Shown here: positions 1 through 61,491 of the stretch, piece by piece
Numbering within the stretch: the stretch's first letter is position 1
How the letters are laid out: each line of letters begins with the position of its first letter
Translations under genes and position numbers: made by a program
IMG/VR virus record: IMGVR_UViG_3300042934_000313
Location: 1-61,491 of that record
Source of the DNA: a virus
Length of the DNA stretch: 61,491 bases
Reading direction: 5' to 3' (one strand)
Notes under the pieces: model-generated
What the model was told of the DNA's origin: nothing
The model's database searches: none
Seen by the model: the letters and a program-made list of their open reading frames with translations, nothing else

Positions 1-127
1 CCGGCCGGGATGTAGAGGTTGGTCTGCTCAGCGCTCACGACGTGCCTTCCGCTTCTTCTCTTCGCGGATCAGTCGACGGAGCGTCTCGCTGAGTTCCGGA
101 CCACCGGCAATCTCGCGCAGGTCGTCC
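1..127. repeat. Terminal direct repeat, left copy
   Basis: These 127 bases are identical to 61365-61491. An exact length of 127 matches the largest default k-mer of common short-read assemblers, so it most likely marks an unmerged circular contig rather than a physical terminus. A genuine short terminal redundancy is the alternative. Confidence 0.95.
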
Positions 128-198
128 ATGTCGGCATCCGACAGGCGGAACTTGACAGTGTGACGCATGGTCACTGCGCCGATAGGAGGTCTGGCCAT
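28..198 (-). CDS. Small ribbon-helix-helix-like protein
   Basis: A 56-residue basic protein. After a short N-terminal tail, residues of the form TVKFRLSDADMDDLREI followed by a second helix ending in RRLIREE resemble the strand-helix-helix pattern of Arc/MetJ-type DNA-binding proteins; the tail is very Lys/Arg-rich. Start is uncertain: GTG at 216, ATG at 198 or ATG at 168 all stay in frame and none has a strong ribosome site. On the circular genome it precedes and overlaps by 11 bp the leftward gene starting at 61402. A palindrome site lies upstream at 234-248. A small regulator is plausible but inferred. Confidence 0.6.
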   Translation of the reverse strand: MARPPIGAVTMRHTVKFRLSDADMDDLREIAGGPELSETLRRLIREEKKRKARRER

Positions 199-233
199 GG
201 CTTTATTGTCCCACACAACTATTACGTACCTCA

Positions 234-248
234 GAAAGTCAGACTTTT
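234..248. repeat. Palindrome site 1 (centre A)
   Basis: GAAAGTC-A-GACTTTT in the divergent gap between the leftward small regulator and the rightward terminase gene, so it could affect both. Confidence 0.9.
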
Positions 249-284
249 TGGCCTATCCTGGCGTGTGACAGAGGAGCCTGAACC

Positions 285-875
285 ATGCCGGATGCCGCAG
301 AGACCCCTGGAGACGACCTGGATCGAATCCCGGATGACCTCGGCATCCGGCGCATCCAGAAGCGCATCGGCTCGAACAAGGACATCCGCGACGCGGAGAC
401 CATGAGCGAGGTCATGGCACGCGGAATCGCCTCCCTCTGGACCCGCGGAGCCAACTATCCCGAGATTGCCGACGAGTTCGGGGTCTCGATCGCCACTGCA
501 CGCATGGCTGTGGAGCGCGTACTGGCCGATTCGTGGGACGACAACGAGGACAAGACCAAGCAGAGGGCCAGAGTGTCCCTGCAACTCGACGCGATGCTCC
601 GTTCCGTCGTCGACAAGGCCCTCGACCCGAACGACGACAACCAGTTGGCCTACCATCGGGCGCTTCTCCAGGTCATCGACCGCAAGGCGCGCCTGCTCGG
701 CCTCGACGCACCGATCAACGTGCAGTTGGGCCTGCCCTCCAAGGACGAGTTGGACCAGTGGGTGAACGCGGTAGCCGCCTACAACGGCACCGCGACCCCC
801 GTCGAGGGCGACCCGTTCGAGGAAATCACCATGGAACAGGACCCGGAGACCGGCGAATGGCAGTCCCCCGAGTGA
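285..875 (+). CDS. Probable terminase small subunit
   Basis: A 196-residue acidic protein directly upstream of the large terminase. Residues about 60-85 (YPEIADEFGVSIATARMAV) form a helix-turn-helix typical of DNA-recognition subunits of phage packaging motors; the remainder is helical with an acidic tail. Start ATG 285 has GAGGAG eight bases upstream. It is the first gene of the rightward virion block. Function rests on the HTH plus position, not on a clear family signature. Confidence 0.7.
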   Translation: MPDAAETPGDDLDRIPDDLGIRRIQKRIGSNKDIRDAETMSEVMARGIASLWTRGANYPEIADEFGVSIATARMAVERVLADSWDDNEDKTKQRARVSLQLDAMLRSVVDKALDPNDDNQLAYHRALLQVIDRKARLLGLDAPINVQLGLPSKDELDQWVNAVAAYNGTATPVEGDPFEEITMEQDPETGEWQSPE

Positions 876-1171
876 TTCGAGAGCAGATCGAGGCGCAGAT
901 GGTGGAGCGCCGCCTCTCCGCGCGCTTCCACACCTTCCCCAGCGCCCTGGCAGAGATTTCGGACGCCGCGTACAACCGCAGGATGACCGTCCGGGACTAT
1001 GTGGGCCGCGCAGCCCTCGCTTTCGCCGTCTACGACAGCGATGGAGAGGTCATCTGGGACGACATCACCGAGAAGGAGCCCAACATGACCGATCTGGTGC
1101 GTCCGGGCTTCGATCGGGAGCGGCTTCGAGGGGAAGGGCACGGGAAATGGCAGATCGTCCGACTGCGGTAG
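857..1171 (+). CDS. Conserved hypothetical between terminase genes
   Basis: A 104-residue protein starting at ATG 857, overlapping the previous gene by 19 bp and the large terminase by 25 bp. GGAG lies about nine bases upstream of the start; a GTG at 872 is an alternative. The segment around MTVRDYVGRAALAFAVYD looks like a compact helical unit as in small DNA-binding proteins. Packaging accessory or regulator are both possible; I do not recognise a defined family. Confidence 0.6.
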   Translation: MAVPRVIREQIEAQMVERRLSARFHTFPSALAEISDAAYNRRMTVRDYVGRAALAFAVYDSDGEVIWDDITEKEPNMTDLVRPGFDRERLRGEGHGKWQIVRLR

Positions 1172-2604
1172 GTGATGATGACGAGAATGAGCGCCTCACA
1201 CCGGCCGACATCACCAACATGGCCCAGGGATGGAGTCCCGAGGCTCGCGCAGAGGCCGCGCGACTGGTCGAGGACCTGGTGGAAGGTCGCCGCCGTGCTT
1301 GGTACTGCGCTTCTCCTGGTCGGAACTGTGATGGGAAGCCCCACGAGGGCTATCCGTACCCGCATGCGCGGTCTGACCAGTGGCCCCCGCCAGGCGTCGA
1401 CTGGTTCACATGGTTCCTGAGCGGCGGTCGCGGTTCCGGCAAGACCCGAACTGGTGCCGAGTACGCGCGGAAGATGAGCGAGCGCGTCGGGCGCATGGCA
1501 CTCATCGCACCGACCGGCGCGGACGTTCGCGACACGATGATCGAGGGTGAGTCCGGACTCGTCGCCGTCTGCGCGTTCGCCGGGGAGCCCGTGAAGTGGG
1601 AGCCGTCGAAGCGCCGCATCACTTTCCAGAACGGGTGCATCGCCACCACGTTCTCGGGCGAGGAGCCTGACCGCCTCCGTGGTCCCCAGCACGGCTTCGC
1701 CTGGCTGGACGAGCCCGCGCACATGCCGCTGATCGAAGAGGTCTGGTCGAACCTGATGTTCGGCCTCCGTCTCGGCAAGCGTCCCCACGTCGTGCTCACG
1801 TCGACACCGCTTCCGACGAAGTGGGTGCGCGACATCCAGTCCCGCGACAAGACCCGCGTCGTCCGAGTCTCCACCTACGCCAACCTGGACAACCTCGCGC
1901 CGAACTTCCGCGAGGAGGTCGTCAACGCGTTCGAGGGAACCCGCAAGGGTCGCCAGGAGTTGTACGGCGAACTGCTCCTCGATGTCGAGGGTGCGCTCTG
2001 GGCCGAGGAGTATCTCCAGCGGATGGGTCACGGCATGGTCCCGGACCTCGATCGCATCGTCATCGCGATCGACCCGGCCGGTTCTCAGACCAAGCGTGCT
2101 GACGAGACCGGCATCGTCATGGTCGGCCGCGAAGGCAAGGTGGCCCACGTCCTCGCCGACCGCTCGGGCAAGTACAGCCCGCAGGGGTGGGCGCGCATGG
2201 CGCTCTCGCTCTACAAGGACAACGAGGCCGACGCGATCGTGGCCGAGAAGAACTTCGGCGGCGACATGGTGAAGAAGGTCATCGAGACTGAGGCCGAGGC
2301 CATGGGGCTGAATCCTCGCATCATCGTGAAGCAGGCCATGCGGTCGAAGGCGCTTCGCGCGGAGCCGGTCGTCGGCCTCTACGAACAGAAGCGCGTCTTC
2401 CATCACAATGACCTGTCGGCACTGGAAGATGAGATGCTGACGTGGATTCCTGGCGAGGGCGCATCGCCCAACCGGGTCGACGCGTTGGTGTGGGCAATCG
2501 ACGAACTGATCAGCGGATCGACTATCGGTCGCATCCGGAGTGCTCGTGGCGGTACGATTCGCCCGAGGGACGAAGGGCCGTTCTGGCCGAGGAGGAGCGC
2601 ATGA
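1147..2604 (+). CDS. terL: Terminase large subunit
   Basis: A 485-residue packaging motor ATPase/nuclease. Walker A is GGRGSGKT at residues 93-100, Walker B with catalytic Glu is FAWLDE at about 184-189, and a coupling-like stretch LTSTPL follows at about 217-222. The C-terminal RNase H-fold nuclease is indicated by VIAIDPAG around residue 309, a middle acidic segment with AEKNFGGD, and a final VDALVWAIDE near 455. It translocates DNA into proheads through the portal and cuts unit genomes. The length is normal. Its stop overlaps the next start as ATGA. Confidence 0.93.
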   Translation: MADRPTAVGDDDENERLTPADITNMAQGWSPEARAEAARLVEDLVEGRRRAWYCASPGRNCDGKPHEGYPYPHARSDQWPPPGVDWFTWFLSGGRGSGKTRTGAEYARKMSERVGRMALIAPTGADVRDTMIEGESGLVAVCAFAGEPVKWEPSKRRITFQNGCIATTFSGEEPDRLRGPQHGFAWLDEPAHMPLIEEVWSNLMFGLRLGKRPHVVLTSTPLPTKWVRDIQSRDKTRVVRVSTYANLDNLAPNFREEVVNAFEGTRKGRQELYGELLLDVEGALWAEEYLQRMGHGMVPDLDRIVIAIDPAGSQTKRADETGIVMVGREGKVAHVLADRSGKYSPQGWARMALSLYKDNEADAIVAEKNFGGDMVKKVIETEAEAMGLNPRIIVKQAMRSKALRAEPVVGLYEQKRVFHHNDLSALEDEMLTWIPGEGASPNRVDALVWAIDELISGSTIGRIRSARGGTIRPRDEGPFWPRRSA

Positions 2605-2945
2605 TCGGCATGCTGGCGTGGCAGGAGTTCCCGGTGTTCGTCGCCGCGTTCTTCATCGCCGCCTTCGGAGTTGGCCGACTGACGCGCGCGATCGTGCACG
2701 ACGACTTCCCTCCGAGCGTCTGGTGGCGCATCACCTGGGCGCGGATTACGAACGATGGTCCGTGGAACAAGTTGTTCACCTGTTGGTGGTGCCTCTCGTT
2801 CTGGATCGCTCTGCTCTGTATCGGCTGGTTCATCGGGGGCTGGTACATCGAGTGGCTCGCATGGGCCTGGTGGATTTTCTGGGGCGGGCTGGCACTCGGC
2901 TACATCGCCACCATGATCATCGTTCGCGACGAACCGAACGAGTAA
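2601..2945 (+). CDS. DUF1360-like membrane protein
   Basis: A 114-residue membrane protein starting at ATG 2601, with GGAGGAG just upstream and an ATGA overlap with terL. It has an N-terminal hydrophobic helix, a loop with the TCWWCLSFW signature (CxxC followed by aromatic residues), then two closely spaced Trp-rich helices. The cysteine-tryptophan signature is characteristic of DUF1360 proteins, found in phages and Gram-positive bacteria with no settled function. Its place between terminase and portal is unusual for a membrane protein. Confidence 0.75.
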   Translation: MIGMLAWQEFPVFVAAFFIAAFGVGRLTRAIVHDDFPPSVWWRITWARITNDGPWNKLFTCWWCLSFWIALLCIGWFIGGWYIEWLAWAWWIFWGGLALGYIATMIIVRDEPNE

Positions 2946-2954
2946 GGGGAAGCG

Positions 2955-4718
2955 ATGCCGCGCGTAGCGCAGTACGAGTCGCAGGTGATTGCGACGCCGA
3001 AGGGGCGGGCCGTAGTTGCCGCCGCGCGCCGGATGGGCCGCACCGATACCAAGATTCGTGGAGAGTCCGGGTGGCAGAACCGCGCCTGGCTCTGGTACGA
3101 CACCATCGGTGAGTTCCGGTTCTCGTGCGCCTGGGTCGGGAACGTCCTCTCGCGCGCGCGGCTTCGCGTGTTCCAGGGGGACAAGGAGGTCAAGAGCGGC
3201 CCGGCCCTCGATGCCCTCCATGCACTCTTCGGTGGACTCGATGGGCAGAAGGAGATGTTCCGTCAGTTGGGCATCCAGTTCACTGTCGCGGGCGAGGCGT
3301 ACATCGTCGGAGAAGACGGCGGGGCCGAGCCGACCGACAAGTGGTGGGTCGTCGCGGCATCCGAACTCTCGAAGTCTGGCGATGTCGTGAAGATCGGCAA
3401 GAAGGAGATTGACGACCCGCTCGTCGTCCGTCTGTGGCGTCCGCACCCCCGCGTGAACAAGGACCCCGACTCTCCGGCGCGCGCGGTGCTCCCGGTCCTG
3501 GCTGAAATCGACGGCCTCACCAAGCACGTCGCCGCGCAGATCGACTCGCGCCTGGCCGGTGCGGGCATCCTGCTCCTGCCCGACAACATCTCGTTCGCGA
3601 CCACGGCGACGACGAATAGCGAGGACGACACATCCGGGCTCGCCGCGATCGACCCGTTCCTCGACGAACTCATGCAGACGATGATGACCGCGATCAAGAA
3701 TCGCGAGGACCCGTCTGCCCTCGTGCCGATTCTCCTCCAGGCCAACGGCGAGTATCTGGACAAGGTGCGTCACCTGACCTTCTCCACCCCGCTCGACCAG
3801 CAGGCGATCGAACTCCGCAAGGAAGCGATCCGCCGCCTGGCCCTCGGCATGGACATGCCTCCGGAGGTCCTGACGGGCACTGGGGACGTGAATCACTGGG
3901 GGGCTTGGCAGATTGAGGATGCCTCGATCAAGGCGCACACAGAGCCGCTCCTCCAGATCATCGTGCAGTCGCTCACCGAGGGCTACCTCTGGCCGTACCT
4001 TGAAGACGACATGGACGAGGAGGCGGCACGCGAGTTCCACTTCGTCGCCGACACGTCGCAGATGCGCCTGCGCCCGGACCGCTCGAAGGAGGCTGTCGAA
4101 CTCTTCGACCGCGCCGTGCTGAGTGAGGACGCCCTGCTCGTCGAGAACGGCTTCGCTCCCGGCGACAAGATGACCGACAAGGACCGGACTGAGTTCTTCA
4201 AGCGCAAGGTCGCCTCGGGCATGACCACGCCGGAACTCGTTGCCGCCGCACTCTCACTCCTGGGCGTGAACCTGCCGGTCGAGCAGATCACCGTCTCCGA
4301 GCGTGAGCACCCGGCCGTCGACATCCCCTCGCTCGAAGGACACCCGGACCGGAACCCGCCCGACCCGACCGCGCGCCGTCACCGTCGCACCGAGGAAGCG
4401 GGCATGGCCGAGGTCGTCGTCATCCGCGCACTGGAGCGGGCAGGCAACCGGATCAAGTCGAAGTACAAGGACCGGATCAGCATGGGCGCGGAGAACGTGG
4501 CACCGCACACGCTCCACCGCTTCACCATGACCATGACGCCGACTCAGATCGACGACGTGCTCCTGGACGCCTGGACCATCCTCGGCAACCTGCCGAAGAT
4601 GGAGACGATCACCGCCATGATGCTCGACCGCTACGTGCGCATGCTGTTCGCCAACAACCTGCCGCACGAAAGTCGGACTTTCCGGGCCTTCCTGGAAGCC
4701 GAGCCCGATGGAGACTGA
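2955..4718 (+). CDS. Portal protein
   Basis: A 587-residue portal, the dodecameric ring through which DNA is packaged and ejected. The assignment rests on size, position after the terminase, and the segment around residues 300-335 (VLTGTGDVNHWGAWQIE), common in actinophage portals. Start ATG 2955 follows AGGGGAAG. The last coding segment contains palindrome site 2, encoding ESRTF near the C terminus, and the gene overlaps the next by 11 bp. Confidence 0.88.
   Translation: MPRVAQYESQVIATPKGRAVVAAARRMGRTDTKIRGESGWQNRAWLWYDTIGEFRFSCAWVGNVLSRARLRVFQGDKEVKSGPALDALHALFGGLDGQKEMFRQLGIQFTVAGEAYIVGEDGGAEPTDKWWVVAASELSKSGDVVKIGKKEIDDPLVVRLWRPHPRVNKDPDSPARAVLPVLAEIDGLTKHVAAQIDSRLAGAGILLLPDNISFATTATTNSEDDTSGLAAIDPFLDELMQTMMTAIKNREDPSALVPILLQANGEYLDKVRHLTFSTPLDQQAIELRKEAIRRLALGMDMPPEVLTGTGDVNHWGAWQIEDASIKAHTEPLLQIIVQSLTEGYLWPYLEDDMDEEAAREFHFVADTSQMRLRPDRSKEAVELFDRAVLSEDALLVENGFAPGDKMTDKDRTEFFKRKVASGMTTPELVAAALSLLGVNLPVEQITVSEREHPAVDIPSLEGHPDRNPPDPTARRHRRTEEAGMAEVVVIRALERAGNRIKSKYKDRISMGAENVAPHTLHRFTMTMTPTQIDDVLLDAWTILGNLPKMETITAMMLDRYVRMLFANNLPHESRTFRAFLEAEPDGD
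4668..4682. repeat. Palindrome site 2 (centre G), inside portal gene
   Basis: GAAAGTC-G-GACTTTC, perfect, within codons near the portal C terminus and about 25 bp before the next start. Confidence 0.9.
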
Positions 4719-7026
4719 GGAGTTCGCGGCTCGTCGTCGCGCGCAGTTCGTAGAGGTCGACAAGGAACTCGGCCCCTTCGCTCAGCGCGCAATGACCATG
4801 TACGCGAATGGACGTGCGACCTGGAGTGATGAACTCCTGGATGCCGCCGAGGTCATCTGGCGCGAGGTCTTCGAGACTGAGGCCCCGAACGCTGACCCGG
4901 AGCGGTACGTCAATCGGTTCCGCGAGAGCGTGGGCAAGGCGCTGTCCAACACCACGCGGCCGGAAGGTCCGCCGACCCAGGGGCAGATCGACCGGGTGAC
5001 CATGTGGCTCGGCACCTACACGGTGAACGACGCCACCTGGAGCGGAGTCGGCGCGCGTGGCGGTCGCTTCAAGAAGTGGGTGACCATGCACGACAGCGCC
5101 GTGCGCGAGAGCCACCGGCCTGTCGATGGACAGATCGTCCCGATCGGGGCAACATTCAACGTAGGCGCATTCGACCTTCGCTTCCCTGGCGATCCGGTCG
5201 GACCGCCCGAGTTGTGGATCAACTGCCGTTGCGTCATCCAGCCCGCGGCACGAGTAGGGGAGGCCAGCATGAGCCCGACGACCTTCGCGATCGAGGATGA
5301 CGAGAACGTCATCGAAGAGGGGCCGGTCACCGGTCCGGACGACCTCGACGACGAGATGCCGCCTGACGAGCCGGAGGAGGACGAGGAACTCATCACCGAG
5401 ATTCCCGTCCACGGCACGCTCGCGCCGGAGGGGGTGGCAACCGGCGACGGCCGCATGTTCGCGGACGGTGGCCTGTCCAACCGTGACCTTCCGCTCCCGA
5501 TCGCGTACCAGTTGCAGTCGGGCGAGGGTCACTCCAACTCCGTGACCGTGGGCCGCATCGACGAAATCTTCCGCGAGGGCAACCTCATGCAGTTCCGCGG
5601 TGCGCTCATGCTGAACCGCGACGCATCGGCTGAGGTCATCGACGGCATCATCGACGGTACTGTCCGCGGCATCTCCGTCGACGTGGATGACGTGGAAGTC
5701 GACATGGAGGCGGTCGCCTACGAGTCGGAGGTCGACACCGGCAAGGCCCCGATGACCGTGTTCAAGACCGCGCGCATCGCGGGCGTGACCATCGTCCCGA
5801 TCCCGGCGTTCCAGGAGGCGTTCATCGCTCTCGGCCACGAGTGGCCCGAGGAGTCCGAGGACGAACTCTCGCCGGAGGAGGCTCTCGCCGCCTGTGGTTG
5901 CAAGGGTCCTGAGGACGACGAGAACCCCGACATCGAACTCGGCTACGACGCCGTTGCGGCATCCGCCTTCGCCCCCGGCACCAAGGACGGACCGGGGTGG
6001 ATCACTCACCCGGTGCCGACCGCGCGCATCCGGCGCTACTGGGTGCACGGCAAGGGTGCGGCGAAGATTCGCTGGGGCCTCGGCGCTCCTGGCGGTGACT
6101 TCAACCGGTGCCGTCGCCAGTTGGCGAAGTACGTCCAGAACCCGAAGTGGCTCGCTGGGCTGTGCGCCAACATGCACAAGGAGGCCACCGGCTTCTGGCC
6201 GGGCTCGAAGGTGAACCGTGCCGCCCTCATGGCATCCGGCGAACCGGCTCCGATCTTCAACCTCGTGGCGTCGGCGTCGTACGTGTTCGACTCGAACGCC
6301 TTCAAGCGGCAGGAAATGGCTGAGCCGCGCGTGGGCGTTGAGGTCGAGGGCGATCACGTCTACGGCTACATCGCACAGTGGGGCGTCTGCCACATCGGCA
6401 TCCAGGGCGTGTGCACCACCGCTCCGCACTCGCTCTCGGACTACTGGTACTTCGCCACCGGCAAGGTCGACACCGAGGAGGGCACTGTCCGCGTCGGCCA
6501 GATCACGATGGACACCGGGCACGCGTCCATGCGCGCGAACGCGAAGGTCGCCGCCGCGCACTACGACAACACCGGTGCCGCCGCCGCAGACGTGGCTGTC
6601 GGCGAGGATGAGTTCGGCATCTGGTTCTCCGGCGTCCTCCGCTCGAAGGTCACCGACGAACAGCGCCACGCTCTCCGCGCGGCCGGTCGGGTCAGTGGTG
6701 ACTGGCGTCAGATCGGTCATGACCTGGAACTCGTCGCCGCGCTCGCGGTGAACGTCCCCGGCTTCCCGATCCCACACGTCCGCGCGGGTGTCTACAACGG
6801 CGAGCAGGTGTCGCTGGTCGCGGCTGGCCTGTTCGACGACCCCGACGAGGCGATCAAGACGGTGATCGAGAAGGACCAGTTCTCGGCCACCGAGGTCGTC
6901 GGCATTATCCGGTCGACCGTCGCGGAGTACCGCCACCAGGAGAAGCGGGCTGTGCAGGCCGCGCCGATCCGGCAGGCGCTTCGCCAGAAGAAGATCGAGT
7001 CCCTTCGCTCGAAGATCAAGGAGTAG
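4708..7026 (+). CDS. Fused MuF-like head protein and capsid maturation protease
   Basis: A 772-residue multidomain protein. Residues 1-190 resemble the Mu gpF-type minor head protein, ending in the usual WINCRC motif near residue 172. An acidic linker follows, then from about residue 230 to 375 a prohead protease-like domain with the GHSNSVTVGRIDEI region, a typical strand-rich core and VTIVPIPAF. Residues 400-500 form a small basic cysteine-containing region (LAGLCANMHKEATGFWPGS), and 535-680 contain a further folded domain. Such fusions occur in some actinophages; the large C-terminal extension is notable. It likely processes capsid proteins and couples head assembly to the portal. Confidence 0.82.
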   Translation: METEEFAARRRAQFVEVDKELGPFAQRAMTMYANGRATWSDELLDAAEVIWREVFETEAPNADPERYVNRFRESVGKALSNTTRPEGPPTQGQIDRVTMWLGTYTVNDATWSGVGARGGRFKKWVTMHDSAVRESHRPVDGQIVPIGATFNVGAFDLRFPGDPVGPPELWINCRCVIQPAARVGEASMSPTTFAIEDDENVIEEGPVTGPDDLDDEMPPDEPEEDEELITEIPVHGTLAPEGVATGDGRMFADGGLSNRDLPLPIAYQLQSGEGHSNSVTVGRIDEIFREGNLMQFRGALMLNRDASAEVIDGIIDGTVRGISVDVDDVEVDMEAVAYESEVDTGKAPMTVFKTARIAGVTIVPIPAFQEAFIALGHEWPEESEDELSPEEALAACGCKGPEDDENPDIELGYDAVAASAFAPGTKDGPGWITHPVPTARIRRYWVHGKGAAKIRWGLGAPGGDFNRCRRQLAKYVQNPKWLAGLCANMHKEATGFWPGSKVNRAALMASGEPAPIFNLVASASYVFDSNAFKRQEMAEPRVGVEVEGDHVYGYIAQWGVCHIGIQGVCTTAPHSLSDYWYFATGKVDTEEGTVRVGQITMDTGHASMRANAKVAAAHYDNTGAAAADVAVGEDEFGIWFSGVLRSKVTDEQRHALRAAGRVSGDWRQIGHDLELVAALAVNVPGFPIPHVRAGVYNGEQVSLVAAGLFDDPDEAIKTVIEKDQFSATEVVGIIRSTVAEYRHQEKRAVQAAPIRQALRQKKIESLRSKIKE

Positions 7027-7028
7027 TC

Positions 7029-7175
7029 ATGGCGTGCGCCTGTGGAACCAAGAAGCCCGTCTCGTCTACGACGTACGTTCACACGTCGCCGACCGGCGAG
7101 CAGAAGACCTACAAGACCGAGGTCGAAGCCGCCGCCGCTACGCAGAGGCTTGGCGGAACGTACCGCCCGCAGTAG
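7029..7175 (+). CDS. 48-residue cysteine-containing protein
   Basis: A short gene starting at ATG 7029, two bases after the protease stop. The product begins MACACGTKKP, continues with a Thr/Tyr-rich TYVHTSPTGEQKTYKT strand pair, and ends in AAAATQRLGGTYRPQ. Short proteins of this design (N-terminal Cys-x-Cys, Ala-rich helix, GGTYR ending) often sit between protease and capsid genes in actinophages, where they resemble DUF7196. Role unknown; head assembly is suggested by position. Confidence 0.7.
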   Translation: MACACGTKKPVSSTTYVHTSPTGEQKTYKTEVEAAAATQRLGGTYRPQ

Positions 7176-7187
7176 CATCAGAGCACT

Positions 7188-7260
7188 ATCGGACGCTCCG
7201 GGAAAAGCGGGCTGGTCTCCAAAACCGGCTGACGGCGGGGTTCGACTCCTCGGTCCGGTG
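7188..7260 (+). tRNA. tRNA-Trp (anticodon CCA)
   Basis: A 73-nt cloverleaf folded by hand. The acceptor stem pairs 7188-7194 (ATCGGAC) with 7253-7259 (GTCCGGT) with one wobble. The anticodon stem CTGGT/ACCGG closes the loop CTCCAAA, placing CCA at the anticodon. The T arm has CGGGG-TTCGACT-CCTCG. The D arm is short and GC-rich and the variable loop is about seven bases, slightly long. CCA is not encoded in full. It lies between head genes and just before a strong terminator. Confidence 0.85.
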
Positions 7261-7268
7261 CAGACAGG

Positions 7269-7300
7269 AACCCTCGACACGCCGTTGTCGGGGGTTTTCT
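7269..7300 (+). terminator. Rho-independent terminator after tRNA-Trp
   Basis: An 11-bp stem (AACCCTCGACA with TGTCGGGGGTT, one G-T pair) with loop 7280-7285 is followed by TTTTCT. It would release the tRNA 3' end and reduce read-through into the capsid gene. Confidence 0.85.
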
Positions 7301-7416
7301 GTTGGTGCATGTCCTGAACGTGTGCTAGAAATCTCTTGACTCACTCCTGTCGTAGATGGGGGCGTGAAGGCGTAGCCGCTTATCCGTCCACACCATCCGA
7401 CAAGGAAGTGAACATC

Positions 7417-9111
7417 ATGGCTTTCGAGAAGCCCGAGACCTTCGAGGGTCTGGACCTCGACGCCCTTCGCGCCCTCAGCGCGGAGGCTCTGGAAGAGGCA
7501 CGCTCCATCATGGCGGCTGACGACGCCGACCTCACCGACGAGCAGATCGCTCAGGCCGAGGCGCTCATGCGCGACTCCGCCGAGATTGACGCTGTGGTCG
7601 TCGAGCGCGAAGAGGCCGAGGTCGCACGCGCCGAGAAGATCGCCGCTCTTCGTGAGCAGGCGGCTCCCGCAGACTCCACCCCCGTCGAGGACCCCGAAGA
7701 GGAGCCCGAGGCCGAGGTCGAAGACCCCGCAGATGCCGAAGAGTCGCAGGACGCAGAGGCCGAGAAGAAGGAGGTCGTCGTGGCCGCTGCCCCGGCACCC
7801 AAGCGCACCGTTGCAGTCGCGCGGCGCTCCGCCCCTGAGGTCGTGGTTCCGGACGAGAAGCCGGACCTCCCCACGATCGTCGCCGCCGCCGATGTGCCGG
7901 GATTCGAGTCGGGCAAGACGCTCGCCGACTTCTCGGAACTGGCTGACGCGTTCGCCAAGCGCGCGCGTGGCTTCGGTGGCCGCAACGAGGATGGTCTCCC
8001 GACCGGCGTCTACCAGATGACCGAGGGTGCCCGCCACTACGGCGTCGCCAAGATTCAGAAGCCGGAGAACGAGTTCTCCACCGGCATGAACGAGCCCATC
8101 GAGAAGCAGATGGAGGTCGTCATGGCGGCGGCGCGCGAGTCGCGTCTGCCGAAGGGCGGACTCGTCGCGGCCGGTGGCTGGTGCGCCCCGTCCGAAATCT
8201 GGTACGACTCGTTCCTCCGCCTGGAGGACGCGAACGCCGGTCTGCTCTCGATCCCCGAGGTCACCGCCCGCCGTGGTGGTATCAACTTCACCAAGGGTCC
8301 GGACTTCCAGACGCTCTACGCGGACGTGGACTTCGGCTTCATCCAGACCGAGGCGCAGGCCGAGGCCGCGACCGTGAAGCCCTGCTACGCGGTCGAGTGC
8401 CCCCCGTTCACTGAGGTTCGCCTGGATGCCGTGGGCTTCTGCATCACGGCAGGCATCCTCACGAACGCCGCCTACCCGGAACTGATCCGCCGCGTGCTCG
8501 AACTGGCCCTCGCGGGTCAGCGTCGCCGCATCAACGCGTCGACCATCAGCCGGATCAGCACGGCCGCGGGTGCCGCGATCGACTACGTGGAGGTCGGTGC
8601 CGCGACGAGCGACCTGCTCGACGCGCTGACGATCCAGGCCAACCGCATCCGGTACCAGTACTGGATGAACCCGAACGCCACGATCGAGGTCATCCTCCCG
8701 GTCTGGGCGAAGGACATCGTGCGCGCGGACCTTTCGCGTCGCACCGGGGTTGACATGCTCGCCGTCAGCGACGCGCAGATCAACTCGTTCTTCGGGGCGC
8801 GCAACCTGGCCGTGCAGTTCGTGTACGACTACCAGAACCTCACGACCGCCAACACCGGCACCTGGACCGCGTTCCCGACTTCGGTCGAGGCGATCCTGTA
8901 CCCGGCTGGTGCCTTCGTCCGCCTCACCGCCGACGTGATCGACCTCGACGCGATCTACGACTCGGTGAACACCAAGACGAACACCTACACCGCGGCCTTC
9001 TTCGAGGAGGGCATGGCTGTCGCGAACGTCGGCGGTTCGGCCGTGAAGGTGACCGTGGGCCTCAACGTCCTCGGCAACACTGGCGCGGCGAACGTCGATA
9101 ACGTCGCCTGA
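7417..9111 (+). CDS. Major capsid protein with acidic N-terminal scaffold-like region
   Basis: A 564-residue protein; ATG 7417 is chosen because AAGGAAG lies seven bases upstream, whereas an upstream in-frame ATG at 7336 lacks one. Residues 1-180 are rich in Glu, Asp and Ala with coiled-coil heptads, as in HK97-type delta/scaffold domains removed by the maturation protease. Residues about 190-564 look like an HK97-fold shell protein, with a Trp/Cys-containing N arm (GGWCAPSE) and a hydrophobic C-terminal core. An uncleaved fused domain is the alternative to a removed scaffold. Confidence 0.85.
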   Translation: MAFEKPETFEGLDLDALRALSAEALEEARSIMAADDADLTDEQIAQAEALMRDSAEIDAVVVEREEAEVARAEKIAALREQAAPADSTPVEDPEEEPEAEVEDPADAEESQDAEAEKKEVVVAAAPAPKRTVAVARRSAPEVVVPDEKPDLPTIVAAADVPGFESGKTLADFSELADAFAKRARGFGGRNEDGLPTGVYQMTEGARHYGVAKIQKPENEFSTGMNEPIEKQMEVVMAAARESRLPKGGLVAAGGWCAPSEIWYDSFLRLEDANAGLLSIPEVTARRGGINFTKGPDFQTLYADVDFGFIQTEAQAEAATVKPCYAVECPPFTEVRLDAVGFCITAGILTNAAYPELIRRVLELALAGQRRRINASTISRISTAAGAAIDYVEVGAATSDLLDALTIQANRIRYQYWMNPNATIEVILPVWAKDIVRADLSRRTGVDMLAVSDAQINSFFGARNLAVQFVYDYQNLTTANTGTWTAFPTSVEAILYPAGAFVRLTADVIDLDAIYDSVNTKTNTYTAAFFEEGMAVANVGGSAVKVTVGLNVLGNTGAANVDNVA

Positions 9112-9117
9112 GTCTGA

Positions 9118-9154
9118 CCCTGGGGGCAGGGTGGTGATCCTCCTGCCCCCAGGG
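9118..9154 (+). terminator. Hairpin after major capsid gene
   Basis: A perfect 13-bp GC-rich stem (9118-9130 with 9142-9154) with an 11-nt loop, without a following T run. It may act as a weak attenuator or 3' stabiliser separating abundant capsid message from downstream genes. Confidence 0.6.
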
Positions 9155-9185
9155 AACAACTTCTAGACGAAGGGAGGCGGATCAC

Positions 9186-9917
9186 ATGGCAGTACAGGTT
9201 TCTGTTGCCGCTCCGGCTCGACAGACTCGCCTCGGCGGCATCCGTGCCGCGGCCACCTGGGTGACCAATGCACGCATCGGCGCGGCCGAAGGTGTGGTCT
9301 ACGTCAGTGATGGGTGCTCGTTCCCTCAGCCCGCGATCGGTCTCTGCTTCGGCGAGACCGTCGTTGCTGAGAAGAGCGGCGTCGGGATCGACCAGTACAG
9401 CGGTATCGGAGAGCCGTTCGCGCTCTACGGTGGCGTTGAGTGCTTCATCGGTCCTGACAGCGACTTCCCGGATCGCGCTCGGAACATTCTGATCCAGGGC
9501 GAGGACCGGGCGATCGAGGCGCGTCTCGCGACCTGGGCCGCGGCTGGCACGTCTGTGACCGGAGGCAACATCGCCGCGTCGATCGCGGCTGTGGAGCAGG
9601 AGGCCGACCAGGACTACCTGGGACGCCCGATCATCCTCATGTCGCGCGCCAACGCCGTACTCGCCGCCGCCGCACAGGCGATCGAGTACGGCATCGACGG
9701 TCTGCCGTACACGGTGAACGGCACCCCGGTCGTGGCATCTGGCGCGATCACGGCAAACGCAATCTACGCAGTCGGAGCGGTCACGGTTCTCCGCTCGGAC
9801 GTGGAGACGATCGACACGATCAACCACACGGTCAACACCGAGTGGGCAGTGGCCGAGGCGGTCTACTCGGTCATCGTGGACTGCAACTTCCGCATCTACG
9901 CAACGGTCACCCCGTAG
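9186..9917 (+). CDS. Capsid-like structural protein, possible second capsid subunit
   Basis: A 243-residue protein immediately after the capsid gene with a strong AGGGAGG ribosome site. The C-terminal third (IYAVGAVTVLRSDVETI and NTEWAVAEAVYSVIVDC) reads like the A-domain end of HK97-fold shell proteins, and the middle has the helical AQAIEYGIDG pattern. Some actinophages carry separate hexamer and pentamer capsid proteins, which would fit here. A decoration or head-completion protein is the alternative. No cleavage site or membrane segment is seen. Confidence 0.5.
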   Translation: MAVQVSVAAPARQTRLGGIRAAATWVTNARIGAAEGVVYVSDGCSFPQPAIGLCFGETVVAEKSGVGIDQYSGIGEPFALYGGVECFIGPDSDFPDRARNILIQGEDRAIEARLATWAAAGTSVTGGNIAASIAAVEQEADQDYLGRPIILMSRANAVLAAAAQAIEYGIDGLPYTVNGTPVVASGAITANAIYAVGAVTVLRSDVETIDTINHTVNTEWAVAEAVYSVIVDCNFRIYATVTP

Positions 9918-9925
9918 GAGGAGAA

Positions 9926-10258
9926 ATGGCAGACGACTACGGATTCGTGAGCCCCCGTTCTGGCGAGGTCGCGCGCATCCTGCTCGGCCTGGCGGAGAAG
10001 CAGGGCCTTGAGCCCTACGTCGTCCGCTCGACCATCGGCGGGTACTACGTGCCCATCGCAGTCGCGAAGGCATACGAAGAGACGCTCGGCACCCCGAAGG
10101 AAGCGCCCGCTGAGGCAGACGAAAAGTCTGACTTTCCGGACGACTCCTGGAAGGTGGCCGACATCAAGGAGTGGGCATCCGCCCATGAGGTCGATCTGGG
10201 TGATGCCACCAAGAAGGCCGATCTGCTCGCCGCGATTCAGGCACACAAGGAGGAATAA
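9926..10258 (+). CDS. Head protein with C-terminal SAP/HeH-like domain
   Basis: A 110-residue protein; ATG 9926 is preceded by AGGAGG. The C-terminal 38 residues (WKVADIKEWASAHEVDLG followed by ATKKADLLAAIQ) match the helix-extension-helix pattern of SAP/HeH nucleic-acid-binding motifs often found in small phage head proteins. Palindrome site 3 is embedded in the linker and encodes KSDF. Its stop overlaps the next ATG. It may contact packaged DNA or the head-tail interface; the exact role is unknown. Confidence 0.65.
   Translation: MADDYGFVSPRSGEVARILLGLAEKQGLEPYVVRSTIGGYYVPIAVAKAYEETLGTPKEAPAEADEKSDFPDDSWKVADIKEWASAHEVDLGDATKKADLLAAIQAHKEE
10122..10136. repeat. Palindrome site 3 (centre T), inside head gene
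   Basis: AAAAGTC-T-GACTTTC, within codons of the linker of the SAP-like protein. Confidence 0.85.
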
Positions 10259-11202
10259 TGGCTTCGCACGCGACCAAGTGCCTGTCTCTCGTCAAGGGGC
10301 GGCGCATCCGGGTCACGAGTCTCGACTCGTGTGGGCGTCCCGTCTACGGTGACGACTCGCAGGTGGTCTCGAAGGGCTTCATCAGTGTCGCGTTCACCGC
10401 GAACACCACGGAGTCCGACGAAATCAACGTCACGAACGCGGCCGGTGAAATCTGCGTCTACGAGGCGGCGGTCACGTCCCTCGTCGGCTACGGCATCGAG
10501 GTCCAGTTCTGTGAGGTCGACCCCGAACTCTTCGCCCTCGTCACCGGCCAGCCGGTGGTGCTCGCCGCAGACGGTAGCACCGTCGTCGGCTTCGACGTGG
10601 ACACGAAGATCGGCCTGGAGAACTCGAACTTCGCGCTGGAACTGTGGGCGGGCTCGCCGACTGGTGACGCCTGCGCCACTGGTGCGACCGGCTCCTACGG
10701 CTACCTGCTCCTCCCCTTCCTGACTGGCGGCATCCTCGGTGACTTCACCGTGGAGAACGGCGCGGTCACGTTCACGCTCACGGGCGCGAACACGAAGGAG
10801 GGCAACGCCTGGGGCACCGGCCCGTACAACGTGATGCTCAACAGTGACCCGACTCCGATCGCCGCGCCCATGGCTACGCCGGTTTCGACCAGCACGGCAA
10901 TGCGCACGATGATCGTGGACGTGGCTCCTCCGACCGAGGCGTGCGGTGCTCGTCCGCTCCTGGACCCGAGCCTGCCTGCGCTGACCAGCGTCACCGGCAC
11001 TCCGGGTGCGGCTCTGGAGGTCGACTTCGTGGTGGCCCCCGTCGCTACGAACCCGGTCTGGTACGACTTCGGCGACGGCACGTGGGACTACGTGGCGGCT
11101 CCGGGTGCAACCTCCCACACCTACGCCACCGCTGGCACCTACACGGTGCGCGCATCGCAGAACGGCACGTGGGTCACCACCACCGTCACCGCCTCCGCAT
11201 AA
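10258..11202 (+). CDS. Probable major tail protein with PKD-like domain
   Basis: A 314-residue beta-rich protein. The central segment around residues 140-185 (YGYLLLPFLTGGILGDF, then GNAWGTGPYNV) resembles tail tube proteins of actinophages. The last 80 residues contain WYDFGDGTWDYV and TSHTYATAGTYTV, the hallmark strands of a PKD/Ig-like domain, commonly displayed on tail tubes or capsids. Its position before the connector genes is unusual for a tail tube, so a capsid decoration protein remains possible. Confidence 0.6.
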   Translation: MASHATKCLSLVKGRRIRVTSLDSCGRPVYGDDSQVVSKGFISVAFTANTTESDEINVTNAAGEICVYEAAVTSLVGYGIEVQFCEVDPELFALVTGQPVVLAADGSTVVGFDVDTKIGLENSNFALELWAGSPTGDACATGATGSYGYLLLPFLTGGILGDFTVENGAVTFTLTGANTKEGNAWGTGPYNVMLNSDPTPIAAPMATPVSTSTAMRTMIVDVAPPTEACGARPLLDPSLPALTSVTGTPGAALEVDFVVAPVATNPVWYDFGDGTWDYVAAPGATSHTYATAGTYTVRASQNGTWVTTTVTASA

Positions 11203-11210
11203 GGAGGTAG

Positions 11211-11240
11211 AGCGGCGGCTCTGTAATCGGAGCCGCCGCT
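11211..11240 (+). terminator. Hairpin after tail tube candidate
   Basis: A perfect 11-bp stem (AGCGGCGGCTC with GAGCCGCCGCT) around an 8-nt loop, without a T run. Like the hairpin at 9118-9154 it follows a probably abundant virion gene, suggesting a 3' stabiliser or attenuator. Confidence 0.6.
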
Positions 11241-11261
11241 CAACAAGGAAGGGGCAGTCAA

Positions 11262-11615
11262 ATGGCAGGTCTCACTCAGGCACGACAGCAGGCGATCCTC
11301 GACGGGGAGTTCGTCGCTGGCGACTTCATCGCGTACTCCGCAAACGGCACGTCGGAGACCGCCTCGCTCGCGCGCACTGCCGTCGCCGCGTGGACTTCGG
11401 CCACCGCCGCGAGCCCGTCCGTAAAGACGAACTCCGGTGCGCTGACCAGCGCAGGTGCAACGGCTGGAGTCACGGTCACGCACTACGCGATCTACTCGGC
11501 ATCCACCGCTGGCACGCAGAAGACCGACTGGACCACGCTCGCGGCGTCCAAGGTGCTGGCAATCAACGACACCGTGTCCTGGGCTATCGGCGCTCTCACC
11601 GTCTCGCTCGACTGA
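11262..11615 (+). CDS. Small Thr/Ala-rich virion protein
   Basis: A 117-residue protein, start ATG 11262 after AAGGAAGGGG. It is rich in Ala, Thr and Ser and ends in a beta-like WAIGALTVSLD strand. The composition matches small fibre or decoration proteins that precede larger repeat-containing virion proteins. No catalytic or membrane motif is visible, and the family is unrecognised. Confidence 0.6.
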   Translation: MAGLTQARQQAILDGEFVAGDFIAYSANGTSETASLARTAVAAWTSATAASPSVKTNSGALTSAGATAGVTVTHYAIYSASTAGTQKTDWTTLAASKVLAINDTVSWAIGALTVSLD

Positions 11616-11683
11616 TCAACGTGTCCGACAGTGGGCCGGGGGCGACGCGCGCTCCCGGCTCGCAGTGCGTGAGGGGGTGAATC

Positions 11684-13537
11684 GTGGCAATCTCGTATGT
11701 TCGGCAGTCGTCAGGCCAGAACAAGAGTGCGAGCGCGAACATCTCGCTCAGCGCGACGCACACCACCACCGTTGGCGACACGCTGTTCGCCTTCATCGTC
11801 TTCGACAACCTCACTGCGACCACTCCCACCGTCACCAGCATCACGAAGTATGCGGCCGAGCCCAATAACTGGGTCAAGATCGCGGAGTTCGACTCACCGC
11901 AGGCATCAGGTGGAGCCGGGGTTCGCGGTGAACTCTGGCGGCTTGACTCGTCGTTCTCTATCTCCGTCAACTACCAGGCCACTCTCTCTGCGGTGGTGTC
12001 CGCAAAGGTCATGGTCGTGCTGGAGTTCGACGAGGTTGGGGTGATCCAGGATGTCCAGGCTGGTTCCGGCACGGCTGGGATCGGTTTCGCCGCCTGGGAT
12101 GCGGGCACGCTGTTCATGCACTTTGCCGGGACAGAAGACAACGGCGGGATCGACTCGCTCACACCAGTAGCCGACGCGAGCAACCCGATCAGTAGCATCC
12201 AGAGCCACATGACCAGCGGTGGCGGTGCGGCGAGCAATGCCGCTATCTCGTGGAACTGGGGCATCGCGACCTCTGCTGGCGGCGGGGGCAGTAATGCCAG
12301 CGCCAACGTCTCCGATGGTGGGCACCTGTACGCCACCTTCCTGCCCGCGGCCACCGGTCCGACCAACTACCCGGTATCTGGCACCACCGCGATCACGAGC
12401 GCCAGTACGGGTAACGTTCGCCTGCGGACGGGAGTCTCGGGATCGACGCCGATCGTATCCGGCACCACTGGCGCACCGGGCAAGGATCAGCCCGTCAGTG
12501 GTGCGGTGGTCATCTCGTCGAGCACCACGGGTGCACCGTCTCGGAACGCCCCGGTGTCGGGGGTCACCAGCATCGCCTCCGCGACCACGGGTGCTACAGC
12601 CCTGCGGGCGGCGCTCGCTTCGTCCGTGCCCATCGTCAGCGGCACGACCGGTGCCGTCTCCTCGAAGCGGGGCGTCTCGGGCACCACGCTCATCACGAGC
12701 GGCACTACGGGGGCGATCCGCCTTCGGGCTACTGCCGCTGGCGCTACCGCAATCGTCTCTACGACGACCGGTGCGGTCGACTCGGCTTCGGGGGCGGTAG
12801 ACCATCCCGTATCCGGGGCCGTCGTCATCTCGTCCGCCACCACGGGCGCGGCGGGGCTTCGCGCGGCTCTCGCTACACCGACGCCCATCGTGTCCGCGAC
12901 GACCGGCACTGTCGTCCTGCGCGCCCCCGTATCCGGCTCGACCGTGGTCCAGTCTGCGACCGCTGGCACTGCACGCCTGCGGGCAACAGTCTCCGGCGCG
13001 ACGCCCATCTCGTCCGGGTCAACTGGCGCGATGCGCCTGACCGCCTCCGTATCGGGTTCCACGGTCATCGTATTCGGCACGACGGGGAGTCCTCTCTCGC
13101 CCGGCTCCCTGGGTGGGAATGTCCAGATCGTGAGCGGCACGACCGGTGCCGTCACGGTGAACCAGCGAGTCTCGGGCTTGGTCGCGATCGTCTCCACGAC
13201 CACAGGAAGCCCTCGCCTTCGCGCGCCCATCTCTGGGGCGACTTCGATCCTGAGTGCCACGGCCGGTGCAGTGCGTGCACGGCTCGGGGTGTCCGGGCAG
13301 ACGGTGATCGTGAGCGAGGCCGCGGGCTACGTAAGCGCGCGCAGTTCTGTCTCGGGCACAGTCATCATCGTTTCCGACACGACCGGCGTGCTCGTGGAAG
13401 AAGGTGGCTTCCTGCACGGCGGCAACATCACCCTGACCCCCTCTGCTCCCACGATCGGCCTGCTCGGATCGTCGAAGTACGCGGGGCGTCAGTTGTCGGC
13501 ATCCGCGGTAAGCCTCACACTGAGGGGTGAGTCGTGA
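11684..13537 (+). CDS. Repeat-rich fibre or decoration protein
   Basis: A 617-residue protein with GTG start after GAGGGGGTG. Residues 1-220 form a globular N-terminal domain with a concanavalin/jelly-roll flavour. From about residue 225 to 575 there are about 15 tandem degenerate units of roughly 20-25 residues, with a VSG-x-T-x-I-x-S-x-TTG-x-x-x-LRA pattern. Such Ser/Thr/Gly repeats suggest a beta-helical or beta-solenoid stalk. Position among head genes suggests a capsid-bound fibre rather than a tail tip protein. Copy number could vary by recombination. Confidence 0.65.
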   Translation: MAISYVRQSSGQNKSASANISLSATHTTTVGDTLFAFIVFDNLTATTPTVTSITKYAAEPNNWVKIAEFDSPQASGGAGVRGELWRLDSSFSISVNYQATLSAVVSAKVMVVLEFDEVGVIQDVQAGSGTAGIGFAAWDAGTLFMHFAGTEDNGGIDSLTPVADASNPISSIQSHMTSGGGAASNAAISWNWGIATSAGGGGSNASANVSDGGHLYATFLPAATGPTNYPVSGTTAITSASTGNVRLRTGVSGSTPIVSGTTGAPGKDQPVSGAVVISSSTTGAPSRNAPVSGVTSIASATTGATALRAALASSVPIVSGTTGAVSSKRGVSGTTLITSGTTGAIRLRATAAGATAIVSTTTGAVDSASGAVDHPVSGAVVISSATTGAAGLRAALATPTPIVSATTGTVVLRAPVSGSTVVQSATAGTARLRATVSGATPISSGSTGAMRLTASVSGSTVIVFGTTGSPLSPGSLGGNVQIVSGTTGAVTVNQRVSGLVAIVSTTTGSPRLRAPISGATSILSATAGAVRARLGVSGQTVIVSEAAGYVSARSSVSGTVIIVSDTTGVLVEEGGFLHGGNITLTPSAPTIGLLGSSKYAGRQLSASAVSLTLRGES

Positions 13538-13562
13538 TGATCGTGACGCCTAGGAGGAACTC

Positions 13563-13859
13563 GTGACCTGGCCCGTACTGACCGTGAAGACTGGGGACCA
13601 GTACCCCACGACATGGCACGTCCCGCTGAACCTCACCGGGTCGACCGTTCGGCTGATCGCGAAGAAGCCGGGTTTCCCTGCCGTGGTCCTGCCGACGACC
13701 ATCGTCGATCCGGCGAACGGCGTGGTCGAGCATGTGCTCACCGGAACCCTCGCGGTGGGAAACTACCTTGTAGAGATGGAGGTCACCAACGGGACCACCG
13801 TCGTGACCGCCCCGACTGATTCCTACGAGAATCTCATCGTCATCCCGGACCTGGACTGA
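13563..13859 (+). CDS. Small beta-rich virion protein (BppU-N-like)
   Basis: A 98-residue protein with GTG start seven bases after AGGAGGA. The pattern VKTGDQYPTTWHVPLNLTGSTVRLIAKK, then NGVVEHVLTG and GNYLVEMEV, resembles the immunoglobulin-like N-terminal domain of phage baseplate upper proteins (DUF2479/BppU). It may anchor the neighbouring repeat protein to the virion. The assignment is by pattern only. Confidence 0.55.
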   Translation: MTWPVLTVKTGDQYPTTWHVPLNLTGSTVRLIAKKPGFPAVVLPTTIVDPANGVVEHVLTGTLAVGNYLVEMEVTNGTTVVTAPTDSYENLIVIPDLD

Positions 13860-13866
13860 GGACAAC

Positions 13867-14658
13867 ATGGCAACCGACATCTGCTACCCGACTGGGACGG
13901 ACTGGGGATGCGCGTACGACGAGACGGAAATCGAGGCTCTGGTCCCGGCAACGAAGGAGCGCTCCGAGGCTCTCGCCTGGTCTACTCTGTCGGCCCTGAC
14001 GGGGTATCGCGTTTCCCTGTGCCCGGTCGTCATTCGGCCCTGCGCCCTGCGGTGCGGGAGCCGCACCTGGGACACGGCTCCGGTATCCGACTCCGGCTCC
14101 TACTCGCCCTACATCTCTGGCGGGTCCTGGTACAACGCGTGCGGGTGCACCGCACCGCAGGACTGTTCCTGCTCGTTTACATCCGAAGTGCTCTTGCCTA
14201 CGGAGGTCGGTCGAGTCGTCAGCGTCTCTCTGGACGGCGTGCCCCTCGCGGCGGCGGACTACCGCGTGGACAACGGCAACCGCCTGGTCCGCACTGACGG
14301 TGAGACCTGGCCGCTGTGCCAGGACATGAACGATGGGCCGGATGCCGTGGGCTCGTTCACTGTCTCGTACTACACGGGCGTCGCGCCGAACGATCTGCTT
14401 CGCTACGCCGCTGGCGTCCTGGCGACCGAGTTCTACAAGGCGTGCAGTGGCGGGAAGTGCCGCCTGCCCTCGGGCGTGACGAGCGTCACCCGCAGTGGCA
14501 TCAGCATGGAGGTCCCTTCGGGCCTCTTCCCCGGTGGTGCCACCGGCATCCACGAGGTCGATGCCGTCATCCGCATCTACAACCCCTACTCGCTCAAGTC
14601 CCCCGCCAGGGTCATGAGCCCGGACGTGACGCGCGGACGCATCCAGACGGGAGCCTGA
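13867..14658 (+). CDS. Head-to-tail adaptor-like protein
   Basis: A 263-residue protein at the usual position of head-completion proteins. The N-terminal helical segment (ALVPATKERSEALAWSTLSALTGYRVSLCP) and middle strand region (VVSVSLDGVPL, VDNGNRLVRTDG) match actinophage head-to-tail adaptors. An unusual Cys-rich insert (CGCTAPQDCSCSF) suggests metal binding or disulphides. It would bind below the portal before tail attachment. Confidence 0.65.
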   Translation: MATDICYPTGTDWGCAYDETEIEALVPATKERSEALAWSTLSALTGYRVSLCPVVIRPCALRCGSRTWDTAPVSDSGSYSPYISGGSWYNACGCTAPQDCSCSFTSEVLLPTEVGRVVSVSLDGVPLAAADYRVDNGNRLVRTDGETWPLCQDMNDGPDAVGSFTVSYYTGVAPNDLLRYAAGVLATEFYKACSGGKCRLPSGVTSVTRSGISMEVPSGLFPGGATGIHEVDAVIRIYNPYSLKSPARVMSPDVTRGRIQTGA

Positions 14659-14659
14659 C

Positions 14660-15193
14660 ATGTCGACTCTCCGTGAGGACACGGGCATCTACCCGCTCCT
14701 CGTCGAACTCGCCGCCTGCCTCTGCACCGAGATGCACGCTTCTGGTGGACCGGAACTCTGCTACTGCGGCCCGGTGGCGGGCGAGGTCGTGCTCGACTAT
14801 TGCGGCGGTGACGCCTGTGACAGCAATGGCTGTGGTGGGCAGGCGTGGGTTCGGTTCGTCGACGCCTACCCCTCTGGCGCTTTCCCTTCGCCCGACAACA
14901 CTCTCGCGAACTGCAAGACCCCCATGGCCTACACGGTCGAGGTTGGTGTCGCACGATGCCTTCCGGGTGGCTCGGCTAACGGGGCAACGGGCTACACGCC
15001 GCCCACCATGAGCGAGCAGTTGGAGGCCATGCGCATCCAGACGGCCGACGTGGCGGCGATGCGTCGTGCGATCCAGTGCTGCTTCGGCGCATCGGATCGG
15101 GACTACGTGCTCGGCATCTATGACCAGACCCTCGTGAATGGCGGCGGGTGCCTGGGCGGGACATTCCGCATCATCGTCTGGGAGACCTTCTAA
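14660..15193 (+). CDS. Cys-rich head-tail stopper/terminator-like protein
   Basis: A 177-residue protein starting two bases after the adaptor stop. It has eleven cysteines, clustered as CLC, CYC, CGGDAC and CGG in the first 70 residues, and an alpha-beta C-terminal half (EQLEAMRIQTADVAAMRRAI, FRIIVWETF). Position suggests the neck stopper or tail terminator. The cysteine content, shared with the preceding adaptor, could reflect a metal-stabilised neck. Confidence 0.5.
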   Translation: MSTLREDTGIYPLLVELAACLCTEMHASGGPELCYCGPVAGEVVLDYCGGDACDSNGCGGQAWVRFVDAYPSGAFPSPDNTLANCKTPMAYTVEVGVARCLPGGSANGATGYTPPTMSEQLEAMRIQTADVAAMRRAIQCCFGASDRDYVLGIYDQTLVNGGGCLGGTFRIIVWETF

Positions 15194-15690
15194 TGGCCAA
15201 CCTCCGCTTCTGCCCCGGATGCCGAGGCGGAGGTTTCACGCGTACCCAGGTGCACTACAACCGCATCATGGAAGCCTTCACGAACAACGGCATCTTCGGT
15301 CCCGACATCCTGACGCTTGCCCGCGAGGTCGAGCAGGAGGCCGTGAAGGAAGCGCCGAAGCGCACCGGTCGAATGGCGAAGAACCACTACCGGTCCGTTC
15401 CGCCTCCGCGCGGGTACGAGCGGTGGTTCTTTGTGGGCAACCGTGCCGGTTACGCCCGCTTCGTGCGTGGTGGCACCGCCGAGAATGGCGCGGGATACAT
15501 CACCGGCAACGAGGGTGGTCTGTACAACGGCGTCATGCTCATGCGTCCTGCACCGTACTCCTACTTCGGCGTCGACGACACGCGTCGCTTCCAGAGGCAG
15601 GTGAAGGGCCAGAAGGCGAACGACTGGCTGGGTCGTGCATTGAAGGCAGTGGTCGTCCGCAGGATCAATGCAGGGGCGAGGCGGCGGTGA
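15193..15690 (+). CDS. HK97 gp10-like tail completion protein
   Basis: A 165-residue protein; ATG 15193 overlaps the previous stop. The segment around residues 45-105 (LAREVEQEAVKEAPKRTGRMAKNHY, then YARFVRGGTAENG) is the classic gp10-type pattern of tail-completion proteins, which cap the tail tube or join it to the neck. The N terminus has an added CPGCRGGG cysteine pair. The basic C-terminal tail ends just before palindrome site 4. Confidence 0.7.
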   Translation: MANLRFCPGCRGGGFTRTQVHYNRIMEAFTNNGIFGPDILTLAREVEQEAVKEAPKRTGRMAKNHYRSVPPPRGYERWFFVGNRAGYARFVRGGTAENGAGYITGNEGGLYNGVMLMRPAPYSYFGVDDTRRFQRQVKGQKANDWLGRALKAVVVRRINAGARRR

Positions 15691-15699
15691 TGTACCACA

Positions 15700-15714
15700 G
15701 AAAGTCGGACTTTC
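15700..15714. repeat. Palindrome site 4 (centre G)
   Basis: GAAAGTC-G-GACTTTC, perfect, in the gap before the tail assembly chaperone gene. Confidence 0.9.
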
Positions 15715-15768
15715 CGCGTACTATCTCCATGAGCGCGTCCGTAGGACGCCCCGACTATGGAGGTATCC

Positions 15769-16239
15769 ATGCCCACTGCCAACCGCACCTTCCGCCGCGC
15801 AGTCGCGAAGCAGAAGGTCACCCGTCCCACCGTCCGCTTCGGGATCGAACGCCTGGACGACGACGGGGAAGTTCTCTCGACGGACTGGTTCAACGCCACG
15901 ATGCCGACCGACGAGAACATGTTCCTGATCGCCGCGCTGATCGGCGACGAGGACAACGAGGCAGGTGCGGCTACGGCCCTGCTCGAACTCTTGAAGGACT
16001 CCCTCCCGGCCGAGGAGTACCGTCTCTTCCGGAAGCGCCTGCGCGACCCGAAGGACGAGGATGTGACCATGGAGACCGTCGAGGATGTCGTCGAGGAACT
16101 CATGAAGGAGTGGTCCGCTTTTCCTACCGGGCAGTCTGCGGCCTCATCTACCTCGCAGACCACTTCTGGGCCGAAATCGACGGGGCGTGTGCGCGGCGAG
16201 GGGTCGACCCGCTCAGCCTCGGCTTCGACCGGTTCCTGA
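15769..16239 (+). CDS. Tail assembly chaperone, short product
   Basis: A 156-residue protein; ATG 15769 is chosen because GGAGG lies at 15759-15763, overlapping the alternative ATG at 15757. The acidic helical C-terminal part (TMETVEDVVEELMKEWSAF) and position immediately before the tape measure identify the G-type tail chaperone. The last 40 residues are low-complexity Ser/Thr, typical of the zero-frame tail after a frameshift site. Confidence 0.8.
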   Translation: MPTANRTFRRAVAKQKVTRPTVRFGIERLDDDGEVLSTDWFNATMPTDENMFLIAALIGDEDNEAGAATALLELLKDSLPAEEYRLFRKRLRDPKDEDVTMETVEDVVEELMKEWSAFPTGQSAASSTSQTTSGPKSTGRVRGEGSTRSASASTGS

Positions 16240-16436
16240 ACCTCATCTACTCGTGGGCGTGCGAGCGCGTCCAGCACGACGAGAACGGACGGGCCGAACT
16301 CGACGAGGCCCTGTTCAGTACCGAAGAGAGAGATAGGCGGCGCGGGCTCCGAGGCGATAACGTGTCTCAGGAGGTCGTCGATGAAGAGTGGGCACTCTTC
16401 AACGCACTCTCCACCATGAAGACGGAAGTGGGGTGA
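15769..16436 (+). CDS. Tail assembly chaperone, -1 frameshifted long product
   Basis: The -1 frame opens across the end of the short product and encodes a well-formed helical protein (VCGLIYLADHFWAEIDGAC through EEWALFNALSTMK) ending at 16436, four bases before the tape measure. The likely slip is at GCT-TTT-CCT (16117-16125), where the Phe tRNA can move from TTT at 16120-16122 to TTT at 16119-16121, giving a product of about 222 residues. The T run is short for a canonical heptamer, so the exact site is inferred. Long and short forms normally coat the tape measure during tail assembly. Confidence 0.7.
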
Positions 16437-16439
16437 CGC

Positions 16440-19193
16440 GTGGCTGTCGTCTGGGGTGAAGCGGAGGTTGTCCTCCACACTGACGGGCGGGCTCTTCCTG
16501 GCGAGGTCGCGGCGGCTACCGATGCCGCCGCTCAGGCTGGCGCGGCGCGCTTCGAGAAGGTCTTCAAGAAGGAGATGCGGGCCGCGATCCGCAACTCGAT
16601 CAAGGACATCGGGCGCAACCTCGGCGATCTTGTCGCGACCCTCCTGCTGTCCAGTGGTGCGATGCGTCGTCTGTACGAGGCGACAGTCAATGTGCGCCGG
16701 GGGTTCCGCTCGCTCGGCTCCGCGGTCCGGACCTTCTCGGGCAACACGCTCCGCAAGGTGACGGACGGCTTCAAGGAGTTCGGCTCCGCGGTCCGGATCG
16801 ATGCGGTCCGGACCATGACCATGCTCCGCGAGGGATCGTCCCATCTCAAGATCAGCCTCGACGACCTCCAGCAGACGTTTCCTGGCCTGACTCGCGGCGT
16901 ACGGGCAGTCGGCAATGGCTTCCGGTACGTCCGCGATCAGGCTGTGGATTTCGGCACGTCGCTTCGCGAGGACTCGATCAAGACGATGGACTCGCTCCGC
17001 GAGGGTGCATCGCACTTGAAGATCAGCCTCGACGATCTGCGCGAGACCTTCCCCGGGCTCACTCGCGTGGTTCGCGGTTCCCGTACCGCACTGGCTCGCG
17101 TCCGGGAGGAAGTCAAGGCGCTCGGCCCGGACATGGACTTCGTGCGCCCGGCCACCGAGCGCCTGCGTGAGTCTTTCCGGAATCTTGGCGAGACGATCCG
17201 CGGAAGCCGGTACGTCCTCGGACTGTGGAGGACCGAGCAGAAGAACTACGTGGATGGGGCGGAGGAGTCTGCCGAGGCCACCGACAAGAACGAGACCTCC
17301 CAGCGTCGCCTGGGCCGCACGGTCAGCAAGGGTGTCGGCGGCATCCGGAAGTACCTTGCCTCGTGGAAGAGCCTGCCTCACGGCTTCCGCCAGGCTGTCT
17401 TCTGGACCGGCCTCGTCATCGCGGGCATGGGCTCGCTTTCGGTGCTGACCTCGGCGCTGTCGGGCACGATCGTCGCGCTGGTGGCGCAGTTGGGTGCACT
17501 GACTGCGGGCATCGGCTTCGCGGTCGCCGGTTTCGCTGGCCTCTACGCCGAGGGCACCCGGCTGACCGAGGGGGCGCAGGCGTCGAAGGATGCCTTCTCT
17601 GCTCTCGGCGACGCCTTCAAGCAGGTGCGCGAGGACATCACGAACAACATGTTCGGCGGCATGGCCGACTCGATCAGCAACATCACGAACACCCTCCTTC
17701 CGGCGCTGGAGGGCAACATCGCGACGTTCGCGCAGACCACGGGTGAGAGCCTCGGCCGCATCTTCGACGCGCTCTCCTCGCCCGCTGGTGTCGAGAACTT
17801 CAAGGCTCTGCTCGACGGATTCAGCCCGATCCTGGAGAGCCTGACCACGGCGGCGATCACCTTCGGCGACGCCATCGCCGACATCCTCGTCGCATCCCTG
17901 CCGACTGCCCAGTTGTTCGCGGACGCCATTGCCGACGTGGGCACGCAGTTCTCCACCTGGACCTCCAGCGAGGAGGGGCGCGCGCGGCTGGCCGAGTTCT
18001 TCGCGACGGCTGAGCGGATCATGCCCAAGGTTGTCGAACTCGTCGTTGCATTTGCCGACGCTCTCGCTGGGCTCGTGACGCCCACGACCATCTCGGGCTT
18101 CGAGACCTTCATCACGTCGCTGACCAACTTCATGCCGGTCCTCGGCCAGATCGTCGGCGTCGTCGCCAACCTCAATGTCTTCGGCATCCTGGCCGCGGCG
18201 CTGGAGTTGATCGGAGCACTGCTCGCCCCGATCGTTCCGGTGCTGGCTGAGTTCGCCAGGATTCTCGGCGAGGTCCTGATCGCAGGGCTCCAGACGCTCA
18301 TCCCCGAGTTCACGAAGTTGGGGGAGGCACTTGCACCCGTCATCCAGTTCGTCGGCGAACTCGTCATCGCGGCCCTGCCGCCGCTCATCGACATCATCGG
18401 CTCGCTCATCGAGAACATCGCCGCCTGGATCGAGATGTTCTCGGCGCTGGCCGAGGCTCTGCTCGGCGGCGAGGAGGGCGTGAAGGCATTCGGCGACGTG
18501 GTGACGAACATCTTCGGGATCATCGGTGGCGTCATCACCTTCACGACCGAGGTCATCACGGGCGTCCTCAAGGCTGTCGTCGCGCTTCTCAAGGGCGACA
18601 CGGCCGGGGCATTCAAGTTCCTGGAGGAAGGCGTACGGAACGCGTTCGAGGGTATCGGCATCGACTTCGACGACTTCATCCAGTGGTGCCTCGACCTGTG
18701 GAACAACGTGTCGAAGTTCTTCGGCAAGATCGGGGACGCGATCAGCGACTTCGGAGACACCGTGGCTGACGTGTTCGGCGCTGTCGGCGACTGGATCAGT
18801 GATGCGATCGGCTGGTTCGGCTCCCTCTTCGGTGCGGCCAACAAGGCATCCGGCGCGGCATCCAGCGCTCGCGCATCGGCTGGTGGCGGTGGAGGCTCCC
18901 GCCCCATGGCGACCGGTGGCCTGCTCACCCACGCGACCCGCATCCTCGCAGGCGAGGCTGGCCCCGAGGCGATCGTCCCGCTCCGTCGCTCGCTGAACAT
19001 GGTGGACCCCTCCGTGCGCTGGCTGTCGGCTATCGCGCAGGGCAAGGACCCGGCATTCGCTGGCGGCGGCGTCGTCGGTGGCGGGAAGAGTGTCACCATT
19101 GAGGCGGGTGCCATTCAGATCGTCGGCAACCAGGACCCGGCGCGCACGTCGCTCTCGGTCCTCAACCGTCTCGCAGAGAGGATTGCTGGCTGA
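16440..19193 (+). CDS. Tape measure protein
   Basis: A 917-residue protein with GTG start, the largest product in the window. It has long amphipathic helices in residues 1-300, a hydrophobic glycine/alanine-rich stretch at about 315-365, and several further apolar helices (GQIVGVVANLNVFGILAAALEL and following), then a Gly/Ser-rich C-terminal region. At roughly 1.5 angstroms per residue it predicts a tail of about 140 nm. Its stop overlaps the next start. A duplicated segment is visible near residues 120-145 and 180-205 (REGSSHLKISLDDL and REGASHLKISLDDL). Confidence 0.92.
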   Translation: MAVVWGEAEVVLHTDGRALPGEVAAATDAAAQAGAARFEKVFKKEMRAAIRNSIKDIGRNLGDLVATLLLSSGAMRRLYEATVNVRRGFRSLGSAVRTFSGNTLRKVTDGFKEFGSAVRIDAVRTMTMLREGSSHLKISLDDLQQTFPGLTRGVRAVGNGFRYVRDQAVDFGTSLREDSIKTMDSLREGASHLKISLDDLRETFPGLTRVVRGSRTALARVREEVKALGPDMDFVRPATERLRESFRNLGETIRGSRYVLGLWRTEQKNYVDGAEESAEATDKNETSQRRLGRTVSKGVGGIRKYLASWKSLPHGFRQAVFWTGLVIAGMGSLSVLTSALSGTIVALVAQLGALTAGIGFAVAGFAGLYAEGTRLTEGAQASKDAFSALGDAFKQVREDITNNMFGGMADSISNITNTLLPALEGNIATFAQTTGESLGRIFDALSSPAGVENFKALLDGFSPILESLTTAAITFGDAIADILVASLPTAQLFADAIADVGTQFSTWTSSEEGRARLAEFFATAERIMPKVVELVVAFADALAGLVTPTTISGFETFITSLTNFMPVLGQIVGVVANLNVFGILAAALELIGALLAPIVPVLAEFARILGEVLIAGLQTLIPEFTKLGEALAPVIQFVGELVIAALPPLIDIIGSLIENIAAWIEMFSALAEALLGGEEGVKAFGDVVTNIFGIIGGVITFTTEVITGVLKAVVALLKGDTAGAFKFLEEGVRNAFEGIGIDFDDFIQWCLDLWNNVSKFFGKIGDAISDFGDTVADVFGAVGDWISDAIGWFGSLFGAANKASGAASSARASAGGGGGSRPMATGGLLTHATRILAGEAGPEAIVPLRRSLNMVDPSVRWLSAIAQGKDPAFAGGGVVGGGKSVTIEAGAIQIVGNQDPARTSLSVLNRLAERIAG

Positions 19194-21169
19194 TGCTCGA
19201 AGAGTATCTCTGTCTCGGCGGCAACGAGGTCGCGAACAACGCTCGGACCTACGGCTATGCGACGACGGCGAACTGCCCGCTCTCATGGTTCCGGTGCGAG
19301 CCGTGCGAGACCCTGCATGACGCGATCAACGACTGGGTTCCCTCCGAGTACCGCTGGATCGAACTGCGTCGCAACTTCATCACGAACCCCTCGTTCGAGA
19401 CGGATGCTTCCGGGTGGAACACCTACGGGGCGAACGTCACTATCGCGCGCTCCACCGCGCAGGCACACGGTGGCACCGCCAGCCTCCAGGTCACGCAGAC
19501 AACGGCGGGCACGAAGGGTGTCCAGTCCGTGGCCTATCCGGTGACGGTCGGTACCTCCTACGCCCTCTCGGCATGGGTGCTCTCGACGGCGGGCACGGCA
19601 CAGACCGCGGTCATCCTGTCCTGGTACAACGGTGGCTCCTTCATCTCTTCGACCAGCGGCACGCTGACTTCGCTGACGATTGGCACCTGGACCCGACTGT
19701 CGGTGGTGGGCGTCGCTCCTGCCACTGCGACCCAGGTGTACGCGATCGTCAGCACGCCCTCGGCGCAGATTGCGGACATCCGGTTCGTCGACGAGTTCCT
19801 GCTGGAAGCGTCGACCGTCGTGGAGACGTACTTCGACGGCGACAGCGCTGGCACAGTGAACGTCCCGGTGGGAGCGGGCGACATCGACTACGCCTGGGCA
19901 TCTGGCCCGCCCGGACCGTCGATTCAGCAGCAGTACACCGTCGTGAGCGAGGGCTACTCGGCCACACAGCCGTACACCTACGCGAACATCGAAGATGCTC
20001 CGTGGTACGACCAGCAGAAGAGTGATCTGACCAGCCGGTTCTATGGAGCATGGATCGTCTCGGTGACTGGCGTCGACGACTCCACTCGAACGGCCACCGT
20101 GACGGAGGCGATCCTCGATGGTGGCGTGGTCGGCCTCGTGCGGCATGCCGCACGCGAGATGGTCGTGACGGCGCTCCTTCCCGCCGAGGGGCAGGACGCC
20201 CTGGAGTATGGACTGTCCTGGCTCGATGCCGCACTGGCCGCAGACGGTTGCTCGTCGCACGGCTCTGCCTGTGGCGCTGTCGACATGACATTCCTGGGGG
20301 CATGCCCGGACCCCGAGACTCCGGACGGAATCGTTCTTGCCGCCGATGCGCAGACTCGCCACCTGCACAATGTCACCGTGACGAGCGGACCGCTCATCAT
20401 CCAGCGTCTCCACTCGAACGACGGCAAGCACTTCGCCTACATCGTCGAGTGGACGATGGTCGCAGGGACGCCGTTCGTGTTCGGCCAGACGACGGAGATT
20501 GAGGTCCAGCCCTCCATCCCGCTGGTCATCCAGGACGTGCCGTACAACCTGGTCCCGTACCCCTCCGCCGAACTGCCCGGAAGCACTGTGGTGGTCGCGA
20601 CGAACTACTCGACGAACCCTTCGGTCGAGGTCAACGCGACGAACTGGAGTGCGTGGGGGGCGGTCGACAGCGGCACCAGCCCGGCCGCCTTCATCACCGG
20701 GGCTCGCTCCACGGACCTGCACGCTGGTACTGGAGTGGCCTCGTTCCGCACGCGCCTGCTCGGCAACAACGGCTCGACCGTCGTGACCAACGCGGTGTCC
20801 TTCATTGGCGCTACGAACGTCATGAACCTCACCCCGGCCACCGGCCAGCGGTACTCGTTCACCATCTGGGGGGCGCTGTTCATCATCGCCGGGGCATCCG
20901 GCTCGCAGTTGCAGGAACTCGCCGCAATGGTCGAGTGGAAGAGCGGCACGAACGGCTCGGGTACCACCCTGCGGGCCGACACCATCGGCTCCACGACGAC
21001 CGAGTACAACGGCAAGGTATTCTCCGCGAAGTCGATCATCCCGCCTGCCGGGACGCTGAGCATCAACTTCTACGTCCGTGGCAAGGTGCGCTGGTCGTCC
21101 TCGGCTACGGCCGCGAACAACAGTGACATCCAGATGTTCGCTGACACCGTTGCCGTGACCACGCCGTAG
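19193..21169 (+). CDS. Minor tail protein with carbohydrate-binding-like insert
   Basis: A 658-residue protein directly after the tape measure, the usual place of the distal tail protein. The first 60 residues (EYLCLGGNEVANNARTYGY, WFRCEPC) and residues about 240-450 form the tail scaffold. Between them, residues 62-220 open with NFITNPSFETDASGW and have the jelly-roll strand pattern of CBM4/9-type domains, and a second similar opening (NYSTNPSVEVNATNW) begins near residue 470. These may recognise cell-wall sugars. It probably connects tube and baseplate. Confidence 0.75.
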   Translation: MLEEYLCLGGNEVANNARTYGYATTANCPLSWFRCEPCETLHDAINDWVPSEYRWIELRRNFITNPSFETDASGWNTYGANVTIARSTAQAHGGTASLQVTQTTAGTKGVQSVAYPVTVGTSYALSAWVLSTAGTAQTAVILSWYNGGSFISSTSGTLTSLTIGTWTRLSVVGVAPATATQVYAIVSTPSAQIADIRFVDEFLLEASTVVETYFDGDSAGTVNVPVGAGDIDYAWASGPPGPSIQQQYTVVSEGYSATQPYTYANIEDAPWYDQQKSDLTSRFYGAWIVSVTGVDDSTRTATVTEAILDGGVVGLVRHAAREMVVTALLPAEGQDALEYGLSWLDAALAADGCSSHGSACGAVDMTFLGACPDPETPDGIVLAADAQTRHLHNVTVTSGPLIIQRLHSNDGKHFAYIVEWTMVAGTPFVFGQTTEIEVQPSIPLVIQDVPYNLVPYPSAELPGSTVVVATNYSTNPSVEVNATNWSAWGAVDSGTSPAAFITGARSTDLHAGTGVASFRTRLLGNNGSTVVTNAVSFIGATNVMNLTPATGQRYSFTIWGALFIIAGASGSQLQELAAMVEWKSGTNGSGTTLRADTIGSTTTEYNGKVFSAKSIIPPAGTLSINFYVRGKVRWSSSATAANNSDIQMFADTVAVTTP

Positions 21170-21176
21170 GAGAACC

Positions 21177-21377
21177 ATGAGCGCCTTCGGCGAGACCATC
21201 ACGATCTGCAACCTGTGCGTGGCTGACGGGAAAGAGCCCTTCAAGACGTACGCCGAGGACGGCATGTTCGAGATGATGGAGGTGCACACGCGCACCGAGC
21301 ACCCGGAGCACGTGGAGTTTCTGCGTAGCGGCGGGACGTACCGGCCGCTGATCCCGAGCCCGATGGGAGATGACTGA
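21177..21377 (+). CDS. Small zinc-finger-like protein within tail operon
   Basis: A 66-residue protein. CNLC near residue 11 and HTRTEHPEH near residue 38 form a C2H2-like spacing with a short linker, so zinc binding is plausible. It sits between two minor tail genes with overlapping stop/start on the right. A non-structural regulator hidden among virion genes or a small virion component are both possible. Confidence 0.6.
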   Translation: MSAFGETITICNLCVADGKEPFKTYAEDGMFEMMEVHTRTEHPEHVEFLRSGGTYRPLIPSPMGDD

Positions 21378-23569
21378 TGGATGTCACCCGTAGCGCTGGC
21401 TACTCCGGTCGCCCCTACACCGCCCATCTGCGCGTCTACACGCTCCAGGTCAGCGGCAACTCCTCTCGCTACCACCACGACGCATGGGGCACGTCGAACT
21501 CCGGCTACGGCTCCTACGCGAACAGCGCCTCGACGGTCAACGTCTGGGTCGCCAACGACTACTGGGGCCACCACCGCCCCAACATGCCGTTCGCGCCGGG
21601 CGACTACGCCGGGAAGTCGATCGCCTACGGCTCCGGCGACGGCAACTGGAAGGGCCATGACGGCAACGGCAACATGTCGTTCGTCATGCGCCTCCAGCAC
21701 CCCGCGCCGGGTCCATTCAACACGGCCGACACGGGCGACCAGTGGGTGGCCGCTGACCGCATCGGCGCTGTCCCCGGCCAGGTAGGCGGGCTCGGCGCGA
21801 ACACCATCACGCCGACCACCGCAACCGTGTACTGGAGCACGCCGTCACGCGGTAACGCGGACATCGACAACTACGACCTGCACGTCTGTGACAACACGGC
21901 GTTCAACGGCTCCGGCTGTGTGCACTACAACTGGACCGGCAACACCGCGACCAGCAAGGCGCTGACCGGATTCAACCCTGGCACGACGTACTACATGCGC
22001 GTTCGCGCGCACAACGGCGACGGTGACGGTGCCTGGTCGGGCACCTACTCCTTCACCACGCTTCCCTCCACGCCGCCGACCATGAGCGTCTCGGCTTCCC
22101 CGGCCGGGTCCTCGGCAGTGGTGACGCTTGGGCCTCCCAGCGGCGTGAGCGGCGTCGACAAGTACATCGTCACCCGCCAGTACCTTTCGCCTGCCCCGAT
22201 CCCGACGCCCGCGACAGTCTCGGTGGAGACGACCTCCTCCAGCCTCACCATCAGCGGGCTCACGCCGGGGGCGAGGTATCGCTGGACGGCCAAGGCTGTC
22301 ATTGGGAGTTACACGACCCCGGCCAGCGCAAACCTCGACCTCACTCAGCCCCAGCCCTCGACGGGCGCGGGCGACTACTTCGACGGTGCTAGCCCGGCTC
22401 GCACCGACATCACGTTCGCATGGACGGGTACCGCCAACAACTCCACGAGCGTCGCGAACGGTGTTTCCGCAGACGGGTGGGCCGCAACGGCTCCGTCAGG
22501 TGGCGGCTCGGTCGTGCTCCAGCGCGTGACCGGTGGCCGGTCGGGAGCGTACTGCGCAAGGATGCTCGTCACCGCTGACGCCACGGGCGCTGGCAAGGTG
22601 CTGGGTGGCGCGACCTCCGCTATCACGGCGGATAAGCGCGCGGTGGTCGAGGAGGGGGCAACGTACTTCGGCTCGATCTACGTCCGCCCGTCGCGCACTC
22701 AGCGCCTCAATGCCGAACTGCTGTGGTTCGATGAGGCCGGTGTCGAGATTGGTCCGCGCGGTAGCGGATCGGCTTCGGTCGTCAGCGACACGATCGGATG
22801 GACGCGCCTCACCTGTAGCGGAACGGTTCCCCCCACCGCCGTGAACGCATCGGTGCGCGCGCGTGACGCTAGTGGGGAGGGGTGGAGCGTCTGGCTGTCG
22901 GGCGAATGGATGGATGCCGATGACGCGATGATCAGCCTCGGCGAACTCTTCACGTACTTCGACGGGAACACGCCCGACTCGGCCGAGTTCCAGTACGCCT
23001 GGACCGGTACCACGAACGCCTCTGAGTCGACGCGGACGACCCTGGACTCGACGTTCGATCCTCTCGCCGACCCCGACTGCGTGGCGATCCCGGCCGCACC
23101 GCGGCCTCCGGTCGTGCCCTCGGACTGCATCGCTGATGTCGGACAGTGGCGTCGCTACTGGGCCGCGATCCCCGCCTCCAACGTGTCGGACTGGCTCACG
23201 ACGATCCCCACTCTGGAACTGACCACGAGCGCCAGCGCTGAGCGTCAGGTCCGGGTGCGCGTGTACCAGAACCCCTTCAACCGGGGTAGCGCCGATGTCG
23301 ACCCGACCGACTTCTGCTCGGAGCAGATCATCTCGTACATCCCGCCGAACACGACCATGACCCTCGACGGCGTGACCGAGCGTGTGTGGGCAGAAGTCAA
23401 TGGTGGTGCCACGATCAGCGCTGACCACCTTCTGTACGGCTCGGGTGGCACGCCTGCAACCTGGCCGCACCTGTCCTGCGGCATCGGCTACTGGGTGTCG
23501 TTCGACGTACCGAACGAGGCTCCTGCCGGTAATCTGACGGTGCGCGTCTACCTGACTCAGCGGACCTAG
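21377..23569 (+). CDS. Minor tail protein with fibronectin-III and jelly-roll domains
   Basis: A 730-residue protein. Residues 1-130 form a beta domain also found in tail proteins (VNVWVANDYWGHHRPNMPF). Residues about 135-230 and 235-325 are two fibronectin type III-like repeats, with typical TTATVYWSTPS and GTTYYMRVRAHNGDG strands. Residues about 330-560 resemble a carbohydrate-binding jelly roll, and the C terminus is another beta sandwich. Such architecture fits a host-surface-binding tail protein. Palindrome site 5 follows the stop. Confidence 0.72.
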   Translation: MDVTRSAGYSGRPYTAHLRVYTLQVSGNSSRYHHDAWGTSNSGYGSYANSASTVNVWVANDYWGHHRPNMPFAPGDYAGKSIAYGSGDGNWKGHDGNGNMSFVMRLQHPAPGPFNTADTGDQWVAADRIGAVPGQVGGLGANTITPTTATVYWSTPSRGNADIDNYDLHVCDNTAFNGSGCVHYNWTGNTATSKALTGFNPGTTYYMRVRAHNGDGDGAWSGTYSFTTLPSTPPTMSVSASPAGSSAVVTLGPPSGVSGVDKYIVTRQYLSPAPIPTPATVSVETTSSSLTISGLTPGARYRWTAKAVIGSYTTPASANLDLTQPQPSTGAGDYFDGASPARTDITFAWTGTANNSTSVANGVSADGWAATAPSGGGSVVLQRVTGGRSGAYCARMLVTADATGAGKVLGGATSAITADKRAVVEEGATYFGSIYVRPSRTQRLNAELLWFDEAGVEIGPRGSGSASVVSDTIGWTRLTCSGTVPPTAVNASVRARDASGEGWSVWLSGEWMDADDAMISLGELFTYFDGNTPDSAEFQYAWTGTTNASESTRTTLDSTFDPLADPDCVAIPAAPRPPVVPSDCIADVGQWRRYWAAIPASNVSDWLTTIPTLELTTSASAERQVRVRVYQNPFNRGSADVDPTDFCSEQIISYIPPNTTMTLDGVTERVWAEVNGGATISADHLLYGSGGTPATWPHLSCGIGYWVSFDVPNEAPAGNLTVRVYLTQRT

Positions 23570-23583
23570 AAAGTCGGACTTTT
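23569..23583. repeat. Palindrome site 5 (centre G)
   Basis: GAAAGTC-G-GACTTTT. Its last base is one nucleotide before the ATG at 23585, so it occupies the place of a ribosome binding site. Confidence 0.9.
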
Positions 23584-23584
23584 C

Positions 23585-24700
23585 ATGGCAACTGGTGTCT
23601 ACGGCGGGGGCTGTGCCGAGAAGCACACGGTCTACATCTTCGACCGTGGCGGCATGACTCGTGTCGCGCAGATTCTCGACGTGGCTACTGTGCAGTGGTC
23701 GCGCGATCGGGACGGGATCAGCGAGGCGACGGTCCGAGTCGAGGGCTCCGCTTGCTCCGCACAGGCGGAGACCCTCGCTGGCATCGAGCCGAAGCGCCAC
23801 GAAATGGTGATCTTCCGGGGCGCAGAGCGCGTCTGGGAGGGGCCGGTGTGGCGGGTGGGCTGGCACTCCGACTGGGTGGAAATCAACGCGCACGATGTCT
23901 TCCAGTACCTCCTGGGCACGCCTCTGAGCCAGCCCTACTCGAACGCCTACCCGAACATCGCCACGGTCACTGACCGCATCCAGACGATCCTCGACTACGA
24001 ACTCGATCGCTGGGAAGTTCTCGATCCTCCCGCCAACATCTACCCCTACCTCCAGGTTCACCACTTCGCGAACGAGGCCCAGACCACGGCCGTCACGAAG
24101 TCGTTCGAGATGACCGTGGGTGAGCACATCCAGAACCTCGCGCACTATGGCGGCATCGACTTCGCGGCAGTCGGACGGTCCCTCCACTTCTGGGACGTGA
24201 ACCGGCACCTGGGTCGTACGCGCATGCTGACGGAGGCCGACTTCCTCGGCTCCGAGGTCATCCTCACGGCATACGGATCGGAGCACTCGCAGAACGCCTA
24301 CGTCATCGGGTCGGACGGCATCTACGGCGAGGCCCACGACCTCGACTACGCCGACTACTACGGCCCCTGGACGACGATCCACTCGGCCTACAACGAGGAG
24401 GGGAGCGACGCCCCCACCCAGGCCGAACTGAATAGCCAGGCCCAGCGCAACCTCTCCGGCCGCACGCCGGTTCCGGTGGAGGTCCGCATCCCGGACAACT
24501 CGACGATCCGGCTGAACGAAACGCTGGGGATCAACGACCTGATTCCCGGCGTCCAGGTGCCGGTGCTCGCTACGCTGAATGCACGGCGCATGAGTCAGAT
24601 GCAGAAGTTGGACCATCTCCTGGTGACCGAAGACTCAACAGGAGAGACTGTGCAGGTGACCCTCGTGCCTGCCACACGCGACGATGACGAGGAACCCTAG
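23585..24700 (+). CDS. Baseplate hub-like minor tail protein
   Basis: A 371-residue protein. The N-terminal half (VQWSRDRDGISEATVRVEG, MVIFRGAERVWEGPVWRV) and the ALPHA/beta segment around FEMTVGEHIQNLAHYGGIDF match the tail-associated hub/phage tail protein family of actinophages. The start codon at 23585 is immediately preceded by palindrome site 5 and has no Shine-Dalgarno sequence, so translation may depend on coupling. It likely closes the tail tube and holds fibres. Confidence 0.72.
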   Translation: MATGVYGGGCAEKHTVYIFDRGGMTRVAQILDVATVQWSRDRDGISEATVRVEGSACSAQAETLAGIEPKRHEMVIFRGAERVWEGPVWRVGWHSDWVEINAHDVFQYLLGTPLSQPYSNAYPNIATVTDRIQTILDYELDRWEVLDPPANIYPYLQVHHFANEAQTTAVTKSFEMTVGEHIQNLAHYGGIDFAAVGRSLHFWDVNRHLGRTRMLTEADFLGSEVILTAYGSEHSQNAYVIGSDGIYGEAHDLDYADYYGPWTTIHSAYNEEGSDAPTQAELNSQAQRNLSGRTPVPVEVRIPDNSTIRLNETLGINDLIPGVQVPVLATLNARRMSQMQKLDHLLVTEDSTGETVQVTLVPATRDDDEEP

Positions 24701-24708
24701 GAGTAATC

Positions 24709-25137
24709 ATGCCCAAGTGCCAGTGTGCCGGGAACGCGTGCTCTTGCAGCATCGTCGCGGGTGACGGCCTGCTCATCACGGGTACCGGCAACGCCAGTGC
24801 CCCGTACCAGATCAGCCTCAACGCCGCCCTGATCACGGTCACGGTCGCCGCTCCGGGGCCGATCGACCTGTCGAACATCGGGTCGGGCGCAGTCGTCCGC
24901 CTCGACATGAGCGCGAACGTGACCGACCTCACGCTCCCGTCGACACAGGGTGCACGCATCGACATCGTGGCCAACCATGTCGTCGGCGCAGTAGCGATCA
25001 CCTGGCCCGCGGCAGTGAAGTGGGCCGCGGCCACGCCGCCCACGCAGACCAGCACGATCAACCGCTACGACTGGTTCACCCTGCGGAGCGTCGGCACGGA
25101 CTGGATCGGATCGCTCACGGCAGGCAACGCCGGATAA
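24709..25137 (+). CDS. Small minor tail protein
   Basis: A 142-residue protein, start after AGGAGTAATC. Four cysteines lie in the first 13 residues (CQCAGNACSC). The rest is beta-rich (LLITGTGNASAPYQISLN, VVRLDMSANVTDLTLPS), as in small proteins attached to collar-type fibres. It lies between hub and fibre genes; it could be a fibre connector. The family is unrecognised. Confidence 0.55.
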   Translation: MPKCQCAGNACSCSIVAGDGLLITGTGNASAPYQISLNAALITVTVAAPGPIDLSNIGSGAVVRLDMSANVTDLTLPSTQGARIDIVANHVVGAVAITWPAAVKWAAATPPTQTSTINRYDWFTLRSVGTDWIGSLTAGNAG

Positions 25138-25149
25138 GAAGGGTCCTCC

Positions 25150-26505
25150 ATGACCAGTGGTCCCAACACCAAGGGGTCGATGGATGCCCTCCTCAGGGAC
25201 ACCCTGACCCGCATCACGCTCCTGGAGCGCCGCCTGGCAATCGCTGGCGGCGGCAGCAGTGGCGGGTCCAGCGTGTCCGCTGGCATGATGCAGCCCTTCG
25301 CTGGGGCATCTGCGCCTGCGGGCTGGCTGGTCTGTGATGGTGCGGCCGTCTCGCGCACGACCTACGCCGAACTGTTCAACGTGATCGGCACGACGTGGGG
25401 CGCTGGCAATGGGAGCACTACGTTCAACTTGCCCGACATGCGCGGCAGGACGACGTTCGGACGGGACACGGCGCAGACCGAGTTCAACGCGCTCGCCGAG
25501 AGTGGTGGCGCGAAGACTCACCGGCACGACTTCCGGTTCGGCCTCTTCGACAAGAACTGGACCGCCACCGGCTCATACGCCGGTATGGAGGATGCCGCCC
25601 AGCCGAACGCCAACGACAAGATGGGCGCGTACCGCTACTCCACGGGAGCGTTCCAGGGAGCCGTTGCCGGAACGCCCTCGCAGTCCACGGCCACCAACCT
25701 CGCGACCAACAGCGCGACCAATGGCGGGACTCTTGTCACCAGCCAACTCAACCGGATGTTCTCGACCGGTGACACGGCCACGCCGACCGGCACGACCGGT
25801 CTGCCGCCCTATGTGGTGACCAACTGGATCATCGCCACGGCATCCGGGGCTGGCCTCCAGCCGACGATGCTCATGAACCAGGGCACGACCGCTCAGCGCA
25901 ACGCCATCTTCGGCTCGCCGACCACCGACGCCCAGCGTGTGGCGTTGGCGAACCAGGTGGTCTCCTGGTACAACACGGAACTCGGCTGGTGGGAGACGTA
26001 CTACGCCACGACAGGACTGTCCGGGCTGACCGCCCGCGGGCTGGTGTCGGGCGTCACGTCGGGCTGGTACCCCAATGCTGGGGCACCGATCTATGCGACC
26101 CAGCGGCGCACGGTGGACACGAGCGTTGGGGCGGGCGCGACGGCCGTCATCGCATTCAACACCACGACAGCGGCGGCAGGTTTTGCAGGGCTCCCGGCCA
26201 CGGCTATGACAGTCCCGTACGCCGGGAACTACGAAGTCAGCGGCTCGCTGGTGGCCGCGCAGACTGGCGGGAACTACGCGAACATGGCGATCCTTCTCAA
26301 CGACTCCAGCATCGTCGGAGAAACGGGATCGGTCTTCCCCCACACGAACGGGTACTCCATCGCCGTCGTCACGCCGTTCGCCTACTTCGCTCCGGCTGGA
26401 TCGAACTTCAAGATGAACGCCACTCTGTCATCGGCCGGGACCGTGGTGGGGTCGTCACCGCGACTCACGGTCCGATACCTCGGCCCTGCACTCGTCTATC
26501 CGTAA
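25150..26505 (+). CDS. Tail fibre with phage collar domain
   Basis: A 451-residue protein. After a helical N terminus and Gly/Ser linker, residues 45-110 (MMQPFAGASAPAGWLVCDG, FNLPDMRGRTTFGRD) are a clear phage tail collar domain. Residues about 230-320 contain another segment, and residues 320-451 form a C1q/TNF-like beta sandwich (AVIAFNTTTAAAGFAGLPA, VPYAGNYEVSGSLVA). This is the best candidate for the receptor-binding fibre. Confidence 0.78.
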   Translation: MTSGPNTKGSMDALLRDTLTRITLLERRLAIAGGGSSGGSSVSAGMMQPFAGASAPAGWLVCDGAAVSRTTYAELFNVIGTTWGAGNGSTTFNLPDMRGRTTFGRDTAQTEFNALAESGGAKTHRHDFRFGLFDKNWTATGSYAGMEDAAQPNANDKMGAYRYSTGAFQGAVAGTPSQSTATNLATNSATNGGTLVTSQLNRMFSTGDTATPTGTTGLPPYVVTNWIIATASGAGLQPTMLMNQGTTAQRNAIFGSPTTDAQRVALANQVVSWYNTELGWWETYYATTGLSGLTARGLVSGVTSGWYPNAGAPIYATQRRTVDTSVGAGATAVIAFNTTTAAAGFAGLPATAMTVPYAGNYEVSGSLVAAQTGGNYANMAILLNDSSIVGETGSVFPHTNGYSIAVVTPFAYFAPAGSNFKMNATLSSAGTVVGSSPRLTVRYLGPALVYP

Positions 26506-26513
26506 GGAGTCAC

Positions 26514-26846
26514 ATGTCGTACAACACTCTCGCAAGCATGCAGGAGGACTCGGCGCTGTACCGTCGCCTGGTCGCGTGTGCCGCAGAAGAGCAGAAGCCG
26601 GGATCGCCCTACGCCTGGGTCACCGAGCGCATCTGGCGGATCGTCACCGCCTCATCCGACTGGGAGGCATCGTGGGCCTACGCCGAGGCTGTGCCCATCG
26701 AGAACATCGGGGCCGATGAGAGCGTGATCACGGATGCCATGATCCTCGCGGTGATTCAGCCGATGGACGCTCCCGAGCCCGAGCCGGAGCCTGAGCCGGA
26801 GGTACCTCCTGTGGACCCCGAACCTGAGGATGTACCCTCGACGTAG
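26514..26846 (+). CDS. Hypothetical protein with Pro-Glu tail
   Basis: A 110-residue protein; ATG 26514 follows AAGGAG. The first 80 residues are helical (YRRLVACAAEEQKPGSPYAWVTERIW) and the C-terminal 30 residues are an extended acidic EPEPEPEPE segment ending DVPST. It lies between fibre and endolysin genes. It may be a virion component or fibre chaperone; no family is recognised. Confidence 0.6.
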   Translation: MSYNTLASMQEDSALYRRLVACAAEEQKPGSPYAWVTERIWRIVTASSDWEASWAYAEAVPIENIGADESVITDAMILAVIQPMDAPEPEPEPEPEVPPVDPEPEDVPST

Positions 26847-26884
26847 CGCTGGTTGTAGACCAGTTGCGCTCCGCACGTAGTGCC

Positions 26885-26899
26885 GAAAGTCTGACTTTC
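26885..26899. repeat. Palindrome site 6 (centre T)
   Basis: GAAAGTC-T-GACTTTC, perfect, in the 70-bp leader of the endolysin gene, just before its GTGAGGA ribosome site. Confidence 0.92.
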
Positions 26900-26916
26900 T
26901 CACGTGAGGAACCATC

Positions 26917-28812
26917 ATGGGCTACGCCTTCCCCTCCAACAGCGACTTCGTGTCGTGCTCCTGGTCGTGCCACCGGGACCGCAACCCTCCCTCGACTGAA
27001 CCCGGCACGGACTACGGCGTGCCCTATGGCTCGCCGCTCTACGCCGTGGGCAACGGCAAGGTCGTGGATGTCAAGCACACGAACACCAACGCCACCGGCC
27101 GCTACCTGACGATCGATCTGGATGACGGTCGGCGTACGCGCTCCCTGCACCTGGCCGAAATCTGGGTCCGGGTCAATGACCGCGTGTCGCGCGGCCAGCA
27201 GATCGGCAAGACCGGGGCATCCGGCTACGGCTCGGACTGGGGTTACGGTGCGCACGTTCACCAGACCCTCTGGCCCTCGCATGCCTACTCCTTCGGCAAG
27301 GACGCCACTCTCGACTTCGCGAAATACGTGGGCGACGAGCCCACCGCAGGCAACCAGCGCACAGTCGGCCCGAATGGCGCGAACCAGCGGCCGGAGCCCA
27401 AGACCTCCTCGCCGTCCTCGAACCTGCTCGCGCCCGGAACGGTCGGCACCTTCGACGGCTGGATTCACGGCGAGAACGTCCAGGGTAACGACGTGTGGTT
27501 CCGCGGCCAGTTCTCCGGCCTCTGGTCCTGGAGCGGTGGCTTCACCGACACTGGCACGCACGACCTCACGGACCTGAACCCGTCGACCATCGCTGGCAAC
27601 CAGCGCAAGGTGGGACCCAACGGCGCGAACGGCCGCGTTGAGGCGAACACCAACCAGCCGCCGACGCAGACCCTCGCACCGGGAACCGTCGCCGACTTCA
27701 ACGGCTGGATCAACGGCGAGACTATCGAGGGCAACTCGGTCTGGTTCCGTGGTGCCCACTCGGGCGACTGGTTCTGGAGCGGTGGCTTCGAGGACACCGG
27801 CACCCACGACCTCGCCGACCTGAACCCGCCGCCTCCGGTGGTCGACCAGACGCGCACGGTCGGCGTCAACAGCGCGAACGTGCGGGCGAAGCCGTACACG
27901 TCCTCGCCTGCTGTGGGTTCCGAGAACCCTGGCGCTGTCGTCGAGATGTCCGCATGGGCAGAGGGCGAGAGTGTCCAGGGCAACGCGGTCTGGTTCCAGC
28001 GCAAGGACGGGAAGTGGATGTGGTCGGGCGGCTTCACGTCGCAGGCCACGGATGGTCTCGCTCAGGTAACGCCGCCGCCTCCGGACCAGGCGTATGACCC
28101 GGACAACCCTCGTGGACTGGTCGAGTACGCGCCGATCTACCCGCGCGCCAAGATCGGGCTGGAGTCACCGCTCGGCTTCACTGACTGCGCCAACCCGGTC
28201 ACCCGGACGCCGCGCACGATGGGCTACAAGCCCGCACGGCCGACGAGCGGAACGATCGACCGCTTCATCATCCACTACACCGCTGTCACAAACGACCAGT
28301 TGGACTGGTTCTCGTGGTGCAACCCGCGCTCGGTCTGCCCGACGTTCTACCTGCGCACGGACGGCACCGTGTTTGAGATGATCCGTCCTGGCACCAAGCC
28401 CTCGGCCACCGGCCCGGACTGGAACTGGCGCTCGATCGCCGTCGAATCTCTGTGCGTCACCCCTGGTCCCGAGGGCCAGCAGACCGATGCGCAGATGGAA
28501 GAGATTGCGCAGATGATCGCGTGGCTCGCCGAGTTTGACGGGAAGGAACTGGACGGCGCACCCGTGTCGTTCAAGATCGACCGCGAGCACGTCATCAGCC
28601 ACCAGGAGGCACTGCCTGGCACCGAGTGCCCCGGCGTGTACATCCAGTCGCGGATGGATGAAATCGTGGCGCGCGCCAAGGTCATCTACGCCGAGAACAA
28701 CCCTGGCCCCGATCCTGAGCCGGTCATCGTCGAGATTCCTCGCGAGGCCCTGGAGGCATGGCGTGACGCCACGGCCACCATCTCCCAGGACATCGGGTCC
28801 TACCTCGGCTGA
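26917..28812 (+). CDS. Endolysin: M23-like peptidase, SH3-like repeats, amidase
   Basis: A 631-residue lysin that degrades peptidoglycan. Residues 1-125 are M23-like (GTDYGVPYGSPLYAVGNGKV and GAHVHQTL), but the usual first His of the HPGxD motif is Glu (EPGTD). Three SH3-like repeats of about 78 residues follow (starts near 147, 226, 310), each with RTVG/RKVG-x-NxANxR and a GxVWF strand. Residues 448-605 are an amidase_2/PGRP domain with zinc ligands His in IIHYT, His in VISHQE and Cys in TECPG. Cutting both cross-bridge and amide bonds is likely. Confidence 0.88.
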   Translation: MGYAFPSNSDFVSCSWSCHRDRNPPSTEPGTDYGVPYGSPLYAVGNGKVVDVKHTNTNATGRYLTIDLDDGRRTRSLHLAEIWVRVNDRVSRGQQIGKTGASGYGSDWGYGAHVHQTLWPSHAYSFGKDATLDFAKYVGDEPTAGNQRTVGPNGANQRPEPKTSSPSSNLLAPGTVGTFDGWIHGENVQGNDVWFRGQFSGLWSWSGGFTDTGTHDLTDLNPSTIAGNQRKVGPNGANGRVEANTNQPPTQTLAPGTVADFNGWINGETIEGNSVWFRGAHSGDWFWSGGFEDTGTHDLADLNPPPPVVDQTRTVGVNSANVRAKPYTSSPAVGSENPGAVVEMSAWAEGESVQGNAVWFQRKDGKWMWSGGFTSQATDGLAQVTPPPPDQAYDPDNPRGLVEYAPIYPRAKIGLESPLGFTDCANPVTRTPRTMGYKPARPTSGTIDRFIIHYTAVTNDQLDWFSWCNPRSVCPTFYLRTDGTVFEMIRPGTKPSATGPDWNWRSIAVESLCVTPGPEGQQTDAQMEEIAQMIAWLAEFDGKELDGAPVSFKIDREHVISHQEALPGTECPGVYIQSRMDEIVARAKVIYAENNPGPDPEPVIVEIPREALEAWRDATATISQDIGSYLG

Positions 28813-29237
28813 TGTTCTCGCACCTGCCGCCGAGACAGCGCACCTTCGTTCGGGTTGCGCTGTCTTCGGCGTGGGGAATGTCCGCCCTCGCCGGAGCATC
28901 GTCGCTCATCGTTGCTCCGGGGTGGACTCTCGGCGTCCTGGCTGTGACCACGGTCATTGCCGGGATCGCGCTGGCGAGCATGGCGTCACTTGCCGCCCTC
29001 GGAGTGATTCTCAACCGGTACCGCATGGAATGGGTCGCGGCATGGTTCTCCGCCGCGGCCTTCGCCCCCCACGTACTTGCCTACTGGTACTCCGTGTTCG
29101 CCGTGGACCTGGAGAGGCTGTCCCCGGCGTTTCTGATGACTGCACTGGTTGGGTTCTACATGTCGCGCGCGATCATGTGTGCGGCGCACGCTGAGCGCCT
29201 GCGTCTGTTGCACGAGGGGGAGACGAAGGATGAATGA
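28812..29237 (+). CDS. Multi-spanning membrane protein, lysis cassette
   Basis: A 141-residue protein overlapping the endolysin stop by one base. It has about four hydrophobic segments (residues 18-38, 41-66, 75-95, 105-125) and a charged C-terminal tail. Position right after the endolysin suggests a holin or holin partner, yet the next two genes are also membrane proteins, so the pore-former among the three cannot be fixed. Confidence 0.6.
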   Translation: MFSHLPPRQRTFVRVALSSAWGMSALAGASSLIVAPGWTLGVLAVTTVIAGIALASMASLAALGVILNRYRMEWVAAWFSAAAFAPHVLAYWYSVFAVDLERLSPAFLMTALVGFYMSRAIMCAAHAERLRLLHEGETKDE

Positions 29238-29628
29238 TGCGGTTGCGCCGTGGCTTCCGGTTCTGATCGCTATTGTGACGGGTCTGCTGGGTAGCGGTGG
29301 AGTAGCCGCATGGATGAAGCAGAGGCATGACAAGAAGGTCGGCATCGCGTCGCTCGAAGCGGCTGAGGACGAGGCCCTCGCCAACCGCTGGCGGGCGATC
29401 ATCGAGACGCAGACCAAGGCCCTGCTGGAACCGATGCAGAAGCGGCTCGCTGACGTGGAGGCCGAGGTCACTACGCTCAAGGTCGAACTCGAAGGAGCGC
29501 GGCGAAAGTACTGGTCGGCTATCTCGTACATCCGTACGCTGTTGACCTGGATCGCTCGGCACATGCCTGATGACGTAGAGCAGACACAGGTGCCGAGTCC
29601 CCCGACCACCGTGGTCGAGGACATCTGA
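29230..29628 (+). CDS. Single-TM coiled-coil protein, possible holin/spanin-like
   Basis: A 132-residue protein; ATG 29230 follows GACGAAGG and overlaps the previous gene by 8 bp. It has one N-terminal TM helix (residues 7-29) followed by about 70 residues of charged coiled coil (LLEPMQKRLADVEAEVTTLKVELEG). Similar topologies occur in actinophage lysis cassettes. Confidence 0.6.
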   Translation: MNDAVAPWLPVLIAIVTGLLGSGGVAAWMKQRHDKKVGIASLEAAEDEALANRWRAIIETQTKALLEPMQKRLADVEAEVTTLKVELEGARRKYWSAISYIRTLLTWIARHMPDDVEQTQVPSPPTTVVEDI

Positions 29629-29639
29629 GAGGAGTCCGA

Positions 29640-30083
29640 ATGGACATCGCAATCCCGGAAGGGATGACGGACGCGGCACTGCTCGCGGTCATCATCGGCT
29701 TCCTGGCACCGCTGGTGCTGAACTTCATCGTGAGTGCAACCTGGCCCGCATGGGCCAAGTCCCTCGCGGCATTCGTGTTCGCGGCCGTCGCTGGTATCCT
29801 GACGGCCTGGATCACCGGAGCGTTCCAGGGTCTTTCGATCCTGTCCACGGTCCTGCTCATCCTCGTGGTGTCGATCACGTCGTACCAGAACTTCTGGAAG
29901 CAGGTCGCCCCGAACATGCAGAGGGGTGCGGCCGAGAAGCAGGCACAGGATGAAGCGGCGAAGAAGGCGGAGATTGTCGAAGTCGCCGCCCCCGTCGCCG
30001 CGAACGTTGCCCAGCAGGTGGTCAACGATCAGACAGTTCTTCCTGAAATGCAGGACCCCACCGCCGAAGGGGCAGTGGGGTAA
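29640..30083 (+). CDS. Probable holin
   Basis: A 147-residue protein with three closely spaced TM helices in residues 12-85, a short N-terminal segment, and a long soluble Ala/Glu/Val-rich C-terminal tail. This resembles actinophage holins that time endolysin release. It is the last rightward gene and abuts, tail to tail, the first leftward gene at 30084. Confidence 0.65.
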   Translation: MDIAIPEGMTDAALLAVIIGFLAPLVLNFIVSATWPAWAKSLAAFVFAAVAGILTAWITGAFQGLSILSTVLLILVVSITSYQNFWKQVAPNMQRGAAEKQAQDEAAKKAEIVEVAAPVAANVAQQVVNDQTVLPEMQDPTAEGAVG

Positions 30084-30254
30084 TCAGGACAGGATGCGCT
30101 CGGTCTGCTTGGCGCTCTCGAAGATGGTGGAGTTGATCCGTTCCTTGTCGACGAGCGGTGCGTGAGTGGACAGAGCCAATGCGGTGACGACTGTCGCCCA
30201 GTCCTCCAAACGGAGGGTGACCTGGATGCACTGATTGCGGTCTGAACTAGCCAT
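30084..30254 (-). CDS. Hypothetical 56-residue protein
   Basis: The last gene of the leftward block, start ATG 30254 with AAGGGGACG upstream; an in-frame upstream ATG at 30305 would lie inside a terminator. The product is a compact mixed helix/strand protein (CIQVTLRLEDWATVVTALAL, ERINSTIFESAKQTE). No family recognised. It is isolated from upstream genes by the strong terminator at 30307-30348, so it may need its own promoter or read-through. Confidence 0.6.
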   Translation of the reverse strand: MASSDRNQCIQVTLRLEDWATVVTALALSTHAPLVDKERINSTIFESAKQTERILS

Positions 30255-30306
30255 GGATACGTCCCCTTGCACTCGTAGGATGGAGTCCTTGGTTGTTCCT
30301 ACCACG

Positions 30307-30348
30307 AAAAAGAAGGGCCAGACTTCGGGGGGAAGTCTGGCCCTTCTT
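30307..30348 (-). terminator. Strong rho-independent terminator, leftward
   Basis: A perfect 17-bp stem (30310-30326 with 30332-30348) around a 5-nt loop; in the leftward direction it is followed by TTTTTC. It terminates the long leftward transcript just before the last small gene. The rightward direction lacks a comparable T run. Confidence 0.88.
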
Positions 30349-30356
30349 GTGTCGTA

Positions 30357-30542
30357 CTAGAACCCCATCGCGAGGCGCGTGAGCCACACCCCGAGCGGGA
30401 CGAAGAACGACAGCACGATCACGCCGAGCACGATGAGGAACCCTGTCTGCTGGTGCCTCGTGTGCCGAGCGTTCTCGATCTTGATTCTGTCGTCGGCCGA
30501 CAGGCCCTCGTACTTGTCCACTGGTATCGGGTCCTCCATCAT
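30357..30542 (-). CDS. Small membrane protein (C-terminal TM)
   Basis: A 61-residue protein with an acidic N terminus and one C-terminal TM helix (FLIVLGVIVLSFFVPLGVWL). ATG 30542 overlaps the previous stop as TGATG; ATG 30539 is an alternative. Tail-anchored topology. Role unknown. Confidence 0.65.
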   Translation of the reverse strand: MMEDPIPVDKYEGLSADDRIKIENARHTRHQQTGFLIVLGVIVLSFFVPLGVWLTRLAMGF

Positions 30543-30706
30543 GCGGCCAGTCTCCTCAGGAGTTCCAGGTCGTAACGAATCTGGTCCGTCCAGATCGTCT
30601 TTTCTGTAGCCGACAGCGAGTACCGGCAGTCACCGCATAACGTGCCTCTGCGACCTCTCCTGAGGATGCCGCAACGCGCACACGGTCGGGGCAGATCGCC
30701 GCTCAT
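30539..30706 (-). CDS. Zinc-ribbon 55-residue protein
   Basis: Start ATG 30706 overlaps the upstream stop (ATGA). CARC and CGDC separated by 11 residues (GILRRGRRGTL) form a treble-clef/zinc-ribbon knuckle, followed by a helical C-terminal half (IRYDLELLRRLAA). The basic loop suggests nucleic-acid contact. One of many tiny zinc-binding proteins in this block. Confidence 0.65.
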   Translation of the reverse strand: MSGDLPRPCARCGILRRGRRGTLCGDCRYSLSATEKTIWTDQIRYDLELLRRLAA

Positions 30707-31464
30707 GCGACGAGCGTGTGATCCTTCTGGAGCAGACCACCGGTCAGATGGAACGACGGCGCGGTCATCGCCGGGTTGAACGTCATGTTGACCGTCATCC
30801 CAGTGATCGTCGGGAAAGTCTGACTTTCCACGATTCCGCCCGACGCGTAGGTCGGCGCGACCTGGACCACGGTCTTCGCAGAGCCGATCTTGCCGAACAT
30901 CGCGACATGCTCCTGCACCTGAGCCGCCGCCTTCTTCGCCGCCTCGCTGACCTCGACGAAGTAGTTCGACATGATCTGGTCGCCGGTCATCGAGGGGAGC
31001 ATGGCGTACCCGTCCGCGACCGGGGTCGGCTCGCCGGTGACCTGCTCCACGGCCGCGTAGTACAGGTCGTGGACACCCCACGGGTTGCTGTACCGACGAT
31101 CCTGGTTCTGGAGTTCCAGAGCCGCCTTGTAGATCGCGAGGGACTCGTCCCAGCGCTTGTTCCGGTCCTGGTGCATCTGTGCGCACCGCGCGGCGACGGA
31201 TGCCTTCAGCCCAAGGCCGTAGCCCTGAAGCACCGCGTGCGCGCCACGCTTGTCGGCCATGAGCGGGAGGTCCACGCCCAACTCGGCCAGCGCGGCACCG
31301 ATGAGGCAGGTCGCCTCGCCGAGCGCGTTCTGGTACGTCGGCGATCCGCCACCGGGGGTGTAGTAGCCGTTGCTCCCCGGCTCACCCCAGCGCGGGTAGC
31401 GGTAGTCGCCGCCGCGCTTCTCGACAGCACGCTCCATCGCCGCCGTGAAATCCTTCTCCTGCAT
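30703..31464 (-). CDS. Hypothetical 253-residue protein
   Basis: ATG 31464 is chosen because AGGAAAGGAACAACC precedes it. The first 160 residues are helical with motifs CLIGAALAELGVDLP and GYGLGLKASVAARCAQMHQDRNKRW, resembling conserved phage proteins of unknown function with a possible helical nucleotide- or metal-binding core. The C-terminal 80 residues are beta-rich. Palindrome site 7 lies inside and encodes ESQTF. No function assigned. Confidence 0.6.
   Translation of the reverse strand: MQEKDFTAAMERAVEKRGGDYRYPRWGEPGSNGYYTPGGGSPTYQNALGEATCLIGAALAELGVDLPLMADKRGAHAVLQGYGLGLKASVAARCAQMHQDRNKRWDESLAIYKAALELQNQDRRYSNPWGVHDLYYAAVEQVTGEPTPVADGYAMLPSMTGDQIMSNYFVEVSEAAKKAAAQVQEHVAMFGKIGSAKTVVQVAPTYASGGIVESQTFPTITGMTVNMTFNPAMTAPSFHLTGGLLQKDHTLVA
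30814..30828. repeat. Palindrome site 7 (centre T), inside CDS
   Basis: GAAAGTC-T-GACTTTC, perfect, within the 253-residue protein gene. Confidence 0.92.
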
Positions 31465-31478
31465 GGTTGTTCCTTTCC

Positions 31479-31970
31479 TCACACTCGACCTTGGGCATAC
31501 GACACCAGCCGCCACAGCGCTTCGCGGAAGGGGTCGTCGGAGGCGTCAAGGTCGAACAACGCCTCCATGTCTTCGTTGCGCCGAAGGTGGTTCTCCACGA
31601 GGGAGGCCGCATCCAGCGTTTCCCGGTCGGCCTTGTGCACCACGCCGTGTGCCTCGGTCGGCCGATCGTTCACGTACTCCGGCAGGACATACACCTTGCA
31701 CCGACCGCGAGTTTCGGTCAAGCGGGCCAACTTCCCCACCTTGTGCAAGACGCTCAGCGCCCCGCTCACGCGTCCGTGATGCAGGGTGCTGTCCCGCAGT
31801 TCAGCGACCGTGATTCCCTTCTCCTTGGCCCTTCCAGCCAGGATGAGGATGAATCTCTGCCGCTTGCTGGCGGTGCCCTTCACCACATCGTCCTGAGCCC
31901 TCTGCTTCGAGGTCTCAGAACCGGCGTAGCCCTCCGTCCCCGCATAGGGGAGGGCTGTCTCATCAGTCAT
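31479..31970 (-). CDS. Winged-helix-like DNA-binding protein
   Basis: A 163-residue protein. Residues 35-100 (RFILILAGRAKEKGITVAELRD, GRVSGALSVLHKVGKLARLTE, CKVYVLPEY) give a helix-turn-helix followed by a wing strand, as in transcriptional or replication regulators of phages. The C-terminal 50 residues are acidic and helical. The gene overlaps the upstream gene by 8 bp. It is a candidate for binding one of the repeat families, without direct evidence. Confidence 0.65.
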   Translation of the reverse strand: MTDETALPYAGTEGYAGSETSKQRAQDDVVKGTASKRQRFILILAGRAKEKGITVAELRDSTLHHGRVSGALSVLHKVGKLARLTETRGRCKVYVLPEYVNDRPTEAHGVVHKADRETLDAASLVENHLRRNEDMEALFDLDASDDPFREALWRLVSYAQGRV

Positions 31971-32256
31971 GCTCTTCCTCCGTCACGAACTCGATGTATC
32001 CCAACTTCCGAGCCATGGCGAAGATCGGGTCGTCGTCAGCGAACCGGTCGTACCAGCCTCGGCATACGGCATCCTCTTCGCCGCCGCCAGCGATGGTCGT
32101 CTTGTGGCAGATGAAGGAAGCACCGTCCTCATCCTTGGTCTCTCGGACTATCTCGGCGACCCGAGCGCCCGGCACGATCCGGTTCGGCGTGAACGCACAG
32201 GCATTGCACTCCTTGCCGATGACGTGCACCTTGCCGTCCCGGTAGATCGTGGCCAC
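31963..32256 (-). CDS. Cysteine-containing hypothetical protein
   Basis: A 97-residue protein with CNAC, CHKT and CRGWYDR motifs that could bind one zinc ion. The pattern TPNRIVPGARVAEIV before the CH motif and CRGW/CRGF after it recurs in actinobacterial and phage hypotheticals. Role unknown; translationally coupled to neighbours on both sides. Confidence 0.6.
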   Translation of the reverse strand: MATIYRDGKVHVIGKECNACAFTPNRIVPGARVAEIVRETKDEDGASFICHKTTIAGGGEEDAVCRGWYDRFADDDPIFAMARKLGYIEFVTEEEHD

Positions 32257-32257
32257 G

Positions 32258-32572
32258 TCACACCTTCCTTGCCCACTTCGGCGGCTTCCAGTCCTCGATG
32301 GTCGTCGGCTCCTGGAGCGGCAGACCGTTGAGTTCGGTCACCAGGATGTCCTTGGCCATGTGGACGGATGCCAGCAGTTCCTCGTACCGGCGCTTGTACC
32401 CGGCCTGTGAGCCGGGGCTGTCGGCGTACCGCTGGAGCATGAAGTTCGCATGCCGCAGTCTGCGAATCTCCGAGCGGAGGCGAGCGTTCTCGTCGTTCGC
32501 CGCCGCCGCCCTTCGCTGTGCGTGCCTGCGCTGGCTCTTCGCCTGCGCCAGTTGTTCCTCCAGGGTCAGCAT
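32258..32572 (-). CDS. Coiled-coil hypothetical protein
   Basis: A 104-residue protein; ATG 32572 follows GGAGG and overlaps the upstream stop (TGATG). Residues 1-55 form a basic, Arg/Gln-rich coiled coil (LEEQLAQAKSQRRHAQRRAA). The C terminus has LNGLPLQEPTTIEDWKPPKW. Oligomeric nucleic-acid-associated protein is a guess. Confidence 0.55.
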   Translation of the reverse strand: MLTLEEQLAQAKSQRRHAQRRAAAANDENARLRSEIRRLRHANFMLQRYADSPGSQAGYKRRYEELLASVHMAKDILVTELNGLPLQEPTTIEDWKPPKWARKV

Positions 32573-32832
32573 CAGCCCAACCTCCATCGTGGTGTCCCGC
32601 AGACGGGGCACCACATCTGCTCTTCGCAGGCGGGACACTCGATGCGCCCACCCTCCAGTGGTCCGGTGTTCTTCTCGTCCCAGTCGAGGGGGAGGCCGCA
32701 CAGGGCGGTCACGAACTCCGGCCGAGGGTTCGCCAGGACATGGCACTCCTCGTGGACCAGATGACGCATCCCGTCGTCGGTGTCCTCTTCCGTAGAAAGT
32801 ACGACTTTCTCGTCGTCAAGAATCTGTGTCAT
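32572..32832 (-). CDS. Zinc-ribbon protein, 86 residues
   Basis: ATG 32832 overlaps the upstream gene by 17 bp. The C-terminal CPAC-x5-CPVC motif is a compact zinc knuckle; the middle has HEECHVLANPRPEFVTALCGLPLDW, resembling phage zinc-binding hypotheticals. Palindrome site 8 lies in the first codons (DEKVVLSTEE). Confidence 0.6.
   Translation of the reverse strand: MTQILDDEKVVLSTEEDTDDGMRHLVHEECHVLANPRPEFVTALCGLPLDWDEKNTGPLEGGRIECPACEEQMWCPVCGTPRWRLG
32795..32809. repeat. Palindrome site 8 (centre C), inside CDS
   Basis: GAAAGTA-C-GACTTTC, one arm mismatch, near the 5' end of a leftward gene. Confidence 0.75.
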
Positions 32833-33100
32833 GTGCGTGCACCCAGATCGTGTGGTTCTCGTCAAGGTCCTTCGCCACGATCGCCTCACGGCAGACGCCG
32901 CAGACCCAGACCATCTCGACATCATGCTCGGGCATCATGGCCAGAGTTGCCTCAGCACCCTGCTTCGCGGCGTCGGCGAGCAGGTTCCGCAGAGAGTCCG
33001 TTCCGACCATGGTGACGGAGCCGACCTTGCTGGTGACCTTCTTGTACCTGTCCGACGCCATGATCGAATCGGCCACCTGCTCGAAGAATGAGTCGGTCAT
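32816..33100 (-). CDS. Hypothetical protein with CGVC motif
   Basis: A 94-residue protein. The N terminus (FFEQVADSIMASDRYKKVTSK) and middle are helical; the C terminus holds WVCGVCREAIVAKDLDENHTIWVHAH, with two Cys and two His spaced for a zinc site. Start overlaps the previous stop (ATGA). Unrecognised family. Confidence 0.6.
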   Translation of the reverse strand: MTDSFFEQVADSIMASDRYKKVTSKVGSVTMVGTDSLRNLLADAAKQGAEATLAMMPEHDVEMVWVCGVCREAIVAKDLDENHTIWVHAHDTDS

Positions 33101-33465
33101 GCCTTGTCCTCCACGTGCTGTGCTGAGCGGGTGTCGACCTTGCGAGCCACGGTCATCAGCGCTTCGACACTGATGTGCGGCCCGAAGATACGAAGCCCTT
33201 GGTACTCGAAGTTCTCACGAGCCTCGTGCTCCCAGTACCTCAGGAAGAGGCCGAAGATCACCTGGACCAGTTCGGAGTGGGTGGAGTGCTCCGAGGGATA
33301 AGCCTTCCCGCCGAAGCCCCAGTCCCACTCGCCCGTGATGACATCGCGCCGCCAACACTTGATCTGGACGAAGGGTCCCTTCGCGTCCTCCTCCACGCGG
33401 ACGGTGCACTTCATGCCGAGAGTGATGTCGGCCGCGATTTCCTGGAGTCGTTCGAGGAGCGTCAT
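33097..33465 (-). CDS. Hypothetical 122-residue protein
   Basis: ATG 33465 follows GGAGG. An alpha-beta protein with VEEDAKGPFVQIKCWRRD strands and a Trp/Glu-rich C-terminal region (LRYWEHEARENFEYQGLR). Coupled to both neighbours by four-base overlaps. No family recognised. Confidence 0.55.
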   Translation of the reverse strand: MTLLERLQEIAADITLGMKCTVRVEEDAKGPFVQIKCWRRDVITGEWDWGFGGKAYPSEHSTHSELVQVIFGLFLRYWEHEARENFEYQGLRIFGPHISVEALMTVARKVDTRSAQHVEDKA

Positions 33466-34010
33466 TCGGGAACCTCCGCCAGCGCCTTGTCGATGTCCTG
33501 CACGGCGCGCTTCCAGCCGCATGCCACCGTGTCGTCGTCAGGATGAACGTTGCACTCAGGGTGGTTCGAGCGGGCGGTCTTGATCCGCTCGATCACGTCT
33601 GCCTGCTTGTTCACCGTGTCGATGAGCGCCTTCTCCGAGTCGGTGTGGTCGCCACGGAGTTGCTCGTTCTCGCGCTCGCTGTACTCACGCTGGCCGCGCT
33701 CACCACGGATGACGAGAGCCTGCCCAAAGTGGAGTTCTGCCAGAGCGCGGACCAGTTCGTCCTCGTTGGCCCCGACCGCATCGGCCTGGTCGAAGAACCC
33801 CTGGATGATTTCCAGGCTCTTCTCGATAGTCGGCGGATTCTCCGGCTCGCTGATCACGAACGGGTTGTAGTCGTCGGCCGCAGGCGATGCCATTACCACG
33901 ACCCCCATCGGCTTGACCGCATCCGCGAGGATGCCGAGGTTGGCGGAACCGTCGACATAACCGCGCAGTTCGATGTCCACCCCACGCAGTGTGACTCGTG
34001 CTCTGGTCAT
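33462..34010 (-). CDS. Hypothetical 182-residue protein
   Basis: ATG 34010 follows GGGGGGAACCTGTC. An N-terminal beta region (VTLRGVDIELRGYVDGSANLG) is followed by long helices (GFFDQADAVGANEDELVRALAELHF, ENEQLRGDHTDSEKALIDTVN) and a final Cys-His-Cys segment. A helical adaptor is plausible; no known family. Confidence 0.55.
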   Translation of the reverse strand: MTRARVTLRGVDIELRGYVDGSANLGILADAVKPMGVVVMASPAADDYNPFVISEPENPPTIEKSLEIIQGFFDQADAVGANEDELVRALAELHFGQALVIRGERGQREYSERENEQLRGDHTDSEKALIDTVNKQADVIERIKTARSNHPECNVHPDDDTVACGWKRAVQDIDKALAEVPE

Positions 34011-34309
34011 GACAGGTTCCCCCCTTGTAGTGCCTCCTCGTTGACAATGACGCGGGTGCCGTCTGGCTTGATCCGCATGAGTTCGCCGTCGTGGTGCCAC
34101 TTCGCGGCAGTCCCATCGGCGATGAAGTGCTTGTGGTCGTAGACGAATGCCCACGCGGTGCCGAACACCTGGCCCGCGATTCGGTGCGCGGCATCCAGGC
34201 TGACGGCCTCGATGACCGCGTACCCGTTCTTCTGCATCCGAAGTGGGTGTCGTTCCGAGTTGACCGACTGTCCGTATTGGACGCCGAAGGTCACGTAGAA
34301 ATCTTCCAT
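34007..34309 (-). CDS. Hypothetical 100-residue protein, first gene after promoter
   Basis: ATG 34309 follows GAGAGAGAAG and lies about 25 bases downstream of the promoter at 34335-34363; the upstream ATG at 34363 would fall inside that promoter. Product is alpha-beta (FYVTFGVQYGQSV, YAVIEAVSLDAAHRIAGQVFGTAWAFVYD), resembling a small family of phage and actinobacterial hypotheticals with an AHRIA helix. Function unknown. Confidence 0.65.
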   Translation of the reverse strand: MEDFYVTFGVQYGQSVNSERHPLRMQKNGYAVIEAVSLDAAHRIAGQVFGTAWAFVYDHKHFIADGTAAKWHHDGELMRIKPDGTRVIVNEEALQGGNLS

Positions 34310-34334
34310 CTTCTCTCTCTCGGTTATGTGGTAC

Positions 34335-34363
34335 AGAATACTGTAGAAAGTCGGACTATTCAA
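34335..34363 (-). promoter_or_regulatory. Sigma70-like promoter with palindrome in spacer
   Basis: Leftward: -35 TTGAAT (34358-34363), 17-bp spacer, -10 TATTCT (34335-34340). A degenerate palindrome copy (34346-34360) fills the spacer and overlaps the -35, so a protein bound there would block polymerase. It would drive 34309 to about 30357. Confidence 0.75.
34346..34360. repeat. Palindrome site 9 (centre G, degenerate)
   Basis: GAAAGTC-G-GACTATT, two mismatches in the right arm where the bases double as the -35 element. Confidence 0.7.
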
Positions 34364-34366
34364 GAG

Positions 34367-34403
34367 GAGCGGGGGGAGGGGTGTTCAAGTCCTCCCCCCG
34401 CTC
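34367..34403 (-). terminator. GC-rich hairpin upstream of the 34.3-kb promoter
   Basis: A 13-bp perfect stem (34367-34379 with 34391-34403) around an 11-nt loop. It directly precedes the promoter in the leftward direction, separating the 34.4-42 kb operon from the next. No T run. Confidence 0.6.
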
Positions 34404-34427
34404 GGACGCGCCACCAGGGAGGGCGCG

Positions 34428-34625
34428 TCAGTCCGGAGTGGGGGAATCTCCGGACGTTTGTGTGGGGCCAGCGCGCCTCCACTCTTCGTCAGCGCGCTTC
34501 CACTGCTCCATTTCTTCGGCGTCGCGGATGCGTGCCGAACGGTCCCAGTACCATGCGATTGCCCAGCCTACGAGCAATGCGGCGCAGAGACCACAGGCGA
34601 TGAGCACTACGACGATGGGCTTCAT
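34428..34625 (-). CDS. Small single-TM membrane protein
   Basis: A 65-residue protein; ATG 34625 overlaps the VWA gene stop (ATGA). TM helix at residues 2-24 (KPIVVVLIACGLCAALLVGW), then a charged cytoplasmic-like helix (RIRDAEEMEQWKRADEEWRR). Co-translated with the VWA protein, it could be its membrane anchor; this is inference. Confidence 0.65.
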   Translation of the reverse strand: MKPIVVVLIACGLCAALLVGWAIAWYWDRSARIRDAEEMEQWKRADEEWRRAGPTQTSGDSPTPD

Positions 34626-35251
34626 GCCGTGCTCGCCTCTTCGCGCTCCTCGTCGGTGTACTCGGCCGAGAGTCCCGAGCGGGTGCGCGTGACGAGGTTG
34701 CTGGTGCCCGCGTAGGCCGACGCGAATGACTGCCCGGTTCCTGCCACCGAGATGGTCGAGCCCTTGGCGAAGCCGTAGGCTCCACCGGTGGCGAACGCAT
34801 CGACGTTGGCGGCGAGGTAGACGAAGGTCCACGACCACTTCTCGGTCTGCTCCGTCACCATCGCCTTGACCTGAGCCGCGGTGAACTCACGGCTGGAGTT
34901 CTCCTGGCCGTCCGTCGCGATGACCACGATGACGTGAGCCGGACGCTTCTCTTCCGGCATGGTCCTGAACTTGTTGCCAAGCCGCAGGATCATGAGGCCG
35001 ATCGCGTCGTTCAGCGCGGTGCCCCCGCGCGGAGCCACGAGGTCGGAGGGAACGTCGGCCACGGCCGCATCCGTGGCCACGAACTCGACGACGGAATCGA
35101 AGGTGCACACGTCGACCTTGAGGGTCCCCGGTTCCTTCGCCTGGTCGCTGAGCAACTGCGCGATTGCCCCGTTCACGTCGTCGACGATCGTCTGCATGGA
35201 CCCCGACGAGTCGACGACCAGGGCCAGGTGGGTGTAGTTCTCGTCGGTCAT
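34622..35251 (-). CDS. von Willebrand factor A domain protein
   Basis: A 209-residue single VWA domain. MIDAS residues are visible: DSSGS at about 14-18, Thr in RGGTALNDAI at about 83, and ATDG at about 122. This metal-dependent fold mediates protein-protein contacts, often with AAA+ ATPases. No signal peptide, so probably cytoplasmic. ATG 35251 overlaps the upstream stop. Similar VWA proteins relate to tellurite-resistance TerY/TerD-type systems; in phages the role is unknown. Confidence 0.82.
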   Translation of the reverse strand: MTDENYTHLALVVDSSGSMQTIVDDVNGAIAQLLSDQAKEPGTLKVDVCTFDSVVEFVATDAAVADVPSDLVAPRGGTALNDAIGLMILRLGNKFRTMPEEKRPAHVIVVIATDGQENSSREFTAAQVKAMVTEQTEKWSWTFVYLAANVDAFATGGAYGFAKGSTISVAGTGQSFASAYAGTSNLVTRTRSGLSAEYTDEEREEASTA

Positions 35252-35460
35252 AGTTCCTCCTCGATGATGACTTGCGCAAACGCCACAGCGGCCTTGCACT
35301 GGCGACACTCGCACTCGGAGGCGTCGCCTTCCTCCGCTTCCCACTTCTTCACTTCGAGAGTGGCGTTGAGAACCTCGTAGATCGCCGCCTCAACGGGGTC
35401 GTCGCCGAGCGGCTCCCCGAGCACGGCCAGGGCTTTCTCGATGGTCTCCATCTGGGTCAT
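35248..35460 (-). CDS. Small acidic protein with CxCxxC
   Basis: A 70-residue acidic protein. Helical (AIYEVLNATLEVKKWEAEEG) with CECRQC near residue 50 that could bind a metal. Overlaps the VWA gene start by four bases. Start 35460 or 35451. Family unrecognised. Confidence 0.6.
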   Translation of the reverse strand: MTQMETIEKALAVLGEPLGDDPVEAAIYEVLNATLEVKKWEAEEGDASECECRQCKAAVAFAQVIIEEEL

Positions 35461-35624
35461 CAGTAACTCGCTTCCAGGATCGTCTCGCAGATCATCCGGG
35501 CCGCGGTCATGATGGTCTTCTCCAGCGCCATGATGTCGCCCTGGCTGGCGGGTCGGCTGGCATACGGGAGGCTTCGGTCGATCTGGTCCTCTCGTGCCGC
35601 GAGGATTTTCTCGGCGTCGGTCAT
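35460..35624 (-). CDS. Small helical protein, 54 residues
   Basis: ATG 35624 overlaps the stop of the tiny zinc-ribbon gene upstream. The product is helical (DAEKILAAREDQIDRSLPY, DIMALEKTIMTAARMICETIL). No motif for function. Confidence 0.55.
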   Translation of the reverse strand: MTDAEKILAAREDQIDRSLPYASRPASQGDIMALEKTIMTAARMICETILEASY

Positions 35625-35701
35625 CGTACGTCCACCCCCTCGAAGATGCACTGGCAGTCGCGCCCCTCGTAGGGCTCGCCGCAGTGCTCGCAGACGGTCA
35701 T
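35621..35701 (-). CDS. 26-residue zinc-knuckle peptide
   Basis: A tiny gene filling the gap between two coupled genes: ATG 35701 overlaps the lipoprotein stop and TGA 35621-35623 overlaps the next ATG. Product MTVCEHCGEPYEGRDCQCIF plus six residues; CEHC and CQC make a minimal zinc site. Perfect ATGA coupling on both sides supports translation. Confidence 0.6.
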   Translation of the reverse strand: MTVCEHCGEPYEGRDCQCIFEGVDVR

Positions 35702-35967
35702 TCTCTTGCTCCTTCCCAGTTGCAGTCGAGGCCACTGGCCTTGGTTTCATTCCACGAGTCGTACTCGCTCCACGTCACACAGATCAGGGTGCGCCCGTCG
35801 TTGAGCGTGATGATGTTCTCGCGGAACGCGCTGTCGTTCGCGTTCTGACGAACGGTGGACGGCGCTTCGGGTACCGGGGTCTCCTCCGAAAAGTCGGACT
35901 TTTGGCTGGCGCATCCGGCCAGGGCCAGGGCGGCGACCAGCGCCGCCCCGACCATGACCTTCTTCAT
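35698..35967 (-). CDS. Small lipoprotein
   Basis: An 89-residue protein with a lipoprotein signal peptide: MKKVMVGAALVAALALAGC, lipobox LALAGC with Cys 19. The mature part is short and acidic; its first residues (SQKSDFSEE) are encoded by palindrome site 10. It would be exported and lipid-anchored on the outer face of the host membrane. Small phage lipoproteins can block superinfection (inference). ATG 35967 follows AAGG. Confidence 0.78.
   Translation of the reverse strand: MKKVMVGAALVAALALAGCASQKSDFSEETPVPEAPSTVRQNANDSAFRENIITLNDGRTLICVTWSEYDSWNETKASGLDCNWEGARE
35889..35903. repeat. Palindrome site 10 (centre G), inside lipoprotein gene
   Basis: AAAAGTC-G-GACTTTT, perfect inverted arms, in codons just after the lipobox cysteine. 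Confidence 0.88.
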
Positions 35968-36305
35968 GACTCCGGCTCGCCTTCGAGGAGGACGATTTCG
36001 ACCTCCGCCTGCCCGAACCACTCGGCGATCGTGCCACCCGTCCGCAGGTGCGTGATCAGAGCGAGGAGGGACCGGATGATTTCTCCGGGCTTGTCCCCGC
36101 CCTTCGCCACCAGGACCTCGATCATCTCGTGGGTCATCTCCTCCGCGCGCTTCTCGCGCTCCGAGCCAGGGTCGGCGAGGAGGTATTCCGTTGAGACGGT
36201 GATGAGGGCGGCGGTGGCGGCGAGCAACTTCTGGTACGCCTCCGCCTCTGCCTCGCCGTAGTGCTCACGCATTTCAGCCAGATGGGTCTTCTCCTCGGCG
36301 CTCAC
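35964..36305 (-). CDS. Helical acidic protein, 113 residues
   Basis: A mainly helical protein (EKTHLAEMREHYGEAEAEAY, RAEEMTHEMIEVLVAKGG) between the SPFH and lipoprotein genes, overlapping both by four bases. No signal or TM. It may be a cytoplasmic partner of the SPFH protein; unproven. Confidence 0.6.
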   Translation of the reverse strand: MSAEEKTHLAEMREHYGEAEAEAYQKLLAATAALITVSTEYLLADPGSEREKRAEEMTHEMIEVLVAKGGDKPGEIIRSLLALITHLRTGGTIAEWFGQAEVEIVLLEGEPES

Positions 36306-37207
36306 TGGGGCGCTCCTGCGAAGTTGCCCAGGCCGGTGAAGCCCTCGGGGACGACGATCAGGTTGGCGTTCTCCAGCACGTCGTAGTACCTCTGCTGGAG
36401 AACCTGCGGGGTCAGCGACTCCGTGAGGATGCGGTTCGCCTCGGCCTCGGCGGACGCCACAGCGATCTTCTGCTGGGCGTCAACCTTCGCCTTCTCCAGA
36501 TCGGCCTGCGCCTTGACGACCTCGGTCTGCGCGTTCTGCGCCTCCTCGAAGCGGACCTTCACGGCCTCGGAGTAGCGAACCTCCTGCATCGACACGTCCT
36601 CGATGATGATGCCCTTGTCCTTCCACTCGGCCTCAAGGGCCTCGCGGATGTCGTTTGCCACCTTGGCGCGCTCGGTCAGCATTTCGATCGTGGTGTACCG
36701 GCCGGGGATGTCACGCGGGACGGAGCGGATGTCCTGCTCGATGACCTTCGTGCGGAAGTCATCCTGGTTCTGGTACTGCTCGACGAGCGCCTCCACCTTC
36801 TTCGGGTCGATGGAGTACAGGACCACCAGGTCCATGTTCGCGGAGACACCATCCTTGTCGGTGAAGGTGATCTGCGGACCGTTGGTGGGCGAGCCGTTGT
36901 ACGTCTGGTTGCCGTCGCCGAGGAACACGGACAACTGGTTGCGCACGTCGAAGTCGATCGCGTCGACCCACGGCTCCTTCCAGTGAGGGCCAGGTGCCGA
37001 CTCGGAACCCTGCACCACACCAGTCCAGTCCTTCATGACCTTCGCCTCGCCGGGCTCGATCGTGTAGTACGTGGAGAAGATGAAGAACATGAGGCCGAGC
37101 AGGCCGGTGAAGATGCCGCCCGCGATGACCCACCCGTTGCGGACGATGAGACCGATCGCGAGCACTATGGCCGCGATGATCCATACGATGATTGCGAAGA
37201 CGAACAC
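36302..37207 (-). CDS. SPFH/band-7 (prohibitin-like) membrane protein
   Basis: A 301-residue protein. Residues 1-48 hold two hydrophobic segments, then YYTIEPGEAKVMKDWTGVV begins the SPFH domain, and residues 200-265 form the typical coiled coil (FEEAQNAQTEVVKAQADLEKA, EAEANRILTESL). These proteins form large membrane rings that organise proteases or microdomains. The GTG start lies one base after palindrome site 11 with no Shine-Dalgarno sequence. Phage prohibitin-like proteins are known but their role is not settled. Confidence 0.85.
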   Translation of the reverse strand: MFVFAIIVWIIAAIVLAIGLIVRNGWVIAGGIFTGLLGLMFFIFSTYYTIEPGEAKVMKDWTGVVQGSESAPGPHWKEPWVDAIDFDVRNQLSVFLGDGNQTYNGSPTNGPQITFTDKDGVSANMDLVVLYSIDPKKVEALVEQYQNQDDFRTKVIEQDIRSVPRDIPGRYTTIEMLTERAKVANDIREALEAEWKDKGIIIEDVSMQEVRYSEAVKVRFEEAQNAQTEVVKAQADLEKAKVDAQQKIAVASAEAEANRILTESLTPQVLQQRYYDVLENANLIVVPEGFTGLGNFAGAPQ

Positions 37208-37208
37208 G

Positions 37209-37223
37209 AAAAGTCCTACTTTC
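37209..37223. repeat. Palindrome site 11 (centre C)
   Basis: AAAAGTC-C-TACTTTC, one arm mismatch, one base upstream of the SPFH start codon. Confidence 0.8.
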
Positions 37224-37227
37224 TGGC

Positions 37228-37821
37228 CTACGCGGCCGGTGCGTAGTCGGGCTCGGAAGCCGCGACAGCGGAGTCGGAAGGCGTTCCCTGCAATGCCTTC
37301 TCGACGAGTTCGTTCGCTTCTCTCTGCGAACGAGCCTTGACGGTGGTGTGGAACTGCACACCGTTGACGGTCTTGTTGACCGTGAAGTCGCGCGGTCGTC
37401 CGGGGATGCCGAGTTTCGCGGTCAGCGCGTCGTACTGCGGGCAGTACCCCTGCTGGTCAGCGAACTTGCCCATGTCCTCGAACAGCCATTGGATGCCGGG
37501 GTGGTCGACGCCGATGAACTCATCGCCCTCCGGCTTCCGGCCCAACTTGCGCGGCGCGGGACGGTTCGGATCGGACAGTTGCAGTTGGTGGAGCATGAAC
37601 GAGAACGACATCTCCTCATTGCGCCCGGTCCACCGGTTCTCTTTGCGTTCGAGAGAACGCACATTGACCGACTCCGCGAAGATGGATGTGACCCGGAAGA
37701 CTTCTTGCGTCTGGATTCGGTATCGCCGAGTCGTGTTCAGCCGGTAGTAATCATCGGTCTGCACCACTTGGACTTCCATGCCGATGTAGAGGTCACCGTG
37801 TGGAATCTCTGATAGCCGCAT
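37228..37821 (-). CDS. Hypothetical 197-residue protein
   Basis: An N-terminal beta domain (LYIGMEVQVVQTDDYYRLNTT, RVTSIFAESVNVRSLERK) looks like a small barrel; residues 95-135 are DEFIGVDHPGIQWLFEDMGKF-like helices, and the C terminus is low complexity. First large gene upstream of SPFH. Unrecognised. Confidence 0.6.
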   Translation of the reverse strand: MRLSEIPHGDLYIGMEVQVVQTDDYYRLNTTRRYRIQTQEVFRVTSIFAESVNVRSLERKENRWTGRNEEMSFSFMLHQLQLSDPNRPAPRKLGRKPEGDEFIGVDHPGIQWLFEDMGKFADQQGYCPQYDALTAKLGIPGRPRDFTVNKTVNGVQFHTTVKARSQREANELVEKALQGTPSDSAVAASEPDYAPAA

Positions 37822-37830
37822 TGCTCTCTC

Positions 37831-38001
37831 CTATCTCTGGTACTTGTTGACGTTGAACGGGTTGGTGTACTTCTGCCGCGCTTCCAGGTACGCGGCCCTG
37901 ATCTTCTTGATGGTCGCCGTGTTGATCGACTCCTTCTCGGCAACCGAGAGGACTACTGCCAGTTGGGCGACCTGGGCCATGTAGAACGCGCTGTCCTTCA
38001 T
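37831..38001 (-). CDS. Hypothetical 56-residue helical protein
   Basis: ATG 38001 overlaps the upstream TM-peptide stop. The product (FYMAQVAQLAVVLSVAEKES, TIKKIRAAYLEARQKYTNPF) is two helices with a basic C-terminal half. No family recognised. Confidence 0.55.
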   Translation of the reverse strand: MKDSAFYMAQVAQLAVVLSVAEKESINTATIKKIRAAYLEARQKYTNPFNVNKYQR

Positions 38002-38117
38002 CCGAGAACCACCGCCACCACGGTGCCCGCTGTCACGATCACCAAGAGCGCGATCAGCGAGATAAGCGGCCAGGTCCACGGAGAGCGCTCCTTGCGCTTG
38101 TGCTGTCCCTGGTTCAC
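37998..38117 (-). CDS. 39-residue single-TM peptide
   Basis: GTG start at 38117 overlaps the upstream TGA (GTGA), and its stop overlaps the next ATG. A basic N terminus (NQGQHKRKERSPWTW) precedes one TM helix (PLISLIALLVIVTAGTVVAV). Positive-inside rule predicts the N terminus in the cytoplasm. Coupling on both sides supports reality. Confidence 0.6.
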   Translation of the reverse strand: MNQGQHKRKERSPWTWPLISLIALLVIVTAGTVVAVVLG

Positions 38118-38887
38118 GCGCGCCACACACGGACTTCCACTTCGAGGCCGGATGCCGCGACGCTGGTGAAGTAGTCGCCGAGCGTCATGTGCATGGGCAA
38201 CTTGCTCAGGTCCACGACCCATGAGTCATGGGTGTCGAGGAACTCCCGCTCGCCGAGACTCTTGAGCCGGGCGACCTCGGCCTCATCCCGCGTGGGATTC
38301 ATGGCCTCCTCGTACGCCTCGGCCTCCGCCAGCGTCAGCGGCGGCTGGAAAGTCGGACTTTCTGTCTCCGCCACTCGGCCTACCTCCGGCGCTCCGGTCA
38401 GCCAGTCCTCTTGCTTCGGCTTCTTGGCGAGAATCTCCTCGGGCACGATCCAGTCACGAGCGCCACGCTTTCCCTTCACGGGGGTGAAGCCCATCTGGTA
38501 CATCGCCCTCGTCGCCGTGATGTGCACCATCTCGGTGTGGTCGACGAGTTCCTTCACCGTGAGGACTTCGGGGAAGCCGGTCTCCACGATGTAGTCGATC
38601 ACCTTCTGCTTCGTCCGTGCCGCCACGGCCGGGCCTTCGGTGATGTTGGACGGAAGTTCCCGCACGTCCTTCGGGTCATCTGGGTGTCGCACGCCAGCCC
38701 TCCTCAGTCGAGCCATGAGATTGATCGGAGCCCGCACATCGCTGTTCGTGAAATGCAGGCTGGTGGTCTCTCCGTCCGGTAGCCGGAGCAAGAGACCCTT
38801 CGTGGTCCTGGTGACGCCTACGCCCTGTTCCTCCATGGATCGGACGAAGCGTTCGATCGCTGATGCGGTCATCGTCTTACTCGGCAT
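38114..38887 (-). CDS. Possible winged-helix protein, 257 residues
   Basis: ATG 38887 overlaps the upstream gene by 11 bp; ATG 38872 is an alternative. Residues 20-60 (TRTTKGLLLRLPDGETTSLHF) resemble a small beta unit; residues 85-145 (TKQKVIDYIVETGFPEVLTVKELVDHTEM, GFTPVKGKRGARDWIVPEE) look like a winged helix. Palindrome site 12 encodes ESPTF in the linker. A DNA-binding regulator is plausible. Confidence 0.55.
   Translation of the reverse strand: MPSKTMTASAIERFVRSMEEQGVGVTRTTKGLLLRLPDGETTSLHFTNSDVRAPINLMARLRRAGVRHPDDPKDVRELPSNITEGPAVAARTKQKVIDYIVETGFPEVLTVKELVDHTEMVHITATRAMYQMGFTPVKGKRGARDWIVPEEILAKKPKQEDWLTGAPEVGRVAETESPTFQPPLTLAEAEAYEEAMNPTRDEAEVARLKSLGEREFLDTHDSWVVDLSKLPMHMTLGDYFTSVAASGLEVEVRVWRA
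38348..38362. repeat. Palindrome site 12 (centre G), inside CDS
   Basis: GAAAGTC-G-GACTTTC, perfect, within the 257-residue protein gene. Confidence 0.92.
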
Positions 38888-39221
38888 CCGTAGACACCCC
38901 CTCCGCGGCGCTGTGCGCCCCGTCTGCGGGAGAAACCCATGGCCCGGTAGGCAGGGGCACCCCTGAGGCGTTCGTGTCGTCCTGGTGCCACAGGACGCGC
39001 TGGTACCACCGATCGCTCGGCGTGCGCCAGAACCATGCTGACAGCGCACCGATGATGACGGTGATGATGAGACTGAGCCCGGCGCACACGAAGTTCCAGA
39101 ACATCGCATCGGGGCCGACTGCCGCCAGCGTGTTGCGAGCGAAGATCAACGTCAACGCCGCCATGCCGACGAGTGGGATCAGAAGCAGGTGACCGGTCCA
39201 GCACCACAGCCAGCGCTTCAT
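38877..39221 (-). CDS. Two-TM membrane protein
   Basis: A 114-residue protein with TM helices at residues 8-29 (WTGHLLLIPLVGMAALTLIF) and 40-65 (FWNFVCAGLSLIITVIIGAL), then a soluble Pro/Gly-rich tail. Overlaps neighbours. Part of the membrane-rich stretch 34.4-39.2 kb. Role unknown. Confidence 0.62.
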   Translation of the reverse strand: MKRWLWCWTGHLLLIPLVGMAALTLIFARNTLAAVGPDAMFWNFVCAGLSLIITVIIGALSAWFWRTPSDRWYQRVLWHQDDTNASGVPLPTGPWVSPADGAHSAAEGVSTDAE

Positions 39222-39487
39222 TGCTTGAACCAGATCGACTGGGCCATGACGGCCTGTTGCGTCTCGGCGAAGCCGGGGATGGTCACGAGTGCGACCTTCT
39301 CCTCCGGCGTCAGATCGCGTAGGCCGAGAGTCCCATCCTCGTTCTCGGTGTACGCCGATGGGATCGCGCAGTACAGGCAGAGCGCGATGTCCCCTGGCTC
39401 CGGCGTCTCGTCGCCGTTGCCAATCTCCGTTGCCCCATCGACCTCTTGGTCACATGATGGGCACTTGGCCTTGATTTCCCTGGTCAT
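39218..39487 (-). CDS. Zinc-ribbon protein, 89 residues
   Basis: CPSC near residue 9 and CLYC near residue 37 form a zinc ribbon; between them a Gly/Glu-rich loop. The C terminus (LRDLTPEEKVALVTIPGFAETQQAV) is helical. Similar small ribbons appear in phages and actinobacteria; role unknown. Confidence 0.65.
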   Translation of the reverse strand: MTREIKAKCPSCDQEVDGATEIGNGDETPEPGDIALCLYCAIPSAYTENEDGTLGLRDLTPEEKVALVTIPGFAETQQAVMAQSIWFKQ

Positions 39488-39502
39488 TTCCTCTTTCCTC
39501 TC

Positions 39503-39847
39503 TCATGCGGTGAAGCCCTTGAACCACGGGTCCACCAGTTGCCCGTACTCCCGGACGGAGTACGCGGTCTTGCCAATGAGGTCTTCGGTCACGAGACCGA
39601 CCCCCACGTTCTTCGCCGCCTCCACGATTCCCCTCGTGTCGACATCGTTCAAGAGCCCGTACATCTGGACCCCGAACGCCATGCGCCGCAGGGCCTCGGT
39701 GACTTCCTCCATCCGCCCCGCCTGCTTCGCCGCCGTGATCGCGTACTTCGGATGCGGGAACCCCGCCGCCGCGTACGCCGTCTCGATCGCGAATATCCGA
39801 TCCAGCGTCAACTCGTCGACCATGCCGACGAGTTCGTCTGCCGTCAC
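39503..39847 (-). CDS. Hypothetical 114-residue helical protein
   Basis: Helical protein (DRIFAIETAYAAAGFPHPKYA, RMEEVTEALRRMAFGVQMYG). Start overlaps the Cas4-like gene stop (ATGA), so it is co-translated with the nuclease. No recognised family. Confidence 0.6.
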   Translation of the reverse strand: MTADELVGMVDELTLDRIFAIETAYAAAGFPHPKYAITAAKQAGRMEEVTEALRRMAFGVQMYGLLNDVDTRGIVEAAKNVGVGLVTEDLIGKTAYSVREYGQLVDPWFKGFTA

Positions 39848-40761
39848 GGCTTGACCTTCGTGACGTAGAGCGTGTTCTCAGTCGCCCAGTTGACGCTGTA
39901 CCCGCTCGGCGTCCTGCCCGAGACTCCCCTCAGGGCCTCGCGCAGTTCGCGCCGCTCGACTGTCGCCGAGTCCTGTGTCTCTCGCACATGAACGAACTTG
40001 TCGACGAGGGCGATGACCTCCTCGTCCTCGATCACTTCGTTCGGGTTCCACTCGGACCCCTCCCAGCACAGGTCACGGAACGGACACATCACCCGCGGCG
40101 AGTAGCAGAACGGCGGGGTCTTGTCCCGCAGGCTCCGCGCCCACTCGACCTCACCCTTGTCGATGTGCTCCTGTGCCGTCATCACATCATCGAGCCGACT
40201 CATCAGCACGTCGATGAAGTAGTTGATCCGCTCCCACCCGAGGGTGACTTCGTAGATGTCCTGCTCCTGGCCAGACCGATCGACGTAGAGCAGGGATGCC
40301 GTGGCACCCTCGCTCAGCACGCCCGCCTGCACCAGACCCAGCACGTAGATGCTGACCTGGATGCAGTTCTCCAGCGACGGGCCATTCTTGCGCACGTCAG
40401 AAAGTCCGACTTTCGACTTCAAGTCGGCCAGCGCGTTCCGCTCCGGGAACACCATGTCCGCTGTGCCCGACGACCTGAGCCCGTTGGGCAGGGTCGCCGT
40501 CACCGGCACCTGGGTCACTGCACCCAGAGACTCCTGGGCGACAGCCTCCAGGTGGTCGCCGAGCAGGGTGCCGACGACTGCGGCCGTGGGCCACTCGCTG
40601 TTGCCCTGGACCGGAGCCCCGACCATGACGTTCCTGATGTACTCGCGGCACCCGCCGAGTTCCGAGGGTCCGAGCCGCATCTGCTGACTGCGGGGCCTAC
40701 GGTTCTCATGCTCCACCAGAGCCGCGAGCAGTTCGTCACCGAGCACCGGCCGACCGGTCAT
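39844..40761 (-). CDS. Cas4-like RecB-family exonuclease
   Basis: A 305-residue PD-(D/E)xK nuclease. His 70 (GDHLE), Asp 102 (GTADMVF) and DLKSK (113-117) form the active site, with the QVSIY motif near 135. Cys 38 plus Cys 219, 226 and 232 fit the iron-sulphur cluster of Cas4. No CRISPR array or other cas genes are present, and it sits next to a Rad52-like annealing protein, so a recombination exonuclease is likely. Palindrome site 13 lies inside. Confidence 0.85.
   Translation of the reverse strand: MTGRPVLGDELLAALVEHENRRPRSQQMRLGPSELGGCREYIRNVMVGAPVQGNSEWPTAAVVGTLLGDHLEAVAQESLGAVTQVPVTATLPNGLRSSGTADMVFPERNALADLKSKVGLSDVRKNGPSLENCIQVSIYVLGLVQAGVLSEGATASLLYVDRSGQEQDIYEVTLGWERINYFIDVLMSRLDDVMTAQEHIDKGEVEWARSLRDKTPPFCYSPRVMCPFRDLCWEGSEWNPNEVIEDEEVIALVDKFVHVRETQDSATVERRELREALRGVSGRTPSGYSVNWATENTLYVTKVKP
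40400..40414. repeat. Palindrome site 13 (centre C), inside nuclease gene
   Basis: GAAAGTC-C-GACTTTC, perfect; overlaps codons of the catalytic DLKSK region. Confidence 0.92.
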
Positions 40762-41347
40762 TGGTCGCCTGCTGGAGACGATCGACGGATGCCGCCTGTG
40801 CGCCAGCCTGAGCCGGGGGAGGAGTCGTCTCCTTGAACCACGGAGACTCCGGGTCGGTCAACTGGAGGGTGCCCTTGACCAGCGGCTTCGTCTCACCGTT
40901 GTCGTAGAGTCCCAGACCCAGCCGGTCACCGAGTCCGATCGCCGCCCGACGTAACGCGTACGACTCCACCGAAGTGATCGCCATGGCGTGCGCCTCACCG
41001 CGATCCGGCAGGACGGAGTTCGCCTCGGCGTGACACTCGACGAAGGAGCAGACCTTCTCGCCCCAGTAGTCGCGGATCGTCAGCCGCACCGTCGCCTTGT
41101 AGCAGGCCCGGTAGTACGTCGGCTTCGTCCCCTTCTCGGGGTACTCAGGATGACCCTTCGGAACCTCGTACTCCCAGAGGAACTGCATCTCCTCGACCTG
41201 GCTATCCCAGTTGCCGTAGCCGAAGATGCGCGTAAGTTCTGCGCGAACCTCGTGCTGGCTCATGTACGAGAGCCTCTGCTTCTTGTCGACATGGCTGGGG
41301 TCGATGCCCCTCACCAGTCGTTCGATCTGTGTCCTGGTCAGAGGCAT
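40736..41347 (-). CDS. Rad52/22-like single-strand annealing protein
   Basis: A 203-residue protein; ATG 41347 follows a weak site. Residues 20-55 (DKKQRLSYMSQHEVRAELTRIFGYGNW) match the Rad52/Rad22 N-terminal signature, followed by YYRACYKATVRLTI strands and SVESYALRRAAIGLGDRLGLGLY, the conserved final part. The Pro/Ala-rich C terminus is typical. It would anneal complementary strands generated by the neighbouring exonuclease, assisted by SSB. Overlaps the nuclease gene by 26 bp. Confidence 0.85.
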   Translation of the reverse strand: MPLTRTQIERLVRGIDPSHVDKKQRLSYMSQHEVRAELTRIFGYGNWDSQVEEMQFLWEYEVPKGHPEYPEKGTKPTYYRACYKATVRLTIRDYWGEKVCSFVECHAEANSVLPDRGEAHAMAITSVESYALRRAAIGLGDRLGLGLYDNGETKPLVKGTLQLTDPESPWFKETTPPPAQAGAQAASVDRLQQATNDRSAGAR

Positions 41348-41349
41348 GG

Positions 41350-41709
41350 CTACTGCTCCCTCGCGTTCATGAGTGCAACAAAGTTGTCCACCGTCATCGT
41401 GACCCACTGCTCGCCCGGCGCTCCCTTGCCGTGACGCTTGTGGATGATGATGCCAGCCAGGGCACCGAGGTTCAGTCGCTCGACCTCTGCCTCAGATGCC
41501 CACTTAGAAAGTTCGACTTTCGCGGTGTTCTTCACTTCGACGGCGATCTTATGCCCATGGAAGCGGAGCCCTGCGATGTCTCCAACGTCCTTCGTCCCAC
41601 GCTTGACGGCCCGGTCGATCCGGTCGTCCACCGTGAGGGCGAAGTAGTCAGCGATCTGGCGCTCGAACGTCGAGCCTGCCTTCTTCGCCGAAGCGTGAGT
41701 TCTTGCCAC
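41350..41709 (-). CDS. Holliday-junction-resolvase-like PD-(D/E)xK nuclease
   Basis: A 119-residue protein. Glu 16 (STFERQIADYF), Asp 44 (DVGDIAG), Glu 58 and Lys 60 (AVEVKN) form the typical nuclease core of small archaeal-type Hjc/Hje and phage resolvases. Palindrome site 14 encodes AKVELSK right after the catalytic lysine. It would trim branched DNA during recombination or packaging. An uncharacterised restriction-like nuclease is the alternative. Confidence 0.78.
   Translation of the reverse strand: MARTHASAKKAGSTFERQIADYFALTVDDRIDRAVKRGTKDVGDIAGLRFHGHKIAVEVKNTAKVELSKWASEAEVERLNLGALAGIIIHKRHGKGAPGEQWVTMTVDNFVALMNAREQ
41507..41521. repeat. Palindrome site 14 (centre C), inside resolvase gene
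   Basis: GAAAGTT-C-GACTTTC, one arm mismatch. Confidence 0.78.
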
Positions 41710-41711
41710 TG

Positions 41712-42134
41712 TCAGAACGGAGTGTCGTCGCCTGCGGCCGGGAAGAACCCGTCCTGAGCAGGAGCCGGAGCCGCGCCGCCCTTCGTGTACGAGGCGAACG
41801 TGGTCGACATGCCGACCTCATCGACGATCAGATCGGTCGCCTTCTTCGCGTTGCCCTCGGCGTCCTGGTACGTGCGGGACTTGAAGGAACCGGTCAGGAT
41901 GACCCGACTGCCCTTCGTGGCGGATGCCGCGAAGTTCTCTGCGGGCTTGCCCCACAGGGTGCAGTTCGTGAAGATGGGCTCGCCGTCTTCGTACTCCTTC
42001 GTGTCCTTGTTGAAGGACCGAGGGGTCGAAGCCACGGAGAACGAGGCGACTGCCTGTCCGCTCTGCGTGTACCGAACCTCAGGATCACGAGTCAGGTTGC
42101 CGACGATGGTCAACTGAGTGGTGAACTGTGCCAT
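41712..42134 (-). CDS. ssb: Single-stranded DNA-binding protein
   Basis: A 140-residue SSB: OB-fold motifs TIVGNLTRDPEVRYTQSGQA, FTNCTLWGKPAENFA and GSRVILTGSFKSRTYQD, and the acidic C-terminal tip DDTPF. It coats single strands in replication and recombination. ATG 42134 is two bases after palindrome site 15; the promoter at 42181-42209 lies about 45 bases upstream. Confidence 0.93.
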   Translation of the reverse strand: MAQFTTQLTIVGNLTRDPEVRYTQSGQAVASFSVASTPRSFNKDTKEYEDGEPIFTNCTLWGKPAENFAASATKGSRVILTGSFKSRTYQDAEGNAKKATDLIVDEVGMSTTFASYTKGGAAPAPAQDGFFPAAGDDTPF

Positions 42135-42136
42135 TG

Positions 42137-42151
42137 GAAAGTCCAACTTTC
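42137..42151. repeat. Palindrome site 15 (centre C)
   Basis: GAAAGTC-C-AACTTTC, one arm mismatch, two bases upstream of the SSB start codon and about 25 bases after the predicted transcription start. Confidence 0.82.
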
Positions 42152-42180
42152 TGGCCTTGGTGGTGTTGCGTTATACCTCC

Positions 42181-42209
42181 ATTCTACTAGTTCTGTGGGA
42201 CGAAATCAA
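42181..42209 (-). promoter_or_regulatory. Sigma70-like promoter for the SSB/recombination operon
   Basis: Leftward: -35 TTGATT (42204-42209), 17-bp spacer, -10 TAGAAT (42181-42186). Serves ssb, resolvase, Rad52-like and Cas4-like genes. Confidence 0.72.
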
Positions 42210-42215
42210 ATTGGA

Positions 42216-42497
42216 TCAGGGGCCGAACGTCTTCACGATGCTGATGAAGAGGTAGTAGACCCATGCGCTCCAGAAGAACCCCATGCCGACGAAGTACCAC
42301 CTCCGCGCCTTCTTCGCCGACGCGATGTGACGCTCCAGGTCTGCGGCCAGCGAATCGAACATGCGGTTCAGGTCTGGCGGTAGGTCCATGCTCATCACGT
42401 AGTGGTGCCCATCCTCGTCGCTGTGACCATACGGCCTGGTGCACGTCGAACCGGCAGGTCCGGGGTGCTCGCACCGGATGATGTCGCTCTCGCTCAC
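42216..42497 (-). CDS. Membrane protein with CH-rich N terminus
   Basis: A 93-residue protein. The N terminus has CEHPGPAGSTCTRPYGHSDEDGHHY, likely a zinc site also found in actinophage proteins (Cys-His-Cys-His). A C-terminal TM helix follows (WYFVGMGFFWSAWVYYLFIS). Function unknown. Confidence 0.62.
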   Translation of the reverse strand: MSESDIIRCEHPGPAGSTCTRPYGHSDEDGHHYVMSMDLPPDLNRMFDSLAADLERHIASAKKARRWYFVGMGFFWSAWVYYLFISIVKTFGP

Positions 42498-42802
42498 TCC
42501 GCCTCCAGGTTCAGGTCATGTACGCCGGGGCTGATTGCGACGGTGAGCAGGGAGCACACCGTCTGCATGCGGGCCATGCCCTCCGGCTCGTTCAGGTCGA
42601 TGGGCTTCGCCTCGACGATGAACTCCTCGATGACCGCCCACACCGTCTTGTAGAGGCTGGACTCCTGGATGCCGGTGAGCGCCGCCCGGAGCGCGGCCTC
42701 CATGTCGGTGCGCCGGTCGATCGTGGTGTCGTTGACGTGCAGGCGCGGTGCTCTGTAGGCATCCACGGCCCGCGTCACCATCTCGTCGAATGCATCAGCC
42801 AC
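42494..42802 (-). CDS. Hypothetical 102-residue protein
   Basis: GTG start at 42802 after AGAGG overlaps the upstream gene. Helical (MVTRAVDAYRAPRLHVNDT, AALRAALTGIQESSLYKTVW). Coupled downstream by ATGA. Unrecognised. Confidence 0.55.
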   Translation of the reverse strand: MADAFDEMVTRAVDAYRAPRLHVNDTTIDRRTDMEAALRAALTGIQESSLYKTVWAVIEEFIVEAKPIDLNEPEGMARMQTVCSLLTVAISPGVHDLNLEAE

Positions 42803-43160
42803 GCTTGTTCCTCTCGATGATCTGCTCGACCCATCCGTCCTCGGGCTGAGGACCACGGCCGAGGACTTCCTGACAGTAGTGCGCGTGCATGGCCAGCGCA
42901 TCATCCTCGGTGTCAGTGCGGACGAAGCGGACGAGGTTGCCCTCGCCGTCCAACTCGGCAGTCTCGAAGACGTGGTACGGCCGGTCAGGCTCCATGAAAC
43001 TGTCGGCCGACATGCCCATCCAGATCGTCGACACGGACGGCTCGCCCTCCTTGGAGCCGTCGAACGCGACGCACCGCTGAGCGATGTCCTCGTACAACTT
43101 CGCCCACTCGATCGTGTCGTCGATGGGTTCGCCCTTGCGGGACCAGAATCGGAGACTCAT
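42795..43160 (-). CDS. Hypothetical 121-residue protein
   Basis: ATG 43160 overlaps the stop of the upstream TM peptide. Alpha-beta protein (RFWSRKGEPIDDTIEWAKLYE, STIWMGMSADSFMEPDRPYHVFE). The ending DGWVEQIIERNKRG is helical. Conserved-looking but no function. Confidence 0.55.
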   Translation of the reverse strand: MSLRFWSRKGEPIDDTIEWAKLYEDIAQRCVAFDGSKEGEPSVSTIWMGMSADSFMEPDRPYHVFETAELDGEGNLVRFVRTDTEDDALAMHAHYCQEVLGRGPQPEDGWVEQIIERNKRG

Positions 43161-43270
43161 TTCCACTGCCTATCTCTCTTGTTGTAGCCCCAGATGAAGC
43201 CGAGGCCGATGCCGATGAATCCAACGAGCGCCGACATGAGGCCGAGAATCCATGCCTCCATGGCGATCAT
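43157..43270 (-). CDS. 37-residue TM peptide
   Basis: A gene coupled on both sides by ATGA overlaps. Product MIAMEAWILGLMSALVGFIG then IGLGFIWGYNKRDRQWK is one TM helix with a basic C-terminal tail. Type and size resemble tiny phage membrane peptides that modulate host membrane proteins. Confidence 0.6.
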   Translation of the reverse strand: MIAMEAWILGLMSALVGFIGIGLGFIWGYNKRDRQWK

Positions 43271-43611
43271 TCGGAGACCACGATCTTCTCGCCGAGGATG
43301 CGGGCGATGGTCGCCTGGTGTTTCTCGGTCAGTTCGCTTCGGGTGAGGACCGCCCAGTAGGCGGTCTTGTCGATGAGGCAGTTCGGGCAGGTGCGCGGAG
43401 ACAGCACGCCCCATAGGCCGATGAAGGGCGGGTAGTCCCAGCCTGCGGTGTACGCCTGCTCCTCGGTGAGTTCTTCAACCACGTCGCAGACCTCGCACTC
43501 GTAGCGGTTGAGACGCTCTTCGTCGAGGTTCTCCATCGCCTCCACCATGGAGTTCATGAGTTCGTCGTTCGGCACGAACGTGAATGCTACGGTCTTGTCG
43601 TTCTCTTCCAT
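43267..43611 (-). CDS. Zinc-binding hypothetical protein, 114 residues
   Basis: ATG 43611 overlaps the upstream stop. CEVC near residue 39 and CPNC near residue 76 make a long-loop zinc ribbon. N-terminal part helical and acidic. Role unknown. Confidence 0.58.
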   Translation of the reverse strand: MEENDKTVAFTFVPNDELMNSMVEAMENLDEERLNRYECEVCDVVEELTEEQAYTAGWDYPPFIGLWGVLSPRTCPNCLIDKTAYWAVLTRSELTEKHQATIARILGEKIVVSE

Positions 43612-43868
43612 CACTCCTCGATTCCTCCGCGCGTGACGCACGGCTCGCTGGCTCCGACCGGCTCCCATTCGCCGATCATCACCACTCTCTCCACGACATA
43701 GGCGGGCTCGGGGAACCCGTGTTGCTTCGCCCTCTTGTTCACGAATCGGGCGACGCTCTCTGCCTCCTCTCTCGTGTCGCGCTTGCGGGTCTCCCATATG
43801 CGACCCTCCGGCTCGGCCGGATTCATGCTCACCGGATACCGCACCGCGTACTCGATCACCTGCTTCAC
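43611..43868 (-). CDS. Hypothetical 85-residue protein
   Basis: Alpha-beta protein (IEYAVRYPVSMNPAEPEGRIW, REEAESVARFVNKRAKQHG, AYVVERVVMIGEWEPV). This strand-helix-strand design with a sensor-like REEAE helix occurs in small actinophage proteins. Coupled to neighbours. Confidence 0.58.
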   Translation of the reverse strand: MKQVIEYAVRYPVSMNPAEPEGRIWETRKRDTREEAESVARFVNKRAKQHGFPEPAYVVERVVMIGEWEPVGASEPCVTRGGIEE

Positions 43869-44023
43869 CAGAGCACCACCCTCTCTTGGTCCTCGACTCC
43901 GAGGTCGGCACCCATGACCTCGAAGTCGTACTCGTCGTCGCCGGTGAGCCCAGGGTTCAGGGCCACGAGGACGAACCCGTCGTACTCACTCAGAGCGGCG
44001 ATCAGTTCCCGCACTGTCATCAT
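43865..44023 (-). CDS. Hypothetical 52-residue protein
   Basis: ATG 44023 (second ATG 44020) follows GGAGG, which itself follows palindrome site 16 directly. Product MTVRELIAALSEYDGFVLVA and an acidic C-terminal half is a one-domain alpha-beta protein common in phages (VRELIxxL opening). Confidence 0.62.
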   Translation of the reverse strand: MMTVRELIAALSEYDGFVLVALNPGLTGDDEYDFEVMGADLGVEDQERVVLW

Positions 44024-44156
44024 CACTGCCTCCAGAAAGTGGGACTTTCGCGTGCTCGTCGCAGAGCGCACAGTCGCCCTGCTTGTGGACGCCCTGCCCC
44101 TTCGCGATGTCCTGCCGGTGCACCCGGTCCAGGAACTCGCGGTATCCCTCAGTCAT
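43986..44156 (-). CDS. Possible 56-residue protein with CxxC
   Basis: Fills the gap between 44023 and 44149: ATG 44156 overlaps the upstream stop and the frame runs through palindrome site 16 (AKVPLS) before TGA at 43986. MTEGYREFLDRVHRQDI then CALCDEH could bind zinc. No clear ribosome site; overlap of 38 bp with the next gene. Moderate support only. Confidence 0.42.
   Translation of the reverse strand: MTEGYREFLDRVHRQDIAKGQGVHKQGDCALCDEHAKVPLSGGSDDDSAGTDRRSE
44035..44049. repeat. Palindrome site 16 (centre G)
   Basis: GAAAGTG-G-GACTTTC, one arm mismatch; in the leftward direction it runs straight into GGAGG of the next gene. Confidence 0.8.
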
Positions 44157-44352
44157 TGAAGGGGGCGATCGGGATGCCGAGCGTCTTGCTGACGTACTTC
44201 AACTGCTCCTCCGCGACCTCCCGGTCCGAGTACGTGCCGTCGAGGCGAAGGATGATTTCGTATCCGCCCTCGCTCTGCCCGAGTCCGAGCATGGTCATGT
44301 CCTCGCGGTTCTTGATGTACTCGTCGAGCGTCATCTTCTTGCTTCGTGCCAT
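44149..44352 (-). CDS. Hypothetical 67-residue protein
   Basis: Helical N terminus (KKMTLDEYIKNREDMTM), then a strand (EIILRLDGTYSDREVAEEQLK). First gene after the repeat region 44365-44507. ATG 44352 follows GAGGAGCC. No family. Confidence 0.58.
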   Translation of the reverse strand: MARSKKMTLDEYIKNREDMTMLGLGQSEGGYEIILRLDGTYSDREVAEEQLKYVSKTLGIPIAPFND

Positions 44353-44385
44353 GGCTCCTCCTCGGTTTGTGACAGGTCTGCTCTA

Positions 44386-44403
44386 TACATGAAACAACGT
44401 CAC
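44386..44403. repeat. Left arm of 18-bp inverted repeat
   Basis: TACATGAAACAACGTCAC; perfect reverse complement at 44470-44487, separated by 66 bp rich in TGTGAC repeats. Confidence 0.9.
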
Positions 44404-44469
44404 TGTGTCACAGGTTGTGACGTTGTGACACAAGTTGCGTACTCAGAGAAGGCCCTAGGTTGTGACGTT

Positions 44470-44487
44470 GTGACGTTGTTTCATGTA
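44470..44487. repeat. Right arm of 18-bp inverted repeat
   Basis: GTGACGTTGTTTCATGTA; partner of 44386-44403. Overlaps tandem GTTGTGAC copies. Confidence 0.9.
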
Positions 44488-44506
44488 AAGGGGTGACGTG
44501 TCACAA

Positions 44507-45643
44507 CTACGGCGTCGGCTTCAACTTCATGGACTGATACCAGCCCCGCTCGGGCGCATCGAGGAGCCCGGACTTGGCCATGCGAGAGACGGTCTGACGG
44601 ACGACATCCTTCCTCTGCTCGGGGAACTCCTGGTAGATGTGGTTCAGCGACACCGCCCCCTGCTGGGCGTCTACCCACTCCTTGATAGCGCCCTTCAACC
44701 AGCCCTCTCTGCGGTCCTCAGTGCCCGATGCGAGCACGTCGCCGACCGTCCTGGTACTTGCCCCCAGCCACTCGATTCTCGGGACGCTACCGACCTCTCC
44801 GCTGTCGTGCTCGTGGTCGTACGAGTGGACGCGGTACGTGTAGTTCTTCCCGTTCCTGGCGTAGTTCCCCTTCGTGTTGCCGAACGTCACGTCGGTGTAC
44901 TCGACGTTCGGATCGGGCTCGTCCATGGCGAACAGCAGGGTGCCGCGCGTGGCATCCACCCACGCCGCTGATCCCGTGACCGCCGTCCTCGCGTTGCTCA
45001 CCGACTTGTTGATATGAGCGATGCCGATGATCGTGATGTTCTTCCGCTGGGCCAACTGGTTCAGCGGGTCGATGAGTTCGCGGACATCGACGTTGGAGTT
45101 CGGGTCCCGGCCCGCCGCCATGGCTGACAGGAGCGGGTCGATGATGACCAACTTCGCGTTGACCTCCTCGATCTTCTCTTCCAGCAGGGCCAGGTCCTCG
45201 GGGAACTTCGGCATCGTGATCCCGTTCATCGACTTCATGGCGATGCCGAAGATGTGGAACCGCGTGGTGTCTACGCCATTCGCCTGCGCCCTCGGAAGCA
45301 CCACGTCCTCGATGCCGTCCTCGTGGCTGACATAGAGCACGTCGCCCGGCTCGTTGCCGAGCGTCTGCATCTCGCCGCGCGTGACCTTGCCCGCGAACCA
45401 GATCGAGAACGTCGACTTGCTGACGCCGCCCATCCCGGCGAAGATGACGGCCGCGCCCATCGGGATCAGCCCATCCCAGAGCCACGCCATTTTCCTGGAC
45501 CGGAAGTTGGCGAGCGTCTGGACCACGCCCTGCTTCGCGGGTACGGCATCCTCCAGCGCCGACTCGTAGATGCCAACGTTGTCGTCGTGCGTCTTGTGGC
45601 TGACCGTCTCGTAGATGTTCGGCCACTCACTGCTCTCGGTCAC
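44507..45643 (-). CDS. RepA/DnaB-like replicative ATPase
   Basis: A 378-residue RecA-fold ATPase. Walker A GMGGVSKS at 70-77, Walker B LVIIDPLL at 165-172, and a motif near GIAHINKS and GNTKGN in the region of sensor and Arg finger residues. The C-terminal 70 residues form a winged helix (INSERTED after WLKGAIKEWVDAQQ: VVRQTVSRMAKSGLLD). This matches RepA-type hexameric helicases/AAA_25. With the adjacent repeats it probably starts or drives phage DNA replication. Confidence 0.82.
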   Translation of the reverse strand: MTESSEWPNIYETVSHKTHDDNVGIYESALEDAVPAKQGVVQTLANFRSRKMAWLWDGLIPMGAAVIFAGMGGVSKSTFSIWFAGKVTRGEMQTLGNEPGDVLYVSHEDGIEDVVLPRAQANGVDTTRFHIFGIAMKSMNGITMPKFPEDLALLEEKIEEVNAKLVIIDPLLSAMAAGRDPNSNVDVRELIDPLNQLAQRKNITIIGIAHINKSVSNARTAVTGSAAWVDATRGTLLFAMDEPDPNVEYTDVTFGNTKGNYARNGKNYTYRVHSYDHEHDSGEVGSVPRIEWLGASTRTVGDVLASGTEDRREGWLKGAIKEWVDAQQGAVSLNHIYQEFPEQRKDVVRQTVSRMAKSGLLDAPERGWYQSMKLKPTP

Positions 45644-45972
45644 AGTTTCCCCGCTCTGATATTCGCTACGGTTGGGACGAAAAGTCCCACTTTCACAGCC
45701 ACGTCCACGTCATCCATGCCCTCGGCTATGAGGGCTCGGGCTTCATCGAATCGCCGTTGCTCCTCGGCATCCAGTTCAGCCCAGCGCTTGCGGCGTTCCT
45801 CGTTCGCCTCCTGCCCGTCGATGATCGAGTTGACCATCTTGACCTCGGGCCACTCCGAGCGCGGGTTGTTGGCGCGGAAGTACCAGAAGTCGGCGAGCCG
45901 CTGGAGGGCATCGACTTCATCGTCACGCGATGCACGGCCTGCCGCGTAGCCCGAGTCATACTCGGCGGTCAC
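45640..45972 (-). CDS. Hypothetical protein with C-terminal HTH
   Basis: GTG start at 45972 overlaps TGA of a possible 16-codon leader ORF and lacks a ribosome site, suggesting coupling. The product is helical; the last 35 residues (RALIAEGMDDVDVAVKVGLFV and TVANIRAGK) resemble a small helix-turn-helix. Palindrome site 17 encodes VKVGLFV in that motif. Overlaps the helicase start. Confidence 0.6.
   Translation of the reverse strand: MTAEYDSGYAAGRASRDDEVDALQRLADFWYFRANNPRSEWPEVKMVNSIIDGQEANEERRKRWAELDAEEQRRFDEARALIAEGMDDVDVAVKVGLFVPTVANIRAGKL
45680..45694. repeat. Palindrome site 17 (centre C), inside CDS
   Basis: AAAAGTC-C-CACTTTC, one arm mismatch, about 40 bp before the helicase start. 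Confidence 0.8.
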
Positions 45973-46027
45973 TGGCGGGGAAACCAGATGTTGGTGTGCA
46001 CAGAACTAATTCCTCCCATATGTAGTA

Positions 46028-46064
46028 AGGCGTTCTGTGTACACTGGGGTACGACGGAACGCCT
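46028..46064. repeat. Imperfect inverted repeat in helicase leader
   Basis: AGGCGTTCTGTGTAC pairs with GTACGACGGAACGCCT across a 6-nt loop, one bulge and one mismatch. Could be RNA hairpin or operator. Confidence 0.7.
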
Positions 46065-46096
46065 AGGTTTGACGGCCTGGCTCCTGATCTTAGATG

Positions 46097-46131
46097 TGGC
46101 CCCCAGGGTGAGCAACTCCCCTGGGGGCCAC
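46097..46131 (-). terminator. Hairpin terminator after ParB-like gene
   Basis: GGCCCCCAGGG and CCCCTGGGGGCC form an 11-12 bp stem around a short loop, directly after the stop at 46138 in the leftward direction. No T run. Confidence 0.65.
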
Positions 46132-46137
46132 TCCAGT

Positions 46138-47022
46138 TCAGTGCGGTTCCGGGTACTTCTCGGGGTGCGCACCGCCCACCTTGAAGCGGAGCAGGTTGAT
46201 CGTCTCGCCGTCACGGTAGGCGTTCCACGCCTTGATCGTGATAGCGATGATCACGTCGGCACGCATCTTGTCGCGCGTGCCGGGGAGCAACGCCTCGCGC
46301 CGAAGCAACTCGCGAAGGGCGTAGATCGGATTGCCCGACTCCAACCCCTGCCCGTCGACGAGCCGGTCCCAGAAGAACTCGGCGTCATCGGTGTCGATCA
46401 TGCTGAACAGCCAGTAGCACAGGCCGAACGACTGACGACTGCCCGCTCCGAGCGCGTTCGTCACGCGGTACGAGTAGCGGTTGGACGCAACGATGTCGTC
46501 CTTGTTCTTGTCGTAGAAGTGGACGAGCGCGTCGTTCGAGATGTACTCGTTCCGCAGGTTGTTGCCGCGGAACCCTCGGACCCACCGGACCATGATCGTC
46601 GCCACGCTGGCCACGTTGTTCACGTCGGTCAGCGCCGGGTCGTGAATCTTGAGCACGTCGCCACGGTTGCGCATCTTGCCGGTGTCGAGCGTGGTCATCG
46701 CCTCATCCGGCACGCCCCACACGACGAGGAACGTCTGGGCCAGACCGGTATTGATCACCGCCCGGAGGCGATGCTGGCCGTCGATCAGGTGGCCGTGCGT
46801 GTTGAACTTGATCGGCGATCCGTCCGTATGCCAGCGCCCCTCCTCCATCGCCCGCATGAGCGTCGTGAGGTTGGTCGCGCTGACGTTCCGGTTCGCCACC
46901 ATCGTGTCGAGCCACTCGCGTGCGATGTCGGGCGTGACCTCGACGATCGCCGTCGTGATCTGGACAGCGGCCGGGGCTTCTGCCTCGACCGCTGTCTCTT
47001 CCTTCGTGGTTGTTCCTGCCAC
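46138..47022 (-). CDS. ParB-like nuclease-domain protein
   Basis: A 294-residue protein; GTG 47022 is chosen for its AAGGAGA eight bases upstream. Residues 25-95 contain THGHLIDGQHRLRAVINTG, the conserved GQHRLxA motif of ParB/Srx-fold proteins. The rest is helical. In phages such proteins can be nucleases or DNA-modification/partition accessory proteins. No partner ParA is seen, so partition is unlikely. Confidence 0.72.
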   Translation of the reverse strand: MAGTTTKEETAVEAEAPAAVQITTAIVEVTPDIAREWLDTMVANRNVSATNLTTLMRAMEEGRWHTDGSPIKFNTHGHLIDGQHRLRAVINTGLAQTFLVVWGVPDEAMTTLDTGKMRNRGDVLKIHDPALTDVNNVASVATIMVRWVRGFRGNNLRNEYISNDALVHFYDKNKDDIVASNRYSYRVTNALGAGSRQSFGLCYWLFSMIDTDDAEFFWDRLVDGQGLESGNPIYALRELLRREALLPGTRDKMRADVIIAITIKAWNAYRDGETINLLRFKVGGAHPEKYPEPH

Positions 47023-47023
47023 T

Positions 47024-47395
47024 TCAATCTCCTTCAATGAGGGAACTGATGTCGTCGGGGACGACGACGGGGACCATCTCTGCCTTGCCAGGGATGTTGC
47101 GTGCGGTCTCCAGCAGTACCGCGGATGCCGCGCCCTCGGCCATGGTGTGCGCCAGCGCGTGATCCTCGATGTGGGCGAACGTGTCGTGCGCCATGTGGTC
47201 ACTGAGAATCTTGTGCGCCACGACCACGAGGGTCTGCGCCGCCACCGTGGGCGGGACGTTGTGGACGTGCGAGTGGATCACTGCCTGGCCGGGGTGAAGT
47301 TCACCATCGGCGTCGACCGTGACATCGAACTCGACCTTGACCAGCACTTCGTGGTCGTCATCGCCGGAACCACAGCGATCCTCTTCGTCCATCAT
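47024..47395 (-). CDS. His-rich hypothetical protein, 123 residues
   Basis: ATG 47395 (or 47392) follows GGAGG, which abuts palindrome site 18. Beta-rich acidic N-terminal part (EVLVKVEFDVTVDADGEL), then a His-rich helix region (HKILSDHMAHDTFAHIEDHALAH) that could bind metal. Function unknown. Confidence 0.58.
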   Translation of the reverse strand: MMDEEDRCGSGDDDHEVLVKVEFDVTVDADGELHPGQAVIHSHVHNVPPTVAAQTLVVVAHKILSDHMAHDTFAHIEDHALAHTMAEGAASAVLLETARNIPGKAEMVPVVVPDDISSLIEGD

Positions 47396-47406
47396 GTGTA
47401 CCTCCA

Positions 47407-47421
47407 GAAAGTAGGACTTTT
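47407..47421. repeat. Palindrome site 18 (centre G)
   Basis: GAAAGTA-G-GACTTTT, one arm mismatch; touches the stop codon of the upstream gene and runs into GGAGG of the next. Confidence 0.8.
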
Positions 47422-47789
47422 TATTCCCGAATGGGAATGTGTTCATTCTTCGGGCGGGCCGTAGTTACGTCCCACGGAATACCTTCTTCGGCCAGACGGG
47501 CGGCGATTGCCACCCTGACCACAGCACTCAGGCGCACTCCCGACTGCGCCGCCTGCTCAACCGCCGCGCTCCAGATGGAGTCACGGATATACACGGACGA
47601 GTAGTCCTTCCCTGCCGGGGGGATGGGCTGGCCCGCGTACTTTGCCGGGTCGTCCAGGTATCCCTGGATCAACTCGACGATGAAGGGGGAGGGCTTCGTC
47701 CGGTTCTTCCAGCAGAACTCGGCCACTGCCTCTTTCATCTCGGTGGGAAGCCAGACCTTTCTGATCTGAGGCTTCTCGTCAGTCGTCAT
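47421..47789 (-). CDS. Hypothetical protein with two RHH-like segments
   Basis: A 122-residue protein; ATG 47789 overlaps the upstream gene by 11 bp. Segments IRKVWLPTEMKEAVAEFCWKN and YSSVYIRDSIWSAAVEQAAQ each look like ribbon-helix-helix strand-helix units, as in a tandem RHH DNA-binding protein. Candidate regulator. Confidence 0.6.
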   Translation of the reverse strand: MTTDEKPQIRKVWLPTEMKEAVAEFCWKNRTKPSPFIVELIQGYLDDPAKYAGQPIPPAGKDYSSVYIRDSIWSAAVEQAAQSGVRLSAVVRVAIAARLAEEGIPWDVTTARPKNEHIPIRE

Positions 47790-48177
47790 CACGACGCTCC
47801 TTGTCTCGCCGGTTCGCACGGACCCGGCGCTTTCTTTCTGCGGAACGTTCCGACGACGTGATGTCGTGACTGACTTCACGCTCGTACAGACCTGACCGGC
47901 CGGGGCGAGGGACCACATGGAACGGGTTGACGCACCGCATATGCGGGCACGCCTCCGTCATGCGGCGGCACTCAAGCCGGTGATCCGTGCGGACGAGGAC
48001 CATGCCAGGCGGTATCGGAGCGACCTCGCGCTCGTAGAGATACCGCATGACACCCCGAAGGTTGATCGCAGGACGGCCCTCGTGAAGCGAGCCCTCCCAC
48101 CACCAGCAGTCACCGCGTCCACGACGAGTGAAGCGGGCGTCCACCTTCTCGTCGAACGTGATCTGTCGTCGGAACAT
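47779..48177 (-). CDS. HNH-like endonuclease
   Basis: A 132-residue protein. CWWWEGSLHEGRPAINLRG then DHRLECRRMTEACPHMRCVN and PFHV give the pattern of small phage HNH proteins, with His/Cys ligands and an N-terminal Cys-Trp-x-Trp. The C-terminal tail is very basic. It could be a homing or packaging-associated nuclease. Confidence 0.68.
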   Translation of the reverse strand: MFRRQITFDEKVDARFTRRGRGDCWWWEGSLHEGRPAINLRGVMRYLYEREVAPIPPGMVLVRTDHRLECRRMTEACPHMRCVNPFHVVPRPGRSGLYEREVSHDITSSERSAERKRRVRANRRDKERRDDD

Positions 48178-48208
48178 GACTACCAGTGTAGTCCCCTAGG
48201 GTGGTAGT

Positions 48209-48928
48209 TCAACTGTCGAAAGCAATGAGCAACCTCACCCTGGTCTTGTCGTCGTCGGGAGCGACGAGCCGCATCGCGGCCAGCGTTGCCCACCATGCAC
48301 GACCCGCCTCTTCGCGGATGGTCTGTCCGGTCCACCTGATGTGGACTGCGGTCTGCCCCTCGCCACGCTCGCCCGCGTCGTACTCCTCCTCGGTCACGAT
48401 GCGGAGGCCGGGGCCACCGACCTGTCGTGCGATCTGGCCAGGCAGTTCGCCCGTCTCCTTGTACTTGAGGTACTCCGCCTCGACGACGACACCATCTTCA
48501 TGAAGCACCTGGTCCCACATCGGGTGCTGATCGTCGAGTTCGTCGAGCGTGAACCACGTTGCCGAGTGGATGCCGTCCTGTCTGGCGAACATCTGCCATG
48601 CGGGGTCGGCGTCCAGCGGGATGCCGCGCGGCTCACTGATCGGAACGATCGGCTCGTGCCCGCCGTCATCCATGTCGTACTCGATGTCGATGGGGCCGTG
48701 GTCCGGGATGTCGTGATGGATGATGGTCACACCCATCCGGCCGGTGCGATTCACCACATCGGCGAGCAGGCTGAACAGACCGTACTTCCGCTCTATCTCG
48801 GGGTTCGGTCCGAGCGGGGACCTGCCTGTCTTGCGCCAGGTCTCAGGCTGGGGGAAGAGGGGGAGGGTGCACATCTCCCAGCCCTCATCCGTCTTGACTT
48901 CGACCATCGCGTGGGCGTCTGTGCCCAT
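48209..48928 (-). CDS. Hypothetical 239-residue protein
   Basis: Begins MGTDAHAMVEVKTDEGWEM, an opening common to a phage protein family of unknown function with alternating strands and acidic loops. No catalytic motif identified. ATG 48928 is preceded by a polypurine GAGAGAAAGAGAGAGACGG leader and palindrome site 19. Confidence 0.6.
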   Translation of the reverse strand: MGTDAHAMVEVKTDEGWEMCTLPLFPQPETWRKTGRSPLGPNPEIERKYGLFSLLADVVNRTGRMGVTIIHHDIPDHGPIDIEYDMDDGGHEPIVPISEPRGIPLDADPAWQMFARQDGIHSATWFTLDELDDQHPMWDQVLHEDGVVVEAEYLKYKETGELPGQIARQVGGPGLRIVTEEEYDAGERGEGQTAVHIRWTGQTIREEAGRAWWATLAAMRLVAPDDDKTRVRLLIAFDS

Positions 48929-48952
48929 CCGTCTCTCTCTTTCTCTCTCTCA

Positions 48953-48967
48953 GAAAGTCTTACTTTT
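48953..48967. repeat. Palindrome site 19 (centre T)
   Basis: GAAAGTC-T-TACTTTT, one arm mismatch, between terminator and purine-rich ribosome site. Confidence 0.8.
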
Positions 48968-48990
48968 TGGGGCTGGTGACCCCTGAGCCA

Positions 48991-49026
48991 CCAGCAGGGG
49001 GCCACCCGAAGGTGACCCCCTGTTGG
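48991..49026 (-). terminator. Hairpin terminator after AAA+ gene
   Basis: A 16-bp stem (one mismatch, one G-T) with loop CGAA, directly after the stop at 49037 leftwards. A second smaller hairpin (CTGGTG/CACCAG) follows. Confidence 0.75.
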
Positions 49027-49036
49027 CTACGCCGTG

Positions 49037-50437
49037 TTACTCGGCGACCTGGACCGCGTAGTGCTGCTCGTAGGAGGGGTCGTAGGTTTCGACCTTCTCC
49101 ATCGCCGAGAGCACCGCACCCTGGAGTGCCTTGTCCAGCGTCGGAGCCTTGACGCCCTCAGTCGCAGCGTTCAGCGCTGCCAACTGCGGGTGCAGGGACT
49201 GCGCCGCGTGGATGAGGTCCGGGGTGTCGATGACGTACGCGCCCTCGCCCTGCATGCGGGCGATTGCGAACGTGATCGAGCGGTTGATCGTCTCGCGGAT
49301 GAAAGCCGGAAGGAACCCATCCATCGAGGTGTACACGGCGTCGTAGTCCACGTCCGGGGACAACTTGCCCTCGGGGACCACGGCCTTGATCAGACGCTCG
49401 CATCCACCGCGGTCGAGACCGGCGATTTCCACGATTGCGTCGAGGCGTCCCGGACGGAGCATCCCCTGGTGGATGCGGTCCAGGTGGTTGGTGGTGAGGA
49501 CGATCATGAGTTCCCCACCCTTCGACGTGATGCCGTCGAACGCGTCGAGCAGACGCGTCACGTTGTCGGCCTCACCCGATGCCGACTGCGTGTCGATGTC
49601 CTCGACGAACACGACCGCGGGCTCGTACAGACGAGCCGTCTGGAGCACGCGCTCCACCTTGTCGCGGCCCGGCTTCGCGGAGAGGAACGTCCACCCTGCG
49701 GCGACGGCCTCCTTCGCCGTGATGATGCCGGTGCTCGTCTTGCCCGTGCCGTACGGGCCGTGGAGCAGGACCGCCCGCTTGAGCGACAGGCCGTTGTCAC
49801 GCATGGCCTGCGAGTAGCGGAGGCTGGACCAGACCATGCCTCCGAGTTCCTCCATCACCTTGTCGGAGAACACGATCGTCGACATGTCGATGTCGAGGTT
49901 CAGGAACTCCAGCGAGTCAGCGCCGATGAGCGCCTTCCCCCGGTAGATGCTCTTCGTCTGGAGGAACTCCTGCACGTCGTCGAACAGGGCCTCGACCTCG
50001 GCCTTGTGCTTCTTCGGACCACGGGCGTACAACTTGAACACCTTGCCGTAGTCCTTGTGCTCGTCCTCCAGGATGAAGAACTCCAGGCCCTCCAGGTGGG
50101 GGACCTCGACGCGACCCCACGGGACCTGCATCGTGGTGCCGAAGCCGGTCGCGATAGTCCGACTTTCTGCGGGGCGCGTTCCGAAGAACGTCTCCGTGAT
50201 CTTGCCGAGCGCCATGCCCCAGCGCGCACGCATGCAGTGATACGTGGCGTGCGCGCCGTCGTCCGGCCGGTAGAGGAACGTCCGGTCGAACTGCGTGGGG
50301 GTGTTCGCCTCGTCCTTGAGACGAGTCAGGATCGAGAACGCGCGCTCGTAGGTCATGCCCATGGGGAGGCTGATCTTCTTGCCCTCGTGGAACTCGACCT
50401 CTTCGCCAGTGATGACCTGGCCCTTCTTTTCTGCCAT
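49037..50437 (-). CDS. AAA+ ATPase
   Basis: A 466-residue protein. Walker A GPYGTGKT (227-234), Walker B VVFVEDID (275-282), sensor-1 Asn 317 and LRPGR (327-331) are intact, close to the classical AAA family of FtsH/Cdc48/ClpX-type remodellers. Residues 1-200 are a distinct N domain, and 370-466 a small helical lid. No protease or nuclease motif. It could remodel protein complexes, possibly with the VWA protein. Palindrome site 20 lies inside. Confidence 0.82.
   Translation of the reverse strand: MAEKKGQVITGEEVEFHEGKKISLPMGMTYERAFSILTRLKDEANTPTQFDRTFLYRPDDGAHATYHCMRARWGMALGKITETFFGTRPAESRTIATGFGTTMQVPWGRVEVPHLEGLEFFILEDEHKDYGKVFKLYARGPKKHKAEVEALFDDVQEFLQTKSIYRGKALIGADSLEFLNLDIDMSTIVFSDKVMEELGGMVWSSLRYSQAMRDNGLSLKRAVLLHGPYGTGKTSTGIITAKEAVAAGWTFLSAKPGRDKVERVLQTARLYEPAVVFVEDIDTQSASGEADNVTRLLDAFDGITSKGGELMIVLTTNHLDRIHQGMLRPGRLDAIVEIAGLDRGGCERLIKAVVPEGKLSPDVDYDAVYTSMDGFLPAFIRETINRSITFAIARMQGEGAYVIDTPDLIHAAQSLHPQLAALNAATEGVKAPTLDKALQGAVLSAMEKVETYDPSYEQHYAVQVAE
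50153..50167. repeat. Palindrome site 20 (centre C), inside AAA+ gene
   Basis: GATAGTC-C-GACTTTC, one arm mismatch, about 270 bp after the start codon. Confidence 0.78.
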
Positions 50438-50487
50438 TGTGGCTGTTCCTTCCGTTCACCCGCCCACCCTGGACGGGAGTCTTTGTG

Positions 50488-50535
50488 GCGGGACAGGGGG
50501 CGCACCCTGGGGGAGTGCGCTCGCCCCTGTCCCGC
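50488..50535 (-). promoter_or_regulatory. Long hairpin in AAA+ leader
   Basis: A 12-bp stem (GCGGGACAGGGG with CCCCTGTCCCGC) continued by GCGCAC/GTGCGC after a small bulge, between promoter and the gene start at 50437. Not followed by T. Acts as attenuator, terminator or 5' stabiliser. Confidence 0.65.
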
Positions 50536-50548
50536 AGTCCGACCACCG

Positions 50549-50563
50549 AAAAGTCGGACTTTC
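50549..50563. repeat. Palindrome site 21 (centre G)
   Basis: AAAAGTC-G-GACTTTC in the AAA+ leader, between two hairpins. Confidence 0.88.
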
Positions 50564-50564
50564 T

Positions 50565-50587
50565 GCCGGGCGTATCAGATGCCCGGC
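50565..50587 (-). promoter_or_regulatory. Second hairpin in AAA+ leader
   Basis: GCCGGGC and GCCCGGC around a 9-nt loop, immediately next to palindrome site 21. Confidence 0.6.
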
Positions 50588-50648
50588 TGGCCCTGAGTGT
50601 TCTCCAGTAGCGGCAACCCCCCGGTCTCGCTACTCACTCAGTACCTCT

Positions 50649-50678
50649 AGTATACCAGACTGGTTGGACCGAAGTCAA
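50649..50678 (-). promoter_or_regulatory. Conserved sigma70-like promoter A
   Basis: Leftward -35 TTGACT (50673-50678), 18-bp spacer, -10 TATACT (50649-50654) with TGG extension. Shares AGTATACCAGACT and GTCAAAT with 52025-52054 and 55953-55981. Drives the AAA+ gene. Confidence 0.85.
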
Positions 50679-50679
50679 A

Positions 50680-51057
50680 TCAGGACTGGCGTGGCTCCAT
50701 CAGGTGGAGCCGAGCGGACATGCTCTCGGCTGGCTGACCCCAGCCCACGTCACACCAGTTGCCGTCCGAGTTCAGGTAGTAGAACTCGTAGCCGTCGATG
50801 TGATGAGTGCCCATGTTCTCCTGGTTGCCGCGTGCCATGAGCATGCGGTACATGCCGGGCTCGTCGGGCAGGGGCTCGCGCAGGACCTTGATCGTCAGCG
50901 CTTTCGCTTCCGGGTCGACCCACCCCGTGACGACGGAAGCGACGGGCTCCAGTCGAACGCGAACTCCGGAACGGGGACGACCAATCCCGGCGTCGACCTC
51001 CGCCACACGCGCACGGTAGGTGACTTCGACCTCTTGCCCAACCCGGTACTCCGTCAT
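50680..51057 (-). CDS. Hypothetical beta-rich protein, 125 residues
   Basis: ATG 51057 overlaps the upstream stop. Beta-barrel-like sequence (VGQEVEVTYRARVAEVDAG, SGVRVRLEPVASVV) then YRMLMARGNQENMGTHHIDGY. Stop codon lies two bases from the -35 of promoter A. Family unrecognised. Confidence 0.58.
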   Translation of the reverse strand: MTEYRVGQEVEVTYRARVAEVDAGIGRPRSGVRVRLEPVASVVTGWVDPEAKALTIKVLREPLPDEPGMYRMLMARGNQENMGTHHIDGYEFYYLNSDGNWCDVGWGQPAESMSARLHLMEPRQS

Positions 51058-51365
51058 CGGATGGGGTCGAAGGTGGTCGCGACCTCGATGCCGGTCACCT
51101 TCCACTTGGCGACGGCGGTGAGGAACGCGAGCGTCGAGTCGTACGCCTGGTTGAGAAGGCGACCCTCGCCGGTCACCCACCACTTGCTCGCCGCGTAGAG
51201 GGCGGCGTAGGTGTAGGCGTGCGGACCCTTCGTGTCCTCGTTGTCGATCACCACGTCGAAGCGGAGGATGGTTCCGTCCTCGACCTCGGGGGCGATGATG
51301 TCGAGGCTGGCACCCAGCGCCTCGGCGATCTTGCTCTTCTTCTGCTTCTTCTCGGCATCGGCCAT
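51054..51365 (-). CDS. Hypothetical 103-residue protein
   Basis: A Lys-rich N terminus (ADAEKKQKKSKIAEALGASL) and an alpha-beta body (GTILRFDVVIDNEDTKGPHA, YAALYAASKWWVTGEG). Leader contains palindrome site 22 and GAGGGAACAACC. No known family. Confidence 0.58.
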   Translation of the reverse strand: MADAEKKQKKSKIAEALGASLDIIAPEVEDGTILRFDVVIDNEDTKGPHAYTYAALYAASKWWVTGEGRLLNQAYDSTLAFLTAVAKWKVTGIEVATTFDPIR

Positions 51366-51384
51366 GGTTGTTCCCTCTCTTCTG

Positions 51385-51399
51385 GAAAGTCCGACTTTC
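51385..51399. repeat. Palindrome site 22 (centre C)
   Basis: GAAAGTC-C-GACTTTC, perfect; its final base is the first base of the TAG stop of the upstream gene. Confidence 0.92.
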
Positions 51400-51959
51400 T
51401 AGTCGGACCCGTAGACCCCCTGCTCGGAGGGGGGCGTGCTGGAGTGCGGCATCAGGCGATGGACGATCATGCCGATGGTGCACATGGTGAGGAAGTGCGA
51501 GCGCAGTTCGTAGATCACCGGGTCGATGGTCTTCTTGTCGATGTCGGGCATGTGCGCGCGAGCGAGGAGCGCACCCTCCGTCGCGGCCGTCATGATCTGC
51601 ATGTTGTTCGCGACGCCCTGTCGGACGAGCGCATTGGTCACTGCCGTGAGCGTGAAGATGTAGTCGTTGTCCGCGCGCTTCGGAATCTCCAGCCCGCCCA
51701 TCGAGCCGTCCGGTTCCTGCATCTGGAACGGCATCCGGCGATGGTAGAGCAGGCCGATGAAGGCGCAGTCGAGGACCTCGGTCGTCTCCTTCGGTGAGCG
51801 CAACGGGCGGTCGCCCGCCTTGACTACCTCCTGGAAGACGTTGGCGACGAACTCCATGTCGCCGTGCACTGTCTCTTCCGTCACCCCCAATGTCTGTAGC
51901 CCTCGCACCAGCGCCCCGGTGGTGGTGTCGAACTCTGTGGCAATCGGCCCCGTGGTCAT
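51399..51959 (-). CDS. Hypothetical 186-residue protein, promoter-proximal
   Basis: A helical protein (GALVRGLQTLGVTEETVHGD, GLLYHRRMPFQMQEPDGSMG, FLTMCTIGMIVHRLMPHS). First gene after promoter B. Its TAG stop overlaps palindrome site 22. Unknown function; likely an early protein by position. Confidence 0.6.
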   Translation of the reverse strand: MTTGPIATEFDTTTGALVRGLQTLGVTEETVHGDMEFVANVFQEVVKAGDRPLRSPKETTEVLDCAFIGLLYHRRMPFQMQEPDGSMGGLEIPKRADNDYIFTLTAVTNALVRQGVANNMQIMTAATEGALLARAHMPDIDKKTIDPVIYELRSHFLTMCTIGMIVHRLMPHSSTPPSEQGVYGSD

Positions 51960-51975
51960 GCCAAACGTCCTCTCT

Positions 51976-51990
51976 GAAAGTCAGACTTTC
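51976..51990. repeat. Palindrome site 23 (centre A)
   Basis: GAAAGTC-A-GACTTTC, perfect, about 30 bases after the predicted start of transcription from promoter B and before GAGAGGA. Confidence 0.93.
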
Positions 51991-52024
51991 CGGTGTCGAG
52001 GGTGGAGTTGCCCTCAGTACCTTT

Positions 52025-52054
52025 AGTATACCAGACTAGGGGTGGACTAGTCAA
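52025..52054 (-). promoter_or_regulatory. Conserved sigma70-like promoter B
   Basis: Leftward -35 TTGACT (52049-52054), 18-bp spacer, -10 TATACT (52025-52030). Overlaps the end of the upstream gene. Drives the 186-residue gene and the two after it. Confidence 0.85.
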
Positions 52055-52337
52055 ATCCAGGGGGCTTCGGCCCAGCCCACAGGGGCTCGTCTGCGTCGAT
52101 AGAAATGTGGAAGCGCAGGCAGTCCATGCACAGCGTGATATCCCCGTCCACGGGCCTGCTGTGCGGGTGCTCGGGCACCTTCTGGTTCGGGTTGATCCAC
52201 ACCATGTCGCCGCACTCATCGCATGGCACCTGGATCGAGCCCTCGACAGGGTTCTTCAACTGGTCCACGCGCACGCATCCGCGGATTCGGTACTGCTTGT
52301 CCGGGTCGTGGATGTAGTCCAACTTGTAGTCGGCCAT
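52047..52337 (-). CDS. Zinc-ribbon protein, 96 residues
   Basis: CDEC near residue 39 and CMDC near residue 70 form a zinc ribbon with DMVWINPNQKVPEHPHSRP between. ATG 52337 sits one base after palindrome site 24 with no Shine-Dalgarno. The stop lies in promoter B. Small actinophage ribbon protein; role unknown. Confidence 0.65.
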   Translation of the reverse strand: MADYKLDYIHDPDKQYRIRGCVRVDQLKNPVEGSIQVPCDECGDMVWINPNQKVPEHPHSRPVDGDITLCMDCLRFHISIDADEPLWAGPKPPGFD

Positions 52338-52338
52338 G

Positions 52339-52353
52339 GAAAGTCAGACTTTC
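52339..52353. repeat. Palindrome site 24 (centre A)
   Basis: GAAAGTC-A-GACTTTC, perfect. Leftward it supplies the TGA stop of the upstream gene (GAG AAA GTC TGA) and abuts the ATG of the next. Confidence 0.93.
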
Positions 52354-52823
52354 TCGCCGAAGTTGCCGGGCAGGCTACTGATCATGGCCTCCCAGATGAC
52401 AGCCATGTCCCGAGGAAGGGGCTCGGCCTGGTCCCAGAGTTCAGCCCATACGTCCTCGTACCCTGCGCCGTCCGAAACGACGATGCCTCCCTCTACCTCC
52501 TTCGCCACCATGCGGGCGATGAAGTCGGTCTTGCTCATGCGAAACCGGAGCGTGGCGTACGTGCTGTCGTACGTGTCATCGGCATCCGAGACGTAGGTGG
52601 TGAGCGCCTGCATCTGACGGATGTTGTCGGCATACTCTTCCCGGTTTCCGCCACCGATGCGGGCGTACACAGCAAGGACGAGGGCGGGCTCGTCCCCACT
52701 CTCGTCACGCTCCAGCCAGTGGTCGCGGTACCGGCCGACCATCTCCGGAGTGATGTCCCACATGATGTCCATGAGAGCCTTCGGCCAACCACTGTTGCCG
52801 ATTGCCAGATCGAACATGCTCAT
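52344..52823 (-). CDS. Hypothetical 159-residue protein
   Basis: ATG 52823 overlaps the upstream stop. Helical with SKTDFIARMVAKEVEGGIVV and AELWDQAEPLPRDMAVIWEA. Its last codons and stop are provided by palindrome site 24 (EKV-stop). Unrecognised. Confidence 0.6.
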   Translation of the reverse strand: MSMFDLAIGNSGWPKALMDIMWDITPEMVGRYRDHWLERDESGDEPALVLAVYARIGGGNREEYADNIRQMQALTTYVSDADDTYDSTYATLRFRMSKTDFIARMVAKEVEGGIVVSDGAGYEDVWAELWDQAEPLPRDMAVIWEAMISSLPGNFGEKV

Positions 52824-53182
52824 CCCTGTCCTCCAAGGTTGTCCGCTACTTCGCCACCGCGGGTGGCCCATTCATGTGTCAGCATTCCGAGCACCACCAG
52901 ATCGGAACACTCCTGGTGCTTGCGCATGGCTCCGAGGGTTGCGTTCTCGGGCAGGCCGAAGGTCTCCTCGCACAGCACCTTGGCTCGGTGCAGCAGGTCA
53001 TGGAAGTCTTGCGTCGTGAACTCCGTCAGGGTGTTCAGTGCGTTGAGCAGAGACTTGATGTCCTCGTCGTAGGGCGTGGCCAGGATGGTTGCCAACTGGT
53101 CGGGAGAGTACGCCCAGAGTTCGCGGAAGGGGGTGTCCTCCGAGGGGATGTCGAAGTCGTCATGGGGGAGGTCGTCGGTCAT
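52820..53182 (-). CDS. Hypothetical 120-residue protein
   Basis: ATG 53182 follows GGAAGGACC. Acidic N terminus (DDLPHDDFDIPSEDTPFREL), then helices with LCEETFGLPENATLGAMRKH. It lies downstream of a terminator-like hairpin (53210-53251), so expression may be attenuated. Confidence 0.6.
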   Translation of the reverse strand: MTDDLPHDDFDIPSEDTPFRELWAYSPDQLATILATPYDEDIKSLLNALNTLTEFTTQDFHDLLHRAKVLCEETFGLPENATLGAMRKHQECSDLVVLGMLTHEWATRGGEVADNLGGQG

Positions 53183-53205
53183 GCTGGTCCTTCCGATGGG
53201 ATGAG

Positions 53206-53251
53206 AAAACCCCCTCCGAACACCGAGAGAGAGAGTGGCGTCCGAAGGGGG
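53206..53251 (-). terminator. Terminator/attenuator before the 120-residue gene
   Basis: Leftward 12-bp stem CCCCCTTCGGAC with GTTCGGAGGGGG, then TTTTC. A 28-codon ORF (ATG at about 53274) reads through the hairpin and ends on the ATGA of the next start, which looks like leader-peptide attenuation. Confidence 0.7.
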
Positions 53252-53352
53252 CTGGTGTCCCATGTCTCCTTTGACATGAGGTCTTATTGCGTAGCGCTCT
53301 CTCTTCGCTACTGAGTTGAGTGGGCCGATGCCACGGTGGCACCGGCCCTGTA

Positions 53353-53367
53353 GAAAGTCAGACTTTC
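53353..53367. repeat. Palindrome site 25 (centre A)
   Basis: GAAAGTC-A-GACTTTC, perfect; begins on the TAG stop of the upstream gene. Confidence 0.93.
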
Positions 53368-53783
53368 TACTCTCCGTCGACCGTGTGGTAGACGAAGACC
53401 TGGAGGAAGTCGTGGTTGTAGCCCACGAAGACATCCTCCGTTACTGCCAGGGTCACGTTTCCGGGGAAGCGCCGCATACTGCCTGGCTGATCTGATCCGG
53501 GCGGCAGGAACCTCACGCCGTACGGATCGGATGTCATCTTGCGCGCGCCAGGCACCCACAACTTGAGGACTGTGCCCTCGTCATCGTAGGTGGCCTGGAG
53601 CGTTTCGACCTGGTGCCCGTGGTGCTCTCTGCACCACAAGCGCATGCCGCCCATCTTCTGCGGATGCGTGAAGGCGGTGCGGATCAGGGTGACCCACCGC
53701 TCTGCCTCTTGCTGGTTGGTGTTGGCATGCAACTGCTCGATGAGCGTGCGCACCTTCGCCTCTGCTTCCGGTACTGCTCTCAT
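53367..53783 (-). CDS. Hypothetical 138-residue protein
   Basis: Helical N terminus (EAEAKVRTLIEQLHANTNQQ), then CREHHGHQVETLQATYDDEG and beta strands (NVTLAVTEDVFVGYNHDF). ATG 53783 is one base after palindrome site 26, no Shine-Dalgarno. Unrecognised. Confidence 0.6.
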   Translation of the reverse strand: MRAVPEAEAKVRTLIEQLHANTNQQEAERWVTLIRTAFTHPQKMGGMRLWCREHHGHQVETLQATYDDEGTVLKLWVPGARKMTSDPYGVRFLPPGSDQPGSMRRFPGNVTLAVTEDVFVGYNHDFLQVFVYHTVDGE

Positions 53784-53784
53784 G

Positions 53785-53799
53785 GAAAGTCAGACTTTC
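53785..53799. repeat. Palindrome site 26 (centre A)
   Basis: GAAAGTC-A-GACTTTC, perfect; gives EKV-TGA to the upstream gene and abuts the next ATG, as site 24. Confidence 0.93.
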
Positions 53800-54080
53800 T
53801 CGTCGTCTTCCGGGCGCATGTTGTCCTCCCAGCACTTCGGGTGTGTGCCTGAGATGATCTGCTCTCGGAACTCGGGGGAGCGATTGGGCAAGGCATCCTG
53901 AATGGACAGGATGCCGTTGTTCACCGCGCGGAACTCTTCGCGGGTGAGAACGAGCACATCATGCTTGCCGCAGAACGTGCACGTTGGCGTACGGAGGTTG
54001 ATCGTCACTTCCTCCGGCTTCAACGGCTCACTTGGCATGAACCGGACCTTTCGTTTCGCGGCGTGACCACGCCTAGACAT
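53790..54080 (-). CDS. Zinc-finger protein with ClpX-like CxxC
   Basis: ATG 54080 (96 residues) overlaps the upstream stop; ATG 54038 (82 residues) also has AAAGG. CTFCGKHDVLVLTREEFRAV and HPKCW make a zinc site resembling the ClpX N domain. Ends at palindrome site 26. Could recruit host proteins; speculative. Confidence 0.58.
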   Translation of the reverse strand: MSRRGHAAKRKVRFMPSEPLKPEEVTINLRTPTCTFCGKHDVLVLTREEFRAVNNGILSIQDALPNRSPEFREQIISGTHPKCWEDNMRPEDDEKV

Positions 54081-54225
54081 GGATGCTCCATCGCCCATCG
54101 GCACAGCGCGAGCAGACCTCGCACATCGAGTCGAACCGCACCCACTTGTGCCCGACCAGCGCACAGATGAACTGGCGCAACCTACCGAAGCGACCCTTCG
54201 GGACGTACGTCACGCGCTTGCTCAC
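54073..54225 (-). CDS. 50-residue DUF1660-like protein
   Basis: GTG start 54225 overlaps TGA of the upstream gene. FICALVGHKWVRFDSMCEVC and SRC match the FGHKW...CxRC pattern of small prophage proteins (DUF1660). The N terminus is basic. Role unknown. Confidence 0.62.
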   Translation of the reverse strand: MSKRVTYVPKGRFGRLRQFICALVGHKWVRFDSMCEVCSRCADGRWSIHV

Positions 54226-54566
54226 AGATGGGCGTACGGATCGGAGTCGGCCGCGATGATCGCGATGAGTGCCTCGAAGCACTCCTTCGTGGCGTCGAGT
54301 TCGTGAGCCTCGCCATGGATGGGGCAGTTGACCTGCGGCTTCGGCGGTGCGGACGGTGCGACAGCCAGCACGAGGCGCTGACCGAAGCCCGTGCCGAGGC
54401 GGCCGATGCCATGCAGTCCGAAGTGGACCGAGCACATGTTGGCCCACGGTCCCTCCTTCGTCCGCGCATCGAACGATGCCTCGACGTGCGAGTACTCGTC
54501 GACCTGCTTGCAGAAGTCGCAGAGCGGCAGGGTCGCCACTTCGGCGACAGTTCCTCCCTTTGCCAT
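54222..54566 (-). CDS. Zinc-binding hypothetical protein, 114 residues
   Basis: CDFC near residue 14, then CSVHFGLHGIGRLG and CPIHGEAHEL give several Cys/His pairs. ATG 54566 follows the polypurine leader AGAGAAGAGAGAGACATC. Similar layout to host stress-type zinc proteins but unrecognised. Confidence 0.6.
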   Translation of the reverse strand: MAKGGTVAEVATLPLCDFCKQVDEYSHVEASFDARTKEGPWANMCSVHFGLHGIGRLGTGFGQRLVLAVAPSAPPKPQVNCPIHGEAHELDATKECFEALIAIIAADSDPYAHL

Positions 54567-54600
54567 GATGTCTCTCTCTTCTCTCTGTGTACCGACCGGA

Positions 54601-54615
54601 GATAGTCGGACTTTC
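54601..54615. repeat. Palindrome site 27 (centre G)
   Basis: GATAGTC-G-GACTTTC, one arm mismatch, in a leader beside the small hairpin GGGTTGTTCAGCCC. Confidence 0.8.
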
Positions 54616-54636
54616 TGGGCTGAACAACCCGACCCA

Positions 54637-54661
54637 CCCTCCTGCCTCGGGTGCAGGAGGG
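54637..54661 (-). terminator. Hairpin after secreted-protein gene
   Basis: CCCTCCTGC and GCAGGAGGG around a 7-nt loop, 24 bp beyond the stop at 54685 leftwards. No T run. Confidence 0.65.
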
Positions 54662-54684
54662 GGAGTCGCACAGGTCAGGCCGTG

Positions 54685-55260
54685 CTACTTGGCGGCGTGG
54701 CGCGTGGCGCTGATCGCCTTGCCGTGGAGGTTGGACGACGTGACGAGGACAGCCGTGCCCTCGGGTGCGTTCGTGTCCAGGTGGAAGCCGACCGACGTGA
54801 CGACGGTGCCCGCGTTGGCTTCGAGGTACTCAGCGATCGTGATGCTGACGTTGGCACCCGGCACCCAGACCGTGGAGTCGAGGGTGACCGGCGATCCCGA
54901 CAGCACGCTGAGCGACTGGTAGTCGTCGCGCCGGTTGCCCGTGACCTCGGCGTCCTCCACGTTGTCGACGACGAGTCGGACGTGGAAGAACTCGGTGCCT
55001 TCGCCGGTCGCCGTGTACGTGATGGTCGGCAGTGCGCTGAGCGGGAAGTCCGACGCGACTCGGATGCCGGTCGCGATGGACCCGGCGTCCTCGAACAGCG
55101 TGCCCTCGTCGGTCACGGTGGGAGCGGCGTCGTCGCCCTCCGTGTACCAGCCGTTGTTGCCGGTCACGCTGTTGATCGGCTCGGCGCTGGCGATGCCCGG
55201 CGTGAGGATGCCGATGACGGCGAGCGCCGCGATGGTCGTGATGGTGGTGATCTTCTTCAT
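54685..55260 (-). CDS. Secreted beta-rich protein
   Basis: A 191-residue protein with a classical signal peptide (KKITTITTIAALAVIGILT, cleavage after GIASA). The mature part is beta-rich with no Cys and many Asp/Thr (WYTEGDDAAPTVTDEGTLF). It is exported to or through the envelope; Gram-positive hosts would release it. An exported phage protein could shield receptors or modify the surface; speculative. Own leader with palindrome site 28. Confidence 0.78.
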   Translation of the reverse strand: MKKITTITTIAALAVIGILTPGIASAEPINSVTGNNGWYTEGDDAAPTVTDEGTLFEDAGSIATGIRVASDFPLSALPTITYTATGEGTEFFHVRLVVDNVEDAEVTGNRRDDYQSLSVLSGSPVTLDSTVWVPGANVSITIAEYLEANAGTVVTSVGFHLDTNAPEGTAVLVTSSNLHGKAISATRHAAK

Positions 55261-55281
55261 GTTCTTTCTCTCTCTCCTGTG

Positions 55282-55296
55282 GAAAGTCAGACTTTC
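55282..55296. repeat. Palindrome site 28 (centre A)
   Basis: GAAAGTC-A-GACTTTC, perfect, followed leftwards by a GAGAGAGAG ribosome site. Confidence 0.93.
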
Positions 55297-55316
55297 TGAC
55301 TTGGGCCAGACAGCCC

Positions 55317-55356
55317 ACGCGGCCCCCCTCCAGAGACGGATAAAGGGGGGCCGCGT
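55317..55356 (-). terminator. Strong hairpin between DUF2510 and secreted-protein genes
   Basis: A perfect 13-bp stem (55317-55329 with 55344-55356) with a 14-nt loop, just after the stop at 55380 leftwards; then GGGCTGTCTGGCCC and palindrome site 28. Confidence 0.75.
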
Positions 55357-55379
55357 GCAGTGGCTGGACGCAGGTGGGA

Positions 55380-55676
55380 TCAGGTGTGCCAGTAGTGGTT
55401 CGGCGACACCGAGATGTAGATGACGTTGATCCAGAGCACGAACATGCCGAGCAGGATGTGGAGCACGATGCTGTGCCCCTTCTGCTGTCGGTTGTAGATG
55501 ACCTCGCGCTTGACGTTCAGCGCGCCTGCGGTCATCGGTCCGCGCGTGTGCTGGGCGGCGGCGACGGGCTGAGGCGTGGCGACGACGTGCTCAGTCCACT
55601 GCTTGCCGTCCCACCATCTCTGGTTGCCTTCGGCATCCGGATACCATCCGGCCGGTGTGGGGGCTGTCGTGGTCAC
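55380..55676 (-). CDS. DUF2510 membrane protein
   Basis: A 98-residue protein with GTG start overlapping the upstream TGA. Residues 10-33 (AGWYPDAEGNQRWWDGKQWT) are the DUF2510 motif, almost exclusive to Actinobacteria and their phages. A C-terminal TM helix follows (IVLHILLGMFVLWINVIYI). Strong hint of host phylum. Function unknown. Confidence 0.82.
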   Translation of the reverse strand: MTTTAPTPAGWYPDAEGNQRWWDGKQWTEHVVATPQPVAAAQHTRGPMTAGALNVKREVIYNRQQKGHSIVLHILLGMFVLWINVIYISVSPNHYWHT

Positions 55677-55804
55677 GACTTCTTCCCCTTCTTCATGGAG
55701 AACGTGCCGTTGCCGTGGTTCACCTTCGTGACACCCTTGACGGTCGTTCCCGACTTCTGGTGGAGGCGTGCCTGGCTGACACCCTTGCCCTTGCTCTTGC
55801 CCAT
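55673..55804 (-). CDS. Very basic 43-residue protein
   Basis: MGKSKGKGVSQARLHQKSGT then KVNHGNGTFSMKKGKKS; Lys/Gly-rich with no acidic residues, so nucleic-acid or RNA-polymerase binding is conceivable. ATG 55804 follows GAGAGAGAGAAGAAC. First gene after promoter C. Confidence 0.65.
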   Translation of the reverse strand: MGKSKGKGVSQARLHQKSGTTVKGVTKVNHGNGTFSMKKGKKS

Positions 55805-55891
55805 GTTCTTCTCTCTCTCTCTTCGATGACTGGGCTGGACAGCCCGAACCGCGACCCATCCCGGAGGATGGGGCACGATCCGCGGAGTCCA

Positions 55892-55906
55892 GAAAGTCTG
55901 ACTTTC
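55892..55906. repeat. Palindrome site 29 (centre T)
   Basis: GAAAGTC-T-GACTTTC, perfect, about 40 bases after the start of promoter C, between two hairpins. Confidence 0.93.
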
Positions 55907-55952
55907 TGTGAGTCTCGTCCGGTGAAGGTCCTACTTCAACCTTCATACTTCT

Positions 55953-55981
55953 AGTATACCAGACTGGTGGGGTCAAGTCAA
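55953..55981 (-). promoter_or_regulatory. Conserved sigma70-like promoter C
   Basis: Leftward -35 TTGACT (55976-55981), 17-bp spacer, -10 TATACT (55953-55958). Overlaps the last codons of the upstream gene. Drives the basic protein and DUF2510 genes. Confidence 0.85.
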
Positions 55982-56125
55982 ATCGAGACCGGCCTCGACA
56001 ATCTGGCGTGCGGACATGATGCTGACGACGGCGGCACCCGCGAAGGGGTCGCCATGGAGCAGGACGGCGGCATCTTCGCAGTCCTTGATCGTGTGCTCTT
56101 CGTTGGCGTCACACAACTGGCACAT
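55973..56125 (-). CDS. 50-residue CxxC protein
   Basis: ATG 56125 is preceded by GGGGGTGAACTCCC. MCQLCDANEEHTIKDCEDAA begins a helical protein with a Cys-x-x-Cys...Cys site; the final TTG ACT TGA codons are the -35 of promoter C. Clean frame filling an otherwise empty gap. Confidence 0.6.
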   Translation of the reverse strand: MCQLCDANEEHTIKDCEDAAVLLHGDPFAGAAVVSIMSARQIVEAGLDLT

Positions 56126-56138
56126 GGGAGTTCACCCC

Positions 56139-56315
56139 CTACCGAGACTCGAACCTTGATCGGAGTCGACGCTCGGCCTCCTCGAAGTCGCGCCGGTATT
56201 GCAGGCGCTCGGCCTCGGAGAGTTGTTCCCACGTCACACGGTGAGAGGACATGGACCACGCAGTCTTGACGCGCTTCCACATCCTGCGGTCGGCCAGGTC
56301 GACGAGTTCGCCCAT
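56139..56315 (-). CDS. Basic helical protein, 58 residues
   Basis: ATG 56315 overlaps the upstream TGA. WKRVKTAWSMSSHRVTWEQL then RDFEEAERRLRSRF is basic and helical. Similar short proteins are frequent in the early region of actinophages. No function. Confidence 0.58.
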   Translation of the reverse strand: MGELVDLADRRMWKRVKTAWSMSSHRVTWEQLSEAERLQYRRDFEEAERRLRSRFESR

Positions 56316-56638
56316 CACCCGGCCTCCTTCTGCACTCGTCGCATCTCGTCCTCGACCGCCTCGAAGCGGGCATCGAGAACCTCGACGCGCTGGATGTTGG
56401 CCGCATCGAGATGCTTCACGGTGTGGTACGCGATGGTGTCGAGTAGCCACGCCAGTTTCATGATCCTCTGCTTCGCAAGATAGCGAGGACTGGGAGAAAG
56501 TCGAACTTTCTGGAGAGCGTCACGAGTCCGCTCAGCATGGAACCAGACGACCGGACGACGGCCGGTGCTGGTGGGCGCAGTGCATGGTGCACCAGGGGGA
56601 ACCTGGCACACCATGCACTTCACTTCGATCGCTTCCAT
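56315..56638 (-). CDS. Zinc-finger protein, possibly two fused short genes
   Basis: A 107-residue frame. Residues 1-45 (CMVCQVPPGAPCTAPTSTGR then HAERT) match an actinobacterial zinc-finger pattern Cx2Cx4GxxC...HxxR. Palindrome site 30 sits in the middle (QKVRLS). An internal ATG at 56461 with AGAGGATC upstream would start a separate 48-residue helical product. The frame may represent two genes joined across the palindrome. Confidence 0.6.
   Translation of the reverse strand: MEAIEVKCMVCQVPPGAPCTAPTSTGRRPVVWFHAERTRDALQKVRLSPSPRYLAKQRIMKLAWLLDTIAYHTVKHLDAANIQRVEVLDARFEAVEDEMRRVQKEAG
56496..56510. repeat. Palindrome site 30 (centre G), inside CDS
   Basis: GAAAGTC-G-AACTTTC, one arm mismatch, between the zinc-finger part and an internal start. 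Confidence 0.82.
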
Positions 56639-56640
56639 GA

Positions 56641-56655
56641 GAAAGTCAGACTTTC
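56641..56655. repeat. Palindrome site 31 (centre A)
   Basis: GAAAGTC-A-GACTTTC, perfect; gives QKV-TGA to the upstream gene and lies two bases before the next ATG. Confidence 0.93.
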
Positions 56656-57140
56656 TGGGGCTCGGCATCCCGGACAGCGGGACGCTGACGCCACTTCTCC
56701 TCGTGCCCCGTGCGTGCAGGCACGCCGAGGGCGAGGTTGAGTTCGTACACCGAGAGCGGCGTCTCGTGACGGGACAGCACGACTTCGGTGCCCATCGAGT
56801 GGTCGTGCGCGGCGTGGCCGAGGAGCACGATGAGTCGGCCGATGGAGACCCACTGCGGCTCATACGTGAACTCCTGAGAGTCCACCCCTTGGCAGTCGCA
56901 CCCGTTGCACTCGAACGTGACCCAGTGCTCGTTGTCCGTCTCCGAGACGGCTCGGTAGTACAGCAGAGCGGCCACCTGTTCGGGCGTACGCGGCTGTGTG
57001 ATGAGCGGCTTGCAGACCTTGCAGGTGACCTTCTTGAGCACCTGCGTGGAGTTGCCGCTCTGTTGGCAGGCGTTGAAGGTGAACGCCGAGTTGTCGACCG
57101 CGTTCACGTCCCTCACCGCCGAGGCGATTTGCCAGTGCAT
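56646..57140 (-). CDS. Hypothetical 164-residue protein
   Basis: ATG 57140 follows GAGAGAGAAGGAAATC. CKVCKPLITQPRTPEQVAALLYYRAV and CNGCDCQG form possible zinc sites, followed by VLSRHETPLSVYELNLAL. Ends inside palindrome site 31. Reminiscent of host-takeover proteins but unrecognised. Confidence 0.6.
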   Translation of the reverse strand: MHWQIASAVRDVNAVDNSAFTFNACQQSGNSTQVLKKVTCKVCKPLITQPRTPEQVAALLYYRAVSETDNEHWVTFECNGCDCQGVDSQEFTYEPQWVSIGRLIVLLGHAAHDHSMGTEVVLSRHETPLSVYELNLALGVPARTGHEEKWRQRPAVRDAEPQKV

Positions 57141-57182
57141 GATTTCCTTCTCTCTCTCTCTTCTCTGTGGTTCGGACTTGGA

Positions 57183-57197
57183 GAAAGTCCGACTTTT
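57183..57197. repeat. Palindrome site 32 (centre C)
   Basis: GAAAGTC-C-GACTTTT in the leader of the 164-residue gene. Confidence 0.9.
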
Positions 57198-57223
57198 TGG
57201 GTGCCGATTCGCGGGCACAGCAA

Positions 57224-57247
57224 GCACCCCGAGTTTCTTCGGGGTGC
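57224..57247 (-). terminator. Hairpin between two early genes
   Basis: GCACCCCGA and TCGGGGTGC around a 6-nt loop, directly after the stop at 57256 leftwards. Confidence 0.7.
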
Positions 57248-57255
57248 CCACTCTG

Positions 57256-57480
57256 TCAGCGAGGTTCGCCGTGGCAGATGCCTCCGGCATCCGCGATCTG
57301 GTCGGTGCACGCAGGGACGCCGTTGAAGGGGTCCGCGTGGTCGATCGCGAACTGTGCCGCCATGCCGAGGCAGAAGGCGACGAGTGACGCGACGATGACC
57401 GTGATCACGGCATCCCAGCGGACGAAGAATCCTGAGCGGTGACGCACGCGGTATCCGGTGCTGTCGACTTCGGTTTCCAT
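57256..57480 (-). CDS. Single-TM protein with periplasmic-type loop
   Basis: A 74-residue protein. TM helix at residues 24-46 (AVITVIVASLVAFCLGMAAQ) then a segment with two Cys (ACTDQIADAGGICHG) that may form a disulphide outside. ATG 57480 follows AAGAGAGAGAGATTC. Membrane role unknown. Confidence 0.65.
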   Translation of the reverse strand: METEVDSTGYRVRHRSGFFVRWDAVITVIVASLVAFCLGMAAQFAIDHADPFNGVPACTDQIADAGGICHGEPR

Positions 57481-57506
57481 GAATCTCTCTCTCTTGTGTC
57501 GGTCCG

Positions 57507-57521
57507 GAAAGTCGGACTTTT
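57507..57521. repeat. Palindrome site 33 (centre G)
   Basis: GAAAGTC-G-GACTTTT in the leader of the TM protein. Confidence 0.9.
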
Positions 57522-57631
57522 TGGCTGGCTTCCCGGAGGGCGCGACAGACAGAGGCCGGACGCGGAAGTCCTAGGTCCGAGCGTTGAGCGGATATCCCGC
57601 CGCGCGGAGAGCGTGCCTGTCGTGCCGTCGA

Positions 57632-57646
57632 GAAAGTCAGACTTTT
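57632..57646. repeat. Palindrome site 34 (centre A)
   Basis: GAAAGTC-A-GACTTTT in a 198-bp stretch without a gene (57522-57719), next to a small GCGC hairpin at about 57661-57676. The stretch holds nothing else I can name apart from the repeat arm at 57690. Confidence 0.9.
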
Positions 57647-57689
57647 TCGAGTGAGACCCAGGCGCGTTGAAGCGCCCTGTCTGGGATGA

Positions 57690-57716
57690 GCGTTAGTCGC
57701 CAAGTCACGGCACGCC
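57690..57716. repeat. Left inverted-repeat arm, cassette C
   Basis: 27 bp, 23/27 complementary to 57954-57980. The outer 11 bp (GCGTTAGTCGC) pair perfectly and are unique to this cassette. Encloses the 64-residue gene. Confidence 0.85.
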
Positions 57717-57719
57717 TGG

Positions 57720-57914
57720 TCAGCGATTGGTGAGTTCGTCCCACGTCGTGCCGTGGATTCGGTGCGCGTAGGACGCGCGAGCACGGACGAGGGATTCGGC
57801 GGGCGTCAGCATGGCGTCGCGTTCGAGGGCGGCACGCTCGGAGTTCGCCCGAGTGAAGTCGGGCGACGCGATGAGTGCGCCGAGTTCGTCGAAGGTGAAG
57901 CGGTACTCAGTCAT
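57720..57914 (-). CDS. Hypothetical 64-residue protein (cassette C)
   Basis: YRFTFDELGALIASPDFTRA, then ERDAMLTPAESLVRARASYA; helical, with an LTPAE helix start. Flanked by its own inverted repeat and preceded by palindrome site 35 with a 2-nt centre. Unrecognised. Confidence 0.65.
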   Translation of the reverse strand: MTEYRFTFDELGALIASPDFTRANSERAALERDAMLTPAESLVRARASYAHRIHGTTWDELTNR

Positions 57915-57929
57915 GGTGCCTCGTTTCTG

Positions 57930-57945
57930 GAAAGTCTGGACTTTC
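57930..57945. repeat. Palindrome site 35 (2-nt centre TG)
   Basis: GAAAGTC-TG-GACTTTC: perfect arms with one extra central base. Confidence 0.92.
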
Positions 57946-57953
57946 TGGGAGAG

Positions 57954-57980
57954 GGCATGCCGTGGCTAAGCGACTAACGC
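57954..57980. repeat. Right inverted-repeat arm, cassette C
   Basis: Partner of 57690-57716; begins GGCATGCCGTGGCTAAG and ends CGACTAACGC. Confidence 0.85.
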
Positions 57981-57989
57981 TTGTCCGGT

Positions 57990-58016
57990 GAGTCAGTAGC
58001 CAAGTCACGGCACGCC
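57990..58016. repeat. Left inverted-repeat arm, cassette B
   Basis: 27 bp, 22/27 complementary to 58358-58384. Outer 8 bp (GAGTCAGT) pair perfectly with ACTGACTC of its partner and differ from cassette C; inner part resembles the left arm of cassette C. Confidence 0.85.
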
Positions 58017-58022
58017 AATGGA

Positions 58023-58316
58023 TTAGATGCGGGAGAGTCGCTGGTATTCATTGTCGGCGGCGAGCATGCGCGCTTCCAGGAGGTCGACGCGATCGAAGTC
58101 GCGACGGTCCAGGGCGTTATCAGTGTGGTTGCTCAGCAGGATGCACAGATTGCTCAGGCGTCCGAGACGTGCCTCATCCGTCTCGCTGGGCGTGACGGTC
58201 ACCGTGAACCCGAGGTTCAGCAGGTGAGAGAGGGTCGCGTCGAGCACGGCACGGTTGATCGTTCGAGTCTGGTCAGTGCCACCCTCGAAGGGGGCGTGAA
58301 CAGTGAGAGTGATCAT
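58023..58316 (-). CDS. Hypothetical 97-residue protein (cassette B)
   Basis: Begins with strands (MITLTVHAPFEGG, LGFTVTVTPSE), ends helical (DRRDFDRVDLLEARMLAADN). Ferredoxin-like small fold possible. ATG 58316 follows CGAGGACAAC. Enclosed by cassette B repeats. No family. Confidence 0.65.
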   Translation of the reverse strand: MITLTVHAPFEGGTDQTRTINRAVLDATLSHLLNLGFTVTVTPSETDEARLGRLSNLCILLSNHTDNALDRRDFDRVDLLEARMLAADNEYQRLSRI

Positions 58317-58333
58317 GTTGTCCTCGATTCTCA

Positions 58334-58349
58334 GAAAGTCTGGACTTTC
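58334..58349. repeat. Palindrome site 36 (2-nt centre TG)
   Basis: GAAAGTC-TG-GACTTTC in the leader of the cassette B gene. Confidence 0.92.
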
Positions 58350-58357
58350 TGGGTTGA

Positions 58358-58384
58358 GGCATGCCGTGGCTAAGCCACTGACTC
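58358..58384. repeat. Right inverted-repeat arm, cassette B
   Basis: Partner of 57990-58016; inner part is nearly identical to the right arm of cassette C, outer part is private. Confidence 0.85.
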
Positions 58385-58390
58385 ACTTTC

Positions 58391-58422
58391 GGATACGGGA
58401 TCGCTAGATAGTCCGGTCCCTC
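58391..58422. repeat. Left inverted-repeat arm, cassette A
   Basis: 32 bp, 29/32 complementary to 59175-59206. Sequence unrelated to cassettes B and C. Confidence 0.9.
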
Positions 58423-58424
58423 AT

Positions 58425-58459
58425 GACGTGTGGAAGCGGTCGCTTCCGGTCAACACGTC
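58425..58459 (-). terminator. Hairpin after cassette A gene
   Basis: GACGTGT/ACACGTC outer stem and GGAAGC/GCTTCC inner stem, between the stop at 58483 and the repeat arm. Confidence 0.65.
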
Positions 58460-58482
58460 GGTACTACGAGGGTGTTGCGGGA

Positions 58483-59133
58483 CTACTCGGCGACGGAGAC
58501 GGCGGCGTTGGCCAGCAGGTCGCGCAGAGCGGCCTTCTGGTCGGCCGTCAGGCCGTCGAGCGTAGGGATCACCTGGAGGACGGCGACGATCGAGTCGAAC
58601 GTGATCGCCTCGTCGGCGTCCTTGTCGTTCGATCCACGAGCGCCCTTCTGATCGGCGTCGGCCTTCTTGTCGGCCTTCAACTTCTCCGTCTGCTTCTGGA
58701 ACGTCGAAGCAGGGTCGGCACCGTTCAGGATCGCCTCAATGGCGGGGATGACGTAGTTCTCTTCCTTCTTGCGGAAGGACTGCGACGCGAGGTTGAAGGA
58801 CGCCTTGGCGATGCCGTAGACATCGGCGTTCGTGGCCTCGTTGACGTCGACGTTCGCGCGGAGCATGTACTTCCACGCGTTGACCAGGTTGGTCACGCCG
58901 GGAACCGAGAGCGGTGCCTCGTGGTGACGACGGAGCGCCTCGTTGGCGTGCTTCGCGAACGTCTCCTTGAGTTCGGCCGCCTCTTTCCCTTCGGTCGAGC
59001 CGACGTACATGTACGTCAGACGTGCCTGGTGGAAGCGGAGCGAACCGCTGTCGGAGATGTTCGCGAACTCCTCGGCGATCTGGTCGATCGTCTTGGTCGC
59101 GGTCTGGACGGGGGCAGTTGCGGTCTTAGCCAT
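58483..59133 (-). CDS. Helical 216-residue protein (cassette A), first leftward gene
   Basis: An all-helical protein (TIDQIAEEFANISDSGSLRF, ETFAKHANEALRRHHEAPL, VTNLVNAWKYMLRANVDVNE) with a Lys-rich low-complexity linker (KADKKADADQKG) and a C-terminal helical hairpin. First gene of the leftward block, so probably expressed earliest and possibly a DNA-binding regulator; no definite HTH. ATG 59133 follows AGAAAGAGAGAGCC. Confidence 0.7.
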   Translation of the reverse strand: MAKTATAPVQTATKTIDQIAEEFANISDSGSLRFHQARLTYMYVGSTEGKEAAELKETFAKHANEALRRHHEAPLSVPGVTNLVNAWKYMLRANVDVNEATNADVYGIAKASFNLASQSFRKKEENYVIPAIEAILNGADPASTFQKQTEKLKADKKADADQKGARGSNDKDADEAITFDSIVAVLQVIPTLDGLTADQKAALRDLLANAAVSVAE

Positions 59134-59155
59134 GATGGCTCTCTCTTTCTGTCCA

Positions 59156-59171
59156 GAAAGTCTGGACTTTT
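59156..59171. repeat. Palindrome site 37 (2-nt centre TG)
   Basis: GAAAGTC-TG-GACTTTT in the leader of the cassette A gene. Confidence 0.9.
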
Positions 59172-59174
59172 TGA

Positions 59175-59206
59175 GAGGGACCGGACTACCTAGTCATCCC
59201 GTATCC
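59175..59206. repeat. Right inverted-repeat arm, cassette A
   Basis: Partner of 58391-58422; directly upstream of palindrome site 37 in the leftward direction. Confidence 0.9.
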
Positions 59207-59433
59207 GAGTCACTGAGAGACGCCGATGAGTGTCGGTATCGAGCCGCCAGGATTTTCCGGGTGGACCGAAGTCCAAGCCGTCAGCGGGGAGGCACCGATT
59301 GATGGGTGTCTCTCAGAGTGCGTTATCAGCAGAGGTATCCGGTCGCTGACCGCGTGTGCGGGGTCGTTGGATCATGCTGTCTCAGGCCATGCGGCCCGCG
59401 TTTTATCGGGGCTCAGACAATGCTGTAGCCACG

Positions 59434-59461
59434 CCCTCGCGTCGCGCGCGGGGGATTTTTT
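59434..59461 (+). terminator. Rightward rho-independent terminator in non-coding region
   Basis: CCCTCGCG pairs with CGCGGGGG (one G-T) around a 5-nt loop, followed by ATTTTTT. No rightward gene precedes it within this region, implying a short rightward RNA from 59.2-59.43 kb or a barrier to read-through. Confidence 0.7.
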
Positions 59462-59463
59462 GA

Positions 59464-59479
59464 AAAAGTCCCGACTTTT
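59464..59479. repeat. Palindrome site 38 (2-nt centre CC)
   Basis: AAAAGTC-CC-GACTTTT, immediately after the rightward terminator. Confidence 0.88.
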
Positions 59480-59502
59480 TGGACCTCCAGTCCTCGTTTC
59501 GT

Positions 59503-59525
59503 TGTACCCCCAGTCTAGGGGTACA
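59503..59525. repeat. 8-bp inverted repeat
   Basis: TGTACCCC and GGGGTACA around 7 bp; operator or hairpin in the non-coding region. Confidence 0.7.
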
Positions 59526-59853
59526 GCCCGCCGAATGCAACAGCGGCACTACGCTCTCCGTCTTGCTGTGCACATGCCTCATGGGGAACATAATGTGGTA
59601 CGGAATATACGAGGAGAGGTACAGACGTTATGTCCCACGGAATGGGCGGCGGGAGCCGCCAACACGGATGGTGCAGGGTCGAGAGTGGTGGGGGTAGAGC
59701 AGGGGGACTAGACAAGACAGAGGAAGATTCACGAGAGGGCCAAGAAAGCCCTGATCAGTAGCCGATACAAGGGCATCTAGGGGGATACCGCGCGTGAAAT
59801 ACCCCCATAGCGCGTACACTGCTAAGTGATACCTCCTACGATATGATTGAGGG

Positions 59854-60327
59854 ATGGAACAGCCGAGCAACGTCACTCCCCTCCGCCAGATCGGGCAGGT
59901 CATGGGTACCGGGGAACCGGTCCTGGGACCGAAGCCCTACACGGGGCAGAGACGCAAGGCGGCGAAGAAAGGACATCGCGTGGCCATGGTGGACTTCGAC
60001 CTCTTCATGCGGGTCGAGATGACGAACGCAGAGCACCAGGTGTACGCCGCGATCGTGCGGCACATCCCCGACCGGGGCGGCATCGAGTCGCGTATCGGCG
60101 TCGGCGAGATTGCCCAGATGCTCGGCGTCAAGCAGCCGAACGTCAGCCGCGTGATCAAGGACCTGCTGGAGCGCAACCTCATCCGCCGCGTCCGTCAGGG
60201 CGTCTGGCTGGTGAACCCGCACCTGGTCTACAACGGCGAGTTCGTGGAGTGGAACGAGAGCCTCTCGCACTGGGACGAGCCGGTCTATGCTCGTAACGTG
60301 GACCAGAACACGGGAGAGGTCAAGTAG
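59854..60327 (+). CDS. RepL-like winged-helix protein
   Basis: A 157-residue protein. Residues 55-115 (NAEHQVYAAIVRHIPDRGGI, VGEIAQMLGVKQPNVSRVIK, LLERNLIRRVRQGVWLVNPH) form a winged helix with the GVWLVNP ending typical of plasmid RepL-type or MarR/IclR-like proteins. The N terminus is basic. ATG 59854 follows GAGGG. It could be a replication initiator or the regulator that reads the palindromes. Confidence 0.72.
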   Translation: MEQPSNVTPLRQIGQVMGTGEPVLGPKPYTGQRRKAAKKGHRVAMVDFDLFMRVEMTNAEHQVYAAIVRHIPDRGGIESRIGVGEIAQMLGVKQPNVSRVIKDLLERNLIRRVRQGVWLVNPHLVYNGEFVEWNESLSHWDEPVYARNVDQNTGEVK

Positions 60328-60329
60328 TC

Positions 60330-60539
60330 ATGGCGCAGAAGTGGCACTCACTGTCGAAGAACCAGATCAGCAACCTCAAGCGCGTCAAGGCGCGGCAGGA
60401 CATCTCCACCATCGCGGCCGTTGACCTCGAAGCCCTCCGGCTGGTCACCCTCCGCGACACCAACGACGGCACCGAGGTCTGGCTCACGGACCGCGGACGC
60501 GTCAGCATCATGACCGGCCGCGTACTGATCGACGTGTGA
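60330..60539 (+). CDS. Hypothetical 69-residue protein
   Basis: Starts two bases after the previous stop. Helical basic N-terminal half (SLSKNQISNLKRVKARQDIS), strands in the C-terminal half (VTLRDTNDGTEVWLTDRGRV). Small regulator-like alpha-beta protein; unrecognised. Confidence 0.62.
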   Translation: MAQKWHSLSKNQISNLKRVKARQDISTIAAVDLEALRLVTLRDTNDGTEVWLTDRGRVSIMTGRVLIDV

Positions 60540-60540
60540 C

Positions 60541-60636
60541 ATGACTGGGGACCAGATCGTCACCGCCCTCTACGGCCTCTTCCTGATCGTCGGCGTGACG
60601 ATCACCTTCATCCTGGTCTGGAGGGACATGCCGTGA
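60541..60636 (+). CDS. 31-residue single-TM peptide
   Basis: MTGDQIVTALYGLFLIVGVT then ITFILVWRDMP. One TM helix; stop overlaps the next GTG (GTGA). A tiny membrane gene of the kind seen across this genome. Confidence 0.6.
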   Translation: MTGDQIVTALYGLFLIVGVTITFILVWRDMP

Positions 60637-60815
60637 TCTACGACCCGAGTGACGTGAATATGGCCCTGAGGGAAGACCTCGTGCTGATGTACCGCGGAGT
60701 CCTGGACGTGGAGGCCGAGGGCAAGAAGGTGGGCGAGATTGAAGAGTGGTTCCCGCTCCACGAAATCCGCAAGGCGTCGAACCACCCCGACGACTTCACT
60801 CGCCCCTCGTGGTGA
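60633..60815 (+). CDS. Hypothetical 60-residue protein
   Basis: GTG start overlapping the TM-peptide stop, GGAGGGA upstream. YDPSDVNMALREDLVLMYRG then acidic helix and WFPLHEIRKASNHPDDF. No known family. Confidence 0.6.
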   Translation: MIYDPSDVNMALREDLVLMYRGVLDVEAEGKKVGEIEEWFPLHEIRKASNHPDDFTRPSW

Positions 60816-60823
60816 GCGTGGAA

Positions 60824-60960
60824 GAGCGGGTGGAGTAGGCGCGCAGAGTCGCCTCGTTCTTAAGCCCCTCGCCAACTGTCGAACACAAACCCGACAGATA
60901 CGACTCTCCCACTCGGTATGCAACTTTCTGCAAGTGCTGGTCAGGGGCCTCCACCCGCTC
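60824..60960 (+). ncRNA. Candidate structured RNA, five helices and a possible pseudoknot
   Basis: In a 177-bp gap. P1 pairs GAGCGGGTGGAG (60824-60835) with CTCCACCCGCTC (60949-60960), 12 bp perfect. P2 is hairpin AGGCG/CGCCT (60837-60841/60850-60854). P3 pairs GCCCCT (60864-60869) with AGGGGC (60943-60948), contiguous with P1. P4 hairpin CTGTCG/CGACAG (about 60876-60898). P5 pairs CACT+TGCA (60910-60922) with TGCA+AGTG (60929-60936). Loop AGAGT (60845-60849) can pair with ACTCT (60903-60907). No known family recognised; strand inferred from neighbouring genes. Confidence 0.65.
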
Positions 60961-60992
60961 AGAGGGACAGCCTACCTGGTAATGTCCCACGT

Positions 60993-61148
60993 ATGGACTG
61001 GCAGATCACTGAGCACAGGGACGGGAACTACTACGTCGGGCTCGTGAGCGATGACGGCTCCGTCGTTCGCCAGCACCCCATCGAGTTCCTGAACATCCGC
61101 GAGGCGCACCGCGCGATCGACCGGCTGAACAAGCGCGACTTCGGCTAG
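60993..61148 (+). CDS. Hypothetical 51-residue protein
   Basis: ATG 60993, 32 bases after the structured RNA and without a clear ribosome site. MDWQITEHRDGNYYVGLVSD then helix IREAHRAIDRLNKRDFG; a small alpha-beta protein. The RNA element could control its translation. Confidence 0.62.
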   Translation: MDWQITEHRDGNYYVGLVSDDGSVVRQHPIEFLNIREAHRAIDRLNKRDFG

Positions 61149-61402
61149 TCGAGTTCCCGGATCGTCAGCCGATCGGCGAAGCCGGTCATCTCGACCTCGA
61201 AGCCCACCACCGCGTCGGGCTCGGCGAACCAGAAGCCGGGGTACTCGTGGACCTGGCCCTCTTCGACGACAGGGGTCAGCCGAAGCCGCATCATCCTGCC
61301 GGTAGTGAGGATCATCTCGCGGTCACCGCCGCCCAGCATGTGCGCCTGCACGGTGATGGTGGAACCGGCCGGGATGTAGAGGTTGGTCTGCTCAGCGCTC
61401 AC
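61145..61402 (-). CDS. Hypothetical 85-residue beta-rich protein
   Basis: NLYIPAGSTITVQAHMLGGG, MMRLRLTPVVEEGQVHEYPG and FEVEMTGFADRLTIRELD give a beta-barrel-like protein. Ends tail to tail with the previous gene (shared CTAG). On the circle it follows the small RHH-like gene. Confidence 0.62.
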   Translation of the reverse strand: MSAEQTNLYIPAGSTITVQAHMLGGGDREMILTTGRMMRLRLTPVVEEGQVHEYPGFWFAEPDAVVGFEVEMTGFADRLTIRELD

Positions 61403-61491
61403 GACGTGCCTTCCGCTTCTTCTCTTCGCGGATCAGTCGACGGAGCGTCTCGCTGAGTTCCGGACCACCGGCAATCTCGCGCAGGTCGTCC
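61365..61491. repeat. Terminal direct repeat, right copy
   Basis: Identical to 1-127. Contains the start of the 85-residue gene and a truncated copy of the RHH-like gene. Confidence 0.95.
61392..61491 (-). CDS. Partial copy of the RHH-like gene
   Basis: The C-terminal part of the gene at 28-198, cut off by the window end; present only because the contig ends overlap. Confidence 0.85.
   Translation of the reverse strand, partial: DDLREIAGGPELSETLRRLIREEKKRKARRER

Follow-up and report, generated by a model that had tools for sequence, protein, structure and literature searches.

A candidate iteron-type replication origin at the 3' end of a RecA-type helicase gene in a virus related to Microbacterium phages

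Does a dense cluster of short repeats immediately behind the gene of a putative replicative ATPase mark the replication origin of a phage, or does it serve another purpose such as gene control, partition or packaging? The question is raised by a viral DNA of 61,491 nucleotides (IMG/VR record IMGVR_UViG_3300042934_000313), the whole of which was analysed and is termed "the window" here. The window (61.5 kb) is related to Squashvirus and Gillianvirus, two genera of Microbacterium phages of 62 kb. The features of the locus are compiled in Table 1. As outlined below, the repeat array is probably the replication origin of the phage or the main initiator-binding part of it.

Table 1. Features of the candidate origin locus (positions in the window)
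Feature	Position	Strand	Remarks
RepA-like RecA-type ATPase (AAA_25), candidate initiator helicase	44507..45643	-	378 aa
C-terminal winged helix, candidate iteron reader	44510..44713	-	residues ~311-378; predicted
Predicted recognition helix	44573..44611	-	residues 345-357, with R349 and Q350
67-aa ORF of unknown function	44149..44352	-	downstream of array
Candidate iteron array/replication origin	44353..44506	none	fills 154-bp intergenic gap; GC 0.494
Iteron core GTGAC	44369..44373	+	motif scan
Iteron core GTGAC	44399..44403	-	motif scan
Iteron core GTGAC	44407..44411	-	8 bp from 44399 core
Iteron core GTGAC	44417..44421	+	motif scan
Iteron core GTGAC	44425..44429	+	8 bp from 44417 core
Iteron core GTGAC	44462..44466	+	motif scan
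Iteron core GTGAC	44470..44474	+	8 bp from 44462 core
Iteron core GTGAC without leading T	44493..44497	+	aligned L159 position has no iteron
Iteron core GTGAC	44500..44504	-	adjoins ATPase stop codon
18-bp perfect inverted repeat, left arm	44386..44403	none
18-bp perfect inverted repeat, right arm	44470..44487	none

The array fills the space between two genes on the minus strand. The stop codon of the ATPase gene occupies 44507-44509 and the next gene starts at 44352, which bears out an initial sequence-only reading that had placed the cluster directly after a RepA/DnaB-like gene. Counted on both strands, TGTGAC/GTCACA hexamers occur exactly seven times within 44365-44507, where about seven in 143 bp had been reported, and this density lies beyond that of simulated sequence. 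When the whole window was simulated 60 times with a second-order Markov model, no 143-bp segment had more than three copies of TGTGAC (0/60), and the best 6-mer of any kind reached six copies once and seven copies never. The array contains nine GTGAC/GTCAC cores in total, compared with four at the second densest spot of the window. The 18-bp perfect inverted repeat was likewise found as described, and it sits within an imperfect inverted repeat (44367-44412/44461-44506; 46 nt, 83% complementary). Rather than one uniform tandem array, the sites form direct pairs with a spacing of 8 bp, and such pairs occur in either orientation. The GC content of the array contrasts with 0.642 for the window, and equally low values are found in 0.15% of 154-bp windows. 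The array is one of the two lowest-GC spots; of the non-overlapping spots a single one, near 42111, has less GC, and the lowest-GC 154-bp stretch of the window is found there (42111-42264; 0.48, slightly below the array).

Several potential indicators were discarded. TGTGAC is depleted elsewhere in the window (30 copies versus 43.9 expected), and this was set aside as a sign of a specific binder, because the array-less phage Phinky has only four TGTGAC in 50 kb. A CRP-type operator has the form TGTGA-N6-TCACA and was rejected, since in the closest inward pair of the array (44493, 44500) GTGA and TCAC are separated by four bases, not six. The GC-skew analysis suggested along with the sequence-only reading revealed no sign change at 44.4 kb, and the array of the related phage Hyperion is not accompanied by a clear switch either. 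GC skew was rejected as an origin marker, being uninformative at both arrays.

The ATPase belongs to the AAA_25 family (PF13481; E 9.5e-29) and also matches phage primase/helicase families. In structure comparison its model folds like RecA and the RSF1010 RepA helicase (1olo, 1nlf), and neither profile nor structure comparison yielded a D5 or VapE match. The protein is 33-37% identical, over 87-92% of its length, to the annotated DNA primase/helicase of Squashvirus and Gillianvirus Microbacterium phages, with which it shares the RecA-type ATPase and the winged helix, but not an N-terminal zinc-finger/Toprim-like part. In the alignment, relatives such as L159, Hyperion and others carry this extra N-terminal part in the same ORF; judged from its motifs, we take it to be a zinc finger plus a Toprim primase. 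A search across the window with the N-terminus of L159 or Hyperion gave no convincing match (best E 0.25).

The C-terminal domain was modelled by AlphaFold2, also on its own, as helices 311-325, 333-339 and 345-357 plus a hairpin at 361-371. By fold comparison only, it matches winged-helix folds at Z about 10; the match list is led by RPA32C/Rpa2 and Z-alpha, and the archaeal MCM C-terminus (2m45) scores Z 9.5. P4 alpha and SaPI Rep are absent among the best 50 matches listed, a result that excludes neither as a structural relative.

Other features were recorded in the surroundings. The stretch 45640-46137 was noted with regard to the missing N-terminal primase-like part of the ATPase. Upstream of the ATPase region, 46138-47202 encode a 354-residue ORF assigned to phrog_5931, a family of unknown function, for which a weak ParB-like match was also obtained, and a single tRNA-Trp gene is predicted in the left part of the window (7188-7261). 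The 67-aa ORF downstream of the array has a counterpart in L159, where the ORF in the equivalent position is homologous to it in its C-terminal part.

Phage records, IMG/VR, bacterial genomes and a set of 398 genomes belonging to a single family supplied the relatives of the ATPase. An IMG/VR search with the window protein alone gave no close relatives, and an alignment query retrieved 11. For each locus, trimmed to a common frame around the stop codon of the ATPase gene, the survey located, with the motif left unspecified, the strongest cluster of a 6-mer that occurs on both strands, and clusters at most 350 bp from the stop codon were scored as positive. Forty-five loci were counted, the window included, after exclusion of L164 and L167 (identical to the phages L002 and L004), L166 (gene cut by the contig end) and L185-L190 (same places as L170-L175). 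The top cluster lies near the stop codon in 32 of these 45 loci, compared with 7.9 expected, and clusters do not accumulate at offsets other than the 3' end of the gene. Three of the positives (L168, L182 and L199) count on only three copies each. With near-duplicates removed, 25/33 loci are positive (binomial P about 4e-13, a value that overstates independence). Among the first 30 loci, left untrimmed, 18 were positive with the two-strand condition and 13 without it (4.5 expected), and CAG-type repeats ranked first in several of them. The top cluster lies elsewhere in 13/45 loci, including four Mycobacterium Kratiovirus phages, the Gordonia phage Lauer, Phinky and Judebell. An unannotated gap of 560-570 bp follows the primase gene in Phinky (L005, 5141-5699) and Judebell (L006, 5153-5725); it holds a GC-rich 12-bp perfect inverted repeat and no iterons.

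In Hyperion, Fransoyer, Fizzles and other relatives, the array is found inside the 3' coding part of the ATPase gene, in a linker after the winged helix. The Hyperion-type coding array consists of 9-bp units, three in one orientation and three in the opposite one. All seven cores are kept at near-identical spacing in Hyperion and Fizzles, although the two proteins are only 60% identical at the coding array versus 86% elsewhere. The retention of core spacing despite a diverged protein points to selection on the DNA. Fourfold synonymous sites in coding arrays are not consistently more conserved, the changed fraction being 0.38, 0.14 and 0.33 in the arrays versus 0.35, 0.41 and 0.36 elsewhere.

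The spelling of the repeat varies by lineage. The core is GTGAC in the window, Hyperion, Fizzles and Gillianvirus, GTAAC in L159, L160, L175, L196 and L200, and a mixture of ATGAC and GTGAC in L162, L163 and Fransoyer; other relatives use unrelated words (such as AGAACC, CTCTTC, CCTTCG, TGGCAA, AGGTGG, ATAGAT, ATTTCC). L159, the nearest relative of the window ATPase (72% protein identity), is alignable with the window through the gap. All seven aligned iterons differ between the two by one and the same G-to-A change (GTGAC to GTAAC); of the remaining two of the nine window sites, one is opposite GCCAC and one falls in an alignment gap.

This variation was compared with the predicted recognition helix. 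Where residue 350 is Q or A (10 loci), arrays are GTGAC or ATGAC and never GTAAC; where it is M, T or V (seven loci), arrays are GTAAC (five), GCAAC or GATAC and never GTGAC. Stray cores amount to one GTAAC beyond the array in each of L002, L165 and L184 and one ATGAC in L159. ATGAC sites are present where residue 349 is N, A or T rather than R or K, yet L161, with R, has ATGAC at one of four sites. The array-less Phinky and Judebell have G or E at position 349 and an altered helix. That the iteron core tracks residues 349/350 is thus a hypothesis with a good fit, and not a proven code, since the independent lineages are few and the classes were drawn while viewing the data. A wider proposal builds on the same loci: the family of RecA-type primase-helicases of phages and prophages would carry its own origin at the gene end and repeatedly devise a new code for it, residues 349/350 (window numbering) would largely set the core, the sites would switch jointly, and neighbouring lineages would be mutually blind, forming orthogonal origin-helicase pairs. 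Taken as a whole, we regard this proposal as tentative and rather less than even in its chances. Orthogonality of this kind would perhaps protect an origin from use by parasites or by co-infecting phages.

Similar repeats were also sought without reference to the protein. A pair of TGTCACAC units with a 9-bp spacing is present in at least 120 stretches of IMG/VR, versus 24 for the reversed pattern used as a control. An ORF is found within 1 kb in 99 of the 120 listed loci; the longest ORFs include DUF5906 (12), D5_N (9), PriCT_2 (7), AAA_25 (5), VapE (4) and DUF927 (1), and also 14 DNA methylases. In the control set, with an ORF at 22/24 loci, there is one D5/DUF5906 primase (L131) and one DUF3987. 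In L131 the control pattern CACACTGTNCACACTGT (2011-2027) lies near the D5/Toprim primase and is perhaps another iteron spelling. A tandem pair by itself is a weak sign; the criterion that proved useful is at least six copies in 200 bp.

This density is reached in 34 of the 120 listed loci, and in 17 of the 34 the array adjoins a helicase or primase ORF, on the 3' side in 14 cases and on the 5' side in three (L017, L022, L071). Fifteen of the 17 were assigned by phmmer, with the helicase ORF at most 240 bp away, and L062 and L127 by the AAA_25 profile. According to Pfam analysis of 20 proteins, hand-picked by size and nearness, the adjoining helicases comprise VapE, D5_N/DUF5906 with PriCT_2 or Prim-Pol, Toprim with AAA_25, and DUF927 with a Cch helix-turn-helix. 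Because half of the dense arrays adjoin helicases of several classes, TGTGAC-type iterons may serve, or have reached, unrelated helicases. In L057 the nearest helicase is 8.8 kb from the dense array, and in 16/34 loci, some of them short contigs, no helicase was found near it. Phage contigs with dense TGTGAC arrays and no recognised helicase nearby include L013, L034, L052, L067, L076, L120, L117, L040, L059 and L106, several of which resemble the same few phage families. BFK20 and N15 were rejected as carriers of the same array, as the stretches examined contain no TGTGAC cluster.

A plain operator would account for the repeats if a small phage helix-turn-helix repressor bound them and controlled the genes downstream of the ATPase. 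The array does occupy the intergenic gap ahead of the next gene and has at its end what looks, by eye, like a good ribosome-binding site; its half-sites are symmetric as is typical of operators, and in Fransoyer and Phinky the primase gene is followed by helix-turn-helix genes. For the window and L159 an operator is possible, because the downstream ORF is common to both. Yet many relatives hold the array within the ATPase coding sequence, where control of the next gene would not need it; the annotated genes after the array differ in layout among Hyperion, Gillianvirus and the window; and a search of 43800-45000 for promoters of the sigma-70 type found none. Moreover, the repeat tracks the winged helix of the ATPase itself. 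We therefore consider an operator unlikely. An iteron origin, the arrangement envisaged from the sequence at the outset, is favoured over it by position, composition, recurrence beside a helicase and the covariation with the C-terminal winged helix.

Alternatively, the helicase might bind the array in order to regulate its own synthesis or to limit initiation, with replication starting elsewhere. The sequence evidence that suggests binding is the same here as for an origin, and in P4 the crr region beside alpha has type-1 repeats several kb away from the annotated origin, which likewise has type-1 repeats. A position 3' of the gene is, however, ill suited to autorepression, the window harbours a single cluster, and in 50 kb of Hyperion a 6-mer scan lists the array motif at the array only. 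Autoregulation or copy control is thus quite improbable in our view. Clustered repeats also mark partition and packaging sites, but a partition, packaging or recombination site, or a set of functionless repeats, would hardly explain the recurrent position beside a helicase and the concerted base change, and the listed phage loci have no annotated partition or terminase gene; we deem this reading very unlikely.

For the origin, a mechanism may be proposed in which binding by the ATPase, melting, helicase loading and the start of replication are each drawn by analogy. Several copies of the RepA-like ATPase would bind the TGTGAC iterons via the C-terminal winged helix, and the two oppositely oriented iteron blocks would load one helicase per direction. 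The AT-rich stretches of the array would melt first, and the ATPase ring would then unwind the DNA, followed by priming. As the window ATPase lacks a primase part, another protein would have to prime. In this view, a docking site for the helicase seems to be built into the end of its own gene.

The best reading is that the window helicase would work like SaPI Rep, SCCmec Cch2 and P4 alpha. This is a likeness rather than a membership, because its motor is of the AAA_25/RecA type and not D5/SF3 or AAA+; the motor of P4 alpha is D5/SF3-type. P4 alpha is a primase-helicase, and 8-bp repeats about 9 bp apart lie beside its gene, with a core, GGTGAACA, that resembles TGTGACA; P4 has two separate repeat regions, as opposed to a single one in the window, whose ATPase also lacks a primase part. 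In Staphylococcus, SaPI Rep and SCCmec Cch2 are reported to possess a C-terminal DNA-binding domain with which each protein reads short iterons lying immediately behind its own gene, three AAGTG iterons in the case of Cch2 (PMC7581432). The window shares with these two the short-repeat cluster directly 3' of the helicase gene and, as a predicted fold, a C-terminal winged-helix domain, traits that mark the kind of initiator helicase to which P4 alpha is also assigned; it differs from them in the helicase class, in the TGTGAC repeat and in that the array is often intragenic in relatives. The record of the Streptococcus phage Sfi21 annotates an origin (302 bp, non-coding) directly downstream of the primase gene, and a repeat scan revealed GTAACT repeats, spaced by 8 bp, that surround an AT-rich core. 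Sfi21 differs in host, in motor family and in the sequence of the repeat, and its AT-rich core is clear, compared with a milder one in the window.

RSF1010 is a further relative through RepA, the match of the window ATPase model, and there the iterons are bound by RepC. RepA, RepB' and RepC are three separate polypeptides according to PMC4234260, whereas the window helicase itself would read the iterons. The same source describes for ORF904 of the archaeal plasmid pRN1 a C-terminal winged helix and an essential cis element 3' of the gene, an arrangement also proposed for phages such as BIP-1; the pRN1 element differs in being a large stem-loop without iterons, combined with an SF3 motor and an archaeal-type primase (PMC4234260). 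By comparison with these systems, a repeat origin directly after an initiator-helicase gene would be of an already known type, here combined with a RecA-type motor.

In the literature searched, which comprised mostly papers outside subscription, we found neither a mapped origin for these actinobacteriophages nor a description of a TGTGAC iteron. We regard the array as a credible candidate origin that would work in a manner already known, in a family of RecA-type helicases for which the searches likewise gave no published origin. If this reading is right, inspecting the 3' end of the gene for the RepA-like primase-helicase would allow the origin to be predicted in many actinobacteriophages. The family would then provide small matched origin-helicase pairs of differing specificity, as well as a natural data set for the joint change of an initiator and all copies of its site.

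Follow-up and report, generated by a model that had tools for sequence, protein, structure and literature searches.

Why should three successive phage genes each lie within an inverted repeat of their own, and is it pairing across the gene that is preserved? The question is raised by the right end of a 61,491-nt stretch of viral DNA (the window; IMG/VR record IMGVR_UViG_3300042934_000313). Capsid protein comparison places the window as a phage near Microbacterium cluster EG. The capsid protein is 51% identical, over 69% of the protein, to that of Microbacterium phages such as Tempo, OneinaGillian and Squash, and the phage stands well apart from these. OneinaGillian and Squash are named as cluster EG phages in the accessible text of PMC7302621. 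All three enclosed genes are on the minus strand with the transcription order C, B, A, and gene C opens the leftward gene run at the right end of the 61.5-kb phage. The features are as follows.

59175..59208, minus strand: cassette C 5' arm; pairs with 58389-58422 over 34 nt, 91% complementary
59156..59171, unstranded: start-proximal palindrome in cassette C, 4-nt spacer form (repeat family D4)
58483..59133, minus strand: gene C, ORF of 216 aa, predicted all-helical; first gene of the leftward operon
58389..58422, minus strand: cassette C 3' arm; duplex with the 5' arm -63.8 kcal/mol
58358..58386, minus strand: cassette B 5' arm; pairs with 57988-58016 over 29 nt; A/B-type helix
58334..58349, unstranded: start-proximal palindrome in cassette B (repeat family D4)
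58023..58316, minus strand: gene B, ORF of 97 aa
57988..58016, minus strand: cassette B 3' arm; duplex -49.0 kcal/mol
57954..57986, minus strand: cassette A 5' arm; pairs with 57684-57716 over 33 nt, 82% complementary
57930..57945, unstranded: start-proximal palindrome in cassette A (repeat family D4)
57720..57914, minus strand: gene A, ORF of 64 aa
57684..57716, minus strand: cassette A 3' arm; duplex of the inner 28 nt -47.0 kcal/mol

Gene-enclosing arms and their distribution

An earlier note on this DNA had reported arms of 27, 27 and 32 bp, and its pairs 57690-57716 / 57954-57980 around gene A (23/27 matches), 57990-58016 / 58358-58384 around gene B (22/27) and 58391-58422 / 59175-59206 around gene C (29/32) are exact, base for base. 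As it also claimed, cassettes A and B have their inner arm sequence in common, and their private outer parts pair perfectly only with the partner in the same cassette; the arms of cassette C are unrelated to both. Own-partner RNA duplexes of cassettes A and B reach -47.0 and -49.0 kcal/mol, compared with -35.2 and -33.5 kcal/mol for swapped partners.

Relatives of gene C were found in seven virus contigs by searches of IMG/VR, and a repeat search with a wider alignment gave no further contig with a gene C relative. The gene is complete in six of these contigs (L001, L002, L003, L005, L006 and L022), and C-type arms surround it in all six; in L012 the contig ends within gene C and the 5' arm is present. 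An A/B-type pair lies directly downstream of cassette C in five of the six, L003 having no A/B cassette. With the window's three cassettes included, the comparison set comprises seven C-type and seven A/B-type cassettes, and these 14 sample only about five lineages. Pattern scans of IMG/VR for the arms added L012 and L013 (the contig source of L022) and otherwise returned contigs already found. One further pattern match, L014, was set aside as an unrelated chance match, and three arm matches in bacterial genomes were taken as chance because they had no partner arm.

In all 14 cassettes a gap of 33-49 nt separates the end of the 5' arm from the start codon, so the ribosome site is left inside the loop. 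The 3' arm starts 2-60 nt past the last stop codon, the two arms are 193-752 nt apart with the gene in between, and consecutive cassettes are separated by 1-7 nt in 7/7 cases.

Gene A is without a Pfam or PHROG match, and gene B has no relative among phage records or in IMG/VR. Protein C has no Pfam match and a single weak PHROG (function unknown); its AlphaFold model (mean pLDDT 81.6) has no PDB fold match at E <= 0.001. Searches by tblastn with gene C (window, L022 and L003 versions) and gene B found nothing in 50,697 phage records, and gene C has no match among plasmids or species genomes. In five EG-type phages, arms are present around the first leftward gene in none; the protein of that gene, which holds the position of C, shows no relation to C by profile matching.

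The entire 61.5 kb was scanned for long-range inverted pairs. On the sense strand the three arm pairs score 29.4, 22.7 and 22.6, and in 40 dinucleotide-preserving shuffles, scanned on one strand only, the best pair had a mean score of 18.4 and a maximum of 22.5. The arm pair of gene C is far beyond chance; those of genes A and B lie above all 40 shuffles, but narrowly. The latter are taken as real because they are placed around consecutive genes and are conserved in relatives, and conservation is a stronger argument for the arms than the shuffle score. Other high scorers in the window are genome-wide GAAAGTNNNACTTTC palindromes, the near-local repeat at 44367-44506 and weaker pairs such as 29952/30927 (20.2). 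The near-local repeat is a 46-nt inverted repeat (44367-44412 and 44461-44506) with a loop of about 48 nt, and an inverted repeat of similar size, built of TGTTACAC repeats, is found at 7030-7076 and 7135-7181 of the related contig L027; perhaps these are replication origins.

At a threshold of 21, the C pair was recovered in all four related contigs scanned (G001, G006, G007 and 20,000 of the 20,380 bases of G003) and the B pair in three, the B pair of L005 falling below threshold; elsewhere in these contigs there were no further cassettes scoring at least 21. Rhodococcus REQ2, Arthrobacter Zucker (49,992 of 53,491 bases), Microbacterium Tempo and T7 contain no pair scoring at least 21, save one Tempo start-site palindrome pair. 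A 73-base segment of the window (60828-60900) is about 92% identical to positions 48412-48483 of Rhodococcus phage REQ2, where no gene is annotated; the surrounding DNA is unmatched.

Covariation and predicted folding of the arms

A comparison of arms in related phages for compensatory changes, as the earlier note had proposed, reveals that arms of both types co-vary, and the C arms are kept with compensatory changes in all six relatives that hold the complete gene. The structures scored exclude internal-loop columns. In the C-type helix 181 of 182 cells are paired across the seven cassettes, both sides have changed in 10 of 26 pairs, and the covariation score is 0.346 versus 0.144 in shuffles (0/500 as high). 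The corresponding values for the A/B-type helix, also over seven cassettes, are 167 of 168 cells, 8 of 24 pairs, and 0.361 versus 0.158 (0/500 as high). Slid registers give pairing of at most 45% for the C type and 46% for the A/B type. The count of further pair types is not above shuffles, which were as high in 78/500 for the C type and 417/500 for the A/B type.

On a simple tree, the protein tree with two well-supported forks, the C arms have accumulated a minimum of 17 + 19 substitutions in paired columns and the A/B arms a minimum of 13 + 13, with one unpaired cell per set. Compared with L001 and L006, its near relatives, L002 shows clean double changes in each of the two helices, and the C arms of L003 each carry one extra base, the two being mutually paired as one inserted base pair. 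In 14/14 cassettes the own partner ranks first among the seven of its type or comes within 0.4 kcal/mol of the one that does. In the region 57000-60000 there are no terminator-like sites on the coding (minus) strand, the seven sites found being all on the plus strand. The claim that cross-gene pairing is the preserved feature is thus borne out by covariation in the relatives and by this lack of coding-strand terminator-like sites, and the pairing itself is very probably the selected feature, a conclusion that is well supported. Of the roles suggested in the earlier note, the 5'-3' panhandle of the mRNA is supported.

Several features bear on whether the helix is one of RNA. Pair 19 of the C-type helix is G-U in 7/7 cassettes and pair 12 of the A/B-type helix is U-G in 7/7. 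Internal mismatches of the C helix, which form a loop, are kept at a fixed place; the A/B helix has a U-U mismatch and one more mismatch, the latter shifted by one position between lineages. The sense RNA duplex is stabler than the antisense duplex in 13 of 14 cassettes, a modest preference that is reversed in L005B. Because of this exception, and because the A-C mismatches of the helices become G-U if read on the other strand, the strand argument for sense RNA is supportive, not decisive. Predicted helix energies range from -45 to -64 kcal/mol across cassettes. Fold predictions of the cassettes alone give end-to-end closure in 14/14, and five folds of 1.7-2.1 kb keep the helix in all 10 cassettes tested, including all three of the window. 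From the aligned arms and these predictions, the arms appear to form a long-range RNA helix that closes the ribosome site and the reading frame; the helix is conserved and gene-closing, and probably on the sense strand.

Processing stalks and competing readings

C-type arms enclose gene C in every case. Within the A/B arms lie seven main proteins; of their 21 pairings 20 are unrelated, the exception being L006 with L022 (67% identical). The A/B arms of L001, L002 and L006 are near-identical (0-2 differences in 28 per arm), and the only interior that these three slots have in common is a short 3' stretch, their main proteins being different. Near-identical arms around different main proteins mean that the envelope is older than its contents; the downstream slot retains its arms when the gene inside changes. 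At its 3' end this slot also holds a frame of 15-19 codons (MT-D/E-DIT-D/Q-WL...; L001 6923-6973, L002 5043-5090, L006 6932-6991), which is similar in all three despite the different main gene.

The best explanation, by analogy with known stalks and with roughly an even chance of being correct, is that the gene-enclosing helices act as RNase III-type processing stalks that free end-clamped single-gene mRNAs. The cassettes would be transcribed as one RNA, an early leftward transcript in which each gene, with its own ribosome-binding site, would be enclosed by a long-range helix of about 24-34 pairs, and since the helices abut, the transcript would fold as a row of closed one-gene loops. Host RNase III would cut these double-stranded stalks as it does those of 16S and 23S rRNA and so split the transcript into single-gene mRNAs, and the helix stub left on each piece would hold both ends together and shield them from exonucleases. 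Such a closed unit should work whatever its content, so that the downstream unit could exchange its gene and keep its arms. The long double-stranded RNA from distant complementary arms that is expected of an RNase III stalk is indicated here by covariation and folding prediction. No RNase III was detectable in the phage record, and the Corynebacterium control has one. A scan for sigma-70-like promoters found none, which leaves the transcript start unplaced. Against the stalk model, translating ribosomes and ongoing transcription could keep arms that are hundreds of nucleotides apart from meeting, and L003 lacks an A/B cassette. Tentatively, the locus may be an operon of exchangeable RNA envelopes, in which a split processing helix folds around any gene and releases an end-clamped, perhaps even circularised, mRNA, the envelope being conserved and the gene replaced.

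The main rival of the stalk model is a pure clamp or translational fold-back, in which the helix is not primarily a cutting site and would shield the mRNA ends or delay translation until processing, as in type I toxin mRNAs. The same covariation and the same stable predicted helices argue for it, and aapA3 and hok (PMC6733600) and icaR (PMC3868564) provide precedents in the accessible parts of these papers. The reading is nevertheless somewhat unlikely, for the ribosome site lies outside the helix, unlike in icaR and aapA3 as there described, and an uncut series of abutting helices would leave the inner genes without free ends to protect. That the arms are mainly boundaries for the exchange of small genes between phages by homologous recombination, with pairing secondary, is improbable. 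The near-identical A/B arms around differing, mostly unrelated main proteins would fit such a role, but homology anchors should be conserved and not co-vary, and covariation is seen in the C arms too, whose gene is never exchanged.

Readings in which the arms act as DNA have less to recommend them. The inverted arrangement around each gene is what would be expected of two opposed copies of one site at which a phage protein binds and loops or inverts the gene, but in one phage the outer arms of the two A/B-type cassettes differ, each pair matching only within its cassette, mismatches are constant at fixed places, and all 14 cassettes are in operon orientation. This makes a DNA site very unlikely and tells against the invertible segments also proposed in the earlier note, conserved mismatches and G-U positions being unsuited to recombination sites. 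That small genes sit between inverted ends, and that the A/B type varies in content, could suggest the terminal repeats of small mobile elements. This is hardly credible, however, because the A/B type conserves its inner and not its outer ends, the cassettes are without a transposase and occupy the same place in all contigs, none being found elsewhere in the four related contigs at the scan threshold, and the C pair always surrounds the same gene. The proposal of mobile cassette ends is therefore without support as worded, although the part of it that concerns exchange stands, as the gene of the downstream slot is exchanged while the arms stay. The least probable reading is that of ordinary intergenic hairpins or terminators with cross-gene pairing as a by-product. 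The adjacent cassette B 3' arm and cassette A 5' arm could pair locally (-35.2 kcal/mol), but their cross-gene partners are better, C arms barely pair with A/B arms (-10 to -16 kcal/mol), and relatives with a single A/B cassette have no local partner yet retain the cross-gene pairing. Covariation likewise disfavours it, and the terminator alternative, which the earlier note had itself named as what would refute its view, finds no coding-strand site in 57000-60000 to rest on.

Relation to known systems

A close parallel to the proposed stalks is found in pre-rRNA, where distant complementary sequences, hundreds of nucleotides or more apart, likewise close a helix around a functional RNA unit (16S, 23S) within a longer transcript and are cut by RNase III. 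Young and Steitz reportedly described such a stalk in 1978, with arms 1700 nt apart (cited in PMC8708148). The phage units differ in that they are genes for proteins, each with a ribosome site of its own, and several follow one another; cutting is here the proposed step. The early mRNA of T7 is divided gene by gene by double-stranded RNase III sites, which are local hairpins between genes. The likeness lies in the gene-by-gene division and the difference in the pairs themselves, as the scan found no comparable gene-enclosing pair in T7 DNA. RNase III of B. subtilis, according to the accessible text of PMC11780869, cuts long-range duplexes in mRNAs, formed across distances above 100 nt. These too are duplexes within one mRNA, but the targets described there are scattered single cases, whereas in the phage every gene of the series has its own conserved helix just outside the ribosome site and stop codon. 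In the icaR, hok and aapA3 mRNAs both ends of the coding unit pair, as in the phage cassettes; in the available accounts (PMC3868564, PMC6733600) that pairing covers the Shine-Dalgarno region and blocks translation, whereas the phage helix is longer and leaves the region free in 14/14 cassettes.

Start-associated sequences and start-proximal palindromes of actinophages (clusters K and EG) are repeated features upstream of start codons that are local and stand before the gene only, as described in the accessible parts of PMC3203893 and PMC7302621. The ESAS of cluster K are inverted repeats just upstream of the start codon whose spacer is short, in the great majority of sites 4-13 bp (PMC3203893); the cassette arms, with a whole gene between them, do not have this form. 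The window's GAAAGTNNNACTTTC sites belong with the start-proximal kind and the cassette arms do not. Genome-wide, GAAAGTNNNACTTT palindromes with up to one mismatch have 67 strand matches versus 0.17 expected, many of them just before start codons (for example 55892-55905, 56641-56654 and 57183-57196). The GATCAACCNNGGTTGATC repeats of phages in cluster EG are of this kind too, as far as the accessible text of PMC7302621 describes them, and the window's palindromes are likely a regulator's binding site. The start-proximal palindrome is inside all three cassettes of the window and, by eye, outside the C arms in L001, L002, L006 and L022, which indicates an element separate from the arms. In L002 (4103-4137), L006 (5968-6000) and L022 (445-486) the place of the window's palindrome, downstream of the 5' C arm and ahead of the start codon, is taken, by eye, by a local hairpin with the GAGAG ribosome site in its 3' strand, possibly an extra translational control.

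Integron attC sites, retron repeats and self-splicing introns were dropped on their known features, and Rfam gave no match above the gathering score, neither for the right end of the window nor for five relatives. The earlier note knew of no described system with this layout, and no description of serial gene-enclosing helices was found in the literature searched, whose coverage leaves out subscription papers and preprints. The helices can be grouped, as a variant, with structures for long-range RNA processing or 5'-3' pairing.

Long-range pairing around coding sequences is already known from single mRNAs; here it is repeated gene after gene at the start of an operon. As the pairing is kept by compensatory change and survives gene replacement, selection seems to act on the pairing itself as its unit. 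This suggests a compact natural rule by which one transcript would become separate end-protected mRNAs, and it opens the role of gene-wide mRNA helices to direct test. It also points to a form of phage gene exchange in which an RNA structure would be the slot.

Follow-up and report, generated by a model that had tools for sequence, protein, structure and literature searches.

A structured segment between two genes

The window analysed here, a stretch of 61,491 nucleotides of viral DNA (IMG/VR record IMGVR_UViG_3300042934_000313), carries terminase, portal and tape-measure genes and, between two genes, a 137-nt segment (60824-60960) that an earlier note had described as a multi-branched structured RNA. 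The questions raised by this locus are whether the segment is indeed an RNA, on which strand it is encoded and what it might do for the phage.

Folded on the plus strand, the 137 nt reach a minimum free energy (MFE) of -59.2 kcal/mol (z = -4.46), a value equalled by none of 200 shuffled sequences, and form a helix of 12 bp that closes the structure, a 6-bp helix stacked on it and hairpins, much as the note had it. The minus strand folds at -63.8 (z = -3.85). No family was matched when 60824-60960 was searched against Rfam 15. As a whole, it is virtually certain that the segment belongs to a real family of structured RNAs, lying on the minus strand of the window.

The 5' end of the RNA is on the 60960 side, i.e. 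on the DNA strand opposite to the one first read. This assignment is based on the homologues, the neighbouring tRNA genes, the covariance model and the counts of G-U vs. A.C oppositions, which on the RNA's strand are 41 vs. 16 in subtype C and 14 vs. 3 in subtype A (the subtypes are described below). The lower MFE was also found on this strand in 41 of 45 subtype C and 9 of 10 subtype A sequences.

The segment had also been read as a plus-strand leader or riboswitch of the open reading frame starting at 60992. The ATG is indeed there, 32 nt past the element, and the plus strand folds too, yet the RNA is on the strand opposite that frame, the homologues have unrelated neighbours with no conserved downstream gene, about ten loci are antisense to both of their neighbours, and Rhodococcus phage REQ2 possesses the element and nothing of its surroundings. 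Nor is the pseudoknot proposed between AGAGT and ACTCT conserved: over 10 same-subtype homologues, 76.7% of the positions are paired vs. 76.0% after shuffling, with no double-sided change. Cis-regulation of the following start codon is hence barely credible.

The window's RNA, of subtype A, comprises the following parts:

60824..60960, minus strand: whole RNA module, with predicted ends (5' end at about 60960, 3' end at about 60824); 89.5% identical to the REQ2 block and matched by covariance model R1
60949..60960, minus strand: 5' strand of P1, GAGCGGGUGGAG; the inner GGAG is invariant, the outer part variable in sequence, yet paired
60943..60948, minus strand: 5' strand of P2, GCCCCU; double changes in 4 of 5 counted pairs in subtype A
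60909..60940, minus strand: P3 domain; CCA (60940-60938) pairs with UGG (60911-60909)
60923..60935, minus strand: P4 hairpin; ACU (60935-60933) pairs with AGU (60925-60923)
60876..60897, minus strand: P5 hairpin, in subtype A only; CUGUCG (60897-60892) pairs with CGACAG (60881-60876)
60864..60869, minus strand: 3' strand of P2, AGGGGC; covariation in subtype A
60854..60863, minus strand: invariant junction strand UUAAGAACGA, kept as xxAAxACGA in the other subtypes
60838..60853, minus strand: core 3' hairpin GGCG-ACUCUGCG-CGCC, followed by UA at 60837-60836
60824..60835, minus strand: 3' strand of P1, CUCCACCCGCUC; covariation in subtypes A and C

Covariation of the helices

Among the 45 aligned sequences of subtype C, the largest subtype, the 30 named pairs are 93% paired and 21 of them show changes on both sides. 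The covariation score is 0.527, vs. 0.190 for shuffled alignments and no more than 0.094 when the structure was slid; none of 500 shuffles reached the observed value, and 267 double-change cells were counted vs. 88 after shuffling. For subtype A, window included (10 sequences), the score is 0.387 vs. 0.139 (0 of 500 shuffles), and the homologous P1-P4 yield 13 pairs with double changes.

P1, P2, P3 and P4 are thus supported by compensatory changes. In P1, 6 of 10 pairs changed on both sides in subtype A and as many in subtype C, where the homologous P3 and P4 show double changes in 4 of 5 and 3 of 3 pairs, respectively. The stems had all been called perfect, but on the minus strand the window's P3 forms only 3 of the 5 family pairs, the other two being mismatched. 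Concerning P5, 93% of its cells in subtype A are paired, with zero double changes. A pseudoknot contact between columns 37 and 117 covaries in subtype C (C-G 29, U-A 6, A-U 4).

The stem of the core 3' hairpin is invariant in all aligned members, with U-A, C-G or A.G as closing pair; this hairpin was among the features searched for, and part of its invariance therefore follows from how the members were collected. Most loci were fetched via this 3' core, whereas the covariation and the matches to inner domains (e.g. Acinetobacter phage SR and contig L113) are independent of it.

Homologues and distribution

By blastn, the window shares with REQ2 only this stretch (132 nt, 89.5% identity, unannotated in that phage), and not its surroundings. 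Weaker matches, limited to the core, were obtained in Arthrobacter, Rhodococcus (ReT1v), Stenotrophomonas and Serratia jumbo phages, and the phage loci derived from blastn have the ends TGGAGTAGGCG..CCTCGT..CTCCA in common. Pattern scans returned 69, 73 and 43 viral contigs, as well as 19 bacterial contigs, of which 10 are genuine members. The other nine (L083-L085, L088, L091, L094, L097, L099 and L100) were excluded as apparent chance hits, most of them within coding sequence. Members were also found in Enterococcus and Listeria phages; L124, a relative of L123, matched Enterococcus phages.

The covariance model R1 was built from subtype C alone, without the window's subtype A. It nevertheless matches the window over its full length at 60826-60958, on the minus strand only (70.1 bits, E = 1.7e-16), as well as SR (82.3 bits) and every subtype A or B member searched; more distant loci scored lower. 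Through R1, the window shows the core by which membership was judged, P1-GAGR-P2 ... AAxACGAGG-hairpin-CCUA-P1'.

As a whole, the phages with homologues infect Rhodococcus, Arthrobacter, Microbacterium, Enterococcus, Listeria, Stenotrophomonas, Acinetobacter, Serratia, Erwinia, Achromobacter and Escherichia, i.e. hosts from at least three phyla (Actinomycetota, Pseudomonadota and Bacillota). In each of 15 annotated phage genomes, R1 found one copy. The suggestion of a phage non-coding RNA is supported: the RNA gene shows covariation and is carried by phages as a single copy. Among bacterial genomes, 7 of 101 from Arthrobacter have an R1 match, a sporadic distribution as for prophages, and, of 5426 E. 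coli genomes, 116 cover at least 80% of a query made of the CUS-3-type module with its flank. With this query, the 'lambda' matches in E. coli correspond to flanking sequence, not to the RNA. No match was found in the plasmids searched.

In the phage records inspected, the element is never annotated as RNA. Searches of open-licence papers on structured RNAs linked to phage tRNAs yielded GOLLD and ROOL, but no account of the window's element, and the family is apparently undescribed so far.

Subtypes, inner domains and apparent permuted forms

Across the family, a constant core holds differing inner domains. Subtype A comprises the window and REQ2, subtype B Kumotta and QuinnAvery, subtype C Teacup, Elesar, Jojan60 and SR, subtype E CUS-3, and subtype F the Enterococcus-type members. 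Subtype D, present in jumbo and other phages, has what appears to be a tRNA-like inner domain with odd anticodon loops. Types B (L125, L176) and C (L113, L103) also occur in Proteobacteria, the host phylum being taken from the record for SR and deduced from the module's flanks for the metagenome contigs L113, L125 and L176. This recurrence shows that inner domains were exchanged between phages of different phyla.

In five loci (L124, L132, L144, L163 and L211), the module seems to stand where an outer tRNA-like domain would have its anticodon region, which is the place of the tmRNA insert. The outer domains were read by eye and their acceptor/T-arm pairing was found by script; each 7-bp acceptor match is weak evidence individually, and it is the constant offset that persuades. 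Seven loci (L110, L127, L161 and L185-L188) appear to carry the module in circularly permuted form. Both the tRNA-like domains and the permutation are readings of the sequence. For subtypes A, B and C no tRNA-like fold was demonstrated, and the putative tRNA likeness of the family comes from the other subtypes.

A permuted tmRNA in Achromobacter phage JWDelta has the module within its spacer, and the match of the Rfam model tmRNA_permuted (95.8 bits) spans the module. Of note, this permuted tmRNA of an N4-like phage (L105, 1784-2168), the tag ending of which is readable, is absent from the record's annotation of this stretch. Another unannotated RNA adjoins the module, directly downstream, in Stenotrophomonas phage Jojan60 (L016, 1370-1452, minus strand): it is an 83-nt tag-less tmRNA-like RNA (Rfam tmRNA, 61.8 bits), with 5 nt in place of the model's 292-nt tag/pseudoknot part, a G3-U70 pair in the acceptor stem, and intact D-loop and T-arm.

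The putative permuted forms of the module and its position in a permuted tmRNA spacer would suit a ribozyme, or a processing or circularisation element that cleaves or joins tRNA or tmRNA precursors, as would the strong conservation of the unpaired core and the RtcB-type RNA ligase gene lying directly upstream of the module in two loci with different RNA subtypes (L048, 4-1092; L063, 2722-3894). We consider this improbable: RtcB is adjacent in only 2 of 56 loci, no known ribozyme family was matched, and the actinophage RNA lies beside tRNAs and not within one, many loci being distant from any tRNA.

Genomic context and association with tRNA genes

Counted up to 500 nt from the RNA, 123 tRNA genes are on the same strand and none on the opposite one. 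Loci with a tRNA at this distance number 27 of 76 and 22 of 69, vs. 7.3 and 8.9 at random positions (maximum of 14 in 500 trials), and are therefore 2.5 to 3.7 times commoner than expected at random. In L033, the RNA is in the middle of an array, with 18 tRNAs before and 12 after it. Most actinophage loci have no tRNA within 500 nt. In the window, the 2.5 kb around the RNA hold no tRNA, neither a promoter nor a terminator consensus occurs close by, and a search for relatives of the neighbouring 157-aa gene product found none. Inverted repeats resembling GAAAGTCxGACTTTC recur between 52000 and 59500 of the window, in gaps between minus-strand genes (e.g. 59150-59170 and 59465-59495); these are possibly repeated promoter or operator sites.

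The RNA is often located at the start of the late region. The order is Q-RNA-S in CUS-3, ArpU-RNA-TerS-TerL in phiFL2A, DUF722-RNA-HNH in Listeria B025 and RNA-hypothetical-TerS-TerL in Elesar; among the recognised downstream families, terminases, HNH and portal proteins are the commonest. This position also fits a role in cis. The element would then be the earliest structured RNA on the late transcript and act, like put, as a nascent-RNA antiterminator that modifies RNA polymerase and allows read-through of the long late operon and of untranslated tRNA arrays. The repeated location between a late regulator and late genes (CUS-3, phiFL2A, B025) and the downstream families favour this, but the RNA runs antisense to the genes on either side in about ten loci, e.g. 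between portal and prohead protease genes, as well as in the window, and elsewhere it lies in mid-array (L033), in tmRNA spacers or in putative tRNA-like domains. Moreover, put of phage HK022 is described as suppressing termination in early operons (PMC9378689), and HK022 25500-40751 has no R1 match. Antitermination is accordingly judged unlikely. The antisense placement favours a separate RNA gene over a leader.

In many phages, the RNA is near the genome ends and the terminase genes, as might be expected of a DNA-packaging RNA (pRNA-like) or another virion-assembly RNA. This is very unlikely, since the members in jumbo phages and tRNA arrays are distant from terminase, the CUS-3 RNA is beside lysis genes, and the strand association with tRNAs is left unexplained.

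Two observations were made on neighbouring sequences of lambdoid phages. The E. coli prophages L218 (about 1073-1225) and L216 (about 1420-1510; lambda-like) have, at the CUS-3 position between Q and S, module-free sequences with tRNA-acceptor-like ends, GUUGUG...CACAACCCA; these appear to fill, in place of the module, a tRNA-like slot of the lambdoid late leader. In L111 (about 4290-4390), a long hairpin, UAAGAGCAUUG...CAGUGCUCUUA, is present upstream of the module; in lambdoid Q-S gaps, that of the lambda-like prophage included, this hairpin comes before the tRNA-like region.

Comparison with known RNAs

GOLLD and ROOL are RNAs of phages and prophages found near tRNA islands, with unknown function; GOLLD has a conserved 3' region and is less conserved elsewhere, and its linker sometimes holds phage tRNAs (PMC12286853). 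Many GOLLD members exceed 800 nt. The window's family resembles GOLLD in being a structured phage RNA near tRNA islands with a conserved 3' region and a less conserved remainder, but measures only about 130-200 nt. ROOL occupies the same genomic niche with a different and much larger structure. The family loci matched neither the GOLLD nor the ROOL Rfam models, at gathering or permissive thresholds.

As for tmRNA (RF00023) and permuted tmRNA (RF04321), some members appear to place the module at the site of the long insert, between D-arm and T-arm. However, the module has no match of its own, the Rfam tmRNA matches adjoining or surrounding it, most members are without an acceptor domain, and no tag reading frame that would accompany a tRNA-like domain in the same RNA was recognised. 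T4 species 1 and 2 RNAs (rnaC and rnaD) are, according to their annotation, small and stable RNAs that the phage produces together with a tRNA cluster; R1 had no match in the T4 region, nor in lambda. HK022 put is comparable as a phage RNA acting on phage transcription, a role that the late-leader position would suit. Finally, bacterial Y RNA (YrlA, RF02553) did not match the module, giving only a sub-threshold 25.9 bits inside the tRNAs neighbouring it in L005.

Proposed role

Since the module lies next to, around and, as it seems, inside tRNA-like and tmRNA domains, we tentatively favour a trans-acting structured RNA, transcribed late and processed like tRNAs, that would act in the tRNA or translation machinery as a mimic, a handle or a decoy. 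The RNA gene on the window's minus strand would be transcribed from a late-leader or tRNA-cluster region, and the RNA probably excised from its transcript as the surrounding tRNAs are. The three-way core (P1, P2, junction AAGAACGA and 3' hairpin) would carry the exchangeable inner domain and serve as a handle through which a domain resembling tRNA, or competing with it, could engage a factor that handles tRNAs. Candidates for this factor are the ribosome, a synthetase or a defence nuclease that cuts tRNAs; in the last case, the RNA would be a decoy.

It is possible, if rather doubtful, that these RNAs form a new class of phage RNA machines: a conserved three-way core with swapped inner domains (tRNA-like, pseudoknotted or other), spread over several phyla and sometimes set within an outer tRNA-like domain or permuted, would provide effectors or decoys that mimic tRNAs and counter host systems handling or cutting tRNAs. 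The strong conservation, the single copy and the presence in three phyla of an RNA with no Rfam family point to an overlooked basic function of phages, and its link with tRNA arrays and tmRNA may be part of the reason why phages keep such arrays. As laboratory phages (e.g. Arthrobacter phages Teacup and Kumotta) carry the RNA, its role is open to direct deletion tests.
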